From: Pseudomonas sp. FP2335
Lineage (GTDB): Bacteria; Pseudomonadota; Gammaproteobacteria; Pseudomonadales; Pseudomonadaceae
Direction: 5' to 3'
Assembly: GCF_030687535.1 (NCBI RefSeq)
Contig: NZ_CP117437.1
Coordinates: forward strand, 3,679,501 to 3,743,500
Length of the DNA: 64,000 bases
In this document: piece after piece, positions 1 to 64,000 of the stretch
Layout of the letters: the number at the start of each line of letters is the position of its first letter
Numbering within the stretch: position 1 is the stretch's first letter
The notes under the pieces: model-generated
What the model saw: the letters and a program-made list of their open reading frames with translations, nothing else
Told to the model about the DNA's origin: nothing
The model's database searches: none
Position numbers and translations under genes: made by a program

Positions 1-70
1 ATCCCGTCGCATTCCCCCGCCAGACCCGACATGACCGCCTAGGCTTCTGGTCAGCGAGCAGCCCTGCCCA

Positions 71-83
71 TGCATTGAATGCA
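71..83. promoter_or_regulatory. 13-bp palindrome in the aceA leader
   Basis: TGCATT-G-AATGCA is a perfect odd-length palindrome lying 48 bases before the aceA start codon. It could be an operator or an RNA hairpin; no regulator is assigned. The rest of the aceA promoter is probably cut by the window edge. Confidence 0.3.
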
Positions 84-131
84 CGGCTGGAAAACGGATC
101 TTCTAAACAAGACGCGACGAGGTTTACTCCC

Positions 132-1457
132 ATGGCACTGACACGCGAACAGCAAATTGCAGCCCTCGAAAAAGACTGGGCTGAAAACCCACGCTGGAAA
201 GGCGTGACCCGCGCTTATTCCGCTGCTGACGTCGTCCGCCTGCGTGGCTCGGTTCAACCTGAGCACACCTTTGCAAAACTCGGCGCCGAGAAGCTGTGGA
301 ACCTGGTCACCCAAGGGGCCAAGCCTTCCTTCCGTCCCGACAAAGATTTCGTCAACTGCATGGGCGCCCTTACTGGCGGCCAGGCAGTCCAACAGGTAAA
401 AGCCGGTATCCAGGCGATCTACCTGTCCGGCTGGCAAGTGGCAGCGGACAACAACTCCGCTGAATCCATGTACCCCGACCAATCGCTGTACCCGGTGGAC
501 TCGGTTCCAACCGTGGTCAAGCGCATCAACAACTCGTTCCGTCGTGCCGACCAGATCCAGTGGAAAGCCGGCAAGAACCCGGGCGACGCAGGCTACATCG
601 ACTACTTCGCACCTATCGTGGCTGACGCAGAAGCCGGCTTCGGCGGCGTACTGAACGCCTACGAGCTGATGAAGAGCATGATCGAGGCTGGCGCTGCCGG
701 CGTGCACTTCGAAGACCAACTGGCTTCGGTGAAGAAATGCGGCCACATGGGCGGCAAGGTACTGGTCCCAACCCAGGAAGCCGTACAGAAACTGACTGCT
801 GCCCGTCTGGCGGCTGACGTTGCCGGCACGCCAACCATCATCCTGGCGCGTACCGACGCCAACGCGGCTGACTTGCTGACCTCGGATTGCGACCCGTACG
901 ACAAGCCGTTCGTCACTGGCGAACGTACCCAGGAAGGCTTCTACAAAGTCCGCGCCGGCCTGGACCAAGCCATTGCCCGTGGCCTGGCCTACGCCCCGTA
1001 TGCCGACCTGATCTGGTGCGAAACCGCCAAGCCGGACCTGGACGAAGCCCGTCGCTTCGCTGAAGCGATCAAGAAGGAATACCCGGACCAACTGCTGTCC
1101 TACAACTGCTCGCCTTCTTTCAACTGGAAGAAGAACCTGGACGACGCGACCATCGCCAAGTTCCAGCGCGAACTGTCCGCCATGGGCTACAAGCACCAGT
1201 TCATCACCCTGGCCGGCATCCACAACATGTGGCACAGCATGTTCAACCTGGCGCATGACTACGCCCGCAACGACATGACTGCCTACGTGAAGCTGCAGGA
1301 GCAGGAATTCGCTGACGCCGCCAAGGGTTACACTTTCGTGGCGCACCAGCAGGAAGTGGGCACCGGCTACTTCGACGACATGACCACCGTGATCCAGGGC
1401 GGCACCTCGTCCGTGACCGCACTGACCGGCTCGACCGAAGAAGAGCAGTTCCACTAA
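132..1457 (+). CDS. aceA: Isocitrate lyase
   Basis: Cleaves isocitrate to glyoxylate and succinate, the first step of the glyoxylate bypass used for growth on acetate and fatty acids. The 441-residue product has the usual length of the short bacterial form. The lyase signature with the catalytic cysteine, KKCGHMGGK, is present near residues 195-203, followed by the metal- and substrate-binding segments ARTDAN and YNCSPSFNW. The ATG at 132 (MALTREQQ) was chosen because it gives the family N-terminus; an in-frame start 57 bases upstream would add a non-conserved leader. A stable terminator follows, so the gene is probably transcribed alone. In P. aeruginosa and P. fluorescens aceA also lies beside the nuo operon. 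Confidence 0.97.
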
Positions 1458-1520
1458 GCACCGCCTACACGGCCACTGCAGCCCCAAGGAAGACCTAACC
1501 GCAGTGCCGCACAAAGATCA

Positions 1521-1549
1521 CGCCCCGACCTGTTCGGGGCGTTTTTTTG
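1521..1549 (+). terminator. Rho-independent terminator of aceA
   Basis: CGCCCCGA-CCTGT-TCGGGGCG hairpin followed directly by seven T residues, 63 bases after the aceA stop codon. Confidence 0.9.
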
Positions 1550-1587
1550 CACAGCTGAAAATCCGACTGACACAACACAGATCAAAA

Positions 1588-1677
1588 TGTGGGAGCTGGC
1601 TTGCCTGCGAGGGCAGTACACCAGCCACCGCATTCATTTGCTGACACACTGCCATCGCGGGCAAGCCCGCCCCCACA
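1588..1677. repeat. REPIN-like paired palindromic repeat, mixed arms
   Basis: Two short palindromic units face each other about 90 bases apart. The left arm starts TGTGGGAGCTGGCTTGCC and the right arm ends GGCAAGCCCGCCCCCACA. The arms are of two slightly different sequence types (CTGGCTTGCCTG against CGGGCTTGCCCG). Elements of this form are known in P. fluorescens as REPINs. Confidence 0.8.
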
Positions 1678-2116
1678 AGGGAAATGCATTCAGCCCGGAG
1701 ATTTTCGGCAAAACATTGATCCAGAGCGGTATTTGCGCGCGAAAAAACGGTTAAAAGATCCCCGCCGACAACTAAGCGACAATCAAGCAAGTAACGCTAA
1801 CTTTCCGCGCCGCACGAGAAACATTCGCTTAAACCCCACGCAAACAATATTCATTATCATTTGGCGCATAAAAACTTCGTTACAGGCTAAACAAAACACA
1901 TTTGATAAAATGCCCGCTAATGCCCGCTACACAAGGGCTACAGCCCCATCGAGGTGCACTATGTCCTTATTCCATCGAATAATTTCGCCATAGGAATTTT
2001 ACTTGCCCGGTGTTTAGCCATAAAATCACCGCGATTGATTGCAGTGCGACATATCGTCACTGCATCGTTACTTTTTCGAGCTCAGAGACCTTTGCTCTCT
2101 GTTAAGGATTTCCAGC
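1678..2116 (+). other. AT-rich nuo upstream region (promoter region)
   Basis: No gene is supported between the repeat and nuoA. The stretch is much AT-richer than its surroundings and probably holds the nuo promoter. It contains a tandem 10-mer (ATGCCCGCTA twice, 1910-1929) just after a possible -10 element (GATAAA, 1904-1909), and two palindromes nearer to nuoA that are listed separately. No convincing -35 element or ANR box was seen. Confidence 0.5.
2040..2064. promoter_or_regulatory. Inverted repeat upstream of nuoA
   Basis: TGCAGTG-N11-CACTGCA has perfect 7-base arms and ends 52 bases before the nuoA ATG. It may be an operator or the stem of a leader RNA. A second small inverted repeat, CAGAGA-N7-TCTCTG at 2083-2101, lies directly in front of the ribosome binding site. 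Confidence 0.35.
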
Positions 2117-2530
2117 ATGACCGAAGCGACAGGACTCATGGCCCACAACTGGGGCTTTGCCATTTTCCTCCTCGGTGTTGTCGGCCTCTGCGCCTTCATG
2201 CTCGGCGTCTCCAGCCTCCTCGGGTCAAAAGCCTGGGGCCGCAGCAAGAATGAACCGTTCGAGTCCGGCATGCTGCCTACAGGTGGCGCCCGCTTGCGGC
2301 TCTCAGCCAAATTCTATCTGGTCGCGATGCTGTTCGTGATCTTCGATATCGAAGCCCTCTTTCTCTTTGCCTGGTCTGTGTCCGTCCGCGAAAGCGGCTG
2401 GACCGGATTCGTCGAAGCTCTCGTTTTCATAGCAATTCTGTTGGCAGGCCTTGTCTACCTATTCCGAGTGGGCGCCCTTGATTGGGCTCCGGAAGCTCGT
2501 CGTAAGCGGCAAGCGAAGCTGAAACAATGA
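2117..2530 (+). CDS. nuoA: NADH-quinone oxidoreductase subunit A
   Basis: Small membrane subunit of respiratory complex I, at the junction between the hydrophilic and membrane arms. It is 137 residues with three hydrophobic helices, and the conserved loop [22 protein letters not shown] before helix two (split by family-conserved E and G residues) identifies it. The ATG at 2117 is chosen because AAGGA lies about 9 bases upstream and MTEATG is the expected Pseudomonas N-terminus; ATG 2138 is a weaker alternative. It is the first gene of the 13-gene nuo operon and ends 10 bases before nuoB. Confidence 0.95.
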
Positions 2531-2540
2531 GGCTTTGGCG

Positions 2541-3215
2541 ATGCAATACAATCTCACCAGGATCGACCCGGATGCTCCTAACGATCAGTACCCCATCGGC
2601 GAACGGGAAACCGTCTCCGATCCGTTAGAAGATCAAGTCCACAAAAACATCTACATGGGCAAGCTGGAAGACGTGCTGAGTGGCGCGGTCAACTGGGGGC
2701 GTAAGAACTCCCTGTGGCCGTACAACTTCGGTCTTTCGTGCTGCTACGTAGAGATGACCACCGCCTTCACGGCTCCCCATGACATCGCGCGCTTCGGCGC
2801 CGAGGTTATCCGGGCATCACCGCGCCAGGCGGATTTCATGGTTATCGCCGGCACCTGCTTCATCAAGATGGCGCCGATCATCCAGCGCCTCTACGAGCAA
2901 ATGCTTGAACCCAAGTGGGTGATCTCCATGGGTTCGTGCGCCAACTCCGGTGGCATGTACGACATCTACTCCGTAGTCCAAGGGGTGGACAAGTTCCTGC
3001 CCGTGGATGTCTACGTGCCTGGCTGCCCGCCTCGCCCTGAAGCGTTCTTGCAAGGCTTGATGCTGTTGCAGGAATCGATAGGCAAGGAACGTCGCCCACT
3101 GTCCTGGGTTGTCGGAGATCAAGGCGTGTATCGCGCCGAGATGCCTTCGCAAAAGGAACAGCGCCGCGAACAGCGAATCGCAGTCACCAACCTGCGCAGC
3201 CCTGACGAAGTCTGA
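2541..3215 (+). CDS. nuoB: NADH-quinone oxidoreductase subunit B
   Basis: Carries iron-sulfur cluster N2, the last electron carrier before quinone. The expected cysteines are all visible in the 224-residue protein: the tandem pair in GLSCCYVEM (67, 68), Cys133 in GSCANSGG and Cys162 in VPGCPPRPE. The ATG at 2541 (MQYNLTRID) is preferred to an in-frame TTG six bases earlier because it gives the family N-terminus. A 73-base gap separates it from nuoCD. Confidence 0.97.
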
Positions 3216-3288
3216 TCCAGCACCGCTTCTTTTATAGAACGATACCCTGGCTTCATTCTTTACGTTGACCGAAAGCGATAAAAAAACC

Positions 3289-5073
3289 ATGACTACAGGC
3301 AGCGCTCTGTACATCCCGCCTTATAAGGCAGACGACCAGGATGTGGTCGTCGAACTCAATAACCGTTTCGGCCCTGACGCCTTCACCGCCCAGGCCACAC
3401 GTACCGGCATGCCGGTGCTGTGGGTGGCGCGCGCCAAGCTCGTCGAAGTCCTGACCTTCCTGCGTAACCTGCCCAAGCCGTACGTCATGCTCTATGACCT
3501 GCATGGCGTGGACGAACGTCTGCGCACCAAGCGTCAAGGGCTGCCGAGCGGCGCCGATTTCACCGTGTTCTACCACTTGATGTCGCTGGAGCGTAACAGC
3601 GACGTGATGATCAAGGTCGCGCTGTCCGAAAGCGACCTGAGCGTCCCGACCGTAACCGGTATCTGGCCGAATGCCAGCTGGTACGAGCGTGAAGTCTGGG
3701 ACATGTTCGGTATCGACTTCCCCGGCCACCCGCACCTGACGCGCATCATGATGCCGCCAACGTGGGAAGGTCACCCGCTGCGCAAGGACTTCCCTGCCCG
3801 CGCCACCGAATTCGATCCGTTCAGTCTCAACCTCGCCAAGCAACAGCTTGAAGAAGAGGCCGCGCGCTTCCGTCCGGAAGACTGGGGCATGAAACGCTCC
3901 GGCACCAACGAGGACTATATGTTCCTCAACCTGGGCCCGAACCACCCTTCGGCCCACGGTGCCTTCCGTATCATCCTGCAACTGGACGGCGAAGAAATCG
4001 TCGACTGCGTACCAGACATCGGCTACCACCACCGTGGTGCCGAGAAGATGGCCGAACGTCAGTCGTGGCACAGCTTCATCCCGTACACCGACCGTATCGA
4101 CTACCTCGGCGGCGTGATGAACAACCTGCCGTATGTGCTCTCGGTCGAGAAACTGGCCGGCATCAAGGTGCCAGACCGCGTCGACACCATCCGCATCATG
4201 ATGGCCGAGTTCTTCCGGATCACCAGCCACCTGCTGTTCCTGGGTACCTACATCCAGGACGTCGGCGCCATGACCCCGGTGTTCTTCACCTTCACCGACC
4301 GTCAGCGCGCCTACAAGGTCATCGAAGCCATCACCGGTTTCCGCCTGCACCCGGCCTGGTATCGCATCGGTGGCGTGGCCCACGACCTGCCGAACGGCTG
4401 GGAACGCCTGGTTAAAGAGTTCATCGACTGGATGCCAAAGCGTCTGGACGAGTACCAAAAGGCCGCGCTGGACAACAGTATTCTCAAGGGCCGTACCATC
4501 GGCGTCGCCCAGTACAACACCAAGGAGGCCCTGGAGTGGGGTGTCACTGGTGCTGGCCTGCGTTCCACCGGCTGTGATTTCGACGTGCGTAAAGCCCGCC
4601 CGTACTCCGGCTACGAGAACTTCGAGTTCGAAGTACCGCTGGCAGCCAATGGCGACGCCTACGACCGTTGCATCGTGCGCGTCGAAGAAATGCGCCAGAG
4701 CCTGAAGATCATCGAGCAGTGCATGCGCAACATGCCGGCAGGTCCGTACAAGGCGGATCACCCGCTGACCACGCCGCCGCCGAAAGAGCGCACGCTGCAG
4801 CACATCGAAACCCTGATCACGCACTTCCTGCAGGTTTCGTGGGGTCCGGTCATGCCGGCCAATGAATCCTTCCAGATGATCGAAGCGACCAAGGGTATCA
4901 ACAGTTATTACCTGACGAGCGATGGCGGCACCATGAGCTACCGCACCCGGATCCGTACCCCAAGCTTTGCCCACTTGCAGCAGATCCCTTCGGTGATCAA
5001 AGGCGAGATGGTCGCGGACTTGATTGCGTACCTGGGTAGTATCGATTTCGTTATGGCCGACGTGGACCGCTAA
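3289..5073 (+). CDS. nuoCD: NADH-quinone oxidoreductase fused subunits C and D
   Basis: Single 594-residue polypeptide joining the NuoC (30 kDa) domain, roughly residues 1-190, to the NuoD (49 kDa) quinone-site domain, roughly 205-594, as in E. coli and other gammaproteobacteria. NuoC features include the [12 protein letters not shown] segment; NuoD shows [11 protein letters not shown] and the conserved C-terminal [11 protein letters not shown]. NuoD lines the quinone cavity together with NuoB. The ATG at 3289 gives [18 protein letters not shown]; an upstream in-frame start would add eight unconserved residues. nuoE begins 2 bases after the stop. Confidence 0.97.
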
Positions 5074-5075
5074 GC

Positions 5076-5573
5076 ATGAACAGCACGCTTATCCAGACAG
5101 ACCGTTTCACCCTGAGTGAAACCGAGCGCTCGGCCATCGAGCACGAGCTGCATCACTACGAAGACCCGCGCGCGGCGTCGATCGAAGCCTTGAAGATCGT
5201 CCAGAAGGAACGTGGCTGGGTGCCGGACGGCGCCCTCTACGCCATCGGCGAGATCCTCGGCATCCCTGCCAGCGACGTTGAAGGCGTGGCTACGTTCTAC
5301 AGCCAGATCTTCCGCCAGCCAGTGGGCCGCCACATCATTCGCGTGTGCGACAGCATGGTCTGCTACATCGGCGGCCACGAATCGGTGGTCGACGCGATCC
5401 AGACCAAACTCGGCATCGGCCTCGGCCAGACCACTGCAGACGGGCGCTTCACCCTGCTGCCGGTGTGCTGCCTGGGCAACTGCGACAAGGCGCCGGCGTT
5501 GATGATCGACGACGACACATTCGGTGACGTACAGGCAGCTGGCGTGACCCAATTGCTCGAGGGCTACCCATGA
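5076..5573 (+). CDS. nuoE: NADH-quinone oxidoreductase subunit E
   Basis: Holds the [2Fe-2S] cluster N1a of the NADH-oxidising module. The thioredoxin-like domain of this 165-residue protein shows the ligand pattern C-x4-C (Cys91, Cys96, in RVCDSMVC) and CLGNC (Cys132, Cys136). Its stop overlaps the nuoF start (ATGA), indicating coupled translation of the two partners of the flavin module. Confidence 0.97.
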
Positions 5574-6925
5574 CCCTGACATCTTTCGGCCCGGCCAACC
5601 TGATCAAGCGTTCGCCTGAAACCCACCCGCTGACCTGGCGCCTGCGTGACGATGCCGAGCCGGTATGGCTCGACGAGTACCAGGCCAAGAACGGTTACGC
5701 GGCGGCGCGCAAAGCCTTCGCCGACATGGCCCAGGACGACATTGTCCAGACCGTGAAGGACGCCGGCCTCAAAGGTCGCGGCGGTGCAGGCTTCCCCACG
5801 GGGGTTAAGTGGGGCCTGATGCCCAAGGACGAATCCATCAACATCCGCTACCTGCTGTGCAACGCGGATGAAATGGAGCCGAACACCTGGAAAGACCGCA
5901 TGCTGATGGAGCAACTGCCCCATCTGCTGATCGAAGGCATGCTGATCAGTGCCCGCGCACTGAAAACCTACCGCGGCTATATCTTCCTGCGTGGCGAGTA
6001 CACCACCGCCGCCAAGCACCTCAACCGTGCCGTGGAAGAAGCCAAGGCCGCGGGCCTGCTGGGCAAGAATATCCTCGGTTCGGGCTTTGACTTCGAACTG
6101 TTCGTGCACACCGGCGCCGGGCGTTACATCTGCGGTGAAGAGACCGCACTGATCAACTCCCTCGAAGGCCGCCGCGCCAACCCGCGCTCCAAGCCGCCCT
6201 TCCCTGCCGCCGTAGGCGTGTGGGGCAAGCCGACCTGTGTGAACAACGTAGAAACCCTGTGCAACGTGCCGGCGATCATCGCCGACGGCGTGGACTGGTA
6301 CAAATCGTTGGCCCGCGAAGGCAGCGAAGACATGGGCACCAAGCTCATGGGCTTCTCCGGCAAGGTCAAGAACCCTGGCCTGTGGGAACTGCCGTTCGGC
6401 GTGACCGCACGCGAGCTGTTCGAGGACTACGCCGGCGGCATGCGCGACGGCTACACCTTGAAAGCCTGGCAACCAGGCGGCGCCGGCACCGGTTTCCTGC
6501 TGCCCGAGCACCTCGACGCCCAGATGTATGCCGGCGGCATCGGCAAGGTCGGCACCCGGATGGGTACGGGCCTGGCGATGGCGGTGGACAACACCGTTAA
6601 CATGGTCTCGCTGCTGCGCAACATGGAGCAGTTCTTTGCCCGTGAATCCTGCGGCTTCTGCACCCCATGCCGCGATGGCCTGCCGTGGAGCGTCAAGCTG
6701 CTGATGGCCCTGGAAAAAGGCGAAGGCCGCGAGGGTGACATCGAGACCCTGCTGGGTCTGGTCGGTTTCCTCGGCCCGGGCAAGACCTTCTGTGCTCACG
6801 CACCGGGCGCCGTAGAGCCATTGGGCAGCGCAATCAAATACTTCCGCTCGGAGTTCGAAGCCGGTATCGCGCCTACCAGCGCCGCCGTCCCGCCTCTGGC
6901 GAAGCCGATCGTAGTCGGCGCGTAA
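5570..6925 (+). CDS. nuoF: NADH-quinone oxidoreductase subunit F
   Basis: Binds NADH, FMN and cluster N3, where electrons enter complex I. The 451-residue protein shows the glycine-rich NADH/FMN segment [13 protein letters not shown] (around residues 70-82), the FMN site [13 protein letters not shown], and the N3 ligands in [12 protein letters not shown] with the fourth cysteine in [10 protein letters not shown]. It overlaps nuoE by four bases. It is followed by a 134-base gap with a hairpin, the longest gap inside the operon. Confidence 0.97.
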
Positions 6926-6933
6926 CGCTTAAA

Positions 6934-6962
6934 AAGCGAAGGGTCCGTGCCCTTCGCTTTCT
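6934..6962 (+). terminator. Hairpin between nuoF and nuoG (possible attenuator)
   Basis: AGCGAAGGG-TCCGTG-CCCTTCGCT is a perfect 9-base stem followed by TTCT. It begins just after the nuoF stop and lies inside the operon. The short U-tract suggests partial termination or an RNA processing or stability hairpin rather than a full stop, because nuoG-N have no other obvious promoter. Confidence 0.55.
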
Positions 6963-7059
6963 CATGTGCTGACGCCTTGATGGCTGTGTAGATGCACATG
7001 AATAACAAGATTCCATTAGCCACGCCCGCTGACAACGGGCCAACGAAGAACTTTGAACC

Positions 7060-9774
7060 ATGGCCACTATCCACGTAGACGGCAAAGCGCTCGAAGTCGA
7101 TGGGGCAGACAACCTGTTACAGGCGTGTCTGTCACTCGGCCTCGATATTCCGTATTTCTGCTGGCACCCCGCACTTGGTAGCGTCGGTGCCTGTCGCCAG
7201 TGCGCGGTCAAGCAATACACCGACGAAAACGACACCCGTGGTCGTATCGTCATGTCCTGCATGACCCCAGCCACCGACAACACCTGGATTTCCATCGATG
7301 ATGAGGAATCCAAGGCGTTCCGCGCCAGTGTCGTCGAATGGCTGATGACCAACCACCCCCACGACTGCCCGGTCTGTGAGGAAGGCGGTCACTGCCACCT
7401 GCAAGACATGACAGTGATGACCGGCCACAACGAGCGCCGTTATCGCTTCACCAAGCGTACCCACCAGAACCAGGACCTCGGCCCGTTCATTTCCCACGAA
7501 ATGAACCGCTGCATCGCCTGCTATCGTTGCGTGCGCTTCTATAAAGACTACGCCGGCGGCACCGACCTCGGCGTGTTCGGCGCCCACGACAACGTGTACT
7601 TCGGTCGCGTTGAAGATGGCGTGCTCGAAAGCGAGTTCTCCGGCAACCTCACCGAGGTCTGCCCGACCGGTGTATTCACCGACAAGACTCACTCCGAGCG
7701 CTACAACCGTAAGTGGGACATGCAGTTCGCCCCGAGCATCTGCCATGGCTGCTCCAGCGGTTGCAACATCTCCCCGGGCGAGCGCTACGGCGAACTGCGT
7801 CGGATCGAAAACCGCTTCAACGGTTCGGTCAACCAGTACTTCCTGTGCGACCGTGGCCGTTTCGGCTATGGCTACGTCAACCGCGAAGACCGCCCACGCC
7901 AGCCACTGCTGGCCAACGGCGGCAAGCTGAGCCTGGACGAAGCGCTGGATAAAGCCGCCGACCTGCTGCGCGGCCGCAATATCGTCGGTATCGGTTCGCC
8001 CCGCGCCAGCCTCGAAAGCAACTTCGCGTTGCGCGAACTGGTCGGTGCCGAGCACTTCTACAGCGGTATCGAAGCCGCTGAGCTGGAGCGCATCCGCCTG
8101 GTCCTGCAAGTGCTGAACGACAGCCCGCTGCCAGTCCCGAACATGCGCGACATCGAAGACCACGACGCGATTTTCGTGCTCGGCGAAGACCTGACCCAGA
8201 CCGCTGCCCGCGTGGCCCTGTCGCTGCGTCAGTCGGTCAAGGGCAAGGCCGAAGAAATGGCCGACGCCATGCGCGTCCAGCCATGGCTCGACGCGGCGGT
8301 GAAAAACATCGGCCAGCACGCGCTGAACCCGCTGTTTATTGCCAGCCTGGCTGAAACCAAGCTCGACGACATCGCCGAAGAATGTGTGCACGCCGCACCA
8401 GACGACCTGGCCCGCATCGGTTTTGCCGTGGCCCACGCCCTCGACGCCAGTGCGCCTGCCGTCGAAGGCCTGGACAGCGAAGCCGTCGCACTGGCCCAGC
8501 GTATCGCCGACGCCCTGCTGGCCGCCAAGCGTCCATTGATCATTGCCGGCACCTCGTTGGGTTCCAAGGCGCTGATCGAAGCCGCCGCCAACATCGCCAA
8601 GGCCTTGAAGCTGCGCGACAAGAACGGTTCCATCAGCCTGGTCGTGCCGGAAGCCAACAGCCTTGGCCTGGCCATGCTCGGTGGCGAGTCCCTGGACGCC
8701 GGCCTGCAAGCGGTGATCGACGGCAACGCCGACGCCATCGTGGTGCTGGAAAACGACCTGTACACCCGCACCGATGCCGCCAAGGTTGACGCGGCACTGG
8801 ACGCTGCCAAGGTCCTGATCGTCGCCGATCACCAGAAGACCGCCACCAGCGACCGTGCCGACCTGGTGCTGCCAGCCGCCACCTTCGCCGAAGGCGACGG
8901 TACCCTGGTCAGCCAGGAAGGCCGTGCCCAGCGCTTCTTCCAGGTGTTCGATCCGAAGTACATGGACGCCAGCATCCTGGTTCACGAAGGCTGGCGCTGG
9001 CTGCATGCCCTGCGCGCCACCCTGCTGAACCAGCCGATCGACTGGACCCAGCTCGACCATGTGACCGCTGCCACCGCCGCGAGCGCGCCGCAACTGGCCC
9101 GCATCGTCGACGCCGCGCCGTCCGCCGCGTTCCGCATCAAGGGCATGAAACTGGCCCGTGAGCCGCTGCGTTACTCCGGTCGTACCGCCATGCGCGCCAA
9201 CATCAGCGTGCACGAACCGCGTACTCCGCAAGACACGGATACCGCGTTCGCCTTCTCCATGGAAGGTTACTCGGGGTCGGCCGAACCGCGTCAGCAGGTG
9301 CCATTCGCCTGGTCGCCGGGCTGGAACTCGCCGCAGGCCTGGAACAAGTTCCAGGACGAAGTCGGTGGTCATATCCGCGCTGGCGACCCGGGCACCCGCC
9401 TGATCGAAAGCACCGGTGATTCGCTGAACTGGTTCGCCGCCGTCCCGCGTCCGTTCAACCCGGCCCAGGGCACCTGGCAGGTTGTGCCGTTCTTCCACCT
9501 GTTCGGCAGCGAAGAGAACTCTTCCAAAGCCGCGCCGGTGCAAAGTCGCATTCCTGAAGCCTACGTGTCGCTGGCCAAGTCCGAAGCCGACCGCCTGGGC
9601 GTCAACGACGGTGCCCTGCTCAGCCTGACCGTGGCCGGCCAGACCCTGCGTCTGCCGCTGCGCATCAATGAAGAGCTGGGCGCTGGCCTGGTTGCACTGC
9701 CTAAAGGCATCGCCGGCATTCCAGCGGCGATCTTCGGCAAAACCGTTGACGGTCTGCAGGAGGCAGCGCAATGA
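7060..9774 (+). CDS. nuoG: NADH-quinone oxidoreductase subunit G
   Basis: Large peripheral subunit (904 residues) that carries clusters N1b, N4 and N5 in its N-terminal 220 residues. The ferredoxin-type ligands are in GACRQCAV, a His/Cys N5 site in [16 protein letters not shown], and N4 cysteines in CIACYRC. It also has the additional C-x2-C-x3-C motif [10 protein letters not shown] plus a later cysteine (FLCDRG), which corresponds to the distant cluster N7 found in E. coli-type NuoG. The remainder is a molybdopterin-oxidoreductase-like fold without cofactor. It shares ATGA with nuoH. Confidence 0.97.
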
Positions 9775-10778
9775 CTTGGTTCACTCCTGAAGTGATCGAC
9801 GTGATCATCTCGGTGGTCAAGGCCATCGTGATCCTGTTGGCCGTGGTCGTTGCGGGCGCCCTGCTCAGCTTCGTCGAACGTCGCCTGCTGGGCTGGTGGC
9901 AGGACCGTTACGGTCCGAACCGCGTTGGCCCGTTCGGCATGTTCCAGATCGCGGCCGACATGCTGAAGATGTTCTTCAAGGAAGACTGGACCCCGCCCTT
10001 TGCCGACAAGGTGATCTTCACCCTGGCACCGGTGGTGGCCATGAGCGCCTTGCTGATCGCCTTCGCGATCATCCCGATCACCCCGACCTGGGGCGTGGCG
10101 GACCTGAACATCGGCTTGCTGTTCTTCTTCGCCATGGCCGGTTTGTCGGTCTACGCGGTGCTGTTCGCCGGTTGGTCGAGCAACAACAAGTTCGCCCTGC
10201 TGGGCAGCTTGCGGGCCTCGGCCCAGACCGTGTCCTACGAAGTGTTCATGGGCCTCGCGCTGATGGGCATCGTGGTGCAGGTCGGCTCGTTCAACATGCG
10301 CGACATCGTCGAGTACCAGGCGCAGAACCTGTGGTTCATCATTCCGCAGTTCTTCGGCTTCTGTACCTTCTTCATCGCTGGCGTCGCCGTGACTCACCGT
10401 CACCCGTTCGACCAGCCGGAAGCGGAACAGGAACTGGCCGACGGCTACCACATCGAATACGCCGGCATGAAATGGGGCATGTTCTTCGTTGGTGAGTACA
10501 TCGGCATCATCTTGATCTCGGCCCTGCTGGTCACGCTGTTCTTCGGCGGCTGGCACGGTCCGTTCGGCATCCTGCCGCAGTTGGCGTTCTTCTGGTTCTT
10601 CCTGAAGACCGCGTTCTTCATCATGTTGTTTATCCTGCTGCGCGCTTCCATTCCGCGTCCACGATACGACCAGGTGATGGATTTCAGCTGGCGCTTCTGC
10701 CTGCCGCTGACCCTGATCAATTTGCTGGTGACGGCTGCCGTTGTGTTGTTGAACACGCCCGCCGGCGCGGTTCAGTGA
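9771..10778 (+). CDS. nuoH: NADH-quinone oxidoreductase subunit H
   Basis: Membrane subunit of 335 residues with about eight helices; forms the quinone access channel and links the redox module to the proton-pumping arm. Family motifs seen are [18 protein letters not shown] near the start and the acidic loop [20 protein letters not shown], which faces the quinone site. It starts inside the nuoG stop codon and is followed 11 bases later by nuoI with a GAGGA ribosome binding site. Confidence 0.97.
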
Positions 10779-10789
10779 GGATTTGACCC

Positions 10790-11338
10790 ATGTTCAAATA
10801 TATTGGCGACATCGTTAAGGGTACCGGTACCCAGTTGCGAAGCCTGGTGATGGTGTTCGGTCACGGCTTTCGCAAACGCGACACCCTGCAATACCCGGAA
10901 GAAGCGGTGTACCTGCCGCCGCGCTATCGCGGCCGTATCGTACTGACCCGCGACCCCGATGGCGAAGAGCGTTGCGTAGCCTGCAACCTGTGCGCCGTGG
11001 CGTGCCCGGTGGGTTGCATCTCCCTGCAGAAAGCTGAAACCGAAGACGGTCGCTGGTACCCGGACTTCTTCCGCATCAACTTCTCGCGCTGCATTTTCTG
11101 CGGCCTCTGCGAGGAAGCTTGCCCGACCACCGCAATCCAGCTGACCCCGGATTTCGAGATGGCCGAGTTCAAACGTCAGGACCTGGTGTACGAGAAAGAA
11201 GATCTTCTGATCTCTGGTCCCGGTAAAAACCCTGATTACAACTTCTATCGTGTTGCAGGTATGGCCGTTGCCGGTAAGCCGAAAGGCGCCGCACAAAACG
11301 AAGCCGAGCCGATCAACGTGAAGAGCTTGCTGCCTTAA
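10790..11338 (+). CDS. nuoI: NADH-quinone oxidoreductase subunit I
   Basis: Ferredoxin-like subunit with two [4Fe-4S] clusters (N6a, N6b) that connect NuoG to NuoB. Both C-x2-C-x2-C-x3-CP motifs are intact: [12 protein letters not shown] and [12 protein letters not shown]. Length 182 residues, typical for the pseudomonad protein. AAGGAAG precedes the following nuoJ start. Confidence 0.97.
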
Positions 11339-11347
11339 GGAAGAAAG

Positions 11348-11851
11348 ATGGAATTCGCTTTCTATTTCGCGTCCGGTATTGCAGTGGTGTCCACGCTTCG
11401 CGTGATCACCAACACCAATCCTGTGCACGCCCTGCTCTACCTGATCATTTCGTTGATCGCCGTGGCCATGACCTTCTTCAGCCTCGGCGCGCCGTTCGCC
11501 GGTGTACTGGAAGTGATCGCCTACGCTGGCGCCATCATGGTGCTGTTCGTGTTTGTGGTGATGATGCTCAACCTCGGGCCGGCTTCGGTCGCCCAGGAGC
11601 GCGTCTGGCTCAAACCCGGCATCTGGCTCGGCCCGGTCGTACTGGCAGCCTTGCTGCTGGGTGAACTGCTGTATGTGCTGTTCGCTCACCAGAGCGGCCA
11701 GGCCATCGGCCACACCACCGTAGACGCCAAGGCCGTGGGCATCAGCCTGTTCGGCCCATACCTGCTGGTGGTCGAACTGGCTTCGATGCTGCTGCTCGCT
11801 GCAGCCATCACCGCCTTCCACTTGGGCCGCAACGAAGCCAAGGAGCAATGA
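11348..11851 (+). CDS. nuoJ: NADH-quinone oxidoreductase subunit J
   Basis: Membrane subunit of 167 residues with five predicted helices. The third helix region [20 protein letters not shown] contains the conserved YAGAIMVLF segment implicated in coupling. The ribosome binding site is AAGGAAGAAAG. Its end overlaps the alternative nuoK start. Confidence 0.96.
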
Positions 11852-11853
11852 CG

Positions 11854-12162
11854 ATGCCTGCTATCCCTTTGGAGCATGGTCTGGCGGTCGCCGGCATCCT
11901 GTTCTGCCTTGGCCTGGTCGGCCTGATGGTCCGCCGTAACATTCTGTTCGTGTTGATGAGCCTGGAAATCATGATGAACGCTGCGGCACTGGCCTTCATC
12001 GTTGCCGGCGCACGTTGGGGCCAGCCGGATGGACAAGTCATGTTCATCCTGGTGATCAGCCTGGCAGCCGCCGAGGCCAGTATTGGCCTGGCGATCCTGC
12101 TGCAACTGTATCGTCGCTTCCACACGCTTGATATCGACGCTGCCAGTGAGATGCGCGGATGA
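11854..12162 (+). CDS. nuoK: NADH-quinone oxidoreductase subunit K
   Basis: Small MrpC-like membrane subunit, 102 residues, three helices, with the conserved membrane glutamates in [10 protein letters not shown] and [10 protein letters not shown] that take part in proton transfer. Two ATG codons are in frame, at 11848 and 11854. The second is chosen because AGGAG (11841-11845) lies 8 bases before it but only 2 bases before the first. The stop codon overlaps the nuoL start. Confidence 0.95.
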
Positions 12163-14012
12163 ACATGATCTTTCTGACTTTCGTATTTCCCCTGATCGGT
12201 TTCCTGCTGCTGTCGTTCTCTCGCGGACGCTGGTCGGAAAACCTCTCGGCCCTGGTGGGCGTGGGTTCCATTGGCCTGTCGGCGATCGTCGCCGCCTATG
12301 TCATCTGGCAATTCAACGTCGCGCCGCCGGAAGGCGGTCACTACACCCTGGTGCTGTGGCAGTGGATGTCGGTGGAGGGCTTCAAGCCCAACTTCGCCCT
12401 CTACGTCGACGGCCTGTCGATCACCATGCTTGGCGTGGTCGTCGGCGTGGGCTTCCTGATCCACCTGTTCGCGTCCTGGTACATGCGCGGTGAAGCGGGC
12501 TACTCGCGCTTCTTCTCGTACACCAACCTGTTTATCGCCAGCATGCTGTTCCTGGTGCTGGGCGATAACCTGTTGTTCCTGTACTTCGGCTGGGAAGGCG
12601 TAGGCCTGTGCTCGTACCTGTTGATCGGTTTCTACTACAGCAACCGCAACAACGGCAACGCGGCACTCAAGGCCTTTATCGTCACCCGTATTGGCGACGT
12701 GTTCATGGCCATCGGCCTGTTCATCCTGTTCCAACAGGTGGGCACGCTGAACATCCAGGAACTGCTGGTACTGGCGCCGCAGAAATTCCAGGTCGGCGAC
12801 TTCTGGATCACCCTCGCTACCCTGATGCTGCTGGGCGGCGCCGTGGGTAAATCCGCGCAACTGCCATTGCAAACCTGGCTGGCGGATGCGATGGCCGGTC
12901 CTACCCCGGTTTCCGCACTGATCCACGCCGCAACCATGGTCACCGCCGGTGTCTACCTGATCGCCCGTACCCACGGCCTGTTCACCCTGGCGCCGGACAT
13001 CCTGCACCTGGTGGGCGTCGTTGGCGGCGTGACCCTGGTACTGGCCGGCTTCGCCGCGCTGGTACAGACCGACATCAAGCGGATCCTCGCCTACTCGACC
13101 ATGAGCCAGATCGGCTACATGTTCCTGGCCCTGGGCGTTGGTGCCTGGGACGCGGCGATCTTCCACCTGATGACCCACGCTTTCTTCAAGGCCCTGCTGT
13201 TCCTTGCTTCCGGTGCGGTGATCGTTGCCTGCCACCACGAGCAGAACATCTTCAAGATGGGCGGCCTGTGGAAGAAACTGCCACTGGCCTACGCCAGCTT
13301 CATCGTCGGTGGTGCCGCCCTGGCCGCCCTGCCGTTGGTGACCGCCGGTTTCTACTCCAAGGATGAAATCCTCTGGGAAGCCTTTGCCAGCGGTAACCAG
13401 AACCTGCTGTACGCAGGCCTGGTGGGTGCGTTCATGACCTCGCTGTACACCTTCCGCCTGATCTTCATCACCTTCCACGGTGAAGCCAAGACCGAAGCGC
13501 ATGCAGGCCACGGCATCTCCCACTGGCTGCCTTTGTCGGTGCTGATCGTGCTGTCGACCTTCGTCGGCGCCATGATCACCCCGCCCCTGCACGGTGTACT
13601 GCCGCAAAGCGTCGGCCATGCCGGCGGCGAAGCCCAGCACAGCCTGGAAATCGCCTCGGGCGCCATCGCCATCGCCGGTATCCTGCTGGCAGCCCTGTTG
13701 TTCCTCGGCAAGCGTCGCTTTGTGACGGCCGTGGCCAACAGTGGCATTGGCCGCTTCCTGTCCGCCTGGTGGTTCGCTGCCTGGGGCTTCGACTGGATCT
13801 ACGACAAACTGTTCGTCAAGCCTTACCTGGCCATCAGCCATGTACTGCGCAAAGACCCGCTCGACCAGACCATCGGTTTGATCCCGCGCGCCGCCAAGGC
13901 CGGTCACACCGCCCTGAGCCGCAGCGAAACCGGTCAACTGCGTTGGTATGCCGCTTCCATGGCTGCCGGTGCTGTGCTGGTTATTGGTGCCATCGTCGTG
14001 GTAGCGGTCTGA
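12159..14012 (+). CDS. nuoL: NADH-quinone oxidoreductase subunit L
   Basis: Distal antiporter-like proton-pumping subunit, 617 residues and about 16 helices, including the C-terminal lateral helix. Conserved charged residues sit in the segments [36 protein letters not shown] and [14 protein letters not shown]. It starts within the nuoK stop codon. A 49-base gap to nuoM contains a GAAAGGA ribosome binding site. Confidence 0.97.
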
Positions 14013-14061
14013 TTATGAACACTGCCAACTTTGCGAACTTGCGAAAGGAAACGAGCCTGTC

Positions 14062-15594
14062 ATGATTCTGCCCTGGCTAATCCTGATCCCCTTTATCGGC
14101 GGCCTGCTCTGCTGGATGGGTGAACGCTTCGGCGCCACCCTCCCCCGCTGGATTGCGTTGCTGACCATGTCCCTGGAACTCGCTCTCGGCCTCTGGCTGT
14201 GGGCCCATGGCGACTATTCATTTGCTCCGGCACCGGGCGTCGATCCCACCTTCGCGCTTGAATTCAAGCACGTGTGGATCCAGCGCTTCGGCATCAACGT
14301 GCACCTGGCCCTCGACGGCCTGTCGCTGTTGATGATCCTGCTGACCGGCCTGCTGGGTATCCTTTCGGTACTCTGCTCCTGGAAAGAGATCCAGCGTCAC
14401 GTGGGCTTCTTCCACCTGAACCTGATGTGGATCCTGGGCGGTGTGGTTGGCGTGTTCCTCGCCCTCGACCTGTTCATGTTCTTCTTCTTCTGGGAAATGA
14501 TGCTGGTGCCGATGTACTTCCTCATCGCGCTCTGGGGTCACAGTTCTTCGGACGGCAAGAAAACCCGGATCTATGCGGCGACCAAGTTCTTCATCTTCAC
14601 CCAGGCTTCCGGCCTGATCATGTTGGTGGCGATCCTGGGTCTGGTACTGGTCAACTTCAACAACACCGGCGTGATTACCTTCAACTACGCCGACCTGTTG
14701 AAAACCAAGATGTCCCTGACCACCGAGTACATCCTGATGCTGGGCTTCTTCATCGCCTTCGCGGTGAAGCTGCCGGTGGTGCCGTTCCACTCCTGGTTGC
14801 CTGACGCTCACGCCCAGGCACCGACCGCGGGTTCCGTGGACCTGGCCGGTATCTTGTTGAAGACTGCCGCTTACGGCCTGCTGCGTTTCGCCCTGCCGCT
14901 GTTCCCGAATGCCTCGGCCGAGTTCGCGCCGATCGCCATGACCCTGGGTCTGATCGGGATCTTCTACGGTGCGTTCCTGGCCTTCGCCCAAACCGACATC
15001 AAGCGCCTGATTGCCTTCTCGTCCGTTTCCCACATGGGTTTCGTACTGATCGGCATCTACTCCGGCAGCCAACTGGCGCTGCAAGGCGCGGTGATCCAGA
15101 TGCTGGCCCACGGTGTCTCGGCCGCTGCACTGTTTATCCTGAGCGGTCAGCTGTACGAGCGCCTGCACACCCGTGACATGCGTGAAATGGGTGGCGTGTG
15201 GTCGCGCATCGCCTACCTGCCGGCGATCAGCCTGTTCTTCGCCGCCGCGTCCCTGGGCTTGCCGGGTACCGGCAACTTCATCGGCGAGTTCCTGATCCTG
15301 ATGGGGGCCTTCGTGCAGACGCCATGGATCAGCGCCATCGCAACGTCCGGCCTGGTGTTCGGTTCGGTCTACTCGTTGATCATGATCCACCGCGCCTACT
15401 TCGGCCCGGCCAAGTCCGACACCGTCCTGCAAGGGATGGATGCTCGCGAACTGATCATGGTGCTCGGCCTTGCGGTACTGCTGATCTACATCGGCGTGTA
15501 CCCGCAACCGTTCCTGGACACTTCTGCCGCAACGATGCATGGCGTGCAGCAGTGGTTCGGCACCGCCTTCTCTCAACTCGCTTCGGCCCGGTAA
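14062..15594 (+). CDS. nuoM: NADH-quinone oxidoreductase subunit M
   Basis: Second antiporter-like subunit, 510 residues, about 14 helices. Family-typical segments: [39 protein letters not shown] and [17 protein letters not shown], holding the Glu, Lys and His residues of the proton path. nuoN starts seven bases after the stop. Confidence 0.97.
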
Positions 15595-15601
15595 GAGCGC
15601 T

Positions 15602-17065
15602 ATGGAATTCACGATCCAACACTTTATCGCGCTTGCGCCGCTGCTGATTACCAGCCTCACCATCGTGGTGGTGATGCTGGCCATCGCCTGGCGCCGCAAT
15701 CACTCGCAAACGTTCCTGCTGTCCTGTGCCGGTCTGAACCTGGCCCTGCTGTCGATCATCCCGGCCCTCAAGGTCGCGCCACTGGCCGTAACGCCACTGA
15801 TGATGGTCGATGACTTCGCGCTGCTGTACATCGCACTGATCCTGGTGGCGACACTGGCCTGCGTCACCCTCGCCCACGCCTACCTCGGCGAAGGCGGCAC
15901 CGGCTACCCAGGCAACCGCGAAGAGCTGTACCTGCTGATCCTGCTGGCTGCGGCCGGTGGCATCGTGCTGGTCAGCGCACAGCACCTGGCGGGCCTGTTC
16001 ATCGGCCTGGAACTGCTGTCGATCCCGACCTACGGCCTGGTGGCCTACGCCTTCTTCAACAAGCGTTCCCTGGAAGCCGGCATCAAGTACATGGTGCTGT
16101 CGGCCGCCGGTTCCGCGTTCCTGTTGTTTGGTATGGCCCTGCTGTACGCCGAAGCCGGCAGCCTGAGCTTCACCGGTATCGGTCATGCCCTGGCCACCAC
16201 CAGCATGCCTGCGCCGATTGCCCAACTGGGCCTGGCCATGATGCTGATCGGCCTGGCGTTCAAGCTGTCGCTGGTGCCGTTCCACTTGTGGACCCCGGAC
16301 GTGTACGAAGGCGCCCCGGCGCCGGTGGCTGCGTTCCTGGCTACCGCGTCGAAAGTCGCCGTGTTTGCAGTGATGGTGCGTCTGTTCCAGATCTCCCCTG
16401 CCGCCAACACCGGCGTCCTGAGCGACGTACTGACCGTGATCGCCATCGCGTCGATCCTGTTCGGTAACCTGCTGGCACTGACCCAGAACAACCTCAAGCG
16501 TCTGCTGGGTTACTCGTCCATCGCACACTTCGGCTACCTGCTGATCGCCCTGGTGGCGAGCAAAGGCCTGGCCGTGGAAGCCATGGGCGTGTATCTGGTC
16601 ACCTACGTGATCACCAGCCTTGGTGCGTTCGGCGTGATCACCCTGATGTCCTCGCCGTTCAAAGGCCGTGACGCCGACGCCCTGTACGAATACCGCGGCC
16701 TGTTCTGGCGCCGTCCGTACCTGACCGCCGTACTCACTGTGATGATGCTGTCCCTGGCCGGTATCCCGCTGACCGCAGGCTTCATCGGCAAGTTCTACAT
16801 CGTCGCCACCGGCGTTGAAGCCCACCAGTGGTGGTTGGTTGCCTCGCTGGTACTGGGCAGCGCCATCGGCGTGTTCTACTACCTGCGCGTGATGGTCACC
16901 CTGTACCTGATCGAGCCAAACCTGCGTCGCGTGGATGCCGAGCTGCATTGGGAACAGAAGGCAGGCGGCGTGATGCTGCTGGCCATCGCCCTGCTCGCGT
17001 TCTTCCTGGGCGTGTACCCACAACCGTTGCTCACTCTGGTGCAGCACGCGGTGTTGGGCGTTTGA
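15602..17065 (+). CDS. nuoN: NADH-quinone oxidoreductase subunit N
   Basis: Third antiporter-like subunit, 487 residues, about 14 helices, last gene of the operon. Segments [39 protein letters not shown] and [18 protein letters not shown] are characteristic. The ATG at 15602 ([13 protein letters not shown]) is preferred; an in-frame extension into the nuoM 3' end would overlap nuoM by 56 bases and is not family-like. A strong terminator follows 23 bases later. Confidence 0.97.
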
Positions 17066-17088
17066 TCGCTTAGCAAGATGCGGTAAAC

Positions 17089-17123
17089 AAAACGGCGCCT
17101 TCGGGCGCCGTTTTGCGTTTTTA
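17089..17123 (+). terminator. Terminator of the nuo operon
   Basis: AAAACGGCGCC-TTCG-GGCGCCGTTTT is a perfect 11-base stem with a stable UUCG tetraloop, followed by GCGTTTTTA. Confidence 0.95.
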
Positions 17124-17220
17124 GCAGTGAGTGCATTCCAACAGGCATTCCTGTGCCCGAATCGTCACACGGCCCTCCGACACTTGAACGGATTGTTCTG
17201 ACGAATGCGGTCAAAAATAG

Positions 17221-17303
17221 GGGAGCGGGCTTGCCCGCGAATGCGCAGTGTCAGTCACAGATACGTCGACTGATCTGACGCTTTCGCGGGCAAGCCCGCT
17301 CCC
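17221..17303. repeat. REPIN-like paired palindromic repeat
   Basis: Left arm GGGAGCGGGCTTGCCCGCGA and its near-perfect inverse at 17283-17303, separated by about 40 bases. Same family as the elements at 1588, 25446, 55674 and 60545. Confidence 0.85.
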
Positions 17304-17463
17304 ACAGTTGGTCGGTGTTGATGCGCAGTAGGTAATTCCCTGTGAGAGCTGTCGAGCTTTAGCGAGGCTGCGAAGGCGATGGCACTGTTGGTGGAGATAT
17401 TGCCCTCCACCATCGAACCTCCCACACAGGTCGGTGCTCCCACAGGGGGGACTCGGTGTGGCG
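17304..17463. other. Intergenic, degenerate repeat remains
   Basis: No gene is supported between the REPIN and the barrel gene. The stretch carries GAGCTGTCGAGCTTTAGCGA (17344-17363), which resembles a dispersed Pseudomonas intergenic repeat, and several CTCCCACA fragments near 17425-17445 that look like broken REP arms. Confidence 0.4.
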
Positions 17464-18216
17464 TTAGAACGCGATACCGACCTTCACTCCATACTCATCA
17501 CGCTTGAGCCTGGTGTTATCCGCCAGTTCCGAATCGTCATCCAGCTTGTACTCGGTACGGGTGTAGTACAGGCCAGCAACCACCGGCAGGTCGCCCTTCT
17601 GGTTCATCAGCAGGCTGACCTCCGCGTAGGGGTTGGTGCGATCCTTGAGGTCCACGGTATCGCTGCCAAGGCCATCCACCTTGATCTTGGCGCGGCCGTC
17701 GAGGGTATGACGGGCACCGGCTTCAACGCGCAAGGTCATGTCGTTGAACTGGTGGTTATAGCCCAGGGCGGCCTTGGCAAATGGCGATTTGCTGGTCAGT
17801 TCCAGGTCGTAGTCATTGGAGTCCAGCTCATAGCGGGTCCAGCTGTAGCCGCCACCGACAATCACGTCGACCGAGTTGCGCGCATCCAGCGCGGCACGCC
17901 AGCCGAGATCGAGGTCGGCCTGGCCTTCCTTGAGCTTGTTGTCGCTTTTTTTGCCGTATTTGGCTTCGACACCGGCCTGGTAGATGAAGCCGGATTCAGC
18001 GGTGAGCTTGTTGCCGAAGTTATAGAACAGGCCCGCTTCGGGCATGTCGTCCTTGTCACTGCGGCTGCCGCCTTCAAGCTTGAAATCGTTATAGCTGCCC
18101 AGCAGGCCGAAAGTGGAAATCGGTGCTGTGGACGGTGCGGCAAACACCACGGCCGGCGCTGCGACTAGCGCGAATACCGAGGTGTTCTTGAGGATTGTTC
18201 CGAATAGCCTGGACAT
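17464..18216 (-). CDS. Outer-membrane beta-barrel protein, function unknown
   Basis: The 250-residue precursor has a signal peptide (about residues 1-26, ending VVFA-APS). It then shows alternating hydrophobic/polar strands typical of a porin-like barrel of about ten strands, ending in a C-terminal phenylalanine (VKVGIAF), the signal recognised by the BAM machinery. I do not recognise a named family. Long charged loops (for example GGSRSDKDD and DSNDYDLEL) suggest extracellular loops. Start at 18216 is chosen because AAGGAG lies 10 bases upstream; an in-frame start seven codons earlier would overlap that site. It stands alone, convergent with the nuo operon. Confidence 0.75.
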   Translation of the reverse strand: MSRLFGTILKNTSVFALVAAPAVVFAAPSTAPISTFGLLGSYNDFKLEGGSRSDKDDMPEAGLFYNFGNKLTAESGFIYQAGVEAKYGKKSDNKLKEGQADLDLGWRAALDARNSVDVIVGGGYSWTRYELDSNDYDLELTSKSPFAKAALGYNHQFNDMTLRVEAGARHTLDGRAKIKVDGLGSDTVDLKDRTNPYAEVSLLMNQKGDLPVVAGLYYTRTEYKLDDDSELADNTRLKRDEYGVKVGIAF

Positions 18217-18349
18217 CGTTTTACATCTCCTTGTCATTTGAACAAATCATTCCGGAACCGATTCGAGCCTGAATGTAGGAAAAAGGTTCGAATTGATTTG
18301 CTCGGATCTGGAGATAAAACGGTTCAGCGAAGGCTCTATTTCAATATTT

Positions 18350-19177
18350 TCAGCAACCCGCCAACACCAGGCCCTCAAGTACCGGGCGAAGTTGCGGATG
18401 CGCTGGCAAGCGAATGCCAAAGGTCTCGTGCAGCAACGTCAGCAACTCATCAGCGCTGGCGACCACCTGTTTTTCGCTCGACCTATCCAGGTAATGCACC
18501 GCGTAGTGGCCGTTGTTCAGCGTATAGCGTTTGCCCACGGCCAACAGCGCTGCCTTCAACTGGCCCACGAACGGCGACCCCGGATGAGTGGACACGTACC
18601 AGTTGCCGATTTCGTAGTCGATGTCCGCCTGCACCTGCAGGTCGAACACATACAAACCACGCCATTGCCCCGCGACTTCGGCCCATAACGTGTAGCTGCC
18701 ATCTGCATTGTGCGTCAGCCGATACGGCTCGTGCGCCGTGGCCTGCACGGCCTCGCTGTCCAACTGCAATGGGCTGCTGGGCACCATGCCGCCAAAGCCG
18801 ACATCGGTGATGTAGCGCACGCCGTCCACGGTCACCAGGCTCAAGCGATGGGTGCGTGCGGTGCGCGCATCCGGCGGCCCGCCCATCACCACCCGGCCGG
18901 TAATGCCGCGTGCGTCGAAACCGAGTTCCTGCAACAGCAACAGGAACATCTGGTTCAACTCATAGCAATAACCACCCCGCCCATCGATCAACACCTTCTG
19001 CTCGACACTCGCCAGATCGATGGGCACCGGCAGGCGCAGCAAGGTCGACAGGCTTTCAAAGGCAAACGTGCACACATGACGCAACTGCAGGTCACGCAGG
19101 GTTTGCAGGGTCGGCGCGGGTGGAGTGTCATAGCCCAGGCGTCGCAGGTACAACTGTCGATGACTCAGGTGGGACAT
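18350..19177 (-). CDS. Arylamine N-acetyltransferase
   Basis: Transfers acetyl groups from acetyl-CoA to arylamines or hydrazines in the cytoplasm. The 275-residue protein has the full catalytic triad: Cys71 in RGGYCYELN, His110 in RTHRLSLV and Asp125 in YITDVGFGG. These positions are close to those of characterised NATs. The ATG at 19177 has AAGGAG six bases upstream; a GTG six codons earlier is less likely. Its length and triad spacing indicate an active enzyme. No operon partners. Confidence 0.93.
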   Translation of the reverse strand: MSHLSHRQLYLRRLGYDTPPAPTLQTLRDLQLRHVCTFAFESLSTLLRLPVPIDLASVEQKVLIDGRGGYCYELNQMFLLLLQELGFDARGITGRVVMGGPPDARTARTHRLSLVTVDGVRYITDVGFGGMVPSSPLQLDSEAVQATAHEPYRLTHNADGSYTLWAEVAGQWRGLYVFDLQVQADIDYEIGNWYVSTHPGSPFVGQLKAALLAVGKRYTLNNGHYAVHYLDRSSEKQVVASADELLTLLHETFGIRLPAHPQLRPVLEGLVLAGC

Positions 19178-19297
19178 GGCGCACTCCTTGGGCACGTGGC
19201 AGAGGCGTCACTATGCCGCGCCGACGTGCGGATTGTCATTTTGAATGAACCTTTTTGAACGCCGCCCTATCCATTTATAACAACACAGGGAGGCAAC

Positions 19298-19534
19298 ATG
19301 AGTACCGCAAAAATCTACACGATCAATTACCAGCTGCACGGACAACCGAAGTCCTTTGTGGTGCGCGCCGAAGTGATGAACAACGCCGAGGCCTGGCACT
19401 GGGCGGCGGTGGATGCCGACATCGCCCATGTAAGCCGCATTGGCCGGGTCGGACACGAACAAGTGAAGAAGACCACGCGCCCTTGGGCGGAAAAGTTCGG
19501 TATCACCGAGGTAACTTGGCTCGCACCCAAGTAA
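19298..19534 (+). CDS. Small conserved hypothetical protein (DUF6555-like)
   Basis: A 78-residue cytoplasmic protein of mixed charge with a good AGGGAGG ribosome binding site and its own terminator, so it is probably a real single-gene unit. The pattern YxLHGxPKSFxxRAE, AWHWA, then RPxAEKFGIT resembles small Pseudomonas proteins that I recall as DUF6555; that match is from memory. No function can be inferred. Confidence 0.7.
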   Translation: MSTAKIYTINYQLHGQPKSFVVRAEVMNNAEAWHWAAVDADIAHVSRIGRVGHEQVKKTTRPWAEKFGITEVTWLAPK

Positions 19535-19539
19535 GTAAA

Positions 19540-19566
19540 AGCCCCGCTGAAGCGGGGCTCTTTCTA
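19540..19566 (+). terminator. Terminator after the 78-residue gene
   Basis: AGCCCCGCT-GA-AGCGGGGCT stem followed by CTTTCT, starting five bases after the stop codon. Confidence 0.8.
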
Positions 19567-19613
19567 TCCAGTGTGCGAAGATGCCCGCCTACGCCACTGG
19601 AGACTGCACCCGG

Positions 19614-20135
19614 ATGTTCGAGCTCAAACCCTGCGACCCCGTCACCTACCGCCGCCAAACCCGCCGCAGCACACTGATTGTGGCGGTGCTGTTCCTGGCC
19701 CTGGCGATGCTCTTGTCCAGCCTCGCGGTGATGCTGTTCGGCGAACCCGGCGGCGACAACTTTCGCTTCAACGTCGGCGGCGTATTTGCTGGCGTACTGA
19801 TCACCCTGGCACTGGTGCGCGGTCCTTTCTGGAGCCAAACCTGGCTTGCACCGGCCGTATATGGCTGGCAACTCAAGCGCAGCCTGATGAGCGTGACCAA
19901 CGTGATGCACAAGGTCACGGAACGCGTGCAGGCGAATGACCCCAGCGCAATCAAGCTGCTGCGTTTCTACCATCTGGGCCTGACGCAAATGCATGCACTG
20001 GATGCCAACTCCAGCGCGCAAGTGCAGTTGATCGGCGAGATCGAGGCGCATAAGGCGAAGATGCAGGCACTGGGGATGGATACCGAACAAACCCGTCTCG
20101 ATCCGGCCTGGCTGGACCACGTCAAGGCAGCCTGA
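19614..20135 (+). CDS. DUF3087-like membrane protein
   Basis: A 173-residue protein with two hydrophobic helices (about residues 20-42 and 56-75), then a soluble helical C-terminal half. The layout and the start FELKPCDPVTYRRQTRRS fit DUF3087 proteins of pseudomonads, whose function is unknown. ATG 19614 is chosen; an upstream ATG at 19581 would overlap the preceding terminator region and has no ribosome binding site. It converges on the MFS gene with only one base between stop codons. Confidence 0.65.
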   Translation: MFELKPCDPVTYRRQTRRSTLIVAVLFLALAMLLSSLAVMLFGEPGGDNFRFNVGGVFAGVLITLALVRGPFWSQTWLAPAVYGWQLKRSLMSVTNVMHKVTERVQANDPSAIKLLRFYHLGLTQMHALDANSSAQVQLIGEIEAHKAKMQALGMDTEQTRLDPAWLDHVKAA

Positions 20136-20136
20136 G

Positions 20137-21255
20137 TCAGCGCGCCCGCCAGCAAAACAACGCACTCAGCGCAATCGCCGCGCCGGCCAGGCCAAACACC
20201 AGCGGTGCCGAGGCTACCGGCAGCAGTAAACCCGCCAGCAACGGTCCGAGGCCCGCGCCGATGTCACGCCACACGGCATTTGACGCGAGCGCCGAGACGC
20301 GCATCGAACCCGGGTTGCGCTCGGCCACCAGGGTGGTCACCAACGGCAGTTGCAGCGCACGCAGCACCAGCACCGCGGCCGCGCCCGCAATCACCCAGTA
20401 GCTGGAAAACGCCGTCAGGGCCAAGGCACTCAGGAACGAAAACAGCAGCAACATCGAGGTCGCGCCAAATCGCTGTGCCGCGCGACCGCCCAACGGGCTC
20501 AGGAGCATTTCCGAAAGATAACGCAGCGCCATCAAACCACCGGCGATCAGTACCGCGTCGCCGCCGAGAATCTTCTGCGCTTGGATCGACAGACCGAAAA
20601 TAAACAACCCATCCAACGCCACGCCTTCGATAAACGACCACATCGCCACACTGTCGGGCCACTTGAAGCGGCGCCCGGTGCTGTGCAGATCATGGCCCGC
20701 AGTGGGCAAGCCGCGCGCCATCCACAGGCCCACCAGGCAGGCGCCAGCAAGAATAAGGAAGATCGGCCGCGGACCGGCCCACAGCGTCAGCCAACCGCCC
20801 AGTGGCAGCGCCAGCATGGGCCCCAGGGCGATCACCGCCCGCGAGCGCCCGGCACGGCGTGCGGCACCGGCTGGCTCTGAGGTGGCGAGTACTTGGGTCG
20901 ACAGGTTCAGCGCGGCAAAACACAGGCCCCAGATCAGCCGCAGCCCCAACAAGGCGGCGAAGCCCGACAACATTGAATTGCCCAGGGCGCACAGCGTCGC
21001 CGCAGCGGCGGCGATCATGCAAGTCAGACGGTCGCCGTTGCGTGCGTAGAAATTCAGCACATGCCGGTAACCGAAAATCCGCACCAGGCGATTGGCCGCC
21101 AGCAACACCCCGGCCTGGGCCAGGGTAATGCCAAACGCTTGGGATTCCATTGGCAGCAACAAGTACAGCAGCACGTCACTGGGCAGGCAGAAAGCGAGGG
21201 TCAGTGCAGCCCGGCGAGAGGTCGTGTCAGCAGTACGTTGGGCCAGGCTGGTCAT
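20137..21255 (-). CDS. MFS transporter
   Basis: Twelve-helix major facilitator of 372 residues starting MTSLAQRT; an in-frame codon 48 bases upstream would add a hydrophilic leader. The loop between helices two and three reads NRLVRIFGYRHVLNFYARNGDR, a version of the MFS motif A region. It is probably an exporter; the substrate is not evident. It lies 67 bases downstream of another minus-strand MFS gene, with which it may be co-transcribed. Confidence 0.85.
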   Translation of the reverse strand: MTSLAQRTADTTSRRAALTLAFCLPSDVLLYLLLPMESQAFGITLAQAGVLLAANRLVRIFGYRHVLNFYARNGDRLTCMIAAAAATLCALGNSMLSGFAALLGLRLIWGLCFAALNLSTQVLATSEPAGAARRAGRSRAVIALGPMLALPLGGWLTLWAGPRPIFLILAGACLVGLWMARGLPTAGHDLHSTGRRFKWPDSVAMWSFIEGVALDGLFIFGLSIQAQKILGGDAVLIAGGLMALRYLSEMLLSPLGGRAAQRFGATSMLLLFSFLSALALTAFSSYWVIAGAAAVLVLRALQLPLVTTLVAERNPGSMRVSALASNAVWRDIGAGLGPLLAGLLLPVASAPLVFGLAGAAIALSALFCWRAR

Positions 21256-21322
21256 AAAACTGAAACATCCCGAAATATCCAGGTCGCCACGGTAGCCTTC
21301 CACACGCGTGTTTTACAACGCC

Positions 21323-22690
21323 CTACCCGGCCTTTTTTCCGTAGGGCAACAGACGCAGGCCGCTGGCCACCGCCCCCACCAAGGCAAAGCCACAGCCCAG
21401 CCACAATGCGACTTGCGGGCCGCTGTCGACGAACAGGTGAAAACACAATGCCACCAACGACGCGCCCAATGTCTGCCCAAGCAAGCGTGAAATCGCCACG
21501 ATGCCACTGGCGCCGCCGCTGCGGGCCAACGGCGCACTGGTCATCAAGGCCTTGAGGTTGGGTGACTGGAAGAAGCCAAAACCGGCGCCACACAACGCCA
21601 TCCGCCAGCCAATATCGAACGCCGACGCCCCATCGCCCAGGCTGGCCAATGCGGCCATACCGGCACTGAGCAGCAACAGGCCAATGCCGCACAACAGCCC
21701 CAGTGACACCCGGTCCGCCAAGCGTCCGGCCACCAGCGCCATCACCGCGACCACTGCCGGCCAAGGCGTCATCAGGAAACCGGTTTGCACCTGGCTATGG
21801 CCCAACACCGCCTGCAGCAGGAAAGGCAACGACACAAAGGCCAGGCCTTGGGCACTGAAGGCGCAAATCGCCGTCAGGGACGACAAGGCAAACAGCGGCC
21901 GCTTGAACAGATCCAGGGCCAGCATCGGCGCGGGATGCCCGGCCTGACGCCGCAGCAGTAACACACCGCAGACCAGCGCCAACGCAATCAACCCCAACGT
22001 CAACGCCCCCTGGGCACCATGCACCGCCGTGCCCAGGCCAAGCACCAACAGGGCGAACAATCCAGCACACAACAACGCCGCGAGGCGGTCGAACGCGTGC
22101 CCGGTCATCGGCAAGGTGGGCAACGAACGCAGGCCCAGGACCAAGGCCAACACCCCCAGCGGCACGTTGATCAGGTACAGCCAGTGCCAGGTGCTGACCG
22201 ACAAAATCGCCGACGCCGCCGTCGGCCCGAGGGTAAACGCCAGCCCCACCACCAGCGAGTTATAGCCCAGGCCGCGGCCAAGCATGTTGGACGGGTAGAT
22301 ATGCCGCAGCAACGCGGTATTCACGCTCATGATCGCCGCGGCGCCCAGGCCCTGCACCACCCGCGCGGCGGTCAGGGTCTGCAGCGAACCGGCCAGGCCG
22401 CAAAACAGTGACGAGACGATAAACAGCAGTAAGCCGCCGAGATACACCCGGCGGTGCCCCAGCACATCGCTCAGCGACGCGAACGGCAGCACGGTGGCGA
22501 TGATCGCCAGTTGGTAGGCGTTGACCACCCAGATCACCGACGCGGAATCCGTGCCGATGCCTTCCGCCAAGGTCGGTAACGCGGTATTGACGATGGCCGT
22601 GTCTAGGGTCGCCATGCCGATCCCCAGGGAAATCGCAATCACGGCAGGCAGGCGTTTATTGAGGGGCAACCCATCGGCAACAGAAGACAT
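21323..22690 (-). CDS. MFS drug exporter, DHA2 (EmrB/QacA) type
   Basis: A 455-residue, about 14-helix proton-driven exporter. The N-terminus has the DHA2 hallmark DTAIVNTALPTLA after helix one and motif A as SLSDVLGHRRVYLGG, followed by ARVVQGLGAAAIM. Such proteins export drugs, dyes or antibiotics. The start MSSVADGLPL is the first ATG. No regulator is adjacent. Confidence 0.92.
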   Translation of the reverse strand: MSSVADGLPLNKRLPAVIAISLGIGMATLDTAIVNTALPTLAEGIGTDSASVIWVVNAYQLAIIATVLPFASLSDVLGHRRVYLGGLLLFIVSSLFCGLAGSLQTLTAARVVQGLGAAAIMSVNTALLRHIYPSNMLGRGLGYNSLVVGLAFTLGPTAASAILSVSTWHWLYLINVPLGVLALVLGLRSLPTLPMTGHAFDRLAALLCAGLFALLVLGLGTAVHGAQGALTLGLIALALVCGVLLLRRQAGHPAPMLALDLFKRPLFALSSLTAICAFSAQGLAFVSLPFLLQAVLGHSQVQTGFLMTPWPAVVAVMALVAGRLADRVSLGLLCGIGLLLLSAGMAALASLGDGASAFDIGWRMALCGAGFGFFQSPNLKALMTSAPLARSGGASGIVAISRLLGQTLGASLVALCFHLFVDSGPQVALWLGCGFALVGAVASGLRLLPYGKKAG

Positions 22691-22792
22691 GAACGATCCG
22701 CGCAGGTGACAAAGGTGTCTAGAGTAAGGGCTGCGCGGAGTTTTTTCAGTGGCTGATTACAGGGCTGTCAGCATTTTCATGTTAAGCCGTGC

Positions 22793-23653
22793 TCAACGCG
22801 CCAGCGCGCTCAGGTCCAAACGCCCTTCGTTGATCGGCGGGCACCAGTAATATCCGCCGGTCAACGGCGTACTGATGCGATACAGGCCATCGACAATCCC
22901 GTCTTCCAGGCCGCTCATGCGGCGCAGTTGCGCTTCGAACGCATCGAACGAATGGCCGAACGCAAGGAACATCAACCCTGCCTGGCCGTTCTCGGCCCAA
23001 GGCATCGAGCGGCGGACCACAAAGGCTTCCGGGGTGAAGCTTTCCTGGGCGGTGCGTTTGGTGTGGGCAGATTCCGGGGCGTCGTCGAGTTCTTCGTTGT
23101 CGCCATGGCGGCGGCCGATGATGTGGTCGCGCTCCTGGGCCGGCAACGCGGCGAAGCCATCGAGGTCGTGCTGCCATTGCTGGATTGCGGCGAAGCTGGC
23201 GCCGCTGTCGGTCAAGGCGGCCTCGACGGCAGCGTCGTCGTGGGGGTTTTCGGTGCCGTCTTCGTAGTCGGTGAGGTCGAAACCGGTCTTGTAGCGGAAG
23301 CCTTCGGTCGACTGCACAAGACTGAACGCCGGGGCCAGGGCTTTTTCCAGCGCGCGGCTGCGCAACAGCAGTTCACCGCGATCCACGCCATGCAGCCAGA
23401 CCCACAGCGCATGCTGGGTGGACGGGTTATGCGCGCCCGGGCCGCTGACGGTCGGGAACGTACGCAGGCCATCGATCTGCGCACCGAGCGCAGTCACCAG
23501 CGGCTCACCGAAACCGACCACTGCCGAATCCGTCAACTGCACCAGTGCGTCCAGCGCAGCGGGCACAGCGTCCAGGGAAGCCACGGCAAAAAACAGATGG
23601 CGTGCCTGCAAAGGCACCGGTGCGGCAAGAATGCCCGGCTGGTACTGACTCAT
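22793..23653 (-). CDS. Dyp-type heme peroxidase (YfeX-like)
   Basis: A 286-residue dye-decolourising peroxidase of the bacterial cytoplasmic type. It has the distal-site segment YEDGTENP (Asp132), the proximal heme-ligand histidine in ESAHTKRT (His197) and the arginine-containing strand FVVRRSMPW. No Tat or Sec signal is visible. The usual GFVDG is changed to DYEDG but the aspartate is retained. AAGGAG lies upstream of ATG 23653. Monocistronic by context. Confidence 0.92.
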   Translation of the reverse strand: MSQYQPGILAAPVPLQARHLFFAVASLDAVPAALDALVQLTDSAVVGFGEPLVTALGAQIDGLRTFPTVSGPGAHNPSTQHALWVWLHGVDRGELLLRSRALEKALAPAFSLVQSTEGFRYKTGFDLTDYEDGTENPHDDAAVEAALTDSGASFAAIQQWQHDLDGFAALPAQERDHIIGRRHGDNEELDDAPESAHTKRTAQESFTPEAFVVRRSMPWAENGQAGLMFLAFGHSFDAFEAQLRRMSGLEDGIVDGLYRISTPLTGGYYWCPPINEGRLDLSALAR

Positions 23654-23792
23654 GTGAACTCCTTCAAAATAAGGCGCGCAGTTTAACCGCCGCGCGCAAG
23701 CGTGAGTACAAGAATGCGCACAAGCCTTGCCTTAGAGCCTGTTGATGGGTGACTCTCTAGTCATGTTTTGCAACTATTCCAGGGGTAGCGAC

Positions 23793-25409
23793 ATGACCAC
23801 CAGCAACCTGCTCGCCCAGCTGTTTCCCGCCTCCGCCGCCGAGATTCCCGAGCAATACCGCCTGGCGGCGCCTATTGAACAGCGCGAGTATCTGGTCGAT
23901 GGCCAGTTGCGGATCTGGAATGGGCCGCTCGCCCAGGTGCAGAGCCCGGTGCAACTGGGTGAAAAACGCGTGCATATCGGCAGCACGCCGTTGCTGGACG
24001 CCGACACCGCCCTCACCGCCCTCGACGCCGCCGTGCGCGCCTACGACCGTGGCCAGGGTGAATGGCCGACGATGCGCGTGGTCGAGCGCATCAGGCACGT
24101 CGAAGCGTTTTTGCACCGCATGCGCGAGCAGCGCGACGTGGTGGTCAAGCTGCTGATGTGGGAAATCGGCAAGAACCTCAAGGACTCGCAGAAAGAATTC
24201 GACCGCACCTGCGACTACATCACCGACACCATCAACGCCCTCAAGGAACTCGACCGCCGCTCCAGCCGCTTCGAGCTGGAGCAGGACACCCTCGGCCAGA
24301 TCCGCCGCGTCCCCCTGGGCGTGGCACTGTGCATGGGCCCCTACAATTATCCGCTCAACGAGACGTTCACCACGCTGATCCCGGCGCTGATCATGGGCAA
24401 CACCGTGGTGTTCAAGCCGGCCAAGCTTGGCGTGCTGTTGATTCGCCCGTTGCTCGAAGCGTTCTGCGACAGCTTCCCGGCCGGGGTGATCAACGTGATC
24501 TACGGCAGCGGCCGCGAGACCGTCAGCGCGCTGATGGCCAGCGGCAAGATCGACATCTTTGCGTTTATCGGCACCAACAAGGCTGCCAGCGACCTGAAAA
24601 AGCTGCATCCAAAACCCCACCGCTTGCGCGCGGCGCTGGGCCTGGATGCGAAAAACCCTGGCATCGTGCTGCCCGAGGTGGACCTGGACAACGCAGTGAG
24701 CGAGGCCGTCACCGGCTCCTTGTCGTTCAACGGCCAGCGTTGCACCGCGTTGAAAATCCTCTTTGTACATGAAGACGTAGTCGCCAGCTTTATTGAGAAA
24801 TTCAACCAGAAGCTGACCACCCTCAAACCCGGGATGCCGTGGGAAGACGGTGTTTCGCTGACGCCGCTGCCGGAAGCCGGCAAGGTCGACTACCTCAACG
24901 GCCTGGTGGCCGATGCCGCGCAACACGGCGCCCAGGTGGTGAACGCCCATGGCGGCGAAAGCCGCGGTTCGTTCTTCTACCCGGCGGTGCTGTACCCGGT
25001 GAACCCGCAGATGCGCGTATACCACGAAGAACAGTTCGGCCCTGTGGTGCCGATCGTGCCTTACCGCGACCTGGAGACCGTGATCGACTACGTGCTGGAC
25101 TCGGATTTCGGCCAGCAGTTGAGTATTTTCGGCACCAACCCCGAAGCCGTCGGCAAGCTGGTGGACACCTTCGCCAACCAGGTCGGCCGCATCAATATCA
25201 ACGCCCAGTGCCAGCGCGGGCCGGACACCTTCCCGTTCAACGGGCGCAAGAACTCGGCCGAGGGCACGCTGTCGGTGCATGACGCCTTGCGCGTGTTCTC
25301 GATCCGTACGTTGGTGGCGACCAAGTTCCAGGAGAGCAACAAGGCATTGGTCAGCGATATCCTGAAAAACCGTGACTCCAGCTTCCTGACGACCGACTAC
25401 ATCTTCTAA
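23793..25409 (+). CDS. Aldehyde dehydrogenase, GapN-like (catalytic Glu missing)
   Basis: A 538-residue ALDH-superfamily protein of the kind usually named NADP-dependent glyceraldehyde-3-phosphate dehydrogenase. Recognisable: Asn185 in GPYNYP, Lys208 in VFKPA, the nucleophile Cys317 in FNGQRCTALK (a GapN-type motif) and EEQFGPV. At the position of the general-base Glu (normally LELGGK, 34 residues before the Cys) it reads LGLDAKNP, so the Glu is Gly283. Start at 23793 has AGGGG upstream; an in-frame ATG at 23742 would add a poor leader. If it is active as GapN it would bypass phosphoglycerate kinase in glycolysis. Confidence 0.85.
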   Translation: MTTSNLLAQLFPASAAEIPEQYRLAAPIEQREYLVDGQLRIWNGPLAQVQSPVQLGEKRVHIGSTPLLDADTALTALDAAVRAYDRGQGEWPTMRVVERIRHVEAFLHRMREQRDVVVKLLMWEIGKNLKDSQKEFDRTCDYITDTINALKELDRRSSRFELEQDTLGQIRRVPLGVALCMGPYNYPLNETFTTLIPALIMGNTVVFKPAKLGVLLIRPLLEAFCDSFPAGVINVIYGSGRETVSALMASGKIDIFAFIGTNKAASDLKKLHPKPHRLRAALGLDAKNPGIVLPEVDLDNAVSEAVTGSLSFNGQRCTALKILFVHEDVVASFIEKFNQKLTTLKPGMPWEDGVSLTPLPEAGKVDYLNGLVADAAQHGAQVVNAHGGESRGSFFYPAVLYPVNPQMRVYHEEQFGPVVPIVPYRDLETVIDYVLDSDFGQQLSIFGTNPEAVGKLVDTFANQVGRININAQCQRGPDTFPFNGRKNSAEGTLSVHDALRVFSIRTLVATKFQESNKALVSDILKNRDSSFLTTDYIF

Positions 25410-25420
25410 ACACACCGCTG

Positions 25421-25446
25421 GCCAGTCTTGTGTGGGGCTGGCTTTT
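25421..25446 (+). terminator. Weak terminator after the GapN-like gene
   Basis: GCCAG-N12-CTGGC followed by TTTT, 12 bases after the stop codon. The short stem makes this uncertain. Confidence 0.35.
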
Positions 25447-25532
25447 GTGGGAGCTGGCTTGCCTGCGATGCAGGCACCTCGGTCTTTCAGTCAGACCAGG
25501 GTGATGCAATCGCAGGTAAGCCAGCTCCCACA
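25446..25532. repeat. REPIN-like paired palindromic repeat
   Basis: Left arm TGTGGGAGCTGGCTTGCC and right arm GTAAGCCAGCTCCCACA, both of the CTGGC type, 87 bases end to end. It lies between the GapN-like gene and the FUSC gene, and open frame through it is not coding. Confidence 0.85.
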
Positions 25533-25575
25533 GTTGACTGCACGCGTCCTGACTATTGAGGCCATTTTAGTACCG

Positions 25576-26637
25576 ATGAACCTGCCCCTCTTCGCCCGGC
25601 GCCTGCTGCGCCCGCTGCTCGACCCGTACCGCCGCTATCGCCACGCCAAGCTGATCCACGCCGTGCGCGTGTCCATCGGCCTGCTGGCGACGATCCTGCT
25701 GACCACCGGGATCAACCTGCCCCACGGCGAGTGGGCGTCGGTGACCATGCTCATCGTGATCGGCGGCTTGCAGCACCACGGCAATATCGGCAAGAAAGCC
25801 GTGGAGCGCGCCTACGGCACCTTGATCGGCGCCAGCGTCGGCTTGCTGCTGGTGCTGCAACAGGCGTGGCTGGGCCAGCCGCTGCTGACCTACTTGCTGA
25901 TGTCCGTGGTGTGCGGGTTCTTTTCCTATCACGCCATCGGCAAGGGCGGGTACATCGCGCTGCTGTCGGCGATCACGGTGTTTATCGTCGCCGGGCATGG
26001 CGACAACCCTATATCGGATGGCTTGTGGCGCACCGTCGACATCCTCATTGGCATCGTGCTGGCCCTGGCCTTCTCGTTCGCCCTGCCGTTGTATGCGGTG
26101 TATTCGTGGCGCTACAACCTGGCCAGTGCGTTGCGTGATTGTGCCGAGATTTATAGCCGGATTATCAGCGGGCGGTCGGTCACCGATGATGAGCATTTCA
26201 AACTGCTTAACCGCCTGAATGCGGCGATGCTGCAATTGCGCTCGCTGATGCCCTCGGTGTCCAAGGAAGTCAAAATTTCCATGACCGAATTGGACGCTAT
26301 CCAGCGTCATCTGCGCCTGTGCATCAGCACCCTGGAGATTCTTGGCAACACGCGTCCCGATCCTCGCGATGAACAGGCGATGGCGCGGATGCAAGTGATG
26401 TTGAAGGCCGAACATCGACAGATTCGCGTGCAGTTGGTGGGGATGGCGCGGGCGTTGAAGTCGGGGGTGGTGGAGCGCTTGGAGCGGCACGGCAACATCA
26501 CAGCAGCGGAGCCTGTGCTGGATACACCGGTCTATAGTGCTCTGGATGGGTATCAGTTGTTGACGTTGCAGTTGTTGAGCAATGTCGATGCGATGCGTGC
26601 GCGGCTAGCAAAAACGTCAATCCGGTGGAGCATCTAA
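25576..26637 (+). CDS. FUSC-family inner-membrane protein
   Basis: A 353-residue protein with about six hydrophobic helices in the first 190 residues (for example VSIGLLATILLTTGINL and LLTYLLMSVVCGFF) and a soluble helical C-terminal domain. This matches the FUSC/YccS-like proteins related to fusaric-acid and aromatic-acid efflux components. ATG 25576 is chosen because earlier in-frame starts would translate the REPIN. The substrate is unknown and no membrane-fusion partner is adjacent. Confidence 0.85.
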   Translation: MNLPLFARRLLRPLLDPYRRYRHAKLIHAVRVSIGLLATILLTTGINLPHGEWASVTMLIVIGGLQHHGNIGKKAVERAYGTLIGASVGLLLVLQQAWLGQPLLTYLLMSVVCGFFSYHAIGKGGYIALLSAITVFIVAGHGDNPISDGLWRTVDILIGIVLALAFSFALPLYAVYSWRYNLASALRDCAEIYSRIISGRSVTDDEHFKLLNRLNAAMLQLRSLMPSVSKEVKISMTELDAIQRHLRLCISTLEILGNTRPDPRDEQAMARMQVMLKAEHRQIRVQLVGMARALKSGVVERLERHGNITAAEPVLDTPVYSALDGYQLLTLQLLSNVDAMRARLAKTSIRWSI

Positions 26638-26646
26638 ACAAGCGAA

Positions 26647-26680
26647 AACCGGAACAGATACAAAAGCATCTGCTCCGGTT
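26647..26680. terminator. Hairpin between convergent genes
   Basis: AACCGGA-ACAGAT-N8-ATCTG-CTCCGGTT, nearly perfect, between the FUSC stop and the end of the Ig-like gene. Read on the minus strand it is followed by a short T run (GGTTTTCG), so it may be a weak terminator for the Ig-like gene. Confidence 0.5.
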
Positions 26681-26689
26681 CACCACCTG

Positions 26690-29600
26690 TCAGAAAATAA
26701 CCAACGTCAACAAATTCCCCAGTTCAGACGCATTGATCTCACCACCGCTATAAAGGTTCTTACCGTAACGAGCCAAGAAGCCGGCACTGTCAGTTGACCA
26801 GAACGCTTGGTGAGCTTGCCCCCGCCAGCTCCCGCCACCATACACATCATAGATCTCCCGAAGCTCACCCAAGCTCGGCAACCGCCCTCCTCGGCCACTT
26901 GCCTGGCTGCCACTCTCGTGATAACCACCACCACCGCCAAAGTCCATGAAGTACTTCACACCGCCTACGCTAACGGTATAACCCAGTACATTGCCATCAG
27001 CATCAGTCACCGTGATGTACGCGCTTCCATTACCACGGACGCTGACTGCTCCCGTCTGCGAATTCACCCGCGCACACGCTTCATTGTTTGAGCGGTAGGT
27101 GTAAGGAGTGCGGCCGCCAGTGGCAGATCGCGTAAAGACACCTGGACCGCTGTGAGGTGCATAGTTTGGGTCATCTCTCCATAACCAGATACGTTGGTTC
27201 AGTGTAACTGCTCCGGTATTTATGGAGAGGGCAGCCCCCCGCTGAATGGTCGTGGTGCCAGACGAAGGCTGGGTGTCATATAACCCCACTGCCCTGTATG
27301 CATAACTGCGAACCTGAGCAAGAGTACGCGTATAGCTCCAGTCCCCACTCGCGTTTACCGGACGATCGATCAGCTGAACGTTGTTTTCATATAGCCGGAC
27401 TTGCTGGTTGGCTGTGGCTTTGCCCTTAAGCGTCACGCTAGTGTCGTAGGTAGTAGCGTTGTTGGCCAGCTGGCCCCGTGAGTCGTGTACGGTCAGAGTA
27501 GGCGTAATGAAAGTTAAATGCTGAACGGTGTATTTGCGCACTGGAAACATCAATGCATCGGTCTTGTTTGCGCTGCGGTTGAAGCTGACCCAGCAACGTA
27601 ACTCCAGTTCCGAAGCATTCTTGAGCGTACGCAATTCAGACACCAATGCCGGGGTGCTAATGCCACTCGTCACGCCGCCGCTGCCAACAAGTTCACCATC
27701 CAACAACACGCGCTCGTAGTCAGTGTCATCAGCATTTTTGCCGTGATACTCCAGCCAAACCCGTTGGAATTCTTGGGCAAAGTGCCAGGGCCCTGCCATC
27801 ACCAGTTCCGTGCCAACAAGTGCACCCGTGTTGAGCGTATCGCCGCTATGCCCTTGGATGACGGGTTGCTGAAACGTCGGTGGCAACAGTTCCAGACTTA
27901 GTGCCGGCGACGGTGTTTCCCGCCCTCCGCGGATCAACCAGTACTGCACGGTGATGAACCTTCCGCCAGCCTGAATGTTAGCCCCCACCGTTTCCGCCGG
28001 CACATCAAAGTCAACAGTTTTGAATGTATTGCCAGGCTTGGTTTCGCAATAGGTCCCAACGCCATCATCACCTGTAAAGCACATTTTAATTTCATCAGAG
28101 GGCAGGATCTGCGGAGTCGTAACCCGGACTGTCGCGCCGTTTAGTGCCGCCTCGGCTTGCAACTTGTCGGGGTTTTTCTGCGCTTCCAGTACCTCTGGGC
28201 GGAGCAACGTGCCTATCGGGCTACCAACGGTTACTTCAAGCACTTCAGAATGCAACGGCCGCGAGCCATTCGCAGGAATCAGGGAATAACTCAAGCGGAT
28301 AGTCCCGCCGAGATTGGCGTCTGCGTAGTGCCTGTCCAGTGAAAATAGAACAGGTCTACCCGCTGTCGCTGTGCTGAGACGGATTTCACCGTTGGTACTG
28401 CCGGTCGGGGCGCTTCCTACCAGGCGCCATTGAAAGAGGTCGCCGGGGGCGGTCCTCAAATAGGGCAGTGTGATATCGAGCTGACCAAACAGGTCACGCG
28501 GGTCCAAGTTGTCCTGATCATCGACCCTATCGATTTCCGGCCGTGGCATTTCAGCTAATCGAGGGCCGAACTCCACGAACGTCGATTCGGACTCGCGAAC
28601 GGTTTGCGTGCCCGCCCCCAGCAGGCGGACCACGCCATCGTCGACCTTATAGAAAACCCTCACTGGGCCCAACCCAATGAACCGCGAAAAAATGGCGTTA
28701 GAGACCGTGCGAAAACGCGTTGGCGGCGGTGGATCGCCTGCGATGTGGCTGACTTCATAGGAGACAATCCCCCCGCCCGGCAAGTAAGCCTCCATACAGA
28801 GGGTGACCAGGTAACCGGGGTCGTAGGGGGTGAAGGACGGGTTGGGATACTCAACGGTGACGAAAGGTTCGCTGGGGTCTACCACGCCCCCCAGGGCTTG
28901 CACCACATTGACCGCCGGCATATTCGCAATCGTGCCGGAGATCAGGACCGTCAACGACTGGGAGGTGGCTATTGATGTTCCCAATGGGAAATCCAGCCGC
29001 CAGGTAATCTTCATCGAGCCCTGGACCAACTGTTTGATAATGTCCTCATCTACATTGAAAAAACTGGACCGGCCCGGATTAACCAAGGCATCGGGCAATT
29101 CCACTGTAAAGGTGGAACTATCGGCGCGGGTACAGCTCAACGTCACTACGATACGAGCGCCCGCAGGCGTCAAGCTTCCATCTGGCAGCCGACGAGGAGT
29201 AACAACCTCGACCCGGAAATTGCTTCCCGCCTCTTCGTCATAGTTGACTGTTGTCGCGTCCATAAAGTTGACTTGGAAGTACGCGCGCTCAAGCAGGCTC
29301 GGATCTAGCTCGGCTAGCAGGTTCACAGCTTGAGAAAAGTGTTCAACATGCCCCGAGCGATTTTCAACCTCATCAAAAACCTGATAGCGGATAGATATCA
29401 GCCCGCTGCCGGTACCAATGATCGCAGGGGGGACCTCCACCTCAATCGGTTTCAGGCCTTCAGCATGCTCATCATCGAGCTCAAAGATCACCAAATTCAA
29501 GATTGTGTCCCAGTACAGATACACCTTATCGCGCACACGTTTGCCGGGGTAATCGATGGTCAGCGTCACACCTAGCGCCGCACGCTCTGGCGTCAAGACT

Positions 29601-30094
29601 GCACCAGGGCCTGCCAGGTCAGCAGGCAAACTCAACTGCAGTTTATCGTGGTAGCCCAGCCCAGGCTGCTCGTCGAGACCTGGCCTTTCCACCTTGGCGA
29701 AAACAGTCAGATTGTCCGAGGTGCTAGGGGTGCCGGGGCCATTTCGAACCACACGTGAAAACACCGGAAATGTGAGGCCTAGCGGAAACCGTTCTTCTTC
29801 TATGACAAGCCGGAAGAAGCTATTGGTTTCCTCGCCGGACCTGACAAAGTCCGACGCCAGTGGGATGACACTATTCTGCGCGTAAATCTCAAAAGTATCG
29901 CCGATGCTTAATCCGGTCCATCGGGAGAGCGTGACAAGCAAATAGGGCTGAAGATGGCGTGCGCCCAAGCCTATATCTGCCCCCACTACACCTAGTACCG
30001 GGTTGGAAAAAATCGGCGGTTCAAGATCATTGACGTGCGTGGAAGGCTGGCAACAAACAGGCAGGTGCGACTGCACCGCTGGTTCTTTAGACAT
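26690..30094 (-). CDS. Large multidomain beta-rich protein with Ig-like and lectin-like C-terminus
   Basis: A 1134-residue protein that I do not recognise as a named family. The first 860 residues are repeated beta-strand-rich segments of roughly 100-150 residues with few cysteines. Residues about 862-953 look like an adhesin-type Ig domain (ANQQVRLYENN, NASGDWSYT). Residues 954-1045 resemble a Big_2 domain (NSQTGAVSVRGNG, AYITVTDADG). The last 90 residues (GRLPSLGELREIYDVYG, FWSTDSAG) resemble the C-type-lectin-like or DUF1566-type ends seen in bacterial adhesins. No signal peptide is visible, so the export route is unclear. ATG 30094 has AAGGAG seven bases upstream. Composition is AT-richer than the neighbours, suggesting transfer. 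A LuxR-type box lies 75 bases upstream. Confidence 0.7.
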   Translation of the reverse strand: MSKEPAVQSHLPVCCQPSTHVNDLEPPIFSNPVLGVVGADIGLGARHLQPYLLVTLSRWTGLSIGDTFEIYAQNSVIPLASDFVRSGEETNSFFRLVIEEERFPLGLTFPVFSRVVRNGPGTPSTSDNLTVFAKVERPGLDEQPGLGYHDKLQLSLPADLAGPGAVLTPERAALGVTLTIDYPGKRVRDKVYLYWDTILNLVIFELDDEHAEGLKPIEVEVPPAIIGTGSGLISIRYQVFDEVENRSGHVEHFSQAVNLLAELDPSLLERAYFQVNFMDATTVNYDEEAGSNFRVEVVTPRRLPDGSLTPAGARIVVTLSCTRADSSTFTVELPDALVNPGRSSFFNVDEDIIKQLVQGSMKITWRLDFPLGTSIATSQSLTVLISGTIANMPAVNVVQALGGVVDPSEPFVTVEYPNPSFTPYDPGYLVTLCMEAYLPGGGIVSYEVSHIAGDPPPPTRFRTVSNAIFSRFIGLGPVRVFYKVDDGVVRLLGAGTQTVRESESTFVEFGPRLAEMPRPEIDRVDDQDNLDPRDLFGQLDITLPYLRTAPGDLFQWRLVGSAPTGSTNGEIRLSTATAGRPVLFSLDRHYADANLGGTIRLSYSLIPANGSRPLHSEVLEVTVGSPIGTLLRPEVLEAQKNPDKLQAEAALNGATVRVTTPQILPSDEIKMCFTGDDGVGTYCETKPGNTFKTVDFDVPAETVGANIQAGGRFITVQYWLIRGGRETPSPALSLELLPPTFQQPVIQGHSGDTLNTGALVGTELVMAGPWHFAQEFQRVWLEYHGKNADDTDYERVLLDGELVGSGGVTSGISTPALVSELRTLKNASELELRCWVSFNRSANKTDALMFPVRKYTVQHLTFITPTLTVHDSRGQLANNATTYDTSVTLKGKATANQQVRLYENNVQLIDRPVNASGDWSYTRTLAQVRSYAYRAVGLYDTQPSSGTTTIQRGAALSINTGAVTLNQRIWLWRDDPNYAPHSGPGVFTRSATGGRTPYTYRSNNEACARVNSQTGAVSVRGNGSAYITVTDADGNVLGYTVSVGGVKYFMDFGGGGGYHESGSQASGRGGRLPSLGELREIYDVYGGGSWRGQAHQAFWSTDSAGFLARYGKNLYSGGEINASELGNLLTLVIF

Positions 30095-30168
30095 GATTGA
30101 ACTCCTTGAACGCGGGCCTTTCAGGCCACGAGACAAGGAAATCAAACTCCTGGAGAGTCTTAGCGTCT

Positions 30169-30188
30169 ACCTGTCAGAACTGACAGTC
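30169..30188 (-). promoter_or_regulatory. LuxR-type (las/rhl-like) box upstream of the Ig-like gene
   Basis: CTGTCA-GAAC-TGACAG (30171-30186) is a perfect palindrome fitting CT-N12-AG. On the minus strand the 18 bases CTGTCAGTTCTGACAGGT differ at two positions from the lasB OP1 box as I recall it. Its centre lies about 35 bases before a possible -10 (TTTGAT, 30146-30141), the class II geometry. Assignment is by pattern, not experiment. Confidence 0.6.
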
Positions 30189-30340
30189 ACGACGAGTGGT
30201 ACTGCATTGCGTGGTCATCTTGCGAGCGTGACATTTGTGCTTTGCAAGTGGGTTCACATCTTTCCCTACATATTTTTCACGATTTATTCACATCTGCAGC
30301 CGTAGTGTGAAGCCTCATCCGTTACAAATGTTGCATATCA

Positions 30341-30369
30341 AGCCCGCCGCCCCAGCGGGCTTTTTTTTT
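30341..30369 (+). terminator. Plus-strand terminator without an assigned gene
   Basis: AGCCCGC-CGCCCCA-GCGGGCT followed by nine T residues on the plus strand. Both flanking genes are on the minus strand, and in that direction no T run follows the stem. It could end an unseen short plus-strand RNA or block antisense transcription into tetR. Confidence 0.65.
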
Positions 30370-30383
30370 GCCTCGGATCTGCT

Positions 30384-31136
30384 TTAACGCGAAGCCTTGG
30401 CGACCGGCGCCGCCGCCTGTTCACGAATCGCACGCTGGGTATCCAATACCCGCGCCAACGCGGTTTCAGCCTCGGGGCTCTGTTGCGGGACACGAATGGC
30501 CGCCGACACCAACGTGATCAACTTGGCCATCACCTCGGCATCCGTCGCCGGGCGGCCCAGGCTCATGGAGTTCATCAGCAGGCGCAGTTCCGTGCCGGCC
30601 ATCACTCCGGAAATCGCCTTGAGCGCAAATTGCAGGCGTACGCCCAGTTCATTGCGCGGCAGGTCCGGCAAGGCCAGGGCGAAGGCTTCGAAGAAACGCT
30701 GGAACACCGGCTGGTAATGCACCTTGAGGTATTCCTGGATAAACGGCGAGGTGTCGCTGTACACGCGACCGAGGAAGCGGATGAACGAACGGCCTTCCCC
30801 ACTGGCTGGGTCGCTGCGTTCCAGGCCCATGGCCGGGGCGAACAGCACGCCGAGCAGGGTGTCGCAATCGAGGGGGCCGTCGGATTCGGCCTCGCAGCGG
30901 GCCAGCAGCTCCAGGCGCTGCTCGTTGAGCGGCTCCAGGCGTTGCATCAACAGGGTTTTCATCAGGGAATCCTTGTCCCCGAAGTGATAGTTCACGGCGG
31001 CCAGGTTGACTTGGGCACGTTCGGTAATCTGGCGTAACAAAACCGCGTCATATCCGTACTTGATAAAGAGGGCCTCAGTCGCATCCAGCAATCGAGTTTT
31101 GGTAACGTTTGGAGCGCTGAGTTTCTTCGCGACCAT
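30384..31136 (-). CDS. TetR/AcrR-family transcriptional regulator
   Basis: A 250-residue regulator with an N-terminal helix-turn-helix at about residues 13-60 (TKTRLLDATEALFIKYGYDA, then LRQITERAQVNLAAVNYHFG) and a helical ligand-binding domain. The start MVAKKLSAPN at 31136 is preferred; an earlier in-frame start would add residues from the AT-rich operator region. It is divergent from the four-gene efflux operon, so local repression of that operon is the simplest reading. It also resembles regulators of fatty-acid or drug response in sequence, but the ligand is unknown. Confidence 0.88.
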   Translation of the reverse strand: MVAKKLSAPNVTKTRLLDATEALFIKYGYDAVLLRQITERAQVNLAAVNYHFGDKDSLMKTLLMQRLEPLNEQRLELLARCEAESDGPLDCDTLLGVLFAPAMGLERSDPASGEGRSFIRFLGRVYSDTSPFIQEYLKVHYQPVFQRFFEAFALALPDLPRNELGVRLQFALKAISGVMAGTELRLLMNSMSLGRPATDAEVMAKLITLVSAAIRVPQQSPEAETALARVLDTQRAIREQAAAPVAKASR

Positions 31137-31493
31137 AAGAGTTCCACGGCGGAAATATTGTTTTAAAAAATAATTTGATTTTTTATACCGGGGCCGCCCG
31201 TCGAAAGCAAGTAGTGACACACCACCATGCTATCCAAAGCCTTTGAAAACGGGGACATGGAGGCTGGTCAAAGGGGTTGATGGGGGCTCGAAACGGCCAG
31301 CGGGAACTTCGTTTCAAAGGGTAAAACCGCTCTACATCCATGGCTGGCGAAGCGCATTGAACGCGGTTACTATTCAAAGAATATTTTAAAAACAAGAAAT
31401 AAAACCGGTCCATGACGCCTACCCGGCAGCACCCGATCTTGTTACAAGGCTTTACCGGGAGTACGGGGTAGCGTCGAGACTGAAGGCGTAGTC
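31137..31493. promoter_or_regulatory. Divergent tetR / efflux control region with inverted AT-rich motif
   Basis: No gene is supported in this 357-base gap. Two similar AT-rich blocks lie in opposite orientation: 31158-31178 reads TTGTTTT-AAAAAATA-ATTTGA, and the reverse strand of 31374-31395 reads TTGTTTT-TAAAATATT-CTTTGA. One sits 22 bases before tetR and the other about 100 bases before the ABC gene, which would suit operator or promoter copies for each direction. Confidence 0.4.
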
Positions 31494-32201
31494 ATGATGA
31501 CAGATACCCCCGCGCACCCAGGCTTGATCTCCCTGCAAGGCATCGGCAAACGCTACCAGTTGGCCGGGCAGCCATTGTCCATTCTCAATGATGTGTGCCT
31601 GTCCATCGCCCGTGGCGACAGCTGCGGTATTCTCGGCGCCTCCGGTTCCGGCAAAAGCACCCTGCTCAATATCCTCGGCCTGCTCGACTTGCCCAACTGT
31701 GGCAGGTACCACTTCGCTGGCCACGACATCTTCAACGCCACGCCCGATGAACTGGCCGCGATCCGCAACCAGCAGATCGGTTTTGTATTCCAGAGTTTCA
31801 ACCTGCTGCCGCGCCTCAGTGCCCTCGATAACGTCGCCCTGCCCCTGAGTTATCGCGGCGTGTCCCGCCATGAATCGGTGGCGCAGGCGCTGCGCATGCT
31901 TGAACAGGTCGGCCTGGCCGACCGCGCTCACCACCGCCCCGCCGACCTCTCCGGCGGCCAGCGCCAACGGGTCGCCATCGCCCGGGCGCTGGTGGGCAAC
32001 CCCTCGGTGATCCTCGCCGACGAACCCACCGGCAACCTCGACAGCAGCACCGCCCAGGACATCATGGACCTGCTCCTGGCCCTCAACCGCGAGCAGCACG
32101 TCACCCTGATCATCGTCACCCATGACCCGCAGATCGCCGCACGCCTGGAGCGCAAGATCCTGGTGCGCAACGGCGTGGTGCAAGAGGCCGCGCACCCATG
32201 A
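31494..32201 (+). CDS. ABC exporter ATP-binding protein (MacB/LolD type)
   Basis: A 235-residue nucleotide-binding subunit with Walker A GASGSGKST, signature LSGGQRQRVA and Walker B VILADEPTGNLD, plus the EPTGNLDS extension typical of MacB/LolD/FtsE-type transporters. ATG 31494 has GAAGG seven bases upstream. Its end overlaps the permease start (ATGA). First gene of an operon with permease, outer-membrane channel and adaptor, forming a tripartite efflux system across both membranes. Confidence 0.93.
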   Translation: MMTDTPAHPGLISLQGIGKRYQLAGQPLSILNDVCLSIARGDSCGILGASGSGKSTLLNILGLLDLPNCGRYHFAGHDIFNATPDELAAIRNQQIGFVFQSFNLLPRLSALDNVALPLSYRGVSRHESVAQALRMLEQVGLADRAHHRPADLSGGQRQRVAIARALVGNPSVILADEPTGNLDSSTAQDIMDLLLALNREQHVTLIIVTHDPQIAARLERKILVRNGVVQEAAHP

Positions 32202-33397
32202 GCCTGCGGGTCGAGCAGAGCCTGAGCCAACTGCTGCATGAAGCGTTCCTCAGCCTGCGCACCCTGGGCAAGCGCTCGGTGCTGGCGTTGCTCGGCATCG
32301 TGATCGGCAGCTCGTCGGTGGTGGCATTGATCAATATCGGCCACAACGCGGCGGTGGATGCCGCGATGATCTTCAAGGACATGGGCACCGACACCCTGAT
32401 CGCCGGGTTCCCGCCCAAGGGCAGCAACGCGGTGACCATGCGTGCGCGCCTCGACCTCGACGCCGTCCGCCAGGCCGTGCCGGGCATCGCGCATATCGGC
32501 GCGCTCAGCCTGTTCAGCGGGCCCGTCGTGTTCCATGGGCGTACGGCCAACGCCAACTACGTCGGCAGCACGCCGGGCCTGCCAGATGCGATGCGCTTGA
32601 GCCTGGCCGAGGGGCGTTTTTTGTCGGAATTCGATGCCAATGAAACCTACGCGGTGATCGGCGACCAACTCGTGCAGGCCCTGAGCGCCCCCGGCGACCC
32701 GCTGCAACTGGGAGATCGGGTACGCATCAACGACTACCTGTTCCTCATCGTCGGCATCCTGCACCGCCAACCGCGCGCGATGTTGATGCCGGTGCAGGGC
32801 GGCGAATCGCTGTTTATCCCGGCCGAAGGCATGCGCCGCATCTACGCCACCCCGCAGATCAACAACGTGGTGATCCGTGCCGCACCCGGCCAGGACATGG
32901 AGCACATGGCCGCAGCCGCCAGCGCCGCGCTGCAACCCCAGCTCAGCGAACACAGCGTGGACATCACCGTGCCCCAGCAAATGATCGACGGCATGACCCG
33001 GCAAAGCCGCACCTTCGCCTACCTGCTACTGGCGCTGGGGGCGATCTCCCTGGTGGGCGGCGGGGTCGGCGTGATGAACGTGATGCTGATGAACGTGTCG
33101 CAGCGCCGCCGCGAAATCGGCATCCGCATGGCCCTCGGCGCGCGTCAGCGTGACATCCGCAACCTGTTCCTGCTCGAAGCCGTGACCCTCACCGCCGTCG
33201 GCGCGCTGTGCGGCGCGGTGCTGGGCATGGGCGCCGCGTGGCTGTACGCCTGGCTGTCCGGCTGGGAGTTTGCCCTGGCCGTCGCCGCCCTGCCCCTTGG
33301 GGTCGGCAGTACGTTGTTGGTGGGTCTGTTCTTTGGTATCTACCCGGCGGTCTCGGCCTCGCGGTTGCAGCCGGTGGAGGCCTTGCGCGATGAATAA
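32198..33397 (+). CDS. ABC exporter permease (MacB type, FtsX fold)
   Basis: A 399-residue inner-membrane subunit: helix one at about residues 20-45 (RSVLALLGIVIGSSSVVAL), a periplasmic MacB-like core, then three C-terminal helices with VGVMNVMLMNVSQRRREIGI, the conserved FtsX-family coupling segment. Unlike MacB it carries no fused ATPase; the ATPase is the preceding gene. Its end overlaps the channel gene start at 33390. Substrate unknown; macrolides, lipopeptides or siderophores are known for relatives. Confidence 0.92.
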   Translation: MSLRVEQSLSQLLHEAFLSLRTLGKRSVLALLGIVIGSSSVVALINIGHNAAVDAAMIFKDMGTDTLIAGFPPKGSNAVTMRARLDLDAVRQAVPGIAHIGALSLFSGPVVFHGRTANANYVGSTPGLPDAMRLSLAEGRFLSEFDANETYAVIGDQLVQALSAPGDPLQLGDRVRINDYLFLIVGILHRQPRAMLMPVQGGESLFIPAEGMRRIYATPQINNVVIRAAPGQDMEHMAAAASAALQPQLSEHSVDITVPQQMIDGMTRQSRTFAYLLLALGAISLVGGGVGVMNVMLMNVSQRRREIGIRMALGARQRDIRNLFLLEAVTLTAVGALCGAVLGMGAAWLYAWLSGWEFALAVAALPLGVGSTLLVGLFFGIYPAVSASRLQPVEALRDE

Positions 33398-34853
33398 ATG
33401 GCTCGCCGTCGTCGCCCTGATCAGCCTGCCGTGCATGGCCGCCGACGTGCTGATCAACCCTTCGGCGCCCAGCAGCGCGCGCAGCGTCTCGTTGAATGCC
33501 CAGGTCACCGCCCTGACCCTGGGCGATGCGGTGTACCTGGGCCTGCGCAACAATCCGGCGATCCGCAGCGCGTACCTGCAACGGGTGGCGCAGAAGTTCG
33601 ACCTGCGCGTGGCCGAAGACGTCTTCAGCCCCAAGCTCACCCTCAACAGCTACTACCGCAGCACCCGCGGTTCGGCCGACAACGCACGCAACGCCAACGT
33701 GGCACCGGCCACCAGCCTGCTCGGCGAGTACGGCACGCGCCTGAGCATGGCCTGGACCCAGCAACTGAACAACGCCAATCGCGCCGGCCGCTACCGCAGC
33801 GACGGCCTCGACCTGGCGCTGATCCAGCCGCTGATGCGGGGGGCCGGCTGGGACGCCACCACCGCCCCACTGCGCCTGTCGCGCCTGGCGGAACAGGCCA
33901 ACCGCCTCAACCTCAAGGCCACCGTGGCGCAGACCATCAGCCAGATCATCGCCACCTACCGCGAACTGCTGCGCGCCCAGGAACAACTGAGCATCGTGCA
34001 AGATGCGCTCAAACGCTCCGACACCCTGCTGGAAGTGAACAAAGCATTGATCAGTGCCGGGCGCATGGCCGAGTTCGAAATCGTGCAGACCGAAGCCGAC
34101 ATCGCCACCCAGCAACTGGGCGTCGAAGAAGCCCGGAACCAGCTCGACACCACCCGCCTGGCGTTGCTGCGCCTACTGGCCCTGGACCTGTCCACGCCGA
34201 TTCGCGCCACAGAAGCCCTCGAGGCCAGCCCCATGCAGATCGACAAGGGCCAGGCCTTCAACCTCGCGCAAAACCAGCAGCCGGAATACCTAGCCGCCCT
34301 GCTCGGCAGCCAACAGGCCGACCTCAACCTGGTGATCGCCAAGGATTCCGGACGCTGGCAAGTGGACCTGGTCGCCGGCGCCAACCAGATCCGTGACGCT
34401 TATAACAACGACGCCGGCAGCCGCAACAACCGCACCTGGGACAGCTACGCCGGGGTGCAGGTGCAGATCCCCATCGGCGACATCAGCACGCGCCAGGCCG
34501 AAGTGCGCGCGCGGGTGAACGTGGAAGACCAGCAGATCCGCATCACCGACGCCCGCCAGGCCCTGGAGCGCAGTGTCAACGATGTGGTGCGCGACCTCGG
34601 CACCCGCTGGCGCCAATATGAAATCTCCCAGCGCGCCGTGGAGCTGTCGCGGCGCAAGATCGAGATCGAACGGGAAAAACTCAGCGCCGGGCGCTCCACC
34701 AACTTCCAGGTGCTGAGTTTCGAGGCCGATTTGCGCAATGCCGAAAACGCGCAGCTCAATGCGCTGATCGCTTATCTGAACGCCCAGACCCAGCTCGACT
34801 TGACCCTGGGCATGACGCTGGAAAGTTGGGAAATCGCCCTCAATGACTACTAA
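33390..34853 (+). CDS. TolC-family outer-membrane efflux channel
   Basis: A 487-residue precursor with a signal peptide (MNKWLAVVALISLPCMA) and two repeated coiled-coil halves of the outer-membrane efflux protein family, for example residues near AQTISQIIATYRELLRAQEQ and TDARQALERSVNDVVRDLG. The start overlaps the permease stop by 8 bases. Having its own channel gene inside the operon means the pump need not borrow a general TolC. Confidence 0.9.
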   Translation: MNKWLAVVALISLPCMAADVLINPSAPSSARSVSLNAQVTALTLGDAVYLGLRNNPAIRSAYLQRVAQKFDLRVAEDVFSPKLTLNSYYRSTRGSADNARNANVAPATSLLGEYGTRLSMAWTQQLNNANRAGRYRSDGLDLALIQPLMRGAGWDATTAPLRLSRLAEQANRLNLKATVAQTISQIIATYRELLRAQEQLSIVQDALKRSDTLLEVNKALISAGRMAEFEIVQTEADIATQQLGVEEARNQLDTTRLALLRLLALDLSTPIRATEALEASPMQIDKGQAFNLAQNQQPEYLAALLGSQQADLNLVIAKDSGRWQVDLVAGANQIRDAYNNDAGSRNNRTWDSYAGVQVQIPIGDISTRQAEVRARVNVEDQQIRITDARQALERSVNDVVRDLGTRWRQYEISQRAVELSRRKIEIEREKLSAGRSTNFQVLSFEADLRNAENAQLNALIAYLNAQTQLDLTLGMTLESWEIALNDY

Positions 34854-36078
34854 TCAAAAACGCCTGCTGGGCGCCGGGTTGATCGTGCTGTTGGTCGGCG
34901 CCGGGCTGACCTGGCGCAGCACCGCCGAAAGCCCGGCCACCGCCACCGAGCAATGGCTGGCGGTGAACCCCGAGCCGCTGGTGCATCAGATCGGCCTGGT
35001 GGGCAAGATCGAGCCCGACACCACCCTCATCCTCACCGCGCCCTTCGATGGCAATGTCGAGGCGAACCTGGTGGAGCAAGGCCAGCGGGTCGACGCGGGC
35101 CAGGTGTTGCTGCGCATGGACCCGGCGACCCTCGAAGTGCAACTGCGCGAAGCCCTCGCTGCCCAACTCAAGGCACGTCGCACCGTGCAGGAGATGCAGG
35201 ACTGGGACAGCAGCCCTGCCGTCAGCCGCGCGCGGCGCAGCCTGCGCACCGCCGAAATGAACGCGGGCAACACCCAACGCAAACTCAGTGAAAGCGAAAA
35301 CCTGTTCCAGCGCGGCATCATCCCGCGCAACGAACTGGACGACCTCAAGCAACAGACCCGCCAGCAACAACTCGATCTCGCCGCGGCCCGCAGCGAACTG
35401 CAACAGGCCATCGACCAGGGCAAGGGCGAATACCGCCAGATCGCCGACATGGAACTGACCAATGCCACGGTCAAATACGACGCCCTGCGCACGCTGCTGG
35501 CAGGCCGCGAGGTCAAGGCGCCGTTCTCCGGAATCGTGGTGCCCGCCCCCGGCAATACCTCGACGCCAGGCAGCAACAACGCGCCGGTGCAGGCCGGCAG
35601 CAAGGTCAACCAGGGCCAGGTGTTGTTTGGCCTGGCGAATATCGAGCGGTTGAAGATCGTCGCCAAGGTCTCGGAATTGGACATCAACAGGTTGCATCAA
35701 GGCCAGGCCGTGGAGGTGCTCGGCGACGGGTTTGATGGCGAACGGCTCAACGGCGTGGTCAGCGTGGTCAGCGGCTTGGCGATTGCCGGTGACAGCCAGG
35801 GCAGCGCGCAGTTTGCGGTGAGCCTGTCGATTCCCAAGCTCACGCCACAGCAGTTGCAGCGGGTGCGATTGGGCATGAGTGCGCGGTTGACCATTGTCAC
35901 TTACAACAATGCACAGGCGATCGTGGTGCCGGCGCAGGCGCTCGCTGGCGGTGAAGTGGAGTACCGGGAGGCGCTGGACAAGCCGGTGGAACGGGTCAAG
36001 GTCACGACCGGGCAAGCGACGGCGCAAGGGGTCGAGGTCTTCGGCCTAAAACCCGGCTTTATCAAAACCCCCAGATAA
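34843..36078 (+). CDS. HlyD/MacA-type periplasmic adaptor, shortened C-terminus
   Basis: A 411-residue membrane-fusion protein with an N-terminal helix (LLGAGLIVLLVGAGLTW), lipoyl halves (NLVEQGQRVDAGQVLLRMDP and APFSGIVVPAPGN), a long coiled-coil hairpin between them and a beta-barrel. It bridges the permease and the outer-membrane channel. It overlaps the channel gene by 11 bases. After FGLKPG the family pattern is lost and the protein ends FIKTPR exactly where a long palindromic repeat begins, suggesting that the repeat replaced the last residues. Confidence 0.88.
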   Translation: MTTNQKRLLGAGLIVLLVGAGLTWRSTAESPATATEQWLAVNPEPLVHQIGLVGKIEPDTTLILTAPFDGNVEANLVEQGQRVDAGQVLLRMDPATLEVQLREALAAQLKARRTVQEMQDWDSSPAVSRARRSLRTAEMNAGNTQRKLSESENLFQRGIIPRNELDDLKQQTRQQQLDLAAARSELQQAIDQGKGEYRQIADMELTNATVKYDALRTLLAGREVKAPFSGIVVPAPGNTSTPGSNNAPVQAGSKVNQGQVLFGLANIERLKIVAKVSELDINRLHQGQAVEVLGDGFDGERLNGVVSVVSGLAIAGDSQGSAQFAVSLSIPKLTPQQLQRVRLGMSARLTIVTYNNAQAIVVPAQALAGGEVEYREALDKPVERVKVTTGQATAQGVEVFGLKPGFIKTPR

Positions 36079-36218
36079 CCTTGTAGTGAGCGGGCTTGCC
36101 CCGCGCTGGGGGGCGAAGCCGCCCCAAAACGGTCCGCCGCGGTGTATCAGAAAGACCGAGGTGCCGGGATTTGGGGCGGCTTCGCCCCCCAGCGCGGGCA
36201 AGCCCGCTCACTACAAGG
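36079..36218. repeat. Long palindromic repeat, second family (copy 1)
   Basis: Inverted arms of about 49 bases, starting CCTTGTAGTGAGCGGGCTTG and ending CAAGCCCGCTCACTACAAGG, around a 40-base centre. One extra C in the left arm is the main mismatch. The element abuts the adaptor gene stop and its right end provides the stop codon of the flavoprotein gene. A second copy is at 49314-49445. Confidence 0.88.
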
Positions 36219-37608
36219 TCGGGGTCAGTTTTGAGGCGAGGGCTTTGGCTTGGAGTGCTACGTCGGTGACGGCCGTGCTTTCCCACCACAGCCCCCGCAA
36301 CGGCGGGCCCATGGCGAACAAACGGCTGCTGACTTGCCCTTGCGAGTCCACCACCGCCCCACCCGCATCTGCCGCAATCCCCAATGCCAGCGGCCCGGGC
36401 CGGATCAAGCCGCGCTTGAGCAATTGCTGTGGCAGCGGCCGGGCTACGCGGCGCCAGTCATATTCGATGCCGCTGGAGTTGATCAGCGCCGCCCCCCGAA
36501 CCCGAGTGATTGCCTGCTCGCCGCGATAGCGCACGCGAATGCAAACGCCGTCTACCGACGGCTCCAGGCCTTTGTACGACGCCGCCTGAATACGCAAGCG
36601 CCCCGCTTCATGCAAGCGCGCCACCAACTGCGCGCTCAACGGCGGTGAGCGGTGGTGATGACTCTCCCACCACGGCCGCACATGCCTCACGAACTGACGC
36701 TTTTGCCGCTCACTGGCCTGGCTCCACAACCGGCCGATATGCGCACGCACGGTGTCCAGCGGCGCTTGCCAATCGATGCCCTGGGCCTGTGCGATCCGGC
36801 ATTGGCGGCGCACCTCGCGCAGCAGTTGCCGAGGGCTGCGCAGGCTCGGGTCTTCGGCGAGAAAGTCCACCCAGGCCGGCGGCTGCCGACGCACATGGGG
36901 CAACAACCCATGCCGTGAAAAAACCTCGATAGGCCCGCGATGCCCGGCCAGTTCCAGGGACACCACGGCGTCGACCATGGTCAGCCCGGAGCCGATGATC
37001 AGCACGCTGGCCTGCGGGTCAATCTGGGTCATGCTGCTCACGTCCCATGGGTCAACCGCCGCCGCGTTCAAACCGCTGGACTCGGTCTGCGGCGTACGCG
37101 CCGCCGGAAACATTCCGGTGGCCAGCACCGCAAAGGCGCCGCGCAGTTGCTGGCCGTTATCCAGGGTCAACAACGTCGCCGCTTCATCCACTTGCACATC
37201 GACCACTTCGCCGCGCACATGCTCGACCGTCGACGCCGACAACGCCTGGGCCTGCGCCAACCGCTGCTGCGCATACAAGCCAAAGATCCCGCGCGGTGGG
37301 AACAATTCGCTGATCGGCACGCGCTGCTGGTGCGCCTGCGGCCAGCCACCGGCACCGATGTAGTCGGTGAGCCATTGGGTCAGGTCATCGGCGTTGTCCG
37401 GGTCGACGCTCATGCGTGCGGCGTTGCCGTTCAACGTGTGGCCCAGCTCAACTGCGCTGTAGGCCTCGCCACGGCCGAGTTCGGCGCGCGGTTCGATCAC
37501 CAGAATCCGCCGCTGGCCCGGCCGGCGCAGTAGTTGCACCGCGAGCATCGTGCCACTTAGCCCGCCGCCGATGATCAAAACATCGGCGTTGCGGATGGAG
37601 TCAGTCAT
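36211..37608 (-). CDS. FAD/NAD(P)-binding oxidoreductase-like protein (NAD_binding_9 type)
   Basis: A 465-residue flavoprotein with an N-terminal dinucleotide-binding motif IIGGGLSGTMLAVQLL (about residues 11-26), the continuing GRGEAYSA segment, and a second nucleotide fold at VLIIGSGLTMVDAVVSLE. These are features of the NAD_binding_9 group related to flavin monooxygenases. It is the last gene of the minus-strand importer operon, 12 bases after the LivF-type gene. The reaction is unknown; oxidation of the imported compound is plausible. The final Leu codon and the TAG stop lie in the palindromic repeat. Confidence 0.82.
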   Translation of the reverse strand: MTDSIRNADVLIIGGGLSGTMLAVQLLRRPGQRRILVIEPRAELGRGEAYSAVELGHTLNGNAARMSVDPDNADDLTQWLTDYIGAGGWPQAHQQRVPISELFPPRGIFGLYAQQRLAQAQALSASTVEHVRGEVVDVQVDEAATLLTLDNGQQLRGAFAVLATGMFPAARTPQTESSGLNAAAVDPWDVSSMTQIDPQASVLIIGSGLTMVDAVVSLELAGHRGPIEVFSRHGLLPHVRRQPPAWVDFLAEDPSLRSPRQLLREVRRQCRIAQAQGIDWQAPLDTVRAHIGRLWSQASERQKRQFVRHVRPWWESHHHRSPPLSAQLVARLHEAGRLRIQAASYKGLEPSVDGVCIRVRYRGEQAITRVRGAALINSSGIEYDWRRVARPLPQQLLKRGLIRPGPLALGIAADAGGAVVDSQGQVSSRLFAMGPPLRGLWWESTAVTDVALQAKALASKLTPTL

Positions 37609-37620
37609 GCCTGTTCGCCT

Positions 37621-38388
37621 TTACTGTTTACCCAGATAAATGTCGTGCAAGTCGCCCCGCGCCAGCAGCTGCGCCGCGTTGCCACTCAAGGCCACGCGGC
37701 CAGTATCCAGCACGTAACCGTGGGACGCATAGGTGAGCGCGACGTTGATGTTCTGCTCGGCGATCAGGAAGCTCACCTGCTGCTCGCGGTTGAGCTGAGC
37801 GATGATCGCGAAAATCTCCTGCACGATCATAGGCGCCAAACCCATGGACGGCTCGTCGAGCAGTACCAAAGTAGGACGGGTCATCAACGCCCGGCCAATG
37901 GCGACCATCTGCTGCTCGCCGCCGGAGGTCAGCCCGGCGCGGGTGTGGCGCCTGGTCTTGAGCCGGGGAAACCAGCTGTAGATACGCTCCAGGTCGTGCT
38001 CCATGTCCTGGCGACTCAGGCGCCGCACAAAGCCGCCGCTGCGCAGGTTGTCTTCCACGCTCAGTTGGCCGAACACATGGCGGCCCTCCAGGACGTGAAC
38101 CATGCCTTGGCGCACGCGCTGGCTGGGGTCGACACCGGCCAGGTCGGCGCCGGCGTACTCAATCACCCCCCGGCTGACTTCGGCGCGCTCGGCGCGCACC
38201 AGGCCGGAAATCGCCTTGAGTGTGGTGCTCTTGCCTGCGCCATTGGCGCCGAGCAAGGCGACGATGGCGCCCTTGGGCACGTGCAGCGAAACCCCGGCCA
38301 CCGCCAGGATCGCACCGTCGTAGATCACTTCGATGTCGTTGACCGTCAGCAACGACGGGGTGGCGGATGCAGCGGCGGGCTGGTGCAT
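37621..38388 (-). CDS. ABC importer ATP-binding protein, LivF type
   Basis: A 255-residue ATPase with Walker A GANGAGKST, signature TSGGEQQMVAIGRAL and Walker B LVLLDEPSMGLAP, the latter typical of LivF. Together with the LivG-type, LivH/LivM-type and binding-protein genes upstream on the same strand it makes a complete branched-chain amino-acid-type (HAAT) importer. It starts 3 bases after the binding-protein stop. Confidence 0.93.
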   Translation of the reverse strand: MHQPAAASATPSLLTVNDIEVIYDGAILAVAGVSLHVPKGAIVALLGANGAGKSTTLKAISGLVRAERAEVSRGVIEYAGADLAGVDPSQRVRQGMVHVLEGRHVFGQLSVEDNLRSGGFVRRLSRQDMEHDLERIYSWFPRLKTRRHTRAGLTSGGEQQMVAIGRALMTRPTLVLLDEPSMGLAPMIVQEIFAIIAQLNREQQVSFLIAEQNINVALTYASHGYVLDTGRVALSGNAAQLLARGDLHDIYLGKQ

Positions 38389-38391
38389 GGT

Positions 38392-39732
38392 TTATTCATC
38401 CCCGATGCAGGTGCGCGGCGTCAGGCCTTTTTCCTTGGCGAAGGCGGCGGATTTTTCGTCGATCAACGGCCGCAACAGTGCACGGTCGGCCGGGATCCAT
38501 TCACTGACCAACGTCCAGTTGGCGCCGTCCCATTGCTGTACCCGCGCCGAACCGCCGCCTTCGTGGTCACGGCACGACAGCTTGAGGTTTTGCATCAGGC
38601 CCAGGTAGCCCATGTCCTTGAGGCGAGCGTCGTCGATATTCAAGTGCTCCAGGCCCCAGCGGCCTTCTTCGCCGTTGAGCGGGCGCTTGCCGAACTTGGC
38701 CTGGGCGGTACGTATGGCTTCCACCGCCACGGCGGCATTCACCAGGCCGGAGTTGTAGTAGACGCTGCCGAAGTTTTTCAGGTCCTTGAGGTCGCTGTGG
38801 CCCTTGTCGAGGATGTAGTGCTTGAGGCGTTTGTGGATCTCGAAGTCGGCACCGGCCGGGTAAGGCGTCAGCGCCAGGTAGCCTTTGGCTGAGCTGCCAG
38901 CGGGCAACACGTCTTCGCTGGAACTGGCCCAGATGTCGCCGATGATGTGGTCGACCGGAAAGCCGAAGCGTGCGGCAGTCTTCACCGCCACCGGGGTGGA
39001 TACGCCCCAGGTGCGCAGGAACACCCAGTCCGGGTTGGCCTGGCGCACCTGGCGCCATTGTGCCGATTGCTCGTTGCCTGGGTCGGCCACCGGGATCTGG
39101 ATATTTTCAAAGCCGTACTTCTCGGCGAGCAGCTTCAGCGGGCCGAGGGTTTCGCGACCATAGGCCGAGTCGTGGTAGACGGTGGCGATCTTCTTGCCCT
39201 TGAGTTTGTCGAACCCACCCTCGCGCTGAGCAATGTAGTTCACCAGCGTCGACGCCTCACTGTAGAAGGTCAGCATCACCGGGAAGTTGTACGGGAACAC
39301 CGTGCCGTCGGTGGCCTCGGTGCGCCCGTATCCGAGGGTGATCAGCGGGATCTTGTCCACTTCCGCACGCTCGCTCAGGGCATACGCCGCCGGTGCGCCG
39401 TTGGGCTGGTACACCGCCACCGGCGCGCCATCCAGGCCGTTCTTGAAGCGCTCGTAGCACTCGATGCCTTTCTCCGCCGTCCACTCGGTCTCGCACTCTT
39501 GCCACACCAGCTTGACGCCGTTGATACCGCCTTCGACCTCGTTGATATAGCGCAGATAGTCGATCATTCCGGCCCACACCTGCACGCCGCTGGACGCATA
39601 GGCGCCGACGCGATAGGTCGCCAGGGGAATAAATTGCTGATCGGCCGACGCCACGGCCTGGGGCACAGCACCGGCCAATGCCGCCAGTGCAAAGGCAGCA
39701 CCGGCGAAAGAACGTTTCAAGGATGCACGCAT
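38392..39732 (-). CDS. ABC importer periplasmic binding protein (Peripla_BP_6 type)
   Basis: A 446-residue precursor with a signal peptide (MRASLKRSFAGAAFALAALA, cleavage near AVASA-DQ) and a type I periplasmic-binding fold. It is longer than classical LivJ/LivK (about 370), like binding proteins found in clusters with acyl-CoA ligases. Start 39732 is preferred; an in-frame start 54 bases upstream would precede the signal peptide by 18 residues. The ligand is not evident. Position in the operon: after LivM-type and before LivF-type. Confidence 0.9.
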   Translation of the reverse strand: MRASLKRSFAGAAFALAALAGAVPQAVASADQQFIPLATYRVGAYASSGVQVWAGMIDYLRYINEVEGGINGVKLVWQECETEWTAEKGIECYERFKNGLDGAPVAVYQPNGAPAAYALSERAEVDKIPLITLGYGRTEATDGTVFPYNFPVMLTFYSEASTLVNYIAQREGGFDKLKGKKIATVYHDSAYGRETLGPLKLLAEKYGFENIQIPVADPGNEQSAQWRQVRQANPDWVFLRTWGVSTPVAVKTAARFGFPVDHIIGDIWASSSEDVLPAGSSAKGYLALTPYPAGADFEIHKRLKHYILDKGHSDLKDLKNFGSVYYNSGLVNAAVAVEAIRTAQAKFGKRPLNGEEGRWGLEHLNIDDARLKDMGYLGLMQNLKLSCRDHEGGGSARVQQWDGANWTLVSEWIPADRALLRPLIDEKSAAFAKEKGLTPRTCIGDE

Positions 39733-39751
39733 GAAGGATTCTCTTGGGAAG

Positions 39752-40801
39752 TTAGAAACGCAGCGGCCACTGCCGCACACGGTCACGCAGGTTGTGCAAC
39801 AAGCGAATCAAGCCCTCGGGTTCCTTGATCAGGAACACGATGATCAACACGCCAAAGATGATTTTTTGCAGGTTCTGCAACTGCCCCGCATCCACCGCGC
39901 CGCCGAACAACGCCTGCCCAGCATGACTGAGGAAAATCGGCAGCAAACTGATAAAGGCCGCACCGACAAAGTTGCCGGCGATGCTGCCCATACCGCCGAT
40001 AATGATGATGAACAGGATCTGGAATGAGCGATTGATGTCGAAACTGCTGGCGCTCGCCGTGCCCAGGTAGGCAAAGGCCCACAGCGCACCGGCGATGCCG
40101 AGGTAGAACGAACTGACGGCAAACGCCAGGCGCTTGTAGCGCACCACCGGGATGCCCACCACGGCGGCGGCGGTGTCCATGTCGCGGATCGCCATCCAGT
40201 TGCGTCCGACCTGGCTGCGCACCAGGTTGATCGCGGTCCAGGTCAACACCACCACCGTCACCAGCGTCAGCAGATAGCGGCCCAGCGGCGTGTTGAGGTC
40301 ATGGCCGAACAGCGCCAGCTTCGGCGCGGAGATGGTCCCGGAGGACCCGTAGTTGTAGAACCAGGGGAATTTGACGAACAGCCACTCCAGGAAAAACTGC
40401 GCGGCCAAGGTGGTGACCATCAAATAGAAGCCCTTGATCCGCGCGCTGGGCAGGCCGAACAACAGCCCGACCAGCGCGCTGATAATCCCACCGCCCAGCA
40501 GCGCCACCGGCAAGCCCAGCTCCGGCAGACGCAGCAGAAAGCCATAGGTGGCAAACGCGCCGACGGCCATGAAACCCGCCGCGCCCACCGAAGTTTGCCC
40601 GGTGTAGCCAGTCAGCAAGTTCAGGCCAAGCCCGGCCAGCGACAACACCAGGAACGGAATCAGGATCGCGTTCAGCCAGTAGTCATTGCCCCACAACGGC
40701 ACCACGATGAACGCCAGCGCCAACAGGCCGATCAGGCCCCAAGGGAGGCGCCGCTGGATCAGCACCAACGGCGCGCAGTGTTGCGCAACAGGAATCGACA
40801 T
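39752..40801 (-). CDS. ABC importer permease, LivM type
   Basis: A 349-residue inner-membrane permease with about ten helices, with LNLLTGYTGQTSVGAAGFMAVGA and the coupling segment RDMDTAAAVVGIPVVRYKRLAFAVSSF (both family-typical, cited in part). Four bases separate it from the LivH-type gene upstream. It pairs with that gene to form the translocation channel. Confidence 0.92.
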   Translation of the reverse strand: MSIPVAQHCAPLVLIQRRLPWGLIGLLALAFIVVPLWGNDYWLNAILIPFLVLSLAGLGLNLLTGYTGQTSVGAAGFMAVGAFATYGFLLRLPELGLPVALLGGGIISALVGLLFGLPSARIKGFYLMVTTLAAQFFLEWLFVKFPWFYNYGSSGTISAPKLALFGHDLNTPLGRYLLTLVTVVVLTWTAINLVRSQVGRNWMAIRDMDTAAAVVGIPVVRYKRLAFAVSSFYLGIAGALWAFAYLGTASASSFDINRSFQILFIIIIGGMGSIAGNFVGAAFISLLPIFLSHAGQALFGGAVDAGQLQNLQKIIFGVLIIVFLIKEPEGLIRLLHNLRDRVRQWPLRF

Positions 40802-40805
40802 GGTT

Positions 40806-41687
40806 TCAGACTCGCTCGATGGCGCGCTCGCCGAACAGGCCGGCGGGACGGATATACAGGAAGGCCAGGGCCAATACGTAGGCGAACCACGGCGTGATGC
40901 CGCCGCCGATCAACGGGCCGATATACACCTCGGCGAGGTTCTCCGCGGCCCCGACAATCAGCCCGCCGACGATCGCCCCGCCAATCGAGGTAAAGCCGCC
41001 GATGATCAGCACCGGCAGGGCCTTGAGCACCACCAGCGACAGCGAAAACTGCACGCCCTGGCGCGCGCCCCACAACAGCCCGGCGACCAGCCCGACCACC
41101 CCGGCCACGGCCCAGACGATCTGCCAGATACGGTTGAGGTTGATACCGATGGACAGCGCCGCCGTGGTGTCATCCGCCACCGCGCGCAACGACACACCGA
41201 TGCGGGTCTTGTTGAACAACAGCGCCAACACCGTCACCAGCACCACCGCCACCGCCGCCGCGATCAGGTCAAACTGGCTGAGCATCAGCGGGCCGACGAA
41301 CAGCGGCACATCGTCGATGCCCAGATCCAGAGCGCGCACCTGCGAGCCCATCAGGCCCTGGGCGAGGCCTTCGATGATGAACGAGAGGCCGAGCGTGGCC
41401 ATGAACAAGGTGATCTGCGAACGGTTCACCAAGGGCCGCAGCACCAGGCGCTCGATCAGCAGCGCACCGAGGCTCATCACGATCACCGTGAGCAGCAACG
41501 CCAGGGCAAACGGCACCCCCTGATCATGCAGGCTGACGAAGGTCAGCGCGGCGAACAGCAGCATCGCGCCCTGGGCAAAGTTGAACACGCCGCTGGCCTT
41601 GTAGATCAGCACAAAGCCGATGGCGACCAGCGAGTACATGGTGCCGGCGAGCAGGCCGCCGAGCAGGGTTTCGAAGAAGAACGTCAT
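40806..41687 (-). CDS. ABC importer permease, LivH type
   Basis: A 293-residue inner-membrane permease with eight or more helices: GGLLAGTMYSLVAIGFVLIY near the N-terminus, the coupling segment RIGVSLRAVADDTTAALSIG, and IGGFTSIGGAIVGGLIVG late in the protein. The start overlaps the stop of the LivG-type gene by one base. Confidence 0.92.
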   Translation of the reverse strand: MTFFFETLLGGLLAGTMYSLVAIGFVLIYKASGVFNFAQGAMLLFAALTFVSLHDQGVPFALALLLTVIVMSLGALLIERLVLRPLVNRSQITLFMATLGLSFIIEGLAQGLMGSQVRALDLGIDDVPLFVGPLMLSQFDLIAAAVAVVLVTVLALLFNKTRIGVSLRAVADDTTAALSIGINLNRIWQIVWAVAGVVGLVAGLLWGARQGVQFSLSLVVLKALPVLIIGGFTSIGGAIVGGLIVGAAENLAEVYIGPLIGGGITPWFAYVLALAFLYIRPAGLFGERAIERV

Positions 41688-42457
41688 CAGTGCGCCGCTC
41701 CCAGGTAGGCCGCGATCACTTCGGGGTTGGCTTGCACTTGCGCGGGCGTGCCGTCGCCGACCTTACGTCCGTAGTCGAGCACCACCACGTGGTGGGACAG
41801 GCCCATCACCACGCCGATGTCGTGTTCGATCAACACCACGGTGGTGCCCAGGTCACGGTTAACGTCGGCGACGAAACGTGCCATCTCCTGTTTTTCCTCG
41901 GCGTTCATGCCGGCCATGGGTTCGTCGAGCAGCAACAGACTGGGCCCGGCGATCAGCGCCCGGCCCAACTCCACGCGCTTTTGCAGGCCGTAGGACAGGT
42001 TGCCCACCAGCACATCGCGGTGGGCTTGCAGTTCGAGAAATTCGAGCATGCCCTGGGCGCGCCGGCGGAACGCTTCGGCCTCGCGGCGTGCGCGGGGCAG
42101 GCCCAGGGCTTGCTCGATGAACGTGCTGCGCATATGCCGCGAGAGGCCGGTGAGGATGTTGTCGAGCACGCTCATTTTCTTGAACAGCGCGTTGTTCTGA
42201 AAGGTGCGGCCGATGCCGCGGCGCGCCGCACCCAATGGGTCGATGCGGTGAAAGTGCCGGTCTTCGAAGACGATCTCGCCGGCATCGAAGCGATACACGC
42301 CGTTGAGCACATTGAGCAACGAACTCTTGCCCGCGCCGTTGGGCCCGATCAACGCGCAGATCTCACCGCGCTGCACGTCAAAGGACAAGGCATTGATCGC
42401 CTTGACCCCTTTGAACGACAGCGAGATGTCGCGTACCTGGAGAATGGTTTGGCTCAT
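41687..42457 (-). CDS. ABC importer ATP-binding protein, LivG type
   Basis: A 256-residue ATPase with Walker A GPNGAGKSS, the divergent LivG signature LSYGLQKRVELGRAL and Walker B LLLLDEPMAGMN, with EHDIGVVMGL as switch. It overlaps the upstream acyl-CoA-synthetase-like gene by four bases (ATGA). The gene order ligase-like, LivG, LivH, LivM, binding protein, LivF is a recurrent one in proteobacteria. Confidence 0.93.
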   Translation of the reverse strand: MSQTILQVRDISLSFKGVKAINALSFDVQRGEICALIGPNGAGKSSLLNVLNGVYRFDAGEIVFEDRHFHRIDPLGAARRGIGRTFQNNALFKKMSVLDNILTGLSRHMRSTFIEQALGLPRARREAEAFRRRAQGMLEFLELQAHRDVLVGNLSYGLQKRVELGRALIAGPSLLLLDEPMAGMNAEEKQEMARFVADVNRDLGTTVVLIEHDIGVVMGLSHHVVVLDYGRKVGDGTPAQVQANPEVIAAYLGAAH

Positions 42458-43353
42458 GCGATGTCCCGTTTGAATTCAGCCAGCCACGTAGGCGAAGCGG
42501 TGGCTTTCAGGGGTTGCCAGATGTAGGCCAGGCGCTGGAAACCGAGCAGCTTGCGCACGCGGTTTTTCAGCAGCCGGCGCAGGCCGCTTTGCGGGTGGGC
42601 GATGGCCCACTCGCACAGGCGTCGGCGCCAGGTACCGTGGGGCGCGAGGCGGCTTTCGATTTCCGCAGCCAGGTGCTGCAGGCGTTCGGCAGACAACAGC
42701 AAGCCGGTGGGCGCGACTTCGCGGCGGTCGCGCTGCGCCGAGGCCAGGCTTTCCGGGAAAGCCAAGCCGTGGCCGGTGTTGAGCCACTGCTCCAGCAGCA
42801 CCGCCAGGCCGCCCTGCCAGTGGGTGCCCTCTTCGCTCCACAAGGCGGTTTCGCCGGCCGGTTGCCACCAACGCACGAGGTGTTGCGCGGGGTCGACCGG
42901 GCCGAGCAACTGGACGAAATCCAGCGGGTTGGCGCACGCCCAGTGCCGTTGCTGACGGCCTTGCACATAAGAATGGCTGGGGCGGATACGCCATAGTTGG
43001 TGCTGCACCGCTTCCGCCTCCAGGTCATCGGCCAAGGTCAGCACCTGCCCGTCGACGGCTTGGGCGGCCAGGGCCAGCAGCAACAGGTTCGGCTCAAACG
43101 CACCGCACAAGACCAAGCGCGACTGCTCGTTGAAGCCTTGCTGGCGCAAACCATCGGCCAGGCGCTCAACGTCACGCAAGGCGTCGATCCAGCGCCACGC
43201 ATACCACTGGCCCTGGCGCTTGTGACGCAAGGCGGTGTGCAGCGGGGTGATCTGCGCCCAGTGGTGCAGTTGTTCAAGGGCCTTGGGCAGGTTGCCAAGC
43301 AGTTCGGCGGGCCATTCCACGGCCAGCGGGCGTTTTAGTTCATGCACGCTCAT
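42454..43353 (-). CDS. Shrunken acyl-CoA synthetase (AMP-binding) family protein, probably inactive
   Basis: A 299-residue protein that aligns by eye to about 600-residue long-chain acyl-CoA ligases. The N-terminal part (YAWRWIDALRDVERLADGL) and the middle part (GLAFPESLASAQRDRREVAP, then a helix ending CEWAIA, and RVRKLLGFQRLAYIW) follow the ligase pattern. The AMP-binding P-loop (TSGTTGxxKG) that should lie before the middle part is missing, as is everything after about half length, including the adenylate and CoA sites. The reading frame is clean and translationally coupled to the LivG-type gene, so it may persist as a non-catalytic protein. First gene of the importer operon. Confidence 0.75.
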   Translation of the reverse strand: MSVHELKRPLAVEWPAELLGNLPKALEQLHHWAQITPLHTALRHKRQGQWYAWRWIDALRDVERLADGLRQQGFNEQSRLVLCGAFEPNLLLLALAAQAVDGQVLTLADDLEAEAVQHQLWRIRPSHSYVQGRQQRHWACANPLDFVQLLGPVDPAQHLVRWWQPAGETALWSEEGTHWQGGLAVLLEQWLNTGHGLAFPESLASAQRDRREVAPTGLLLSAERLQHLAAEIESRLAPHGTWRRRLCEWAIAHPQSGLRRLLKNRVRKLLGFQRLAYIWQPLKATASPTWLAEFKRDIA

Positions 43354-43422
43354 AGGGAGTATTCCTATAGAGGGTTAAGCGTGCGGTGGTCCGCTGGCTG
43401 AGAGTGGTGTGTATCGATGCAG

Positions 43423-43438
43423 TGCAGGAGTCGTGCCT
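43423..43438 (-). promoter_or_regulatory. Sigma-54 (RpoN) promoter of the importer operon
   Basis: Read on the minus strand: AGGCACGACTCCTGCA. It fits the consensus TGGCACG-N4-TTGCW with GG and GC ten bases apart; only the first T and one T of TTGC differ. The predicted start is near 43412, giving a leader of about 60 bases. The identical 16 bases precede the sfnB operon. Confidence 0.75.
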
Positions 43439-43522
43439 ACAGGCACATCCGCCGAAACCCTGCTGTTTCTCACCTATCATCGCCCCGGCGCTCGGTGCGG
43501 ATTGAACAAAGTGTGTGTTCGC

Positions 43523-43538
43523 TGTTGCGAGAGCAACA
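43523..43538. promoter_or_regulatory. Putative enhancer-binding-protein site for the importer operon
   Basis: TGTTGC-GAGA-GCAACA is a perfect 16-base palindrome centred 94 bases upstream of the -24 GG, the usual distance for sigma-54 activator sites. A related sequence occurs at the same distance before the sfnB promoter. Confidence 0.5.
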
Positions 43539-43600
43539 TTTTAGCCAATGACTGATTGCCCTCCGTAATTGCTATTTATTCTAAACAAATCACGGATTAA

Positions 43601-43620
43601 ACCTGTCACCTTTGACAGTA
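43601..43620 (+). promoter_or_regulatory. LuxR-type box upstream of the 292-residue gene
   Basis: ACCTGTCACCTTTGACAGTA contains CTGTCA-N4-TGACAG with perfect 6-base arms. Its centre is 32 bases before the centre of a possible -10 element (GATAAC, 43640-43645), so the box would cover the -35 region as in class II quorum-sensing promoters. Same arms as the site at 30169-30188. Confidence 0.6.
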
Positions 43621-43680
43621 TAAAAACCCCATCGCCCCCGATAACCTACTCCTCCCTTTTTCACACAGTGGACATTCGGT

Positions 43681-44559
43681 ATGACGCTCTTCAGAAAAAA
43701 CCATTCCAATGACACAATCGGAACTTGCACAGCCTCCCTTAACAACGATCCTGATTTCGCATCCTTTTCTGCCAATAGGTTCACCTTTTACCCCAATGAC
43801 ACGTTCAATACATGGACCGTGATTGCAGAGGCACCAGAAAACGGCACCGGCACCCACCAACTCTTTACGTTCTCTATCCCGATGGAAGGCAACGTCAACC
43901 AAAAAAAATATTTATTGGGTGGCCACTCTGCTGGCGATGCCAGCGCCTATTATGTCAAGTCCATATTTGGAACCTGGCATAACTATCTTGCGAAAAGTGG
44001 TTCAATAACCGTTACCGTCAACGAGCAGAATCAATCGTTCACAGCAGACTTCAACTTTGACGCACAGAGCGGTTCCCATGCCATTGGTGTAACCAATGGC
44101 GCACTGAATGTAATGGGTTATAGCGAAGAGCAAAAAACCGATGATGAGGGTTCGGTGTCGGCCATAATCACCGGCGCGATTGACTGGGACTATCGATCCA
44201 CCGAGGTCGAGTACACCTACGAAGTCGACTCCGATATGCCTTCTTCAATCCTGGCCTGGTCACGTCAATATGTAGATAGACCCAATACCTCCACCCACAT
44301 CCTCAGCATACGAATCGCCGACAACCTTACCGCTGGCATTTATGCAATAAGCGCAACCAGCCAGCAAGTCAGATCCTTCTTTTACGACATGAATCAGAGA
44401 TTCATAGCCTATCAGGCTGTGAGCGGGACATTGAAACTTACTTCTGTACCCGACTCAAACAACAAATTACTCGACGGTACTTTCGACTTTATAGGAACTA
44501 CTTCCGACGGCGCGGACACTATCAACGTAAGTGATGGAGTTTTGCACATTCAAAAATAG
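43681..44559 (+). CDS. Beta-rich protein with two similar halves, function unknown
   Basis: A 292-residue protein without cysteine-rich or enzyme motifs; I do not recognise its family. Two segments share a layout. The first, about residues 60-150, runs from QLFTFSIPMEG through YLLGG, SGSITVTV, FTADFNFDAQSG to VTNGALNV. The second, about 205-292, runs from HILSIRIADN through GIYAIS, SGTLKLTS, LLDGTFDFIGTT to VSDGVLHIQK. Each looks like an eight-strand beta domain. No signal peptide. Composition is clearly AT-richer than neighbours, suggesting transfer. It stands alone behind a LuxR-type box. The start has a modest GTGGA site eight bases upstream. Confidence 0.7.
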   Translation: MTLFRKNHSNDTIGTCTASLNNDPDFASFSANRFTFYPNDTFNTWTVIAEAPENGTGTHQLFTFSIPMEGNVNQKKYLLGGHSAGDASAYYVKSIFGTWHNYLAKSGSITVTVNEQNQSFTADFNFDAQSGSHAIGVTNGALNVMGYSEEQKTDDEGSVSAIITGAIDWDYRSTEVEYTYEVDSDMPSSILAWSRQYVDRPNTSTHILSIRIADNLTAGIYAISATSQQVRSFFYDMNQRFIAYQAVSGTLKLTSVPDSNNKLLDGTFDFIGTTSDGADTINVSDGVLHIQK

Positions 44560-44577
44560 GTTATCCGTCACTAGCAA

Positions 44578-44608
44578 GAGGCTTGCCGTTAGGCGGTCAG
44601 CAAGCCTC
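44578..44608. terminator. Hairpin downstream of the 292-residue gene
   Basis: GAGGCTTGC-N13-GCAAGCCTC, a perfect 9-base stem 18 bases after the stop codon, with no T run on either side. It may act as a 3'-end stabiliser or weak terminator. Confidence 0.5.
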
Positions 44609-44625
44609 ACTATCAAGTCGATGTA

Positions 44626-46020
44626 TTACGCCCTGCTGGCGCGCCCTTCAACATGGCCTAACGTGCGATACGCCGCACCGGGATGAGCGGCCGTCAATCG
44701 CGCCCCGTCGCCAAACAGCTTCTCGCGCAACGTGCCCTCGGCGTACTCGGTCTTGTACACACCGCGCCTCTGCAACTCCGGCACCAGCAACTCCACGGCG
44801 TCGATAAAGGTCTCGTGGGTCAATGCGTAGGCCAGGTTGAAGCCGTCCACGTCGGTCTCGTCCACCCATTCCTGAAGCAGATCCGCCACGGTTTCCGGGC
44901 CGCCGACAAACAGCGGGCCAAAGCCACCAATGCCAACCCAGTCGGCCAGTTCATTGGGTGTCCACACCTTGTTCGGATCAGCGGTGGAAAACGCTTCCAC
45001 CGCCGACTGGATCGCATTGGTGTGCACATGCTTGAGCGGCTCATCCGGCTTGAACTGGCTGAAGTCGATACCGGTCCAGCCGGAAATCAGCGCCATCGCG
45101 CCTTCGTAGCTGACGTAGGACTTGTACTCATCAAACTTGGCCTTGGCCTTCGCGTCCGTCTCGCCGACGATCACCGTCTGCAAGTTGAAGATCAGGATCT
45201 TCTTCGGATCGCGCCCGGCCTCGGCGGCACGGCGGCGGATGTCGGCGACGGTCTTTTTCAGCAGCACCTTGGACGGCGCAGCGACAAATACGCATTCGGC
45301 CTGTTCGGCGGCGAACTGCTTGCCGCGACTGGAAGCACCGGCCTGGTAGAGCACCGGAGTGCGCTGCGGCGAAGGCTCGCACAGGTGAATGCCGGGCACC
45401 TGGAAGTGTTTGCCGAGGTGGCGGATCTCGTGGATTTTGCTCGGGTCGCTGAAGATGCGGCGTTCACGGTCGCGCAGCACCGCACCCTCCTCCCAACTGC
45501 CTTCCCAGAGTTTGTAGCAAACCTCCAGGTATTCCTCGGCGTAGTCGTAGCGGGCGTCGTGCTCGGTCTGGGCTTTCTGGCCGAGGTTCTTGGCGCCGCT
45601 TTCCAGGTAGGAGGTGACGATGTTCCAGCCGATACGGCCCTTGGTCAGGTGATCGAGGGTGGAGAGACGCCGCGCAAACGGATACGGGTGCTCAAAGGAC
45701 AGCGAGGCCGTCAGGCCAAACCCCAGGTGTTCAGTGACCAGGGCCATCGGCGCGATCAGCGACAGCGGGTCGTTGACCGGCACTTGGGTGGCCTGGCGGA
45801 TCGCCGCTTCACCGTTGCCTTGGTACACGTCGTAGATCCCCAGCACGTCGGCGATGAACAGGCCGTCGAACTTGCCGCGCTCAAGGATCTTGGCCAGGTC
45901 GGTCCAGTATTCCAGGTCCTTGTACTGCCACGAACGGTCACGCGGGTGCGCCCACAAACCGGGAGACTGGTGGCCGACGCAGTTCATGTCGAAGGCATTC
46001 AAGCGGATTTCACGGGACAT
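44626..46020 (-). CDS. Flavin-dependent monooxygenase, LLM class (NtaA/DszA type)
   Basis: A 464-residue luciferase-like monooxygenase of the NtaA/SnaA/DszA group, which uses FMNH2 from a separate reductase to oxidise small organic substrates such as sulfones or sulfonates. Features: LNAFDMNCVGHQSPGLW at the start, the conserved GRIGWNIVTSYLESGAKN and LYQAGASSRGKQFAAEQAE. ATG 46020 has GGAG seven bases upstream; the neighbouring GTG is less likely. The start overlaps the stop of the 108-residue gene. Context with sfnB suggests use of organic sulfur when sulfate is scarce. Confidence 0.9.
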   Translation of the reverse strand: MSREIRLNAFDMNCVGHQSPGLWAHPRDRSWQYKDLEYWTDLAKILERGKFDGLFIADVLGIYDVYQGNGEAAIRQATQVPVNDPLSLIAPMALVTEHLGFGLTASLSFEHPYPFARRLSTLDHLTKGRIGWNIVTSYLESGAKNLGQKAQTEHDARYDYAEEYLEVCYKLWEGSWEEGAVLRDRERRIFSDPSKIHEIRHLGKHFQVPGIHLCEPSPQRTPVLYQAGASSRGKQFAAEQAECVFVAAPSKVLLKKTVADIRRRAAEAGRDPKKILIFNLQTVIVGETDAKAKAKFDEYKSYVSYEGAMALISGWTGIDFSQFKPDEPLKHVHTNAIQSAVEAFSTADPNKVWTPNELADWVGIGGFGPLFVGGPETVADLLQEWVDETDVDGFNLAYALTHETFIDAVELLVPELQRRGVYKTEYAEGTLREKLFGDGARLTAAHPGAAYRTLGHVEGRASRA

Positions 46021-46346
46021 CACAGCACTCCGTTGAGGTGGTAGTTGCCGACGATCTGGTACTTCGCGCGCAACGGATCATCCAGGGTCGAGGGCAGCGC
46101 GGTGCGTTGGCCGGTGAGTTCGAATTCGGCGTTGCTCGCGGCGATCAAGGCTTCGGCGGCGGCGATCTGCGCTTCGGTGGCAGCCACCGGGCCGGGATGG
46201 GTTTCGGCGCGTTCCAGCAAGGCGGCAGCCACGTCCACGCGGATCTGCAAGTCGCCGAAGCGGCTGATCACATAAGGGTCTTCGCTTTTCTCGACATGGC
46301 GGCGGGTGCTGTCCAGCAGTTGGCGCGCAAGGTTCAATGCGGTCAT
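46020..46346 (-). CDS. Free-standing C-terminal acyl-CoA-dehydrogenase-like domain (SfnB/DszC type)
   Basis: A 108-residue, all-helical protein. It matches only the last part of its upstream neighbour SfnB: GDLQIRVDVAAALLERA against GDLEWRVHGTEAILAKA, EFELTGQRTALPS against LFELAGTRSVTGK, and AKYQIVGNYHLNGVL against WKYHLIGNFVLNGVK. The flavin- and substrate-binding N-terminal and middle domains are absent. GAGGAA precedes the ATG, and both neighbours are tightly spaced (11-base gap and one-base overlap), so it seems translated. It may be a subunit that pairs with a flavoprotein, or a relic of a duplicated gene. Confidence 0.75.
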   Translation of the reverse strand: MTALNLARQLLDSTRRHVEKSEDPYVISRFGDLQIRVDVAAALLERAETHPGPVAATEAQIAAAEALIAASNAEFELTGQRTALPSTLDDPLRAKYQIVGNYHLNGVL

Positions 46347-46357
46347 GGGTGAGTTCC

Positions 46358-47554
46358 TCAGTTCCAGGCGTGGCGCGCGGGTTTCACGCCGTTGAGCACG
46401 AAGTTGCCGATCAGGTGGTATTTCCAGCGGGCCGGGTCGTGCAGGGTGTGGGTGCGGGCGTTGCGCCAGAAGCGGTCGAGGTTGTGCTTGCCAGTGACCG
46501 AGCGGGTGCCGGCCAGTTCGAACAGTTTGCTGCTGGCCAGCAAGGCGGTTTCGGCGGACAGCACTTTGGCCTGGGCGACGACCAGCGAGGCGTGGGCGAC
46601 GCTGTCTTCGCTGGGTTCGGCGAGGGCGTGGTCGACGGCGCGGCCGGCCTTGGCGAGGATGGCTTCAGTGCCGTGCACACGCCATTCCAAGTCACCGATG
46701 GCGGCGATGGTGAACGGGTCTTGCCAGCCGTGCTCCTGCTGGCTGTCGATCCACGGGCGCGCCTGGCGGGCGAAGATTTTCGCTTGCTCAAGGGCTCCGA
46801 GGGCGATGCCGGTGTCGACCGCCGCCTGGATGATCTGCGAGATCGGGCCGTTGGCGGTGGGCTGGTCGAACGCTTGGTGCGCAGGGATGACGGCAGACAG
46901 GGGTACGCTGACGCCATCGAGGGTCACGCCGCCGCTGGCGGTGGTGCGCTGACCGAAGCCGTCCCAGCTGTCGATCACGTTCAGGCCCTGGGCATCACGC
47001 TCGACGAAGGCGATAAATGCCTGACCCTTTTCGTTATTGGCGACGGTGGGCACGATGTGGGCGAACAGCGCGCCGGTGCAGTAGAACTTTTCGCCATTGA
47101 TTTGCGCGCTGTCGCCATGGAAGCGGATTTGCGTATCAAAGGTGCCGGCGTTTTTGCTTTTGGCTTCGGAGAACGCATTGCCAAAGCGATAACCGGCCAG
47201 GACCTTGCCGAAGTAGTAACACTTTTGTTCCTCGCTGGCGGTTTGCAGCAGGATGTCGACCACGCCCAAGTGGTTTTGCGGGATCTGCCCCAGGGACGGG
47301 TCGGCAGCGGAGATCAACTTGATCACCTCCGCCACGGTCACATAAGACACCTCGGCACCGCCGTAGGCCTTGGGAATGGTGATGCCCCACAGACCGCTGG
47401 CGGAAAACTCTTCAAGCTCGGCGACGGGCAGGCGACGCTCACGGTCGCGCTCACTGGCCTCGACGGCAAAGCGGGCGGCCAGGCGCGTGGCGATCTCGAT
47501 GGCTTGCGCGTCCGAGCGGATGATATGGGCAGGGTGTAAAGGGTGGGCAGACAT
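46358..47554 (-). CDS. sfnB: SfnB-family sulfur acquisition oxidoreductase
   Basis: A 398-residue flavoprotein of the acyl-CoA-dehydrogenase fold, close to SfnB and to the sulfide/sulfone monooxygenase DszC. In P. putida sfnB belongs to the dimethyl sulfone/sulfate-starvation regulon. It shows all three domains, with GLWGITIPKAYGGAEVSY in the N-terminal part, and the C-terminal GDLEWRVHGTE to NFVLNGVKPARHAWN. ATG 47554 has GGAG seven bases upstream. First gene of a three-gene operon behind a sigma-54 promoter. Confidence 0.9.
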   Translation of the reverse strand: MSAHPLHPAHIIRSDAQAIEIATRLAARFAVEASERDRERRLPVAELEEFSASGLWGITIPKAYGGAEVSYVTVAEVIKLISAADPSLGQIPQNHLGVVDILLQTASEEQKCYYFGKVLAGYRFGNAFSEAKSKNAGTFDTQIRFHGDSAQINGEKFYCTGALFAHIVPTVANNEKGQAFIAFVERDAQGLNVIDSWDGFGQRTTASGGVTLDGVSVPLSAVIPAHQAFDQPTANGPISQIIQAAVDTGIALGALEQAKIFARQARPWIDSQQEHGWQDPFTIAAIGDLEWRVHGTEAILAKAGRAVDHALAEPSEDSVAHASLVVAQAKVLSAETALLASSKLFELAGTRSVTGKHNLDRFWRNARTHTLHDPARWKYHLIGNFVLNGVKPARHAWN

Positions 47555-47591
47555 GGGCCGACTCCAGGCTCCGATGGGATAACGGAGTGAT

Positions 47592-47607
47592 TGCAGGAGT
47601 CGTGCCT
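47592..47607 (-). promoter_or_regulatory. Sigma-54 (RpoN) promoter of the sfnB operon
   Basis: Minus-strand AGGCACGACTCCTGCA, identical over 16 bases to the promoter of the importer operon, with GG-N10-GC. Predicted start near 47581, leader about 27 bases. Confidence 0.75.
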
Positions 47608-47691
47608 GAATTTAATCGCCAATAAAATCAGCGGCTTGCTGAGGAAGTCCTGGGATGGAGCGCGTTTCAAACCAGCAAACTGTGCATCCAC

Positions 47692-47707
47692 TGTTGCGTG
47701 GCAAACA
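47692..47707. promoter_or_regulatory. Putative enhancer-binding-protein site for the sfnB operon
   Basis: TGTTGCGTGGCAAACA, an imperfect palindrome that matches the site at 43523-43538 at 12 of 16 positions and is centred 93 bases upstream of the -24 GG. It ends two bases from the stop codon of the XRE-cupin gene. Confidence 0.45.
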
Positions 47708-47708
47708 G

Positions 47709-48272
47709 TTAGATCACCACGTTGCGGATAAAGCGCACCGCGACGTCACCGTCATTGCGATAGGTGTGCTGCTGATGACTGGCGAACATGAAAAACTCGC
47801 CGGCGCCGATGCGGTTTTCTACGCCAGCCACGACCAGGGTCAGGCTGCCCTCGAACACAAACAGTTGCTCACTCCAGCCTTCGAGGTCGGGGTCCGGGCA
47901 GTAACGGTCGCCGGGCTCCAGGCGCCACTCCCACAGTTCCACTTCGCGCCGCGCGGTGGCCTTGGCCAGCAACACCGCCTTGCTGCCGTCGATCTCACCG
48001 GCCCAGGCCAGCTCGTTGATGCGGCTGTGGTCGCGCACATCCGGGGCCTGGATCAGGTCGCTGAACGCCACGTCCAAGGCTTCGGCCACCCGGTCCAACG
48101 TGGACAGGCTGACATTCTTCTCGCCGGCTTCGATGGCCACCAGCATGCGCCGGCTGACTCCGGACTTTTCCGAGAGCGCGGTCTGGCTCAAGTCGGCGGC
48201 GTGGCGCAGGCGACGAACGTTCTGGCTGACGTGCTGCAGGACCGAGGCCCGTTGCGGATTTTCTTTGTGCAC
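47709..48272 (-). CDS. XRE-family regulator with cupin domain
   Basis: A 187-residue regulator with an N-terminal helix-turn-helix (LRHAADLSQTALSEKSGVSR, then MLVAIEAGEKNVSLSTLDRV) and a C-terminal cupin sensor domain (WSEQLFVFEGSLTLVVAG). Such regulators often control an adjacent exporter or catabolic gene. The start is uncertain: GTG 48272 (HKENPQRAS) is preferred to TTG 48284, because the latter lies only about 9 bases from the likely transcription start. Divergent from the DMT exporter. Confidence 0.85.
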   Translation of the reverse strand: MHKENPQRASVLQHVSQNVRRLRHAADLSQTALSEKSGVSRRMLVAIEAGEKNVSLSTLDRVAEALDVAFSDLIQAPDVRDHSRINELAWAGEIDGSKAVLLAKATARREVELWEWRLEPGDRYCPDPDLEGWSEQLFVFEGSLTLVVAGVENRIGAGEFFMFASHQQHTYRNDGDVAVRFIRNVVI

Positions 48273-48297
48273 TATATTGCTCAATGGGTGGGTGTGC

Positions 48298-48309
48298 GCA
48301 GTATACTGC
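48298..48309. promoter_or_regulatory. Palindromic -10 element shared by divergent genes
   Basis: GCAGTATACTGC is a perfect 12-base palindrome that offers TATACT as a -10 hexamer on both strands, between the XRE-cupin gene and the exporter. It may also be the operator of the XRE regulator. No good -35 was found in either direction. Confidence 0.45.
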
Positions 48310-48364
48310 CCAGCGTGCGGCGCATTGTGCGGTCCGTGCCTTCCCCTTGCAAGACCGAGCCGCC

Positions 48365-49294
48365 ATGACCACCGCCAAATCCCCCTCGCGTTTCAACCGT
48401 TTCAGCAAAGCCGAATGCATCCTGGTGTTCATCACCATGATCTGGGGCGGCACCTTCTTGCTGGTGCAACACGCCATGACCGTCAGCGGCCCGATGTTTT
48501 TCGTGGGGCTGCGCTTTGCCGCCGCGGCGATTGTGGTGGGCTTCTTTTCCTTGCGGACCTTGCGTGACCTGACCTTGTTCGAGTTCAAGGCCGGGGTGTT
48601 TATCGGCGTGGCGATCATGTTTGGCTACGGTTTGCAGACCATTGGCTTGCAGACGATCCTCAGTAGCCAGTCGGCGTTTATCACCGCGCTGTATGTGCCC
48701 TTTGTGCCCTTGCTGCAATGGCTGGTGCTGGGCCGGCGCCCAGGGTTGATGCCAAGCATTGGCATCATGCTGGCGTTCACCGGCTTGATGCTGTTGACGG
48801 GGCCTGCGGGCGCATCGTTGAACTTCAGCCCCGGCGAAATCGCCACATTGATTGGTGCAATAGCCATAGCCGCCGAAATCATTTTGATCGGTGCCTATGC
48901 CGGGCAGGTGGATGTGCGCCGGGTTACGGTGGTGCAACTGGCAACGGCCTCGGTGCTGTCGTTCATGATGGTGGTGCCGATGGGCGAGGCCTTGCCGGGG
49001 TTCTCGTGGTTGCTGCTGTTCAGCGCGGTGGGCCTGGGCTTGACCAGCGCGGTGATCCAGGTGGCGATGAACTGGGCGCAGCAGAGTGTTTCGCCAACGC
49101 GGGCCACGCTGATTTATGCCGGGGAGCCGGTGTGGGCCGGTGTGGTCGGACGGATTGCCGGGGAGCGTTTTCCACCGATTGCGATGGTAGGAGCGGCGTT
49201 GATTGTAGCGGCGGTGATTGTGAGTGAGATGAAGACCAAAGGGCAGAAGGCAGCCGAGTTAGAGAGTGACTTGGAGCAGGAGCGTCTGGGCTAA
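48365..49294 (+). CDS. DMT-superfamily (EamA) transporter
   Basis: A 309-residue inner-membrane protein with ten helices in two EamA repeats, with MIWGGTFLLVQHAMT in the first and RATLIYAGEPVWAGVVGRI in the second, typical of drug/metabolite exporters for amino acids or related compounds. ATG 48365 (MTTAKSPSRF) is preferred to in-frame starts upstream that would run across the promoter region. Divergent from, and probably regulated by, the XRE-cupin protein. Confidence 0.9.
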   Translation: MTTAKSPSRFNRFSKAECILVFITMIWGGTFLLVQHAMTVSGPMFFVGLRFAAAAIVVGFFSLRTLRDLTLFEFKAGVFIGVAIMFGYGLQTIGLQTILSSQSAFITALYVPFVPLLQWLVLGRRPGLMPSIGIMLAFTGLMLLTGPAGASLNFSPGEIATLIGAIAIAAEIILIGAYAGQVDVRRVTVVQLATASVLSFMMVVPMGEALPGFSWLLLFSAVGLGLTSAVIQVAMNWAQQSVSPTRATLIYAGEPVWAGVVGRIAGERFPPIAMVGAALIVAAVIVSEMKTKGQKAAELESDLEQERLG

Positions 49295-49313
49295 GCCCCA
49301 TCAACACGCCTTT

Positions 49314-49445
49314 GTAGTGAGCGGGCTTGTCCCGCGCTGGGTGGCGAAGCGGCCCCAATCCAGTCACTGCATTCTTTCAAGCAAACCGAGCTGTCTGGGT
49401 TTAGGGCGGCTTCGCCACCCAGCGCGGGACAAGCCCGCTCACTAC
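49314..49445. repeat. Long palindromic repeat, second family (copy 2)
   Basis: Perfect 37-base inverted arms, starting GTAGTGAGCGGGCTTGTCCC and ending GGGACAAGCCCGCTCACTAC, around a 58-base centre. Arm sequence is nearly the same as at 36079-36218, while the centres differ. It lies between the DMT exporter and the Mrp operon. In 49446-49593, CCTAC-CTT-GTAGG (49502-49514) is the only other palindrome seen. Confidence 0.88.
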
Positions 49446-49593
49446 GGGGATTGCATTCCAACATTGGTTGCTGCGTATAAGTGCGTATTGGGAGTTTTCG
49501 GCCTACCTTGTAGGATCCTGCCACATGTTGCCGTTTGGTGATCGAGAAAGCGGCACGTATGATGCATCCCAAACTCCCGCAGATTAGAAGCCT

Positions 49594-52515
49594 ATGTCCC
49601 TGATAGTTCTACTGCTGCTGCCGTTTCTTGGCAGCTGTCTGGCAGCCTTGCTGCCGCATAACGCACGTAACACCGAATCCCTACTGGCCGGCCTGGTGGC
49701 CCTGGTCGGCACCGTTCAAGTCGCCCTGCTCTACCCCCAGATCGCCCACGGTGGCGTGATCCGCGAAGAATTCATGTGGTTGCCCAGCCTGGGCTTGAAC
49801 TTCGTGTTGCGCATGGACGGGTTTGCCTGGCTGTTCTCGATGCTGGTACTGGGCATCGGCACGCTGGTGTCGCTGTATGCGCGCTATTACATGTCGCCGG
49901 ACGATCCGGTGCCACGCTTCTTTGCGTTTTTCCTGGCCTTCATGGGCGCGATGCTCGGGCTGGTGATCTCCGGCAATCTGATCCAGATCGTGTTTTTCTG
50001 GGAACTGACCAGCCTGTTCTCGTTCCTGCTGATCGGCTACTGGCACCACCGCGCCGACGCGCGACGCGGTGCCTATATGGCGTTGATGGTCACCGGCGCC
50101 GGCGGTTTGTGCCTGCTGGCAGGCGTGATGCTGCTGGGGCATATCGTCGGCAGCTACGACCTCGACCAGGTGCTGGCGGCGGGCGAGCAGATCCGCGCCC
50201 ACGCGCTCTACCCGATCATGCTCGCCCTGGTGCTGATCGGCGCGCTGAGCAAAAGCGCGCAGTTCCCCTTCCACTTCTGGCTACCCCACGCGATGGCGGC
50301 CCCCACGCCGGTGTCGGCCTACCTGCATTCGGCGACGATGGTGAAAGCCGGCGTGTTCTTGCTGGCCCGCCTGTGGCCGTCGCTGTCCGGCAGCGAAGAA
50401 TGGTTCTACATCGTCGGCGGCGCCGGCGCGATCACCCTGCTACTCGGCGCGTACTGCGCGATGTTTCAAAACGATCTCAAGGGCCTGCTGGCCTATTCCA
50501 CCATCAGCCACCTCGGGCTGATCACCCTGCTGCTGGGCCTCAACAGCCCGCTGGCCGCCGTCGCTGCGGTGTTCCACATTCTCAACCACGCCACCTTCAA
50601 GGCTTCGCTGTTCATGGCGGCGGGCATCATCGACCACGAAAGCGGCACCCGTGACATTCGCAAACTCAGTGGTCTGGTGCGTTTGATCCCGTTTACCGCG
50701 ACCCTGGCGATGGTCGCCAGTGCGTCCATGGCGGGCGTGCCGCTGCTTAACGGTTTTCTGTCCAAAGAAATGTTCTTCGCCGAAACCGTGTTCATCTCGG
50801 CGACCAAGTGGGTGGAAATCACCCTGCCGGTGATCGCCACCATCGCCGGTACGTTCAGCGTGGCCTACGCGCTGCGCTTCACGGTCGATGTGTTCTTCGG
50901 CCCGACAGCCACCAACCTGCCCCATACGCCACACGAACCGCCGCGCTGGATGCGCGCGCCGGTGGAACTGCTGGTGTTCACCTGCCTGCTGGTAGGGATC
51001 TTCCCGGCGCAGATGGTCGGCTCGATCCTCGCTGCCGCCGCACTGCCCGTGGTGGGCGGCGTGCTGCCGCAGTACAGCCTGGCGATCTGGCACGGCTGGA
51101 ACGCGCCGATGATCATGAGCCTGGTGGCGATGTCCTGCGGCGTGGTGCTCTACCTGTTGCTGCGCAAGCAACTCAAGCGCGGGCGCTTCGATTACCCGCC
51201 GATCATCAGCTACTTCAACGGCAAGCGCGGCTTCGAGCGCTGCCTGGTTGTGATGATGCGCGGTGCACGCAAGATCGAAAAACGCATCAGCACCAAACGC
51301 CTGCAAACCCAGCTGTTCCTGCTGGTGTTGGCGGCGGTGGTCGCAGGCCTCATCCCGATGCTGCACAGCAGCCTCAGCTGGGGCGACCGGCCGAAGATCC
51401 CCGGTTCCATCGTGTTCGTTACCTTGTGGCTGCTGGCGATTGCCTGCGCCGTCGGCGCCGCGTGGCAAGCCAAGTATCACCGGCTGGCAGCCCTGACCAT
51501 GGTCAGCGTGTGCGGCCTGATGACCTGCATCACGTTCGTGTGGTTCTCCGCGCCGGACCTGGCCTTGACCCAACTGGTGGTGGAAGTGGTGACCACCGTG
51601 CTGATCCTGCTGGGCTTGCGTTGGTTGCCACGACGGATCGAAGAGGTTTCGCCCCTGCCGGGCAGCCTGCGCAAGGCGCGGATTCGCCGGGTGCGCGACT
51701 TTCTGCTGTCCACCGTGGTAGGCGGCGGCATGGCGTTGCTGTCCTACGCGATGCTGACGCGCCAGACGCCCAACGATATTTCCTCGTTCTACCTCAGCCG
51801 CGCCCTGCCCGAAGGCGGCGGCAGCAATGTGGTCAACGTGATGCTGGTGGACTTCCGCGGCTTCGACACCCTCGGCGAAATCACCGTGCTCGGCGCCGTG
51901 GCGCTGACGGTGTACGCGCTGCTGCGACGTTTCCGCCCGTCCAAGGAGAGCATGCAACTGCCCGCGCAACAGCGTCAGTTGGCCCCGGACGTGGCCACTG
52001 ACCTGGTCAACCCGCGCCAGGCCAGCGACACCGCGCTGGGCTTCATGATGGTGCCCGCAGTGCTGGTGCGCCTGCTGCTGCCGATTGCGCTGGTGGTGTC
52101 GTTCTACTTGTTCATGCGCGGCCACAACCAACCGGGCGGCGGGTTTGTCGCCGGGCTGGTGATGTCGGTGGCGTTCATCCTGCAATACATGGTCGCCGGT
52201 ACGCAGTGGGTCGAGGCGCAGATGAGCCTGCGGCCGATGCGCTGGATGGGCTTCGGCCTGCTGTCGGCGACGCTGACCGGGCTGGGTGCGCTGTTTGTCG
52301 GCTACCCGTTCCTGACCACCCACACCTGGCATTTCAGCCTGCCGCTGCTGGGCGACATTCATGTGGCCAGCGCGCTGTTCTTTGACGTCGGCGTGTACGC
52401 CATGGTGGTCGGCTCGACGCTGCTGATGCTCACCGCCCTCGGTCACCAATCGGTGCGCGCACACAAACCAAGCAACCAGGCCAAAGTGGTTGCCGCAACG
52501 GAAGGAGCCGCCTGA
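49594..52515 (+). CDS. mrpA: Mrp-type Na+(K+)/H+ antiporter subunit A (fused A and B)
   Basis: A 973-residue membrane protein. The first 500 residues are a NuoL-like antiporter domain (FFWELTSLFSFLLIGYWHHR, KSAQFPFHFWLPHAMAAPTP). The extra C-terminal part includes MbhD-like helices and an MnhB-like domain (MMVPAVLVRLLLPIALVVSF, GHNQPGGGFVAGLVMSVAFI). No separate mrpB exists, so this is the six-gene (PhaAB/ShaA) form. It expels Na+ or K+ in exchange for protons and supports pH and salt tolerance. The stop overlaps the mrpC start by one base. Confidence 0.95.
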   Translation: MSLIVLLLLPFLGSCLAALLPHNARNTESLLAGLVALVGTVQVALLYPQIAHGGVIREEFMWLPSLGLNFVLRMDGFAWLFSMLVLGIGTLVSLYARYYMSPDDPVPRFFAFFLAFMGAMLGLVISGNLIQIVFFWELTSLFSFLLIGYWHHRADARRGAYMALMVTGAGGLCLLAGVMLLGHIVGSYDLDQVLAAGEQIRAHALYPIMLALVLIGALSKSAQFPFHFWLPHAMAAPTPVSAYLHSATMVKAGVFLLARLWPSLSGSEEWFYIVGGAGAITLLLGAYCAMFQNDLKGLLAYSTISHLGLITLLLGLNSPLAAVAAVFHILNHATFKASLFMAAGIIDHESGTRDIRKLSGLVRLIPFTATLAMVASASMAGVPLLNGFLSKEMFFAETVFISATKWVEITLPVIATIAGTFSVAYALRFTVDVFFGPTATNLPHTPHEPPRWMRAPVELLVFTCLLVGIFPAQMVGSILAAAALPVVGGVLPQYSLAIWHGWNAPMIMSLVAMSCGVVLYLLLRKQLKRGRFDYPPIISYFNGKRGFERCLVVMMRGARKIEKRISTKRLQTQLFLLVLAAVVAGLIPMLHSSLSWGDRPKIPGSIVFVTLWLLAIACAVGAAWQAKYHRLAALTMVSVCGLMTCITFVWFSAPDLALTQLVVEVVTTVLILLGLRWLPRRIEEVSPLPGSLRKARIRRVRDFLLSTVVGGGMALLSYAMLTRQTPNDISSFYLSRALPEGGGSNVVNVMLVDFRGFDTLGEITVLGAVALTVYALLRRFRPSKESMQLPAQQRQLAPDVATDLVNPRQASDTALGFMMVPAVLVRLLLPIALVVSFYLFMRGHNQPGGGFVAGLVMSVAFILQYMVAGTQWVEAQMSLRPMRWMGFGLLSATLTGLGALFVGYPFLTTHTWHFSLPLLGDIHVASALFFDVGVYAMVVGSTLLMLTALGHQSVRAHKPSNQAKVVAATEGAA

Positions 52516-52859
52516 TGGAAGAAGTCATCGCAATTGCCATCGGGGTCCTCGCGGCCTCCGGTGTGTGGCTGATCCTGCGGCCACGGACATTCCAGGTGGT
52601 GATGGGCCTGTGCCTGCTGTCGTATGGGGTCAACCTGTTCATCTTCAGCATGGGCAGCCTGTTTATCGGCAAGGAGCCGATCATCAAGGACGGCGTGCCG
52701 CAAGACCTGCTCAACTACACCGATCCGCTGCCCCAGGCCCTGGTGCTGACGGCCATCGTAATCAGCTTCGCCATGACCGCGTTGTTCCTGGTGGTGCTGC
52801 TCGCCTCCCGGGGCCTGACCGGCACGGACCACGTCGACGGCCGGGAGCCCAAGGAATGA
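52515..52859 (+). CDS. mrpC: Mrp antiporter subunit C
   Basis: A 114-residue NuoK-like membrane protein with three helices (for example FQVVMGLCLLSYGVNLFIFS). GAAGGAG lies seven bases before the ATG. Its stop overlaps mrpD (ATGA). Confidence 0.95.
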   Translation: MEEVIAIAIGVLAASGVWLILRPRTFQVVMGLCLLSYGVNLFIFSMGSLFIGKEPIIKDGVPQDLLNYTDPLPQALVLTAIVISFAMTALFLVVLLASRGLTGTDHVDGREPKE

Positions 52860-54538
52860 ATTGGGTCAACCAACTGATCATCGCCCCGATCCTGCTGCCG
52901 CTGCTCACCGCTGCACTGATGTTGATGCTCGGCGAAAAACGCCGGCCGCTGAAAGCCAAGATCAACCTGTTCTCCAGCGTGCTGGGCCTGGGGATTGCGG
53001 TGCTGTTGCTGTACTGGACGCAAAAAGGCGGCCCCGGTTCGATTGGCGTGTACCTGCCGGGCAACTGGCAGGTGCCATTCGGCATCGTGCTGGTGGTGGA
53101 CCAACTGTCGGCGCTGATGCTGGTACTCACCGGCATCATCGGCGTGAGCGCGCTGCTGTTCGCCATGGCCCGCTGGGACCGTGCCGGCACCAGTTTCCAC
53201 GCCTTGTTCCAGGTGCAGATGATGGGCCTGTACGGCGCCTTCCTCACCGCCGACCTGTTCAACCTGTTCGTGTTCTTCGAGGTGCTGCTGGCGGCATCCT
53301 ACGGCCTGATGCTGCACGGCTCGGGCCGTGCGCGGGTGTCGGCAGGGCTGCATTACATCGCAATCAACCTGCTGGCCTCGTCGCTGTTCCTGATTGGCGC
53401 GGCGATGATCTACGGTGTCACGGGTACGCTGAACTTTGCCGACCTGGCGCTGAAAATTCCGCTGGTGCCGGAGGCGGATCGTGGCCTGCTGCATGCGGGG
53501 GCGGCGATCCTCGCCACCGCGTTCCTGGCCAAGGCCGGCATGTGGCCGCTGAACTTCTGGCTGGCTCCTGCCTATTCCTCGGCGAGTGCGCCGGTGGCGG
53601 CGATGTTTGCGATCATGACCAAGGTCGGCGTATACACCGTGCTGCGCTTGTGGACGCTGCTGTTCTCCGGCCAGGCCGGTGCGTCGGCGCTGTTTGGCGG
53701 TGACTGGTTGGTGTACGGCGGCATGGCAACCATTATCGGCGCGGCGCTGGCGATGGTCGCGGCACAACGGCTGGAGCGCATGGCCAGCTTGAGCATCCTG
53801 GTGTCGGCGGGGATCTTGCTGTCGGCCGTGGGTTTCGCCCAGCCGAGCCTGACAGCAGGCGCGCTGTTTTATCTGGTCAGCTCGACCCTGGCGTTGAGTG
53901 CGCTGTTCCTGCTGGCGGAGTTGATCGAGCGTTCGCGTTCGGCCAACGACTTGCCGCTGGATGAGGAAATCGATGCGCTGCCCAAGGCCATGGAATCCCT
54001 GCATCCGCGTCCGGGGGTGAACCTGGATGATGAACAGCAAGCCGTGGTCGGCCAGGTGATCCCCTGGACCATGGCGTTCCTCGGCTTGAGCTTTATCGCC
54101 TGCGCGTTGCTGATCATCGGCATGCCGCCGTTGTCCGGGTTTATCGGCAAGCTGAGTTTGCTCAGCGCGCTGATCAATCCACTGGGCCTGGGCGTGAGCG
54201 TCGACGCGCCGATCCGTCCGGCAGCCTGGGGCCTGGTGGTGCTGCTGGTGCTCTCTGGCCTGGCCTCGTTGATCGCGTTCGCGCGCCTGGGCATCCAGCG
54301 CTTCTGGACGCCGGAAGAGCGCCCCTCGCCGCTGCTGCGCCGCTATGAGTGCGTGCCGATCTTCTTCCTGCTCGGGTTGAGTATCCTGTTGACCTTCAAG
54401 GCCGAACCGCTGATGCGCTACACCCAGGCCACGGCCGTGAGCCTGAACAACCCCGAGCACTACGTGATGGCGGTGATGGCCACGCGTCCGGTGCCGAGCC
54501 CCGAAGCGAAGAGCGCCGCGCTGGAGGTGCAGCCATGA
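52856..54538 (+). CDS. mrpD: Mrp antiporter subunit D
   Basis: A 560-residue NuoM/N-like antiporter subunit with about 14 helices, with FVFFEVLLAASYGLMLHGSG, the lysine helix AFLAKAGMWPLNFWLAPAYS and PPLSGFIGKLSLL. ATG 52856 follows AAGGA inside mrpC and gives the family N-terminus MNWVNQLIIAPIL; the longer open frame upstream is a shadow of mrpA/mrpC. An extra soluble loop (RSANDLPLDEEIDALPKAME) lies about two thirds along. Confidence 0.95.
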   Translation: MNWVNQLIIAPILLPLLTAALMLMLGEKRRPLKAKINLFSSVLGLGIAVLLLYWTQKGGPGSIGVYLPGNWQVPFGIVLVVDQLSALMLVLTGIIGVSALLFAMARWDRAGTSFHALFQVQMMGLYGAFLTADLFNLFVFFEVLLAASYGLMLHGSGRARVSAGLHYIAINLLASSLFLIGAAMIYGVTGTLNFADLALKIPLVPEADRGLLHAGAAILATAFLAKAGMWPLNFWLAPAYSSASAPVAAMFAIMTKVGVYTVLRLWTLLFSGQAGASALFGGDWLVYGGMATIIGAALAMVAAQRLERMASLSILVSAGILLSAVGFAQPSLTAGALFYLVSSTLALSALFLLAELIERSRSANDLPLDEEIDALPKAMESLHPRPGVNLDDEQQAVVGQVIPWTMAFLGLSFIACALLIIGMPPLSGFIGKLSLLSALINPLGLGVSVDAPIRPAAWGLVVLLVLSGLASLIAFARLGIQRFWTPEERPSPLLRRYECVPIFFLLGLSILLTFKAEPLMRYTQATAVSLNNPEHYVMAVMATRPVPSPEAKSAALEVQP

Positions 54539-55023
54539 AACGCCTGTTCCCTGCTCCGTGGCTGTCGTTGGCTCTGTGGTTGTTATGGCTGGTGCTGAAC
54601 CTGTCGGTGAGCCCCGGCAACCTGCTGCTCGGCGCGTTGTTGGGCGTTCTCGCGCCGTTGCTGATGGCGCCGCTGCGGCCGTTGCCGATCCGCATCCGCC
54701 GCCCCGGGGTGATCATCCGCCTGTTCTTCGTGGTCGGCCGCGACGTGATCGCGTCCAACCTGCAAGTGGCCTGGGGCGTGCTGACCTGCGGCACACGCCC
54801 ACCGCGTTCGCGCTTTATCAAGATCCCCCTGGACCTGCGCGACGCCAACGGCCTCGCCGCGCTGTCGATGATCACCACCGTGGTGCCCGGCACCATCTGG
54901 TCGGAACTGGCGCTGGACCGCAGCATCCTGCTGTTGCACGTGTTCGACCTGGAGGATGAAGCGGCGTTTATCGAGCACTTCAAATCCACCTACGAGCGGC
55001 CCCTGATGGAGATCTTCGAATGA
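54535..55023 (+). CDS. mrpE: Mrp antiporter subunit E
   Basis: A 162-residue protein with two N-terminal helices and a soluble C-terminal domain containing TVVPGTIWSELALDRSILLLH, the hallmark segment of MnhE/MrpE. Start overlaps mrpD by four bases; stop overlaps mrpF by four. Confidence 0.94.
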   Translation: MKRLFPAPWLSLALWLLWLVLNLSVSPGNLLLGALLGVLAPLLMAPLRPLPIRIRRPGVIIRLFFVVGRDVIASNLQVAWGVLTCGTRPPRSRFIKIPLDLRDANGLAALSMITTVVPGTIWSELALDRSILLLHVFDLEDEAAFIEHFKSTYERPLMEIFE

Positions 55024-55298
55024 GCGCCCTGCTCTCCAATGCGATCCTGTTCAGCCTGTTCCTGTTTTCCCTGGCCATGGTGCTGACCCTGGTGCGCCTG
55101 TTCAAGGGCCCCTCGGCCCAGGACCGGGTCCTGGCGCTGGACTACCTGTACATGCTGGCGATGCTGATGATGCTGGTGCTGGGCATTCGTTACGCCAGTG
55201 ACACCTACTTTGAAGCGGCGCTGTTGATTGCACTGTTTGGCTTCGTGGGCTCGTTTGCCCTGGCGAAATTCCTGCTGCGTGGCGAGGTGATTGAATGA
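55020..55298 (+). CDS. mrpF: Mrp antiporter subunit F
   Basis: A 92-residue, three-helix protein with the conserved RLFKGPSAQDRVLALDYLY segment between helices one and two. Overlaps both neighbours by four bases. Confidence 0.94.
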   Translation: MSALLSNAILFSLFLFSLAMVLTLVRLFKGPSAQDRVLALDYLYMLAMLMMLVLGIRYASDTYFEAALLIALFGFVGSFALAKFLLRGEVIE

Positions 55299-55633
55299 TG
55301 CCGTTATGGGTGGAAGTGATCGTGGCCGTGCTGCTGGTGTCGAGCAGCGTGTTCGCCTTGATCGGCGCAATCGGCTTGTTGCGCATGAAGGACTTTTTTC
55401 AACGCATGCACCCGCCGGCGCTGGCTTCGACGTTGGGCGCGTGGTGTGTGGCATTGGCGTCGATTGTGTACTTTTCGGCACTCAAGTCCGGGCCGGTGTT
55501 GCACGGCTGGTTGATTCCGATTTTGTTGTCGATCACGGTGCCGGTGACCACATTGCTGCTGGCGCGCACGGCACTGTTCCGTAAGCGCATGGCGGGTGAT
55601 GATGTGCCTGCCGAAGTCAGCAGCCGCCGCTGA
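55295..55633 (+). CDS. mrpG: Mrp antiporter subunit G
   Basis: A 112-residue, three-helix protein with IGAIGLLRMKDFFQRMHPPA, typical of MnhG/MrpG. Last gene of the operon; a nested repeat and a bidirectional terminator follow. Confidence 0.94.
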   Translation: MMPLWVEVIVAVLLVSSSVFALIGAIGLLRMKDFFQRMHPPALASTLGAWCVALASIVYFSALKSGPVLHGWLIPILLSITVPVTTLLLARTALFRKRMAGDDVPAEVSSRR

Positions 55634-55657
55634 TCGCTCAAGTGAACACAGTATAAA

Positions 55658-55779
55658 TGTGGGAACGGGCTTGTGTGGGAGCGGGCTTGCTCGCGAATAC
55701 GGTGTATCAGTCGCCAGATTTGTTGACGGACACTCCGCTTTCGCGAGCAAGCCCGCTCCCACACAAGCCAGCTTCCACA
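55658..55779. repeat. Nested REPIN: one element inside another
   Basis: Inner element 55674-55763 has perfect arms TGTGGGAGCGGGCTTGCTCG and inverse. It is flanked by 16-base outer arms, TGTGGGAACGGGCTTG (55658-55673) and CAAGCCAGCTTCCACA (55764-55779), which themselves form a degenerate pair. Confidence 0.85.
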
Positions 55780-55810
55780 GTGGATCGAGTGAGCCGTTAA
55801 AACGATGTGC

Positions 55811-55846
55811 AAAAAAAAACGCCCCGAACCAGTCGGGGCGTTTTTT
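55811..55846. terminator. Bidirectional terminator between mrpG and cysS
   Basis: CGCCCCGA-N5-TCGGGGCG stem with nine A residues on the left and six T residues on the right, so it works for both the Mrp operon and cysS. Confidence 0.92.
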
Positions 55847-55862
55847 ATTCAGCCTTTAGCAA

Positions 55863-57251
55863 TCAAGCCTGATCAGCCAAGCGCCACGTCGTCCCACCCT
55901 TGCCGTCTTCCAACACCACGCCCATGGCGGTGAGTTGGTCACGGATACGGTCGGATTCCGCCCAGTCCTTGTTGGCCCGTGCGTTCAGGCGCGCCTGGAT
56001 CAGCGCATCGACTTCAGCCGCATCCACACGCCCTTCGGCGCCGGCCTGGAGGAAGTCATCGGCTTCCATCTGCAACACGCCCAGCACGCTGGCCAGTTCT
56101 TTCAGGCGTGCGGCAAGGCCAGCGGCGGCGTCGAGATCGCTCTCGCGCAGGCGGTTGATCTCGCGCACCATCTCGAACAGCACGGCGCAGGCTTCTGGGG
56201 TGCCGAAGTCGTCGTTCATCACCTGGGTGAAGCGCTCAACGAACGCTTCGCCACCGGCCGGAGCAACCACCGGCAAGCCTTTCAACGCGTGGTAGAACCG
56301 CTCCAGCGCGCCCTTGGCGTCCTTGAGGTTGTCTTCCGAGTAGTTGATCGCACTGCGGTAGTGGCTCGACACCAGCAGGTAACGCACCACTTCCGGGTGA
56401 TACTTTGCCAGCACGTCGCGGATGGTGAAGAAGTTGTTCAAGGACTTGGACATCTTCTCGCCATTGATGCGAATCATGCCGCAATGCATCCAGGCATTGG
56501 CGTAGGTCTTGCCGGTGGCGGCTTCGCTCTGGGCGATTTCGTTTTCGTGGTGCGGGAACTCGAGGTCGCTGCCGCCGCCATGAATGTCGAACGTCTCGCC
56601 CAGGCAGCAGGTGGACATCACCGAGCATTCGATGTGCCAGCCCGGCCGCCCGGCGCCCCATGGCGACTCCCAGCTCGGCTCGCCCGGCTTGGTGCCTTTC
56701 CACAGCACGAAGTCGAGCGGGTCTTGCTTGGCTTCATCCACTTCGATACGCGCGCCGATGCGCAGGTCTTCGATTTTCTTGCGCGACAGCTTGCCGTAGC
56801 CCATGAACTTGGCGACGCGGTAGTACACGTCGCCATTGCCCGGAGCGTAGGCGTAACCCTTGTCGATCAGGGTCTGGATCATCGCGTGCATGCCCGGGAT
56901 GTGGTCCGTGGCGCGTGGCTCCATGTCCGGTTTGAGGATGTTGAGGCGCGCCTCGTCCTCGTGCATCGCGGCAATCATGCGCTCGGTCAGCGCGTCGAAC
57001 GACTCGCCGTTTTCATTGGCACGGTTGATGATCTTGTCGTCGATGTCGGTGATGTTGCGCACGTACGTCAAGTCATAGCCGCTGAAACGCAACCAGCGGG
57101 TGACCAGGTCGAAAGCCACCATGCTGCGGCCGTGGCCGATGTGGCAGTAGTCGTATACGGTCATGCCGCACACGTACATGCGCACCTTGTTGCCATCCAG
57201 CGGCTTGAAGACTTCTTTGGTCTTGCTGAGTGTGTTGTAGATCGTTAGCAC
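55863..57251 (-). CDS. cysS: Cysteinyl-tRNA synthetase
   Basis: Charges tRNA-Cys in the cytoplasm. The 462-residue class I synthetase has HIGHGRS (HIGH motif), KMSKSLNN (KMSKS) and zinc ligands in [16 protein letters not shown] and FPHHENE. The start is GTG at 57251, with AAGGA six bases upstream, giving [20 protein letters not shown], the expected N-terminus. It lies 43 bases after glnS on the same strand, so the two may be co-transcribed. Confidence 0.97.
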
Positions 57252-57294
57252 GACAATTCCTTCTCTCTAGGCAAAGCCGGTCAGGCCTGCCTGA

Positions 57295-58995
57295 TCACTG
57301 GCCCCACGAATCACGCAAGGTCACGGTACGGTTGAATACCGGAGCGCCTGGTTTCGAGTCCTTGATATCCGCGCAGAAGTAACCTTCGCGCTCGAACTGG
57401 AAACGGTCTTCCGGCTGTGCTTCGCCCAACGAGGGTTCGGCACGACAACCAGTGAGTACTTGCAGGGAGTCAGGGTTGATGTTGTCGAGGAAACTGGCGC
57501 TGTCTTCCGCCTTTTCAGGGTTCGGCGAACGGAACAGGCGATCGTACAGGCGCACTTCGCACTCGATGCTGGCGGCGGCCGGCACCCAGTGGATCACGCC
57601 CTTGACCTTGCGGCCTTCCGGGTTCTTGCCCAGAGTTTCCGGGTCGTACGAGCAACGCAGTTCGACGATGTTGCCATCGGCGTCCTTGATCGCTTCGTCG
57701 GCACGGATCACGTAGCTGCCACGCAGGCGCACTTCGCCATTCGGCTCCAGGCGCTTGTAGCCTTTTGGCGGCTCTTCCATGAAGTCATCGCGGTCGATGT
57801 AGATTTCACGGGCGAACGGCAGCTTGCGCACGCCGAGTTCTTCTTTCTGCGGGTGGCGCGGCAGTTCGAGGTGGTCGACCTTGTCTTGCGGGTAGTTGGT
57901 GATCACGACTTTCAGCGGACGCAGCACGCACATGGCGCGTGGGGCGTTCGCGTCGAGGTCCTGGCGAATGCTGAATTCGAGCATGCCGAAGTCCACCACG
58001 CCGTCGGAACGGTTGGTGCCGACCATGTCGCAGAAATTGCGGATCGAAGCCGGCGTGTAGCCACGGCGGCGGAAGCCCGACAGCGTCGACATGCGTGGGT
58101 CGTCCCAGCCGTGTACGTGCTTTTCATCGACCAGTTGCTTGAGCTTGCGCTTGCTGGTGATGGTGTAGTTCAGGTTCAGGCGGCTGAACTCGTACTGGCG
58201 CGGGTGCGCAGGAACCGGCAGGTGCTCCAGGAACCACTCGTACAATGGGCGATGGCTTTCGAACTCCAGGGTGCAGATCGAATGGGTGATGCCTTCGATG
58301 GCGTCCGACTGACCGTGGGTGAAGTCGTAGTTCGGGTAGATGCACCACTTGTCACCGGTCTGGTGGTGATGGGCGTGGCGGATGCGGTACATGATCGGGT
58401 CGCGCAGGTTCATGTTCGGCGAGGCCATGTCGATCTTGGCACGCAGCACGCGGGCGCCGTCCGGGAACTCACCGGCACGCATGCGTGCGAACCAGTCCAG
58501 GTTCTCTTCCACCGAACGGTCGCGGAACGGGCTGTTCTTGCCCGGCTCGGTCAGGGTGCCACGGTATTCCTTGGCCTGTTCCGGGCTCAGGTCGTCGACG
58601 TAGGCCTTGCCGACCTTGATCAGCTCGACGGCCCAGTCGTGCAACTGGTCGAAGTATTGCGAGGCATAGCGCACTTCACCGGACCATTCGAAGCCCAGCC
58701 ACTTCACGTCGCTTTCAATGGCGTCGATGTATTCCTGGTCTTCCTTGGCCGGGTTGGTGTCGTCGAAACGCAGGTGCGTGACGCCACCGAATTCCTGGGC
58801 CAGGCCGAAGTTCACACAGATCGACTTGGCGTGACCGATGTGCAGGTAGCCGTTTGGCTCAGGCGGGAAACGGGTGACGATCTGCGTGTGCTTGCCCGAA
58901 TCCAGGTCCGCTTGGATGATCGGGCGCAGGAAATTGACCGGGACGGCAGGTCCGGCCTTGGAATTCGAGGTAGGGTCGACAGTGGGCTTGCTCAT
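57295..58995 (-). CDS. glnS: Glutaminyl-tRNA synthetase
   Basis: A 566-residue class I synthetase with [15 protein letters not shown] (HIGH), the KMSKS-equivalent [11 protein letters not shown] and the conserved [10 protein letters not shown] after it; two C-terminal anticodon-binding barrels follow. Start MSKPTVDP at 58995 is chosen; the open frame extends 31 codons upstream without family similarity. Divergent from ppiB. Confidence 0.97.
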
Positions 58996-59254
58996 AGGAT
59001 CCTTGAACAGACAGGTACGTGGCCGGTTGAGGCCAGATAAAACAAAGCGCTCATAATAGCCGAAGCGGTCAAGACACTGACAGGCCACGACCCAAAACTG
59101 CTGCTTTAATTACTGCTTTAATGACGAACGCGATAAAAAACCACCTCGAAATTCCTGCCGGGCACGCTAAACTGCGCGCCTTGGCCGAAGTTTCGCCAAA
59201 CCGGTAAGGCGCCCGGGCGTCCGTACCTACGAATTCCTTGAAAGAGAAACGACC

Positions 59255-59758
59255 ATGACTCAAGTCAAACTGACCACCAACCACGGTGACATCGTCATCG
59301 AGCTGAACGCCGAGAAAGCGCCGATCACCGTCGCCAACTTCATCGAGTACGTAAACGCCGGCCACTACGAAAACACCGTTTTCCACCGTGTCATCGGCAA
59401 CTTCATGATCCAGGGCGGCGGTTTCGAGCCAGGCATGAAAGAAAAGAAAGACAAGCGCCCAAGCATCCAGAACGAAGCGGACAACGGCCTTTCCAACGAC
59501 AAGTACACCGTCGCCATGGCCCGCACCATGGAGCCGCATTCGGCCTCCGCGCAGTTCTTCATCAACGTGGCCGACAACGCCTTCCTGAACCACAGCGGCA
59601 AGAACGTGCAGGGTTGGGGTTACGCGGTATTCGGTAAAGTCACCGAAGGCCAGGACGTCGTTGACAAGATCAAAGGCGTACAGACCACTGGCAAAGCCGG
59701 TCACCAGGACGTTCCGGTAGAAGACGTGATCGTCGAGAAAGCCGAGATCGTTGGGTGA
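59255..59758 (+). CDS. ppiB: Peptidyl-prolyl cis-trans isomerase B (cyclophilin)
   Basis: A 167-residue cytoplasmic cyclophilin that speeds proline isomerisation during folding. Active-site residues are in [25 protein letters not shown] and the substrate pocket WGYAVFGKV. No signal peptide, so it is the cytosolic form. AGAGAAA precedes the ATG. Its stop overlaps the GTG start of lpxH, a coupling common in Pseudomonas. Confidence 0.96.
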
Positions 59759-60504
59759 TATTGCTGATTTCAGATTTGCATCTGGAAGAGGAGCGCCCGG
59801 ATATAACCCGGGCGTTTCTGGATTTACTCCACGGCCGCGCCCGTGGCGCCCAGGCGTTGTACATTCTGGGGGACTTCTTTGAAGCCTGGATTGGCGACGA
59901 TGGGATGACCCCTTTCCAGCGCTCGATTTGCGCAGCCCTGCGCGAGCTGAGCGACAGCGGCACCCCGATTTTCATCATGCATGGCAACCGCGACTTCCTG
60001 ATCGGCAAGGCGTTCTGCAAAGCTGCAGGTGCCACCTTGCTCAAGGACCCGAGTGTCGTGCAACTCCATGGCGAGCCGGTGCTGTTGATGCACGGCGACA
60101 GCCTCTGCACCCGCGACGTCGGCTATATGAAGCTGCGGCGTATCCTGCGTAACCCGGTCGTGCTGTTTATCCTGCGCCACCTACCCCTGCGCACCCGCCA
60201 CAAACTGGCGCGCAAGCTGCGCAGTGAAAGCCGTGCACAGACACGCATGAAGGCCAACGACATTGTCGACGTCACCCCCGAGGAAGTGCCACGGGTAATG
60301 CAGCAGTTCGGCGTACGCACCCTGGTCCACGGCCACACCCACCGCCCCGCCATTCACAAGTTGCAGATTGGCGAGCAAGCGGCCAAGCGCATTGTGCTGG
60401 GGGACTGGGATAAACAGGGCTGGGCGTTGCAGGTGGATGAGCAAGGGTTTCAGTTGGCGGCGTTTGATTTCGTCAATCCGCAACTGACGCTGCCTGGCGC
60501 CTGA
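59755..60504 (+). CDS. lpxH: UDP-2,3-diacylglucosamine diphosphatase
   Basis: Splits UDP-2,3-diacylglucosamine to lipid X in lipid A synthesis at the inner-membrane surface. The 249-residue calcineurin-like phosphatase has the metal-site motifs [37 protein letters not shown] and HGHTHRP. The start is GTG 59755, overlapping the ppiB stop by four bases. Confidence 0.96.
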
Positions 60505-60544
60505 ACCTCAAACACCACTGATCCAATGTGAACACCGATCCAAA

Positions 60545-60633
60545 TGTGGGAGCGGGCTTGCCCGCGATAGCGGGGGGCAGTCAACTCATGTATCGACTGA
60601 ACCACCGCTATCGCAGGCAAGCCAGCTCCCACA
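60545..60633. repeat. REPIN-like paired palindromic repeat, mixed arms
   Basis: Left arm TGTGGGAGCGGGCTTGCCCG and right arm GGCAAGCCAGCTCCCACA: one arm of each sequence type, the inverse combination of the element at 1588. Between lpxH and the convergent TssM-like gene. Confidence 0.85.
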
Positions 60634-60664
60634 GGGGTTTGCATTCCACACTCGCGTTTTGTGC

Positions 60665-63600
60665 CTACGACTCATCAGCCAGAAATATCTGTGAAGGCAG
60701 CGTGAAACCGCGCAGCTTGAGCAGTGCCAATGGCCCTGCATCCAGTTCGGTGCGCAGATGCCAAGTCAGGTAGATACCGTCAGGCGCCTTGAGCTCCATG
60801 CGATAGAGGCTGTCGCCATCGTCCAATGGCGTGACGCGGGCTTTTTCCAGTAAACGGATCAGCCCCCAGATGCCTTGGTAATCACCCAACAGACGTTCGC
60901 CGGCATGCACACTGGTCCAGCTCAGGCTCACCCCGGGGTAATCGCTACGGCCTGGCCAGTTGAAGCGCTGCCAACGTTCTTTTTGGTTGAAGTAGTGGTG
61001 TTTTTCGCCATTGAGAACAAAGGTGGTTTGCACCACGTCTCTGACCGCCTTGCCCTGGAGCTCGAAGCTCAGCCCCATGCCACCGTCGGTGTAGAGCACG
61101 TCCGCCAAGTTGCTGAGCTGGTTGATGGCTGACAGAAACTGCGGATTGAAACGCAAGCCCTGGCTATGCAACGGATCGACCACCCAGCGATTGCCCTCCT
61201 TGCGCAACACGCCGCTCAGTTGATGCTGCAAGAACTGCTCGATCCGCCCTGAGTCAGCACGAATCATTTGTCCCAACATCGGCAACGAGGCGTCACTGCC
61301 TGTGGCGGCAAACGGGTAGCGGCTGGCAAACGCGCTGTGCCAGGGCGTCACGATCGCGCGTTGCCACTGGCGGTTAAGACTCGCCGCTGAAGGTTGCAGC
61401 ACCCGCTGCCAGGCTTGGTCCATTGGACGCACGAACAGCGCCTCGCCGAACCCGGCCCACTGCGCACCCAGGCTGGCAGCAATCAGCCTGCCGTAGGACT
61501 GGGTGTCGGTCAGATCGATACTTTTTCCCTGGAAGACCGTTTGCGCCAGGGTCTGGGTCATGGCCTGCGGGTCCGGGGCGTGACTGACTTGCTGCAGTTT
61601 CAGACGAGCGCGGGTGATTTGGGTGAGAAAAGCATGCAAGGAGAGCTTATTACCGTCGTCGTTGCTCATCAGTGAAAGCAGCGGACCGAAAGTGGCATCC
61701 AGGGGGCTGCTCGGCTCATGCGTCAATCCGTCGGTCACCGGCGTCTCGTCCCGGCCGATCAACTGTTGCGCCGACTGGATCAGAGAGTCTCCAAGTGTGC
61801 GGCCACGGTGACTTGCATGCGCTTGGTATGCCACCGTGCTCATCAGTGCAATCAATGGCGACTGGCGCACATCGCTCATCAACGTCAATTGGTCGATGAC
61901 ATCGGCCATCCGTTCGGATTGCTGCCAACGCAGACTGTTGAGGAAGTCCAGCCACGCGCGGGCATAGTCCTGGAAGTAGCGCTCGGTAAGACGCTCGCGC
62001 AGTTTTTCTGGCGTCAGATCGGGATCAACATCGATGGGCTTGTCGCTGAGCACCCAGTCGATTTCCTCGCGTCGGGCGCTGGCAATATCGTCAATGGCCT
62101 GGCGCACATGGCCCTCCCAGGCTTGGCGGGTGAACACCCCCGCGACCCTGGCGTCGGTGGAAAACAGTGCCAATGCATCGGTATCGGCGACCATCTGGTG
62201 CAGGCTCAAGTCCGGCGAATGATTGGCGGCGGCATCGAGCACCTGTTGGTACAGGCTGGCTTCGGCGTTGCGTCGACCCAACTGGCCTAGCAAGACCTGC
62301 CGGACCTGAGCGACCCGCTGCCAGTCAGCCGCGATGCGCCACTCGGGATGTACAGCCAACTGCACGCTGTAGAACTGCCAAAGCGTCGGCGACAGGCTCT
62401 GCCAAATACCGGGTGACAAACCGGCGCGCAGTGGCTCAGCCTCGCTCAAGGTCTTGGCCAGGAAGACAGAATCGGTTTTTTCCGGGCGGGCCATCATCAG
62501 GTAAGCCTTGAGTTGATCGTAGGCAACACGGGCGTAGCGGGCGCGGTCCGTGCTGTCCGGTGCAAGGTTGATCAACGTGTCGAGTTGGCGTTGCAAATTC
62601 TCGACCGCCGGGTCGCGCATCAATCGGTTATTGCTTTCGACGTAGTGCGGCCAAAGGGCTTCAAGCAAGGCTTGGTTCTGGTTCAAGCCAAAACGTTGAT
62701 ACCACGGCGTGCCGTGCTCGGCGCGGTAGTCCAGCCGGGCGAGGACGCGAGTCAGCTCGTTGAGGGCCTGAAATTGCTGGTCGCCTTGAGCCGATTGCTG
62801 CAGCGCAGCGAGCGACGCGTGTACTTGAGCGACCTGCGCGCGGTTACTGGCGAAGGACAGCCACAAGCCCATTGCCCAGACCAGCATCAGCATCACCGTC
62901 ACGGCGTAACCCACGCGAGCGGCGCTCCAGCCCACTCGACGCCGTACGGGCTTGTCCGCCAGTACGCCGTTCCAGGCGGGGTCCGCCGGCCAATAATGGC
63001 CCGTCTGCTCATGCTGCACCGGCAGGCTGAACCACACGCCACGCAGAGGTACTCCACGGGCGGACTGGCCCAGCAACGGCGCGAGCGCCTGGCGCCAACG
63101 GGTAATGCCTTCGGCCTGCAAATCGCGAGACAGCCGGAGCAGGAAATCATGGGTAGTCTGATCATGCATCTGTGCCAGACCTGCCTGACGCAGGGGCTCG
63201 ATCAAGCCTTGCAAGCACGCTTGCAGGGCGACGACGGTCAGCTTCGTCGGCAACACACTGCCAACCGGCTCGACCCTGCGCTGGGCCTGCGGCCATTGGC
63301 TGGCGCAGACTTGCCACAGGTGCAGAGGGATCTGCCAGCGCAGCCCACGGGACAGTTCGCAAAAATGCCGAACACCCTCACCCATTGCGACATCATCGAG
63401 GCTTTGCTCACTGCTCAGCGCCCAGACCACAGCATCCAGCGCACGCCAGCGGCTCAACTCGCGCCACTGTGCAAGGGCTGCCTCGTCCAGCCCGGAATGG
63501 ACACTGCCACCCCATAACAACACCGTGTCTTGCCCTTCCAGCCAGTTCTGTGGTGTCAAGCCAGGGGCGATAGCGCTGATCTGATCCGGTTCGCCAAACA

Positions 63601-63991
63601 CTAAAAACAAGCGGACTTTGCTGCGCCAGAAGTAGCCGTGCTGTGTGCGAAGAGACTTGCGTAGCGCCTCCAGCCACGGTTTTTCTTCAGGCTCGACAGG
63701 ACTCGGAAAAGCACCCCAGGGCTCAGCCACTGTCACCACCAACCCCGTTGCCCAGCCAACCGCAACACGGTCCCAAGCCAATACAATCAGCGGGCAAAAC
63801 CAGCAAAGCGCGAGCCCGATGAACAGGCCTCGTAGTGCCAGATCCTTGAGCGCCAGCGCTGGCCAAGCGAAATAGTCGCTGCACAATGCGTAGAGCAAGC
63901 AGCCGAGCATGACCAGCAACCACGCGACCACCAGATAACCCAACCCCACGCCGACCAAAGAGGCCTTACGTCCACCCTTAATGATTGCCAT
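60665..63991 (-). CDS. tssM: TssM/IcmF-like type VI secretion membrane protein, without Walker A
   Basis: An 1108-residue protein with two N-terminal helices (about 11-37 and 52-88), a cytoplasmic domain, a third helix at about 360-382 and a long periplasmic part ending in the IcmF C-terminal pattern (DGDSLYRMELKAPDG, LALLKLRGFTLPSQIF). In type VI secretion TssM anchors the baseplate to the envelope with TssL and TssJ. Where many TssM proteins carry a Walker A motif this one reads LFLVFGEPDQISA (129-141), with the GKT residues lost. The start codon is 9 bases from the window edge, so the true start could be further upstream. No other secretion gene is in view. Confidence 0.82.
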   Translation of the reverse strand: MAIIKGGRKASLVGVGLGYLVVAWLLVMLGCLLYALCSDYFAWPALALKDLALRGLFIGLALCWFCPLIVLAWDRVAVGWATGLVVTVAEPWGAFPSPVEPEEKPWLEALRKSLRTQHGYFWRSKVRLFLVFGEPDQISAIAPGLTPQNWLEGQDTVLLWGGSVHSGLDEAALAQWRELSRWRALDAVVWALSSEQSLDDVAMGEGVRHFCELSRGLRWQIPLHLWQVCASQWPQAQRRVEPVGSVLPTKLTVVALQACLQGLIEPLRQAGLAQMHDQTTHDFLLRLSRDLQAEGITRWRQALAPLLGQSARGVPLRGVWFSLPVQHEQTGHYWPADPAWNGVLADKPVRRRVGWSAARVGYAVTVMLMLVWAMGLWLSFASNRAQVAQVHASLAALQQSAQGDQQFQALNELTRVLARLDYRAEHGTPWYQRFGLNQNQALLEALWPHYVESNNRLMRDPAVENLQRQLDTLINLAPDSTDRARYARVAYDQLKAYLMMARPEKTDSVFLAKTLSEAEPLRAGLSPGIWQSLSPTLWQFYSVQLAVHPEWRIAADWQRVAQVRQVLLGQLGRRNAEASLYQQVLDAAANHSPDLSLHQMVADTDALALFSTDARVAGVFTRQAWEGHVRQAIDDIASARREEIDWVLSDKPIDVDPDLTPEKLRERLTERYFQDYARAWLDFLNSLRWQQSERMADVIDQLTLMSDVRQSPLIALMSTVAYQAHASHRGRTLGDSLIQSAQQLIGRDETPVTDGLTHEPSSPLDATFGPLLSLMSNDDGNKLSLHAFLTQITRARLKLQQVSHAPDPQAMTQTLAQTVFQGKSIDLTDTQSYGRLIAASLGAQWAGFGEALFVRPMDQAWQRVLQPSAASLNRQWQRAIVTPWHSAFASRYPFAATGSDASLPMLGQMIRADSGRIEQFLQHQLSGVLRKEGNRWVVDPLHSQGLRFNPQFLSAINQLSNLADVLYTDGGMGLSFELQGKAVRDVVQTTFVLNGEKHHYFNQKERWQRFNWPGRSDYPGVSLSWTSVHAGERLLGDYQGIWGLIRLLEKARVTPLDDGDSLYRMELKAPDGIYLTWHLRTELDAGPLALLKLRGFTLPSQIFLADES

Positions 63992-64000
63992 GAGGTACCA

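What the first reader, a model, noticed from the sequence alone, without database searches (positions are those of the whole stretch)
30169..43620. Two GC-poor orphan genes each preceded by a LuxR-type quorum-sensing box
CTGTCA-N4-TGACAG with perfect arms occurs at 30171-30186 and 43603-43618, fitting the las/rhl box pattern CT-N12-AG; the first closely resembles the lasB OP1 box. I found no other copy in the window. Both lie about 60-75 bases before the start codon of a GC-poor gene of unknown function and at a suitable distance from a -10-like element. This suggests quorum-sensing control of two acquired extracellular-type proteins.
Basis: partly seen in the sequence, partly recalled or inferred. 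Interest (0 to 1): 0.75.

Follow-up and report, generated by a model that had tools for sequence, protein, structure and literature searches.

The report
Genus-wide LuxR-type-box regulon in Pseudomonas
The two identical palindromes mark promoters of a larger, apparently undescribed set of co-regulated genes in many Pseudomonas species; they look like switches for a quorum-sensing-type (LuxR-like) regulator that has yet to be identified.

Summary
CTGTCA-N4-TGACAG occurs twice in the window and 13 times in the 6.06 Mb genome (0.28 expected). Across 249 genomes of the genus there are 1707 copies against 21 of the reversed control; 137 genomes hold 4-35. The element is directional: box, TAG (-35-like TAGnCA), then a -10-like hexamer 23 nt after the box. 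In 24 of 104 oriented sites an AlgR consensus lies just upstream, in helical phase. Genes behind the boxes include Ig-type proteins with exchanged C-terminal tips (window gene 1), near-orphan proteins (gene 2) and, elsewhere, Tc/Rhs-like proteins, an autoinducer synthase and an EvgA-like regulator operon. Shape and position fit a LuxR-type activator. The genome encodes three autoinducer-binding LuxR proteins and a LuxI homologue. Best single candidate: the PpoR-family 'subgroup A' LuxR solo (hit in 126 of 137 box-rich genomes, but also in 39 of 94 with 0-1 box, and missing from eleven box-rich ones). Binding and AHL response are not shown. 'Extracellular' is unsupported: I see no N-terminal signal sequence in either window protein.

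The parts
30171..30186 (-). Box 1, CTGTCAGTTCTGACAG read toward gene 1, followed by GTAG
   Evidence: Exact match; flank
30191..30199 (-). AlgR-like site CCACTCGTC, 4 nt upstream of box 1, two mismatches to CCGTTCGTC
   Evidence: the phase (gap 4) is one of those preferred genus-wide
30164..30169 (-). -35-like TAGACG after box 1
   Evidence: Own reading against the pattern
30141..30146 (-). -10-like TTTGAT, 17-bp spacer from TAGACG
   Evidence: Own reading; one base further from the box than the genus-wide optimum, as the TAG is also shifted by one
26690..30094 (-). Gene 1, 1134 aa, weak Ig-like (Big) matches, C-terminal tip exchanged among homologues
43603..43618 (+). Box 2, CTGTCACCTTTGACAG, followed by TAT instead of TAG
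   Evidence: Exact match; flank
43642..43647 (+). Poor -10-like TAACCT at the preferred distance from box 2
43681..44559 (+). Gene 2, 292 aa, DUF6252 (two stretches), nearly an orphan
30384..31148 (-). TetR-family gene next to box 1; landmark for the syntenic locus in relatives, not claimed as regulator of the box

Best explanation
The two palindromes are operators of a regulon that runs through much of the genus. Shown by sequence: the element is far commoner than chance, directional, and sits directly upstream of a -35-like TAGnCA and a -10-like hexamer at a fixed distance (box about -51 to -36), the place of an activator site; an AlgR-type site often stands upstream on one face of the helix. 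Inferred: a LuxR-type dimer binds the box and switches on mostly lineage-specific proteins, with AlgR modulating some promoters. The likeliest single binder is the PpoR-family 'subgroup A' LuxR solo encoded between fpr and rlmG (G000:C1:5204302-5205009). My estimates: real regulon 0.97; some LuxR/FixJ-class regulator 0.75; the subgroup A solo 0.45.
For: 13 exact boxes in the genome against 0.28 expected; 1707 in 249 genomes against 21 of the reversed control. Of 59 sites not selected for it, 31 carry TAG beside the box (1.8 expected). -10 peak 23 nt after the box in 104 oriented sites, none on the mirrored side. AlgR consensus upstream, phased. Lux-box frame CTGT-N8-ACAG. Three Autoind_bind LuxR proteins and a LuxI homologue in the genome. 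Subgroup A hits in 126 of 137 genomes with 4 or more boxes, 39 of 94 with 0-1. A perfect box 191 bp before a subgroup-A-like luxR (40% identity) in P. fluorescens PS691, L171. Box-centre preference follows the LuxR helix class: TTTC 100 and GATC 0 of 158 boxes in 7 GFHMST rows, GATC 161 and TTTC 15 of 402 in 20 NYHVQN rows.
Against: Eleven of 137 box-rich genomes give no subgroup A hit; for ten of them no Autoind_bind luxR found lies beside fpr/rlmG, and the eleventh (G085) has a fragment there. TTTC centres also prevail in such genomes (34 of 80 boxes in eleven genomes), so centre preference need not come from this LuxR. The luxR carries an internal stop in G223 (34 boxes), G074 (30), G087 and G182. 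Helix Arg/Ser against box richness looks clear (Arg in 99 of 106 rows from genomes with 2 or more boxes, Ser in 21 of 22 rows with 0-1) but seven box-rich rows have Ser and the tree needs only two changes. In the window's genome no box within two mismatches lies near this luxR; one two-mismatch match is about 4.5 kb away. Published reporter tests found no target for a subgroup A member (PMC8546723, section read).
Confidence: 0.65

Rival explanations
1. The box is bound by a LuxR/FixJ-class response regulator of the EvgA/BvgA kind, answering a sensor kinase and not a diffusible signal. An EvgA-like regulator followed by an EvgS-like hybrid kinase gene has a one-mismatch box 54 bp before its start, so it could be autoregulated.
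For: CTGTCAATTCTCACAG-GTAG before the gene; one-mismatch boxes before it in four relatives (L291-L294), two-mismatch ones in four (L287-L290), perfect boxes before related genes in G105 and G053 (L298, L312) and one mismatch in G174 (L311). No LuxI or AHL is needed.
Against: Orthologues at 80% identity or more were found in 9 of 80 chosen genomes, all close to this one, while relatives at 50-60% occur also in box-free genomes. Most of the other related loci fetched (L295-L314) lack a near-match upstream. It may simply be a regulon member.
Confidence: 0.2
2. One of the other two LuxR proteins of this genome drives the two window genes: the one divergent from the LuxI homogue (true quorum sensing) or the plant-signal type flanked by iminopeptidase-like genes.
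For: Both have Autoind_bind and GerE domains; the LuxI homologue scores 93.9 bits for PF00765 (cut-off 24).
Against: No box within two mismatches in the 13.4 and 12.5 kb around them. The plant-signal type is found in 43 of 137 box-rich genomes only. The distribution of the LuxI/LuxR pair was not tested; its LuxI reaches no NCBIfam cut-off.
Confidence: 0.15
3. The box belongs to a regulator of another class with the same half-site spacing, for example of the CRP/FNR superfamily.
For: Palindrome with 4-nt centre at an activator position is also usual for FNR-like proteins (recalled). Would explain the box-bearing genomes without subgroup A.
Against: The CTGT-N8-ACAG frame is that of lux boxes. 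No such regulator was searched for here, so this is untested.
Confidence: 0.15
4. The boxes are chance or a repeat family without regulatory role.
For: One of the 13 sites (before a dihydropyrimidinase-like gene, L015) lacks the TAG flank, has longer symmetry of its own and recurs before the same gene in two genomes with a single box (L025, L039), so it is probably another regulator's operator.
Against: Genus counts with control, direction, -10 placement and AlgR phasing.
Confidence: 0.02

Closest known systems
lux/las/rhl-type boxes of AHL quorum sensing
   Same: CTG-N10-CAG palindrome frame, activator position next to the -35 region, LuxR-type proteins in the genome
   Different: CTGTCA/TGACAG arms nearly fixed with a variable N4 centre; TAG flank; no regulator or signal tied to it; phased AlgR-like sites
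Subgroup A (PpoR) LuxR solos of fluorescent Pseudomonas (PMC8546723; PpoR, PMC2703642, listing only)
   Same: The window's genome has a member at the fpr-rlmG locus; box-rich genomes mostly have one
   Different: No box or target is known for this group (sections read); binding here is inferred from co-occurrence
AlgR-regulated promoters of P. aeruginosa (PMC4064291, passages)
   Same: CCGTTCGTC sites; the review's promoter figure legend also marks Lux-type boxes in AlgR-bound promoters
   Different: Here the AlgR site lies upstream of the box at fixed helical phases in about a quarter of oriented sites; AlgR itself was not tested
EvgA/BvgA-type two-component systems
   Same: An EvgA-like regulator with a hybrid kinase gene has a near-perfect box in its promoter
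   Different: Below the EvgA cut-off (142.8 against 251 bits); paralogues do not track the boxes

Membership tests
LuxR-type quorum-sensing regulon | Palindromic lux-type box (CTG-N10-CAG) at the promoters | tested here: met
LuxR-type quorum-sensing regulon | Box near -42, next to or overlapping the -35 region | tested here: met
   Centre about -43.5 from the -10 peak; start sites not mapped, and the window's own -10 elements are poor
LuxR-type quorum-sensing regulon | Autoinducer-binding LuxR protein in the genome | tested here: met
   Three, all over the Pfam cut-off
LuxR-type quorum-sensing regulon | Autoinducer synthase in the genome | tested here: met
   PF00765, 93.9 bits, cut-off 24; below NCBIfam cut-offs
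LuxR-type quorum-sensing regulon | Regulator binds the box in response to a signal | not testable with these tools
   Needs EMSA, DAP-seq or reporters
Regulon of subgroup A (PpoR) LuxR solo | luxR between fpr and rlmG in the genome | tested here: met
   L021 (gene names by own reading and PMC8546723)
Regulon of subgroup A (PpoR) LuxR solo | Boxes occur where the regulator occurs | tested here: inconclusive
   126 of 137 against 39 of 94, with eleven exceptions; box-poor rows are essentially one clade
AlgR-bound promoters | CCGTTCGTC-like site upstream | tested here: inconclusive
   24 of 104 sites genus-wide; window site 1 has two mismatches, site 2 none
EvgA/BvgA-regulated genes | Boxes track the regulator | tested here: not met
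   80 chosen genomes

The most novel reading that the evidence does not exclude
This is the missing regulon of the commonest LuxR solo of fluorescent Pseudomonas: a signal-gated, AlgR-tuned promoter cassette that stays constant while the gene behind it is replaced or reshuffled (Ig-type proteins with exchangeable tips, Tc/Rhs-like proteins, orphans), so that each lineage plugs its own interaction proteins into one shared social switch.
Probability: 0.4. Interest if true: 0.85.

Novelty: new variant of a known kind. Interest (0 to 1): 0.7.

Why it matters
It gives a countable DNA signature for a regulon of up to 35 promoters per genome that I found in no paper of the library (six written forms of the motif: no paper; of 221 papers holding both half-strings 30 were listed and I opened two, which held primers). 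It offers a direct test for the unknown targets of subgroup A LuxR solos, and groups many unnamed, fast-evolving Pseudomonas proteins as a likely co-expressed set.

Tried and rejected
Chance was rejected by genome and genus counts with a reversed control. The EvgA-like regulator was demoted to probable regulon member. Arg/Ser in the recognition helix first looked like strong proof; the tree needs two changes only and seven box-rich rows carry Ser, so I treat it as weak. Box-centre classes follow LuxR helix classes but also species groups. I looked for autoregulation at one-mismatch boxes: 20 stretches of this genome were read, not all one-mismatch sites. A structure prediction for gene 2 was not available.
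Full report
OBSERVATION. CTGTCA-N4-TGACAG stands perfect at 30171-30186 and 43603-43618 and nowhere else in the window. Over the 6.06 Mb genome the exact box occurs at 13 places and the reversed control at none; 0.28 are expected at 60% GC. Box 1 lies 76 bp before gene 1 (26690-30094, minus) and box 2 lies 62 bp before gene 2 (43681-44559, plus).

A GENUS-WIDE SET. In 249 genomes of the genus the exact box occurs 1707 times against 21 reversed-control matches. 70 genomes have none, 24 have one, 18 have 2-3, 63 have 4-9 and 74 have 10-35.

PROMOTER ANATOMY. The element has a direction. Of 59 sites that were not selected for it, 31 carry TAG beside the box, 10 of them on both sides (1.8 expected). 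In 104 sites with TAG on one side only, a -10-like hexamer (plurality TTTAAT, last T 71%) starts 23 nt after the box; the mirrored side shows no peak. TAGnCA (44 of 104) would be the -35 hexamer at 17-bp spacing, so the box spans about -51 to -36. In a second set of 104 oriented sites, 24 have the AlgR consensus CCGTTCGTC (at most one mismatch; 8 perfect) within 60 bp upstream, against 1-3 in each of seven other 60-bp windows and 0.97 in shuffles. Its gaps to the box are 4-5, 15-16 or 26 on one strand (14 of 14) and 9, 19-20 or 28 on the other (10 of 10), one face of the helix; some of these loci are orthologous, so they are not independent. The consensus is from passages of PMC4064291. Window site 1 has CCACTCGTC at gap 4 (two mismatches), site 2 has none; of ten other box sites of this genome examined, one has a perfect and one a one-mismatch site. 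Box 2 is the less typical one: TAT flank and a poor -10.

CHANGING GENES BEHIND THE SWITCH. Beside a TetR gene that is 95-98% identical, three other genomes (L041, L045, L128) have a perfect box at the same place, while the protein behind it, read in part, is 23-28% identical to gene 1. These loci were fetched because they hold a perfect box, so perfection is selected; what counts is the shared place. Gene 1 has 28 hits including itself (8000 best candidates scored). In 25 of the 28 the best alignment stops between residues 858 and 971; five of these 25 have a second match within the C-terminal tip. All hits that carry an organism name are Pseudomonas; one is named YncE family. Gene 2 has 3 hits, one apparently itself, the others at 71 and 63% identity (a word-based search).

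TARGETS. Among 148 predicted genes beside boxes, both sides taken, the commonest Pfam families are cold-shock (4), RHS repeat (4), VRP1 (3), DUF5122 (3), Big_6 (3) and Big_13 (3); single members include SpvB and GH3. From the table at least 58 of 148 match no Pfam family. So in relatives the set includes Tc/Rhs-like genes; I only describe them. In P. lini an alpha-hydroxyketone-type autoinducer synthase (559 bits, cut-off 428) starts 79 bp after a box. In this genome the genes behind boxes include a GH3 enzyme, an Ig-repeat protein, a SET-domain protein, a 916-aa protein without Pfam match next to an NRPS-like gene, small proteins without Pfam match, and a cold-shock-like gene between flhB-like and flhA-like genes (several names by own reading). 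The site before a dihydropyrimidinase-like gene (L015) looks like another regulator's operator.

WHO BINDS. The genome has three Autoind_bind LuxR proteins: one divergent from a LuxI homologue (PF00765, 1.1e-26), one flanked by iminopeptidase-like genes, and one at the fpr-rlmG locus, which PMC8546723 calls subgroup A (PpoR) and whose targets it did not find (sections read; passages). Subgroup A hits (E up to 1e-25, synteny not checked for each) are in 126 of 137 genomes with 4 or more boxes and 39 of 94 with 0-1. Its recognition helix has Arg in 99 of 106 rows from genomes with 2 or more boxes and Ser in 21 of 22 rows with 0-1 (rows chosen by me from listed matches, some genomes with two rows). 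But on a tree of 116 rows the box-poor ones need only two changes, so this is few events. Against the candidate: eleven box-rich genomes without a hit, ten of them with other LuxR proteins only, and internal stops in that luxR in G223, G074, G087 and G182. A perfect box before a subgroup-A-like luxR elsewhere in P. fluorescens PS691 (L171; not beside fpr/rlmG) is one supporting case. An EvgA-like regulator with a hybrid kinase gene carries a near-perfect box in its promoter, but its relatives do not track the boxes. I conclude: a LuxR-class activator is likely, subgroup A is the best single candidate, neither is proven.

LITERATURE. None of six written forms of the motif is in the library. A search from 2021 on for subgroup A targets found 32 papers, 10 listed; by title only the 2021 paper bears on it (listing only). 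PMC7683790 reports putative lux boxes at other LuxR loci without sequence in the passages I saw.

Noticed in passing
L285:2701-6943 (G000:C1, from 2165700): EvgA-like response regulator and a 1204-aa EvgS-like hybrid kinase gene with a one-mismatch box 54 bp before the regulator's start; box kept or degraded in relatives.
   Followed up: partly
L138:3418-4739 (Pseudomonas lini CC269): Gene for an alpha-hydroxyketone-type autoinducer synthase 79 bp after a perfect box.
   Followed up: partly
L020:5762-7235: Divergent luxR and luxI homologues in the window's genome; no box within two mismatches in the 13.4 kb around them.
   Followed up: partly
L015:3988-4003, L025, L039: A look-alike palindrome without TAG before a dihydropyrimidinase-like gene, also in genomes with a single box: probably another regulator's operator.
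   Followed up: partly
L176 (G223), L223 (G074), also G087 and G182: The luxR between fpr and rlmG has an internal stop, in two cases in genomes with 30 or more boxes.
   Followed up: no
L171:3093-4001 (P. fluorescens PS691): Perfect box 191 bp before a LuxR gene 40% identical to the subgroup A LuxR, away from the fpr-rlmG locus.
   Followed up: partly
window 26693-30094 and P0005-P0032: Gene 1 homologues share about 865 N-terminal residues and mostly differ in the C-terminal tip.
   Followed up: partly
window 31494-36078: ABC ATPase, permease, TolC-like and MacA-like genes in a row beside box 1's TetR gene; no box in front (names beyond the ATPase by own reading).
   Followed up: no
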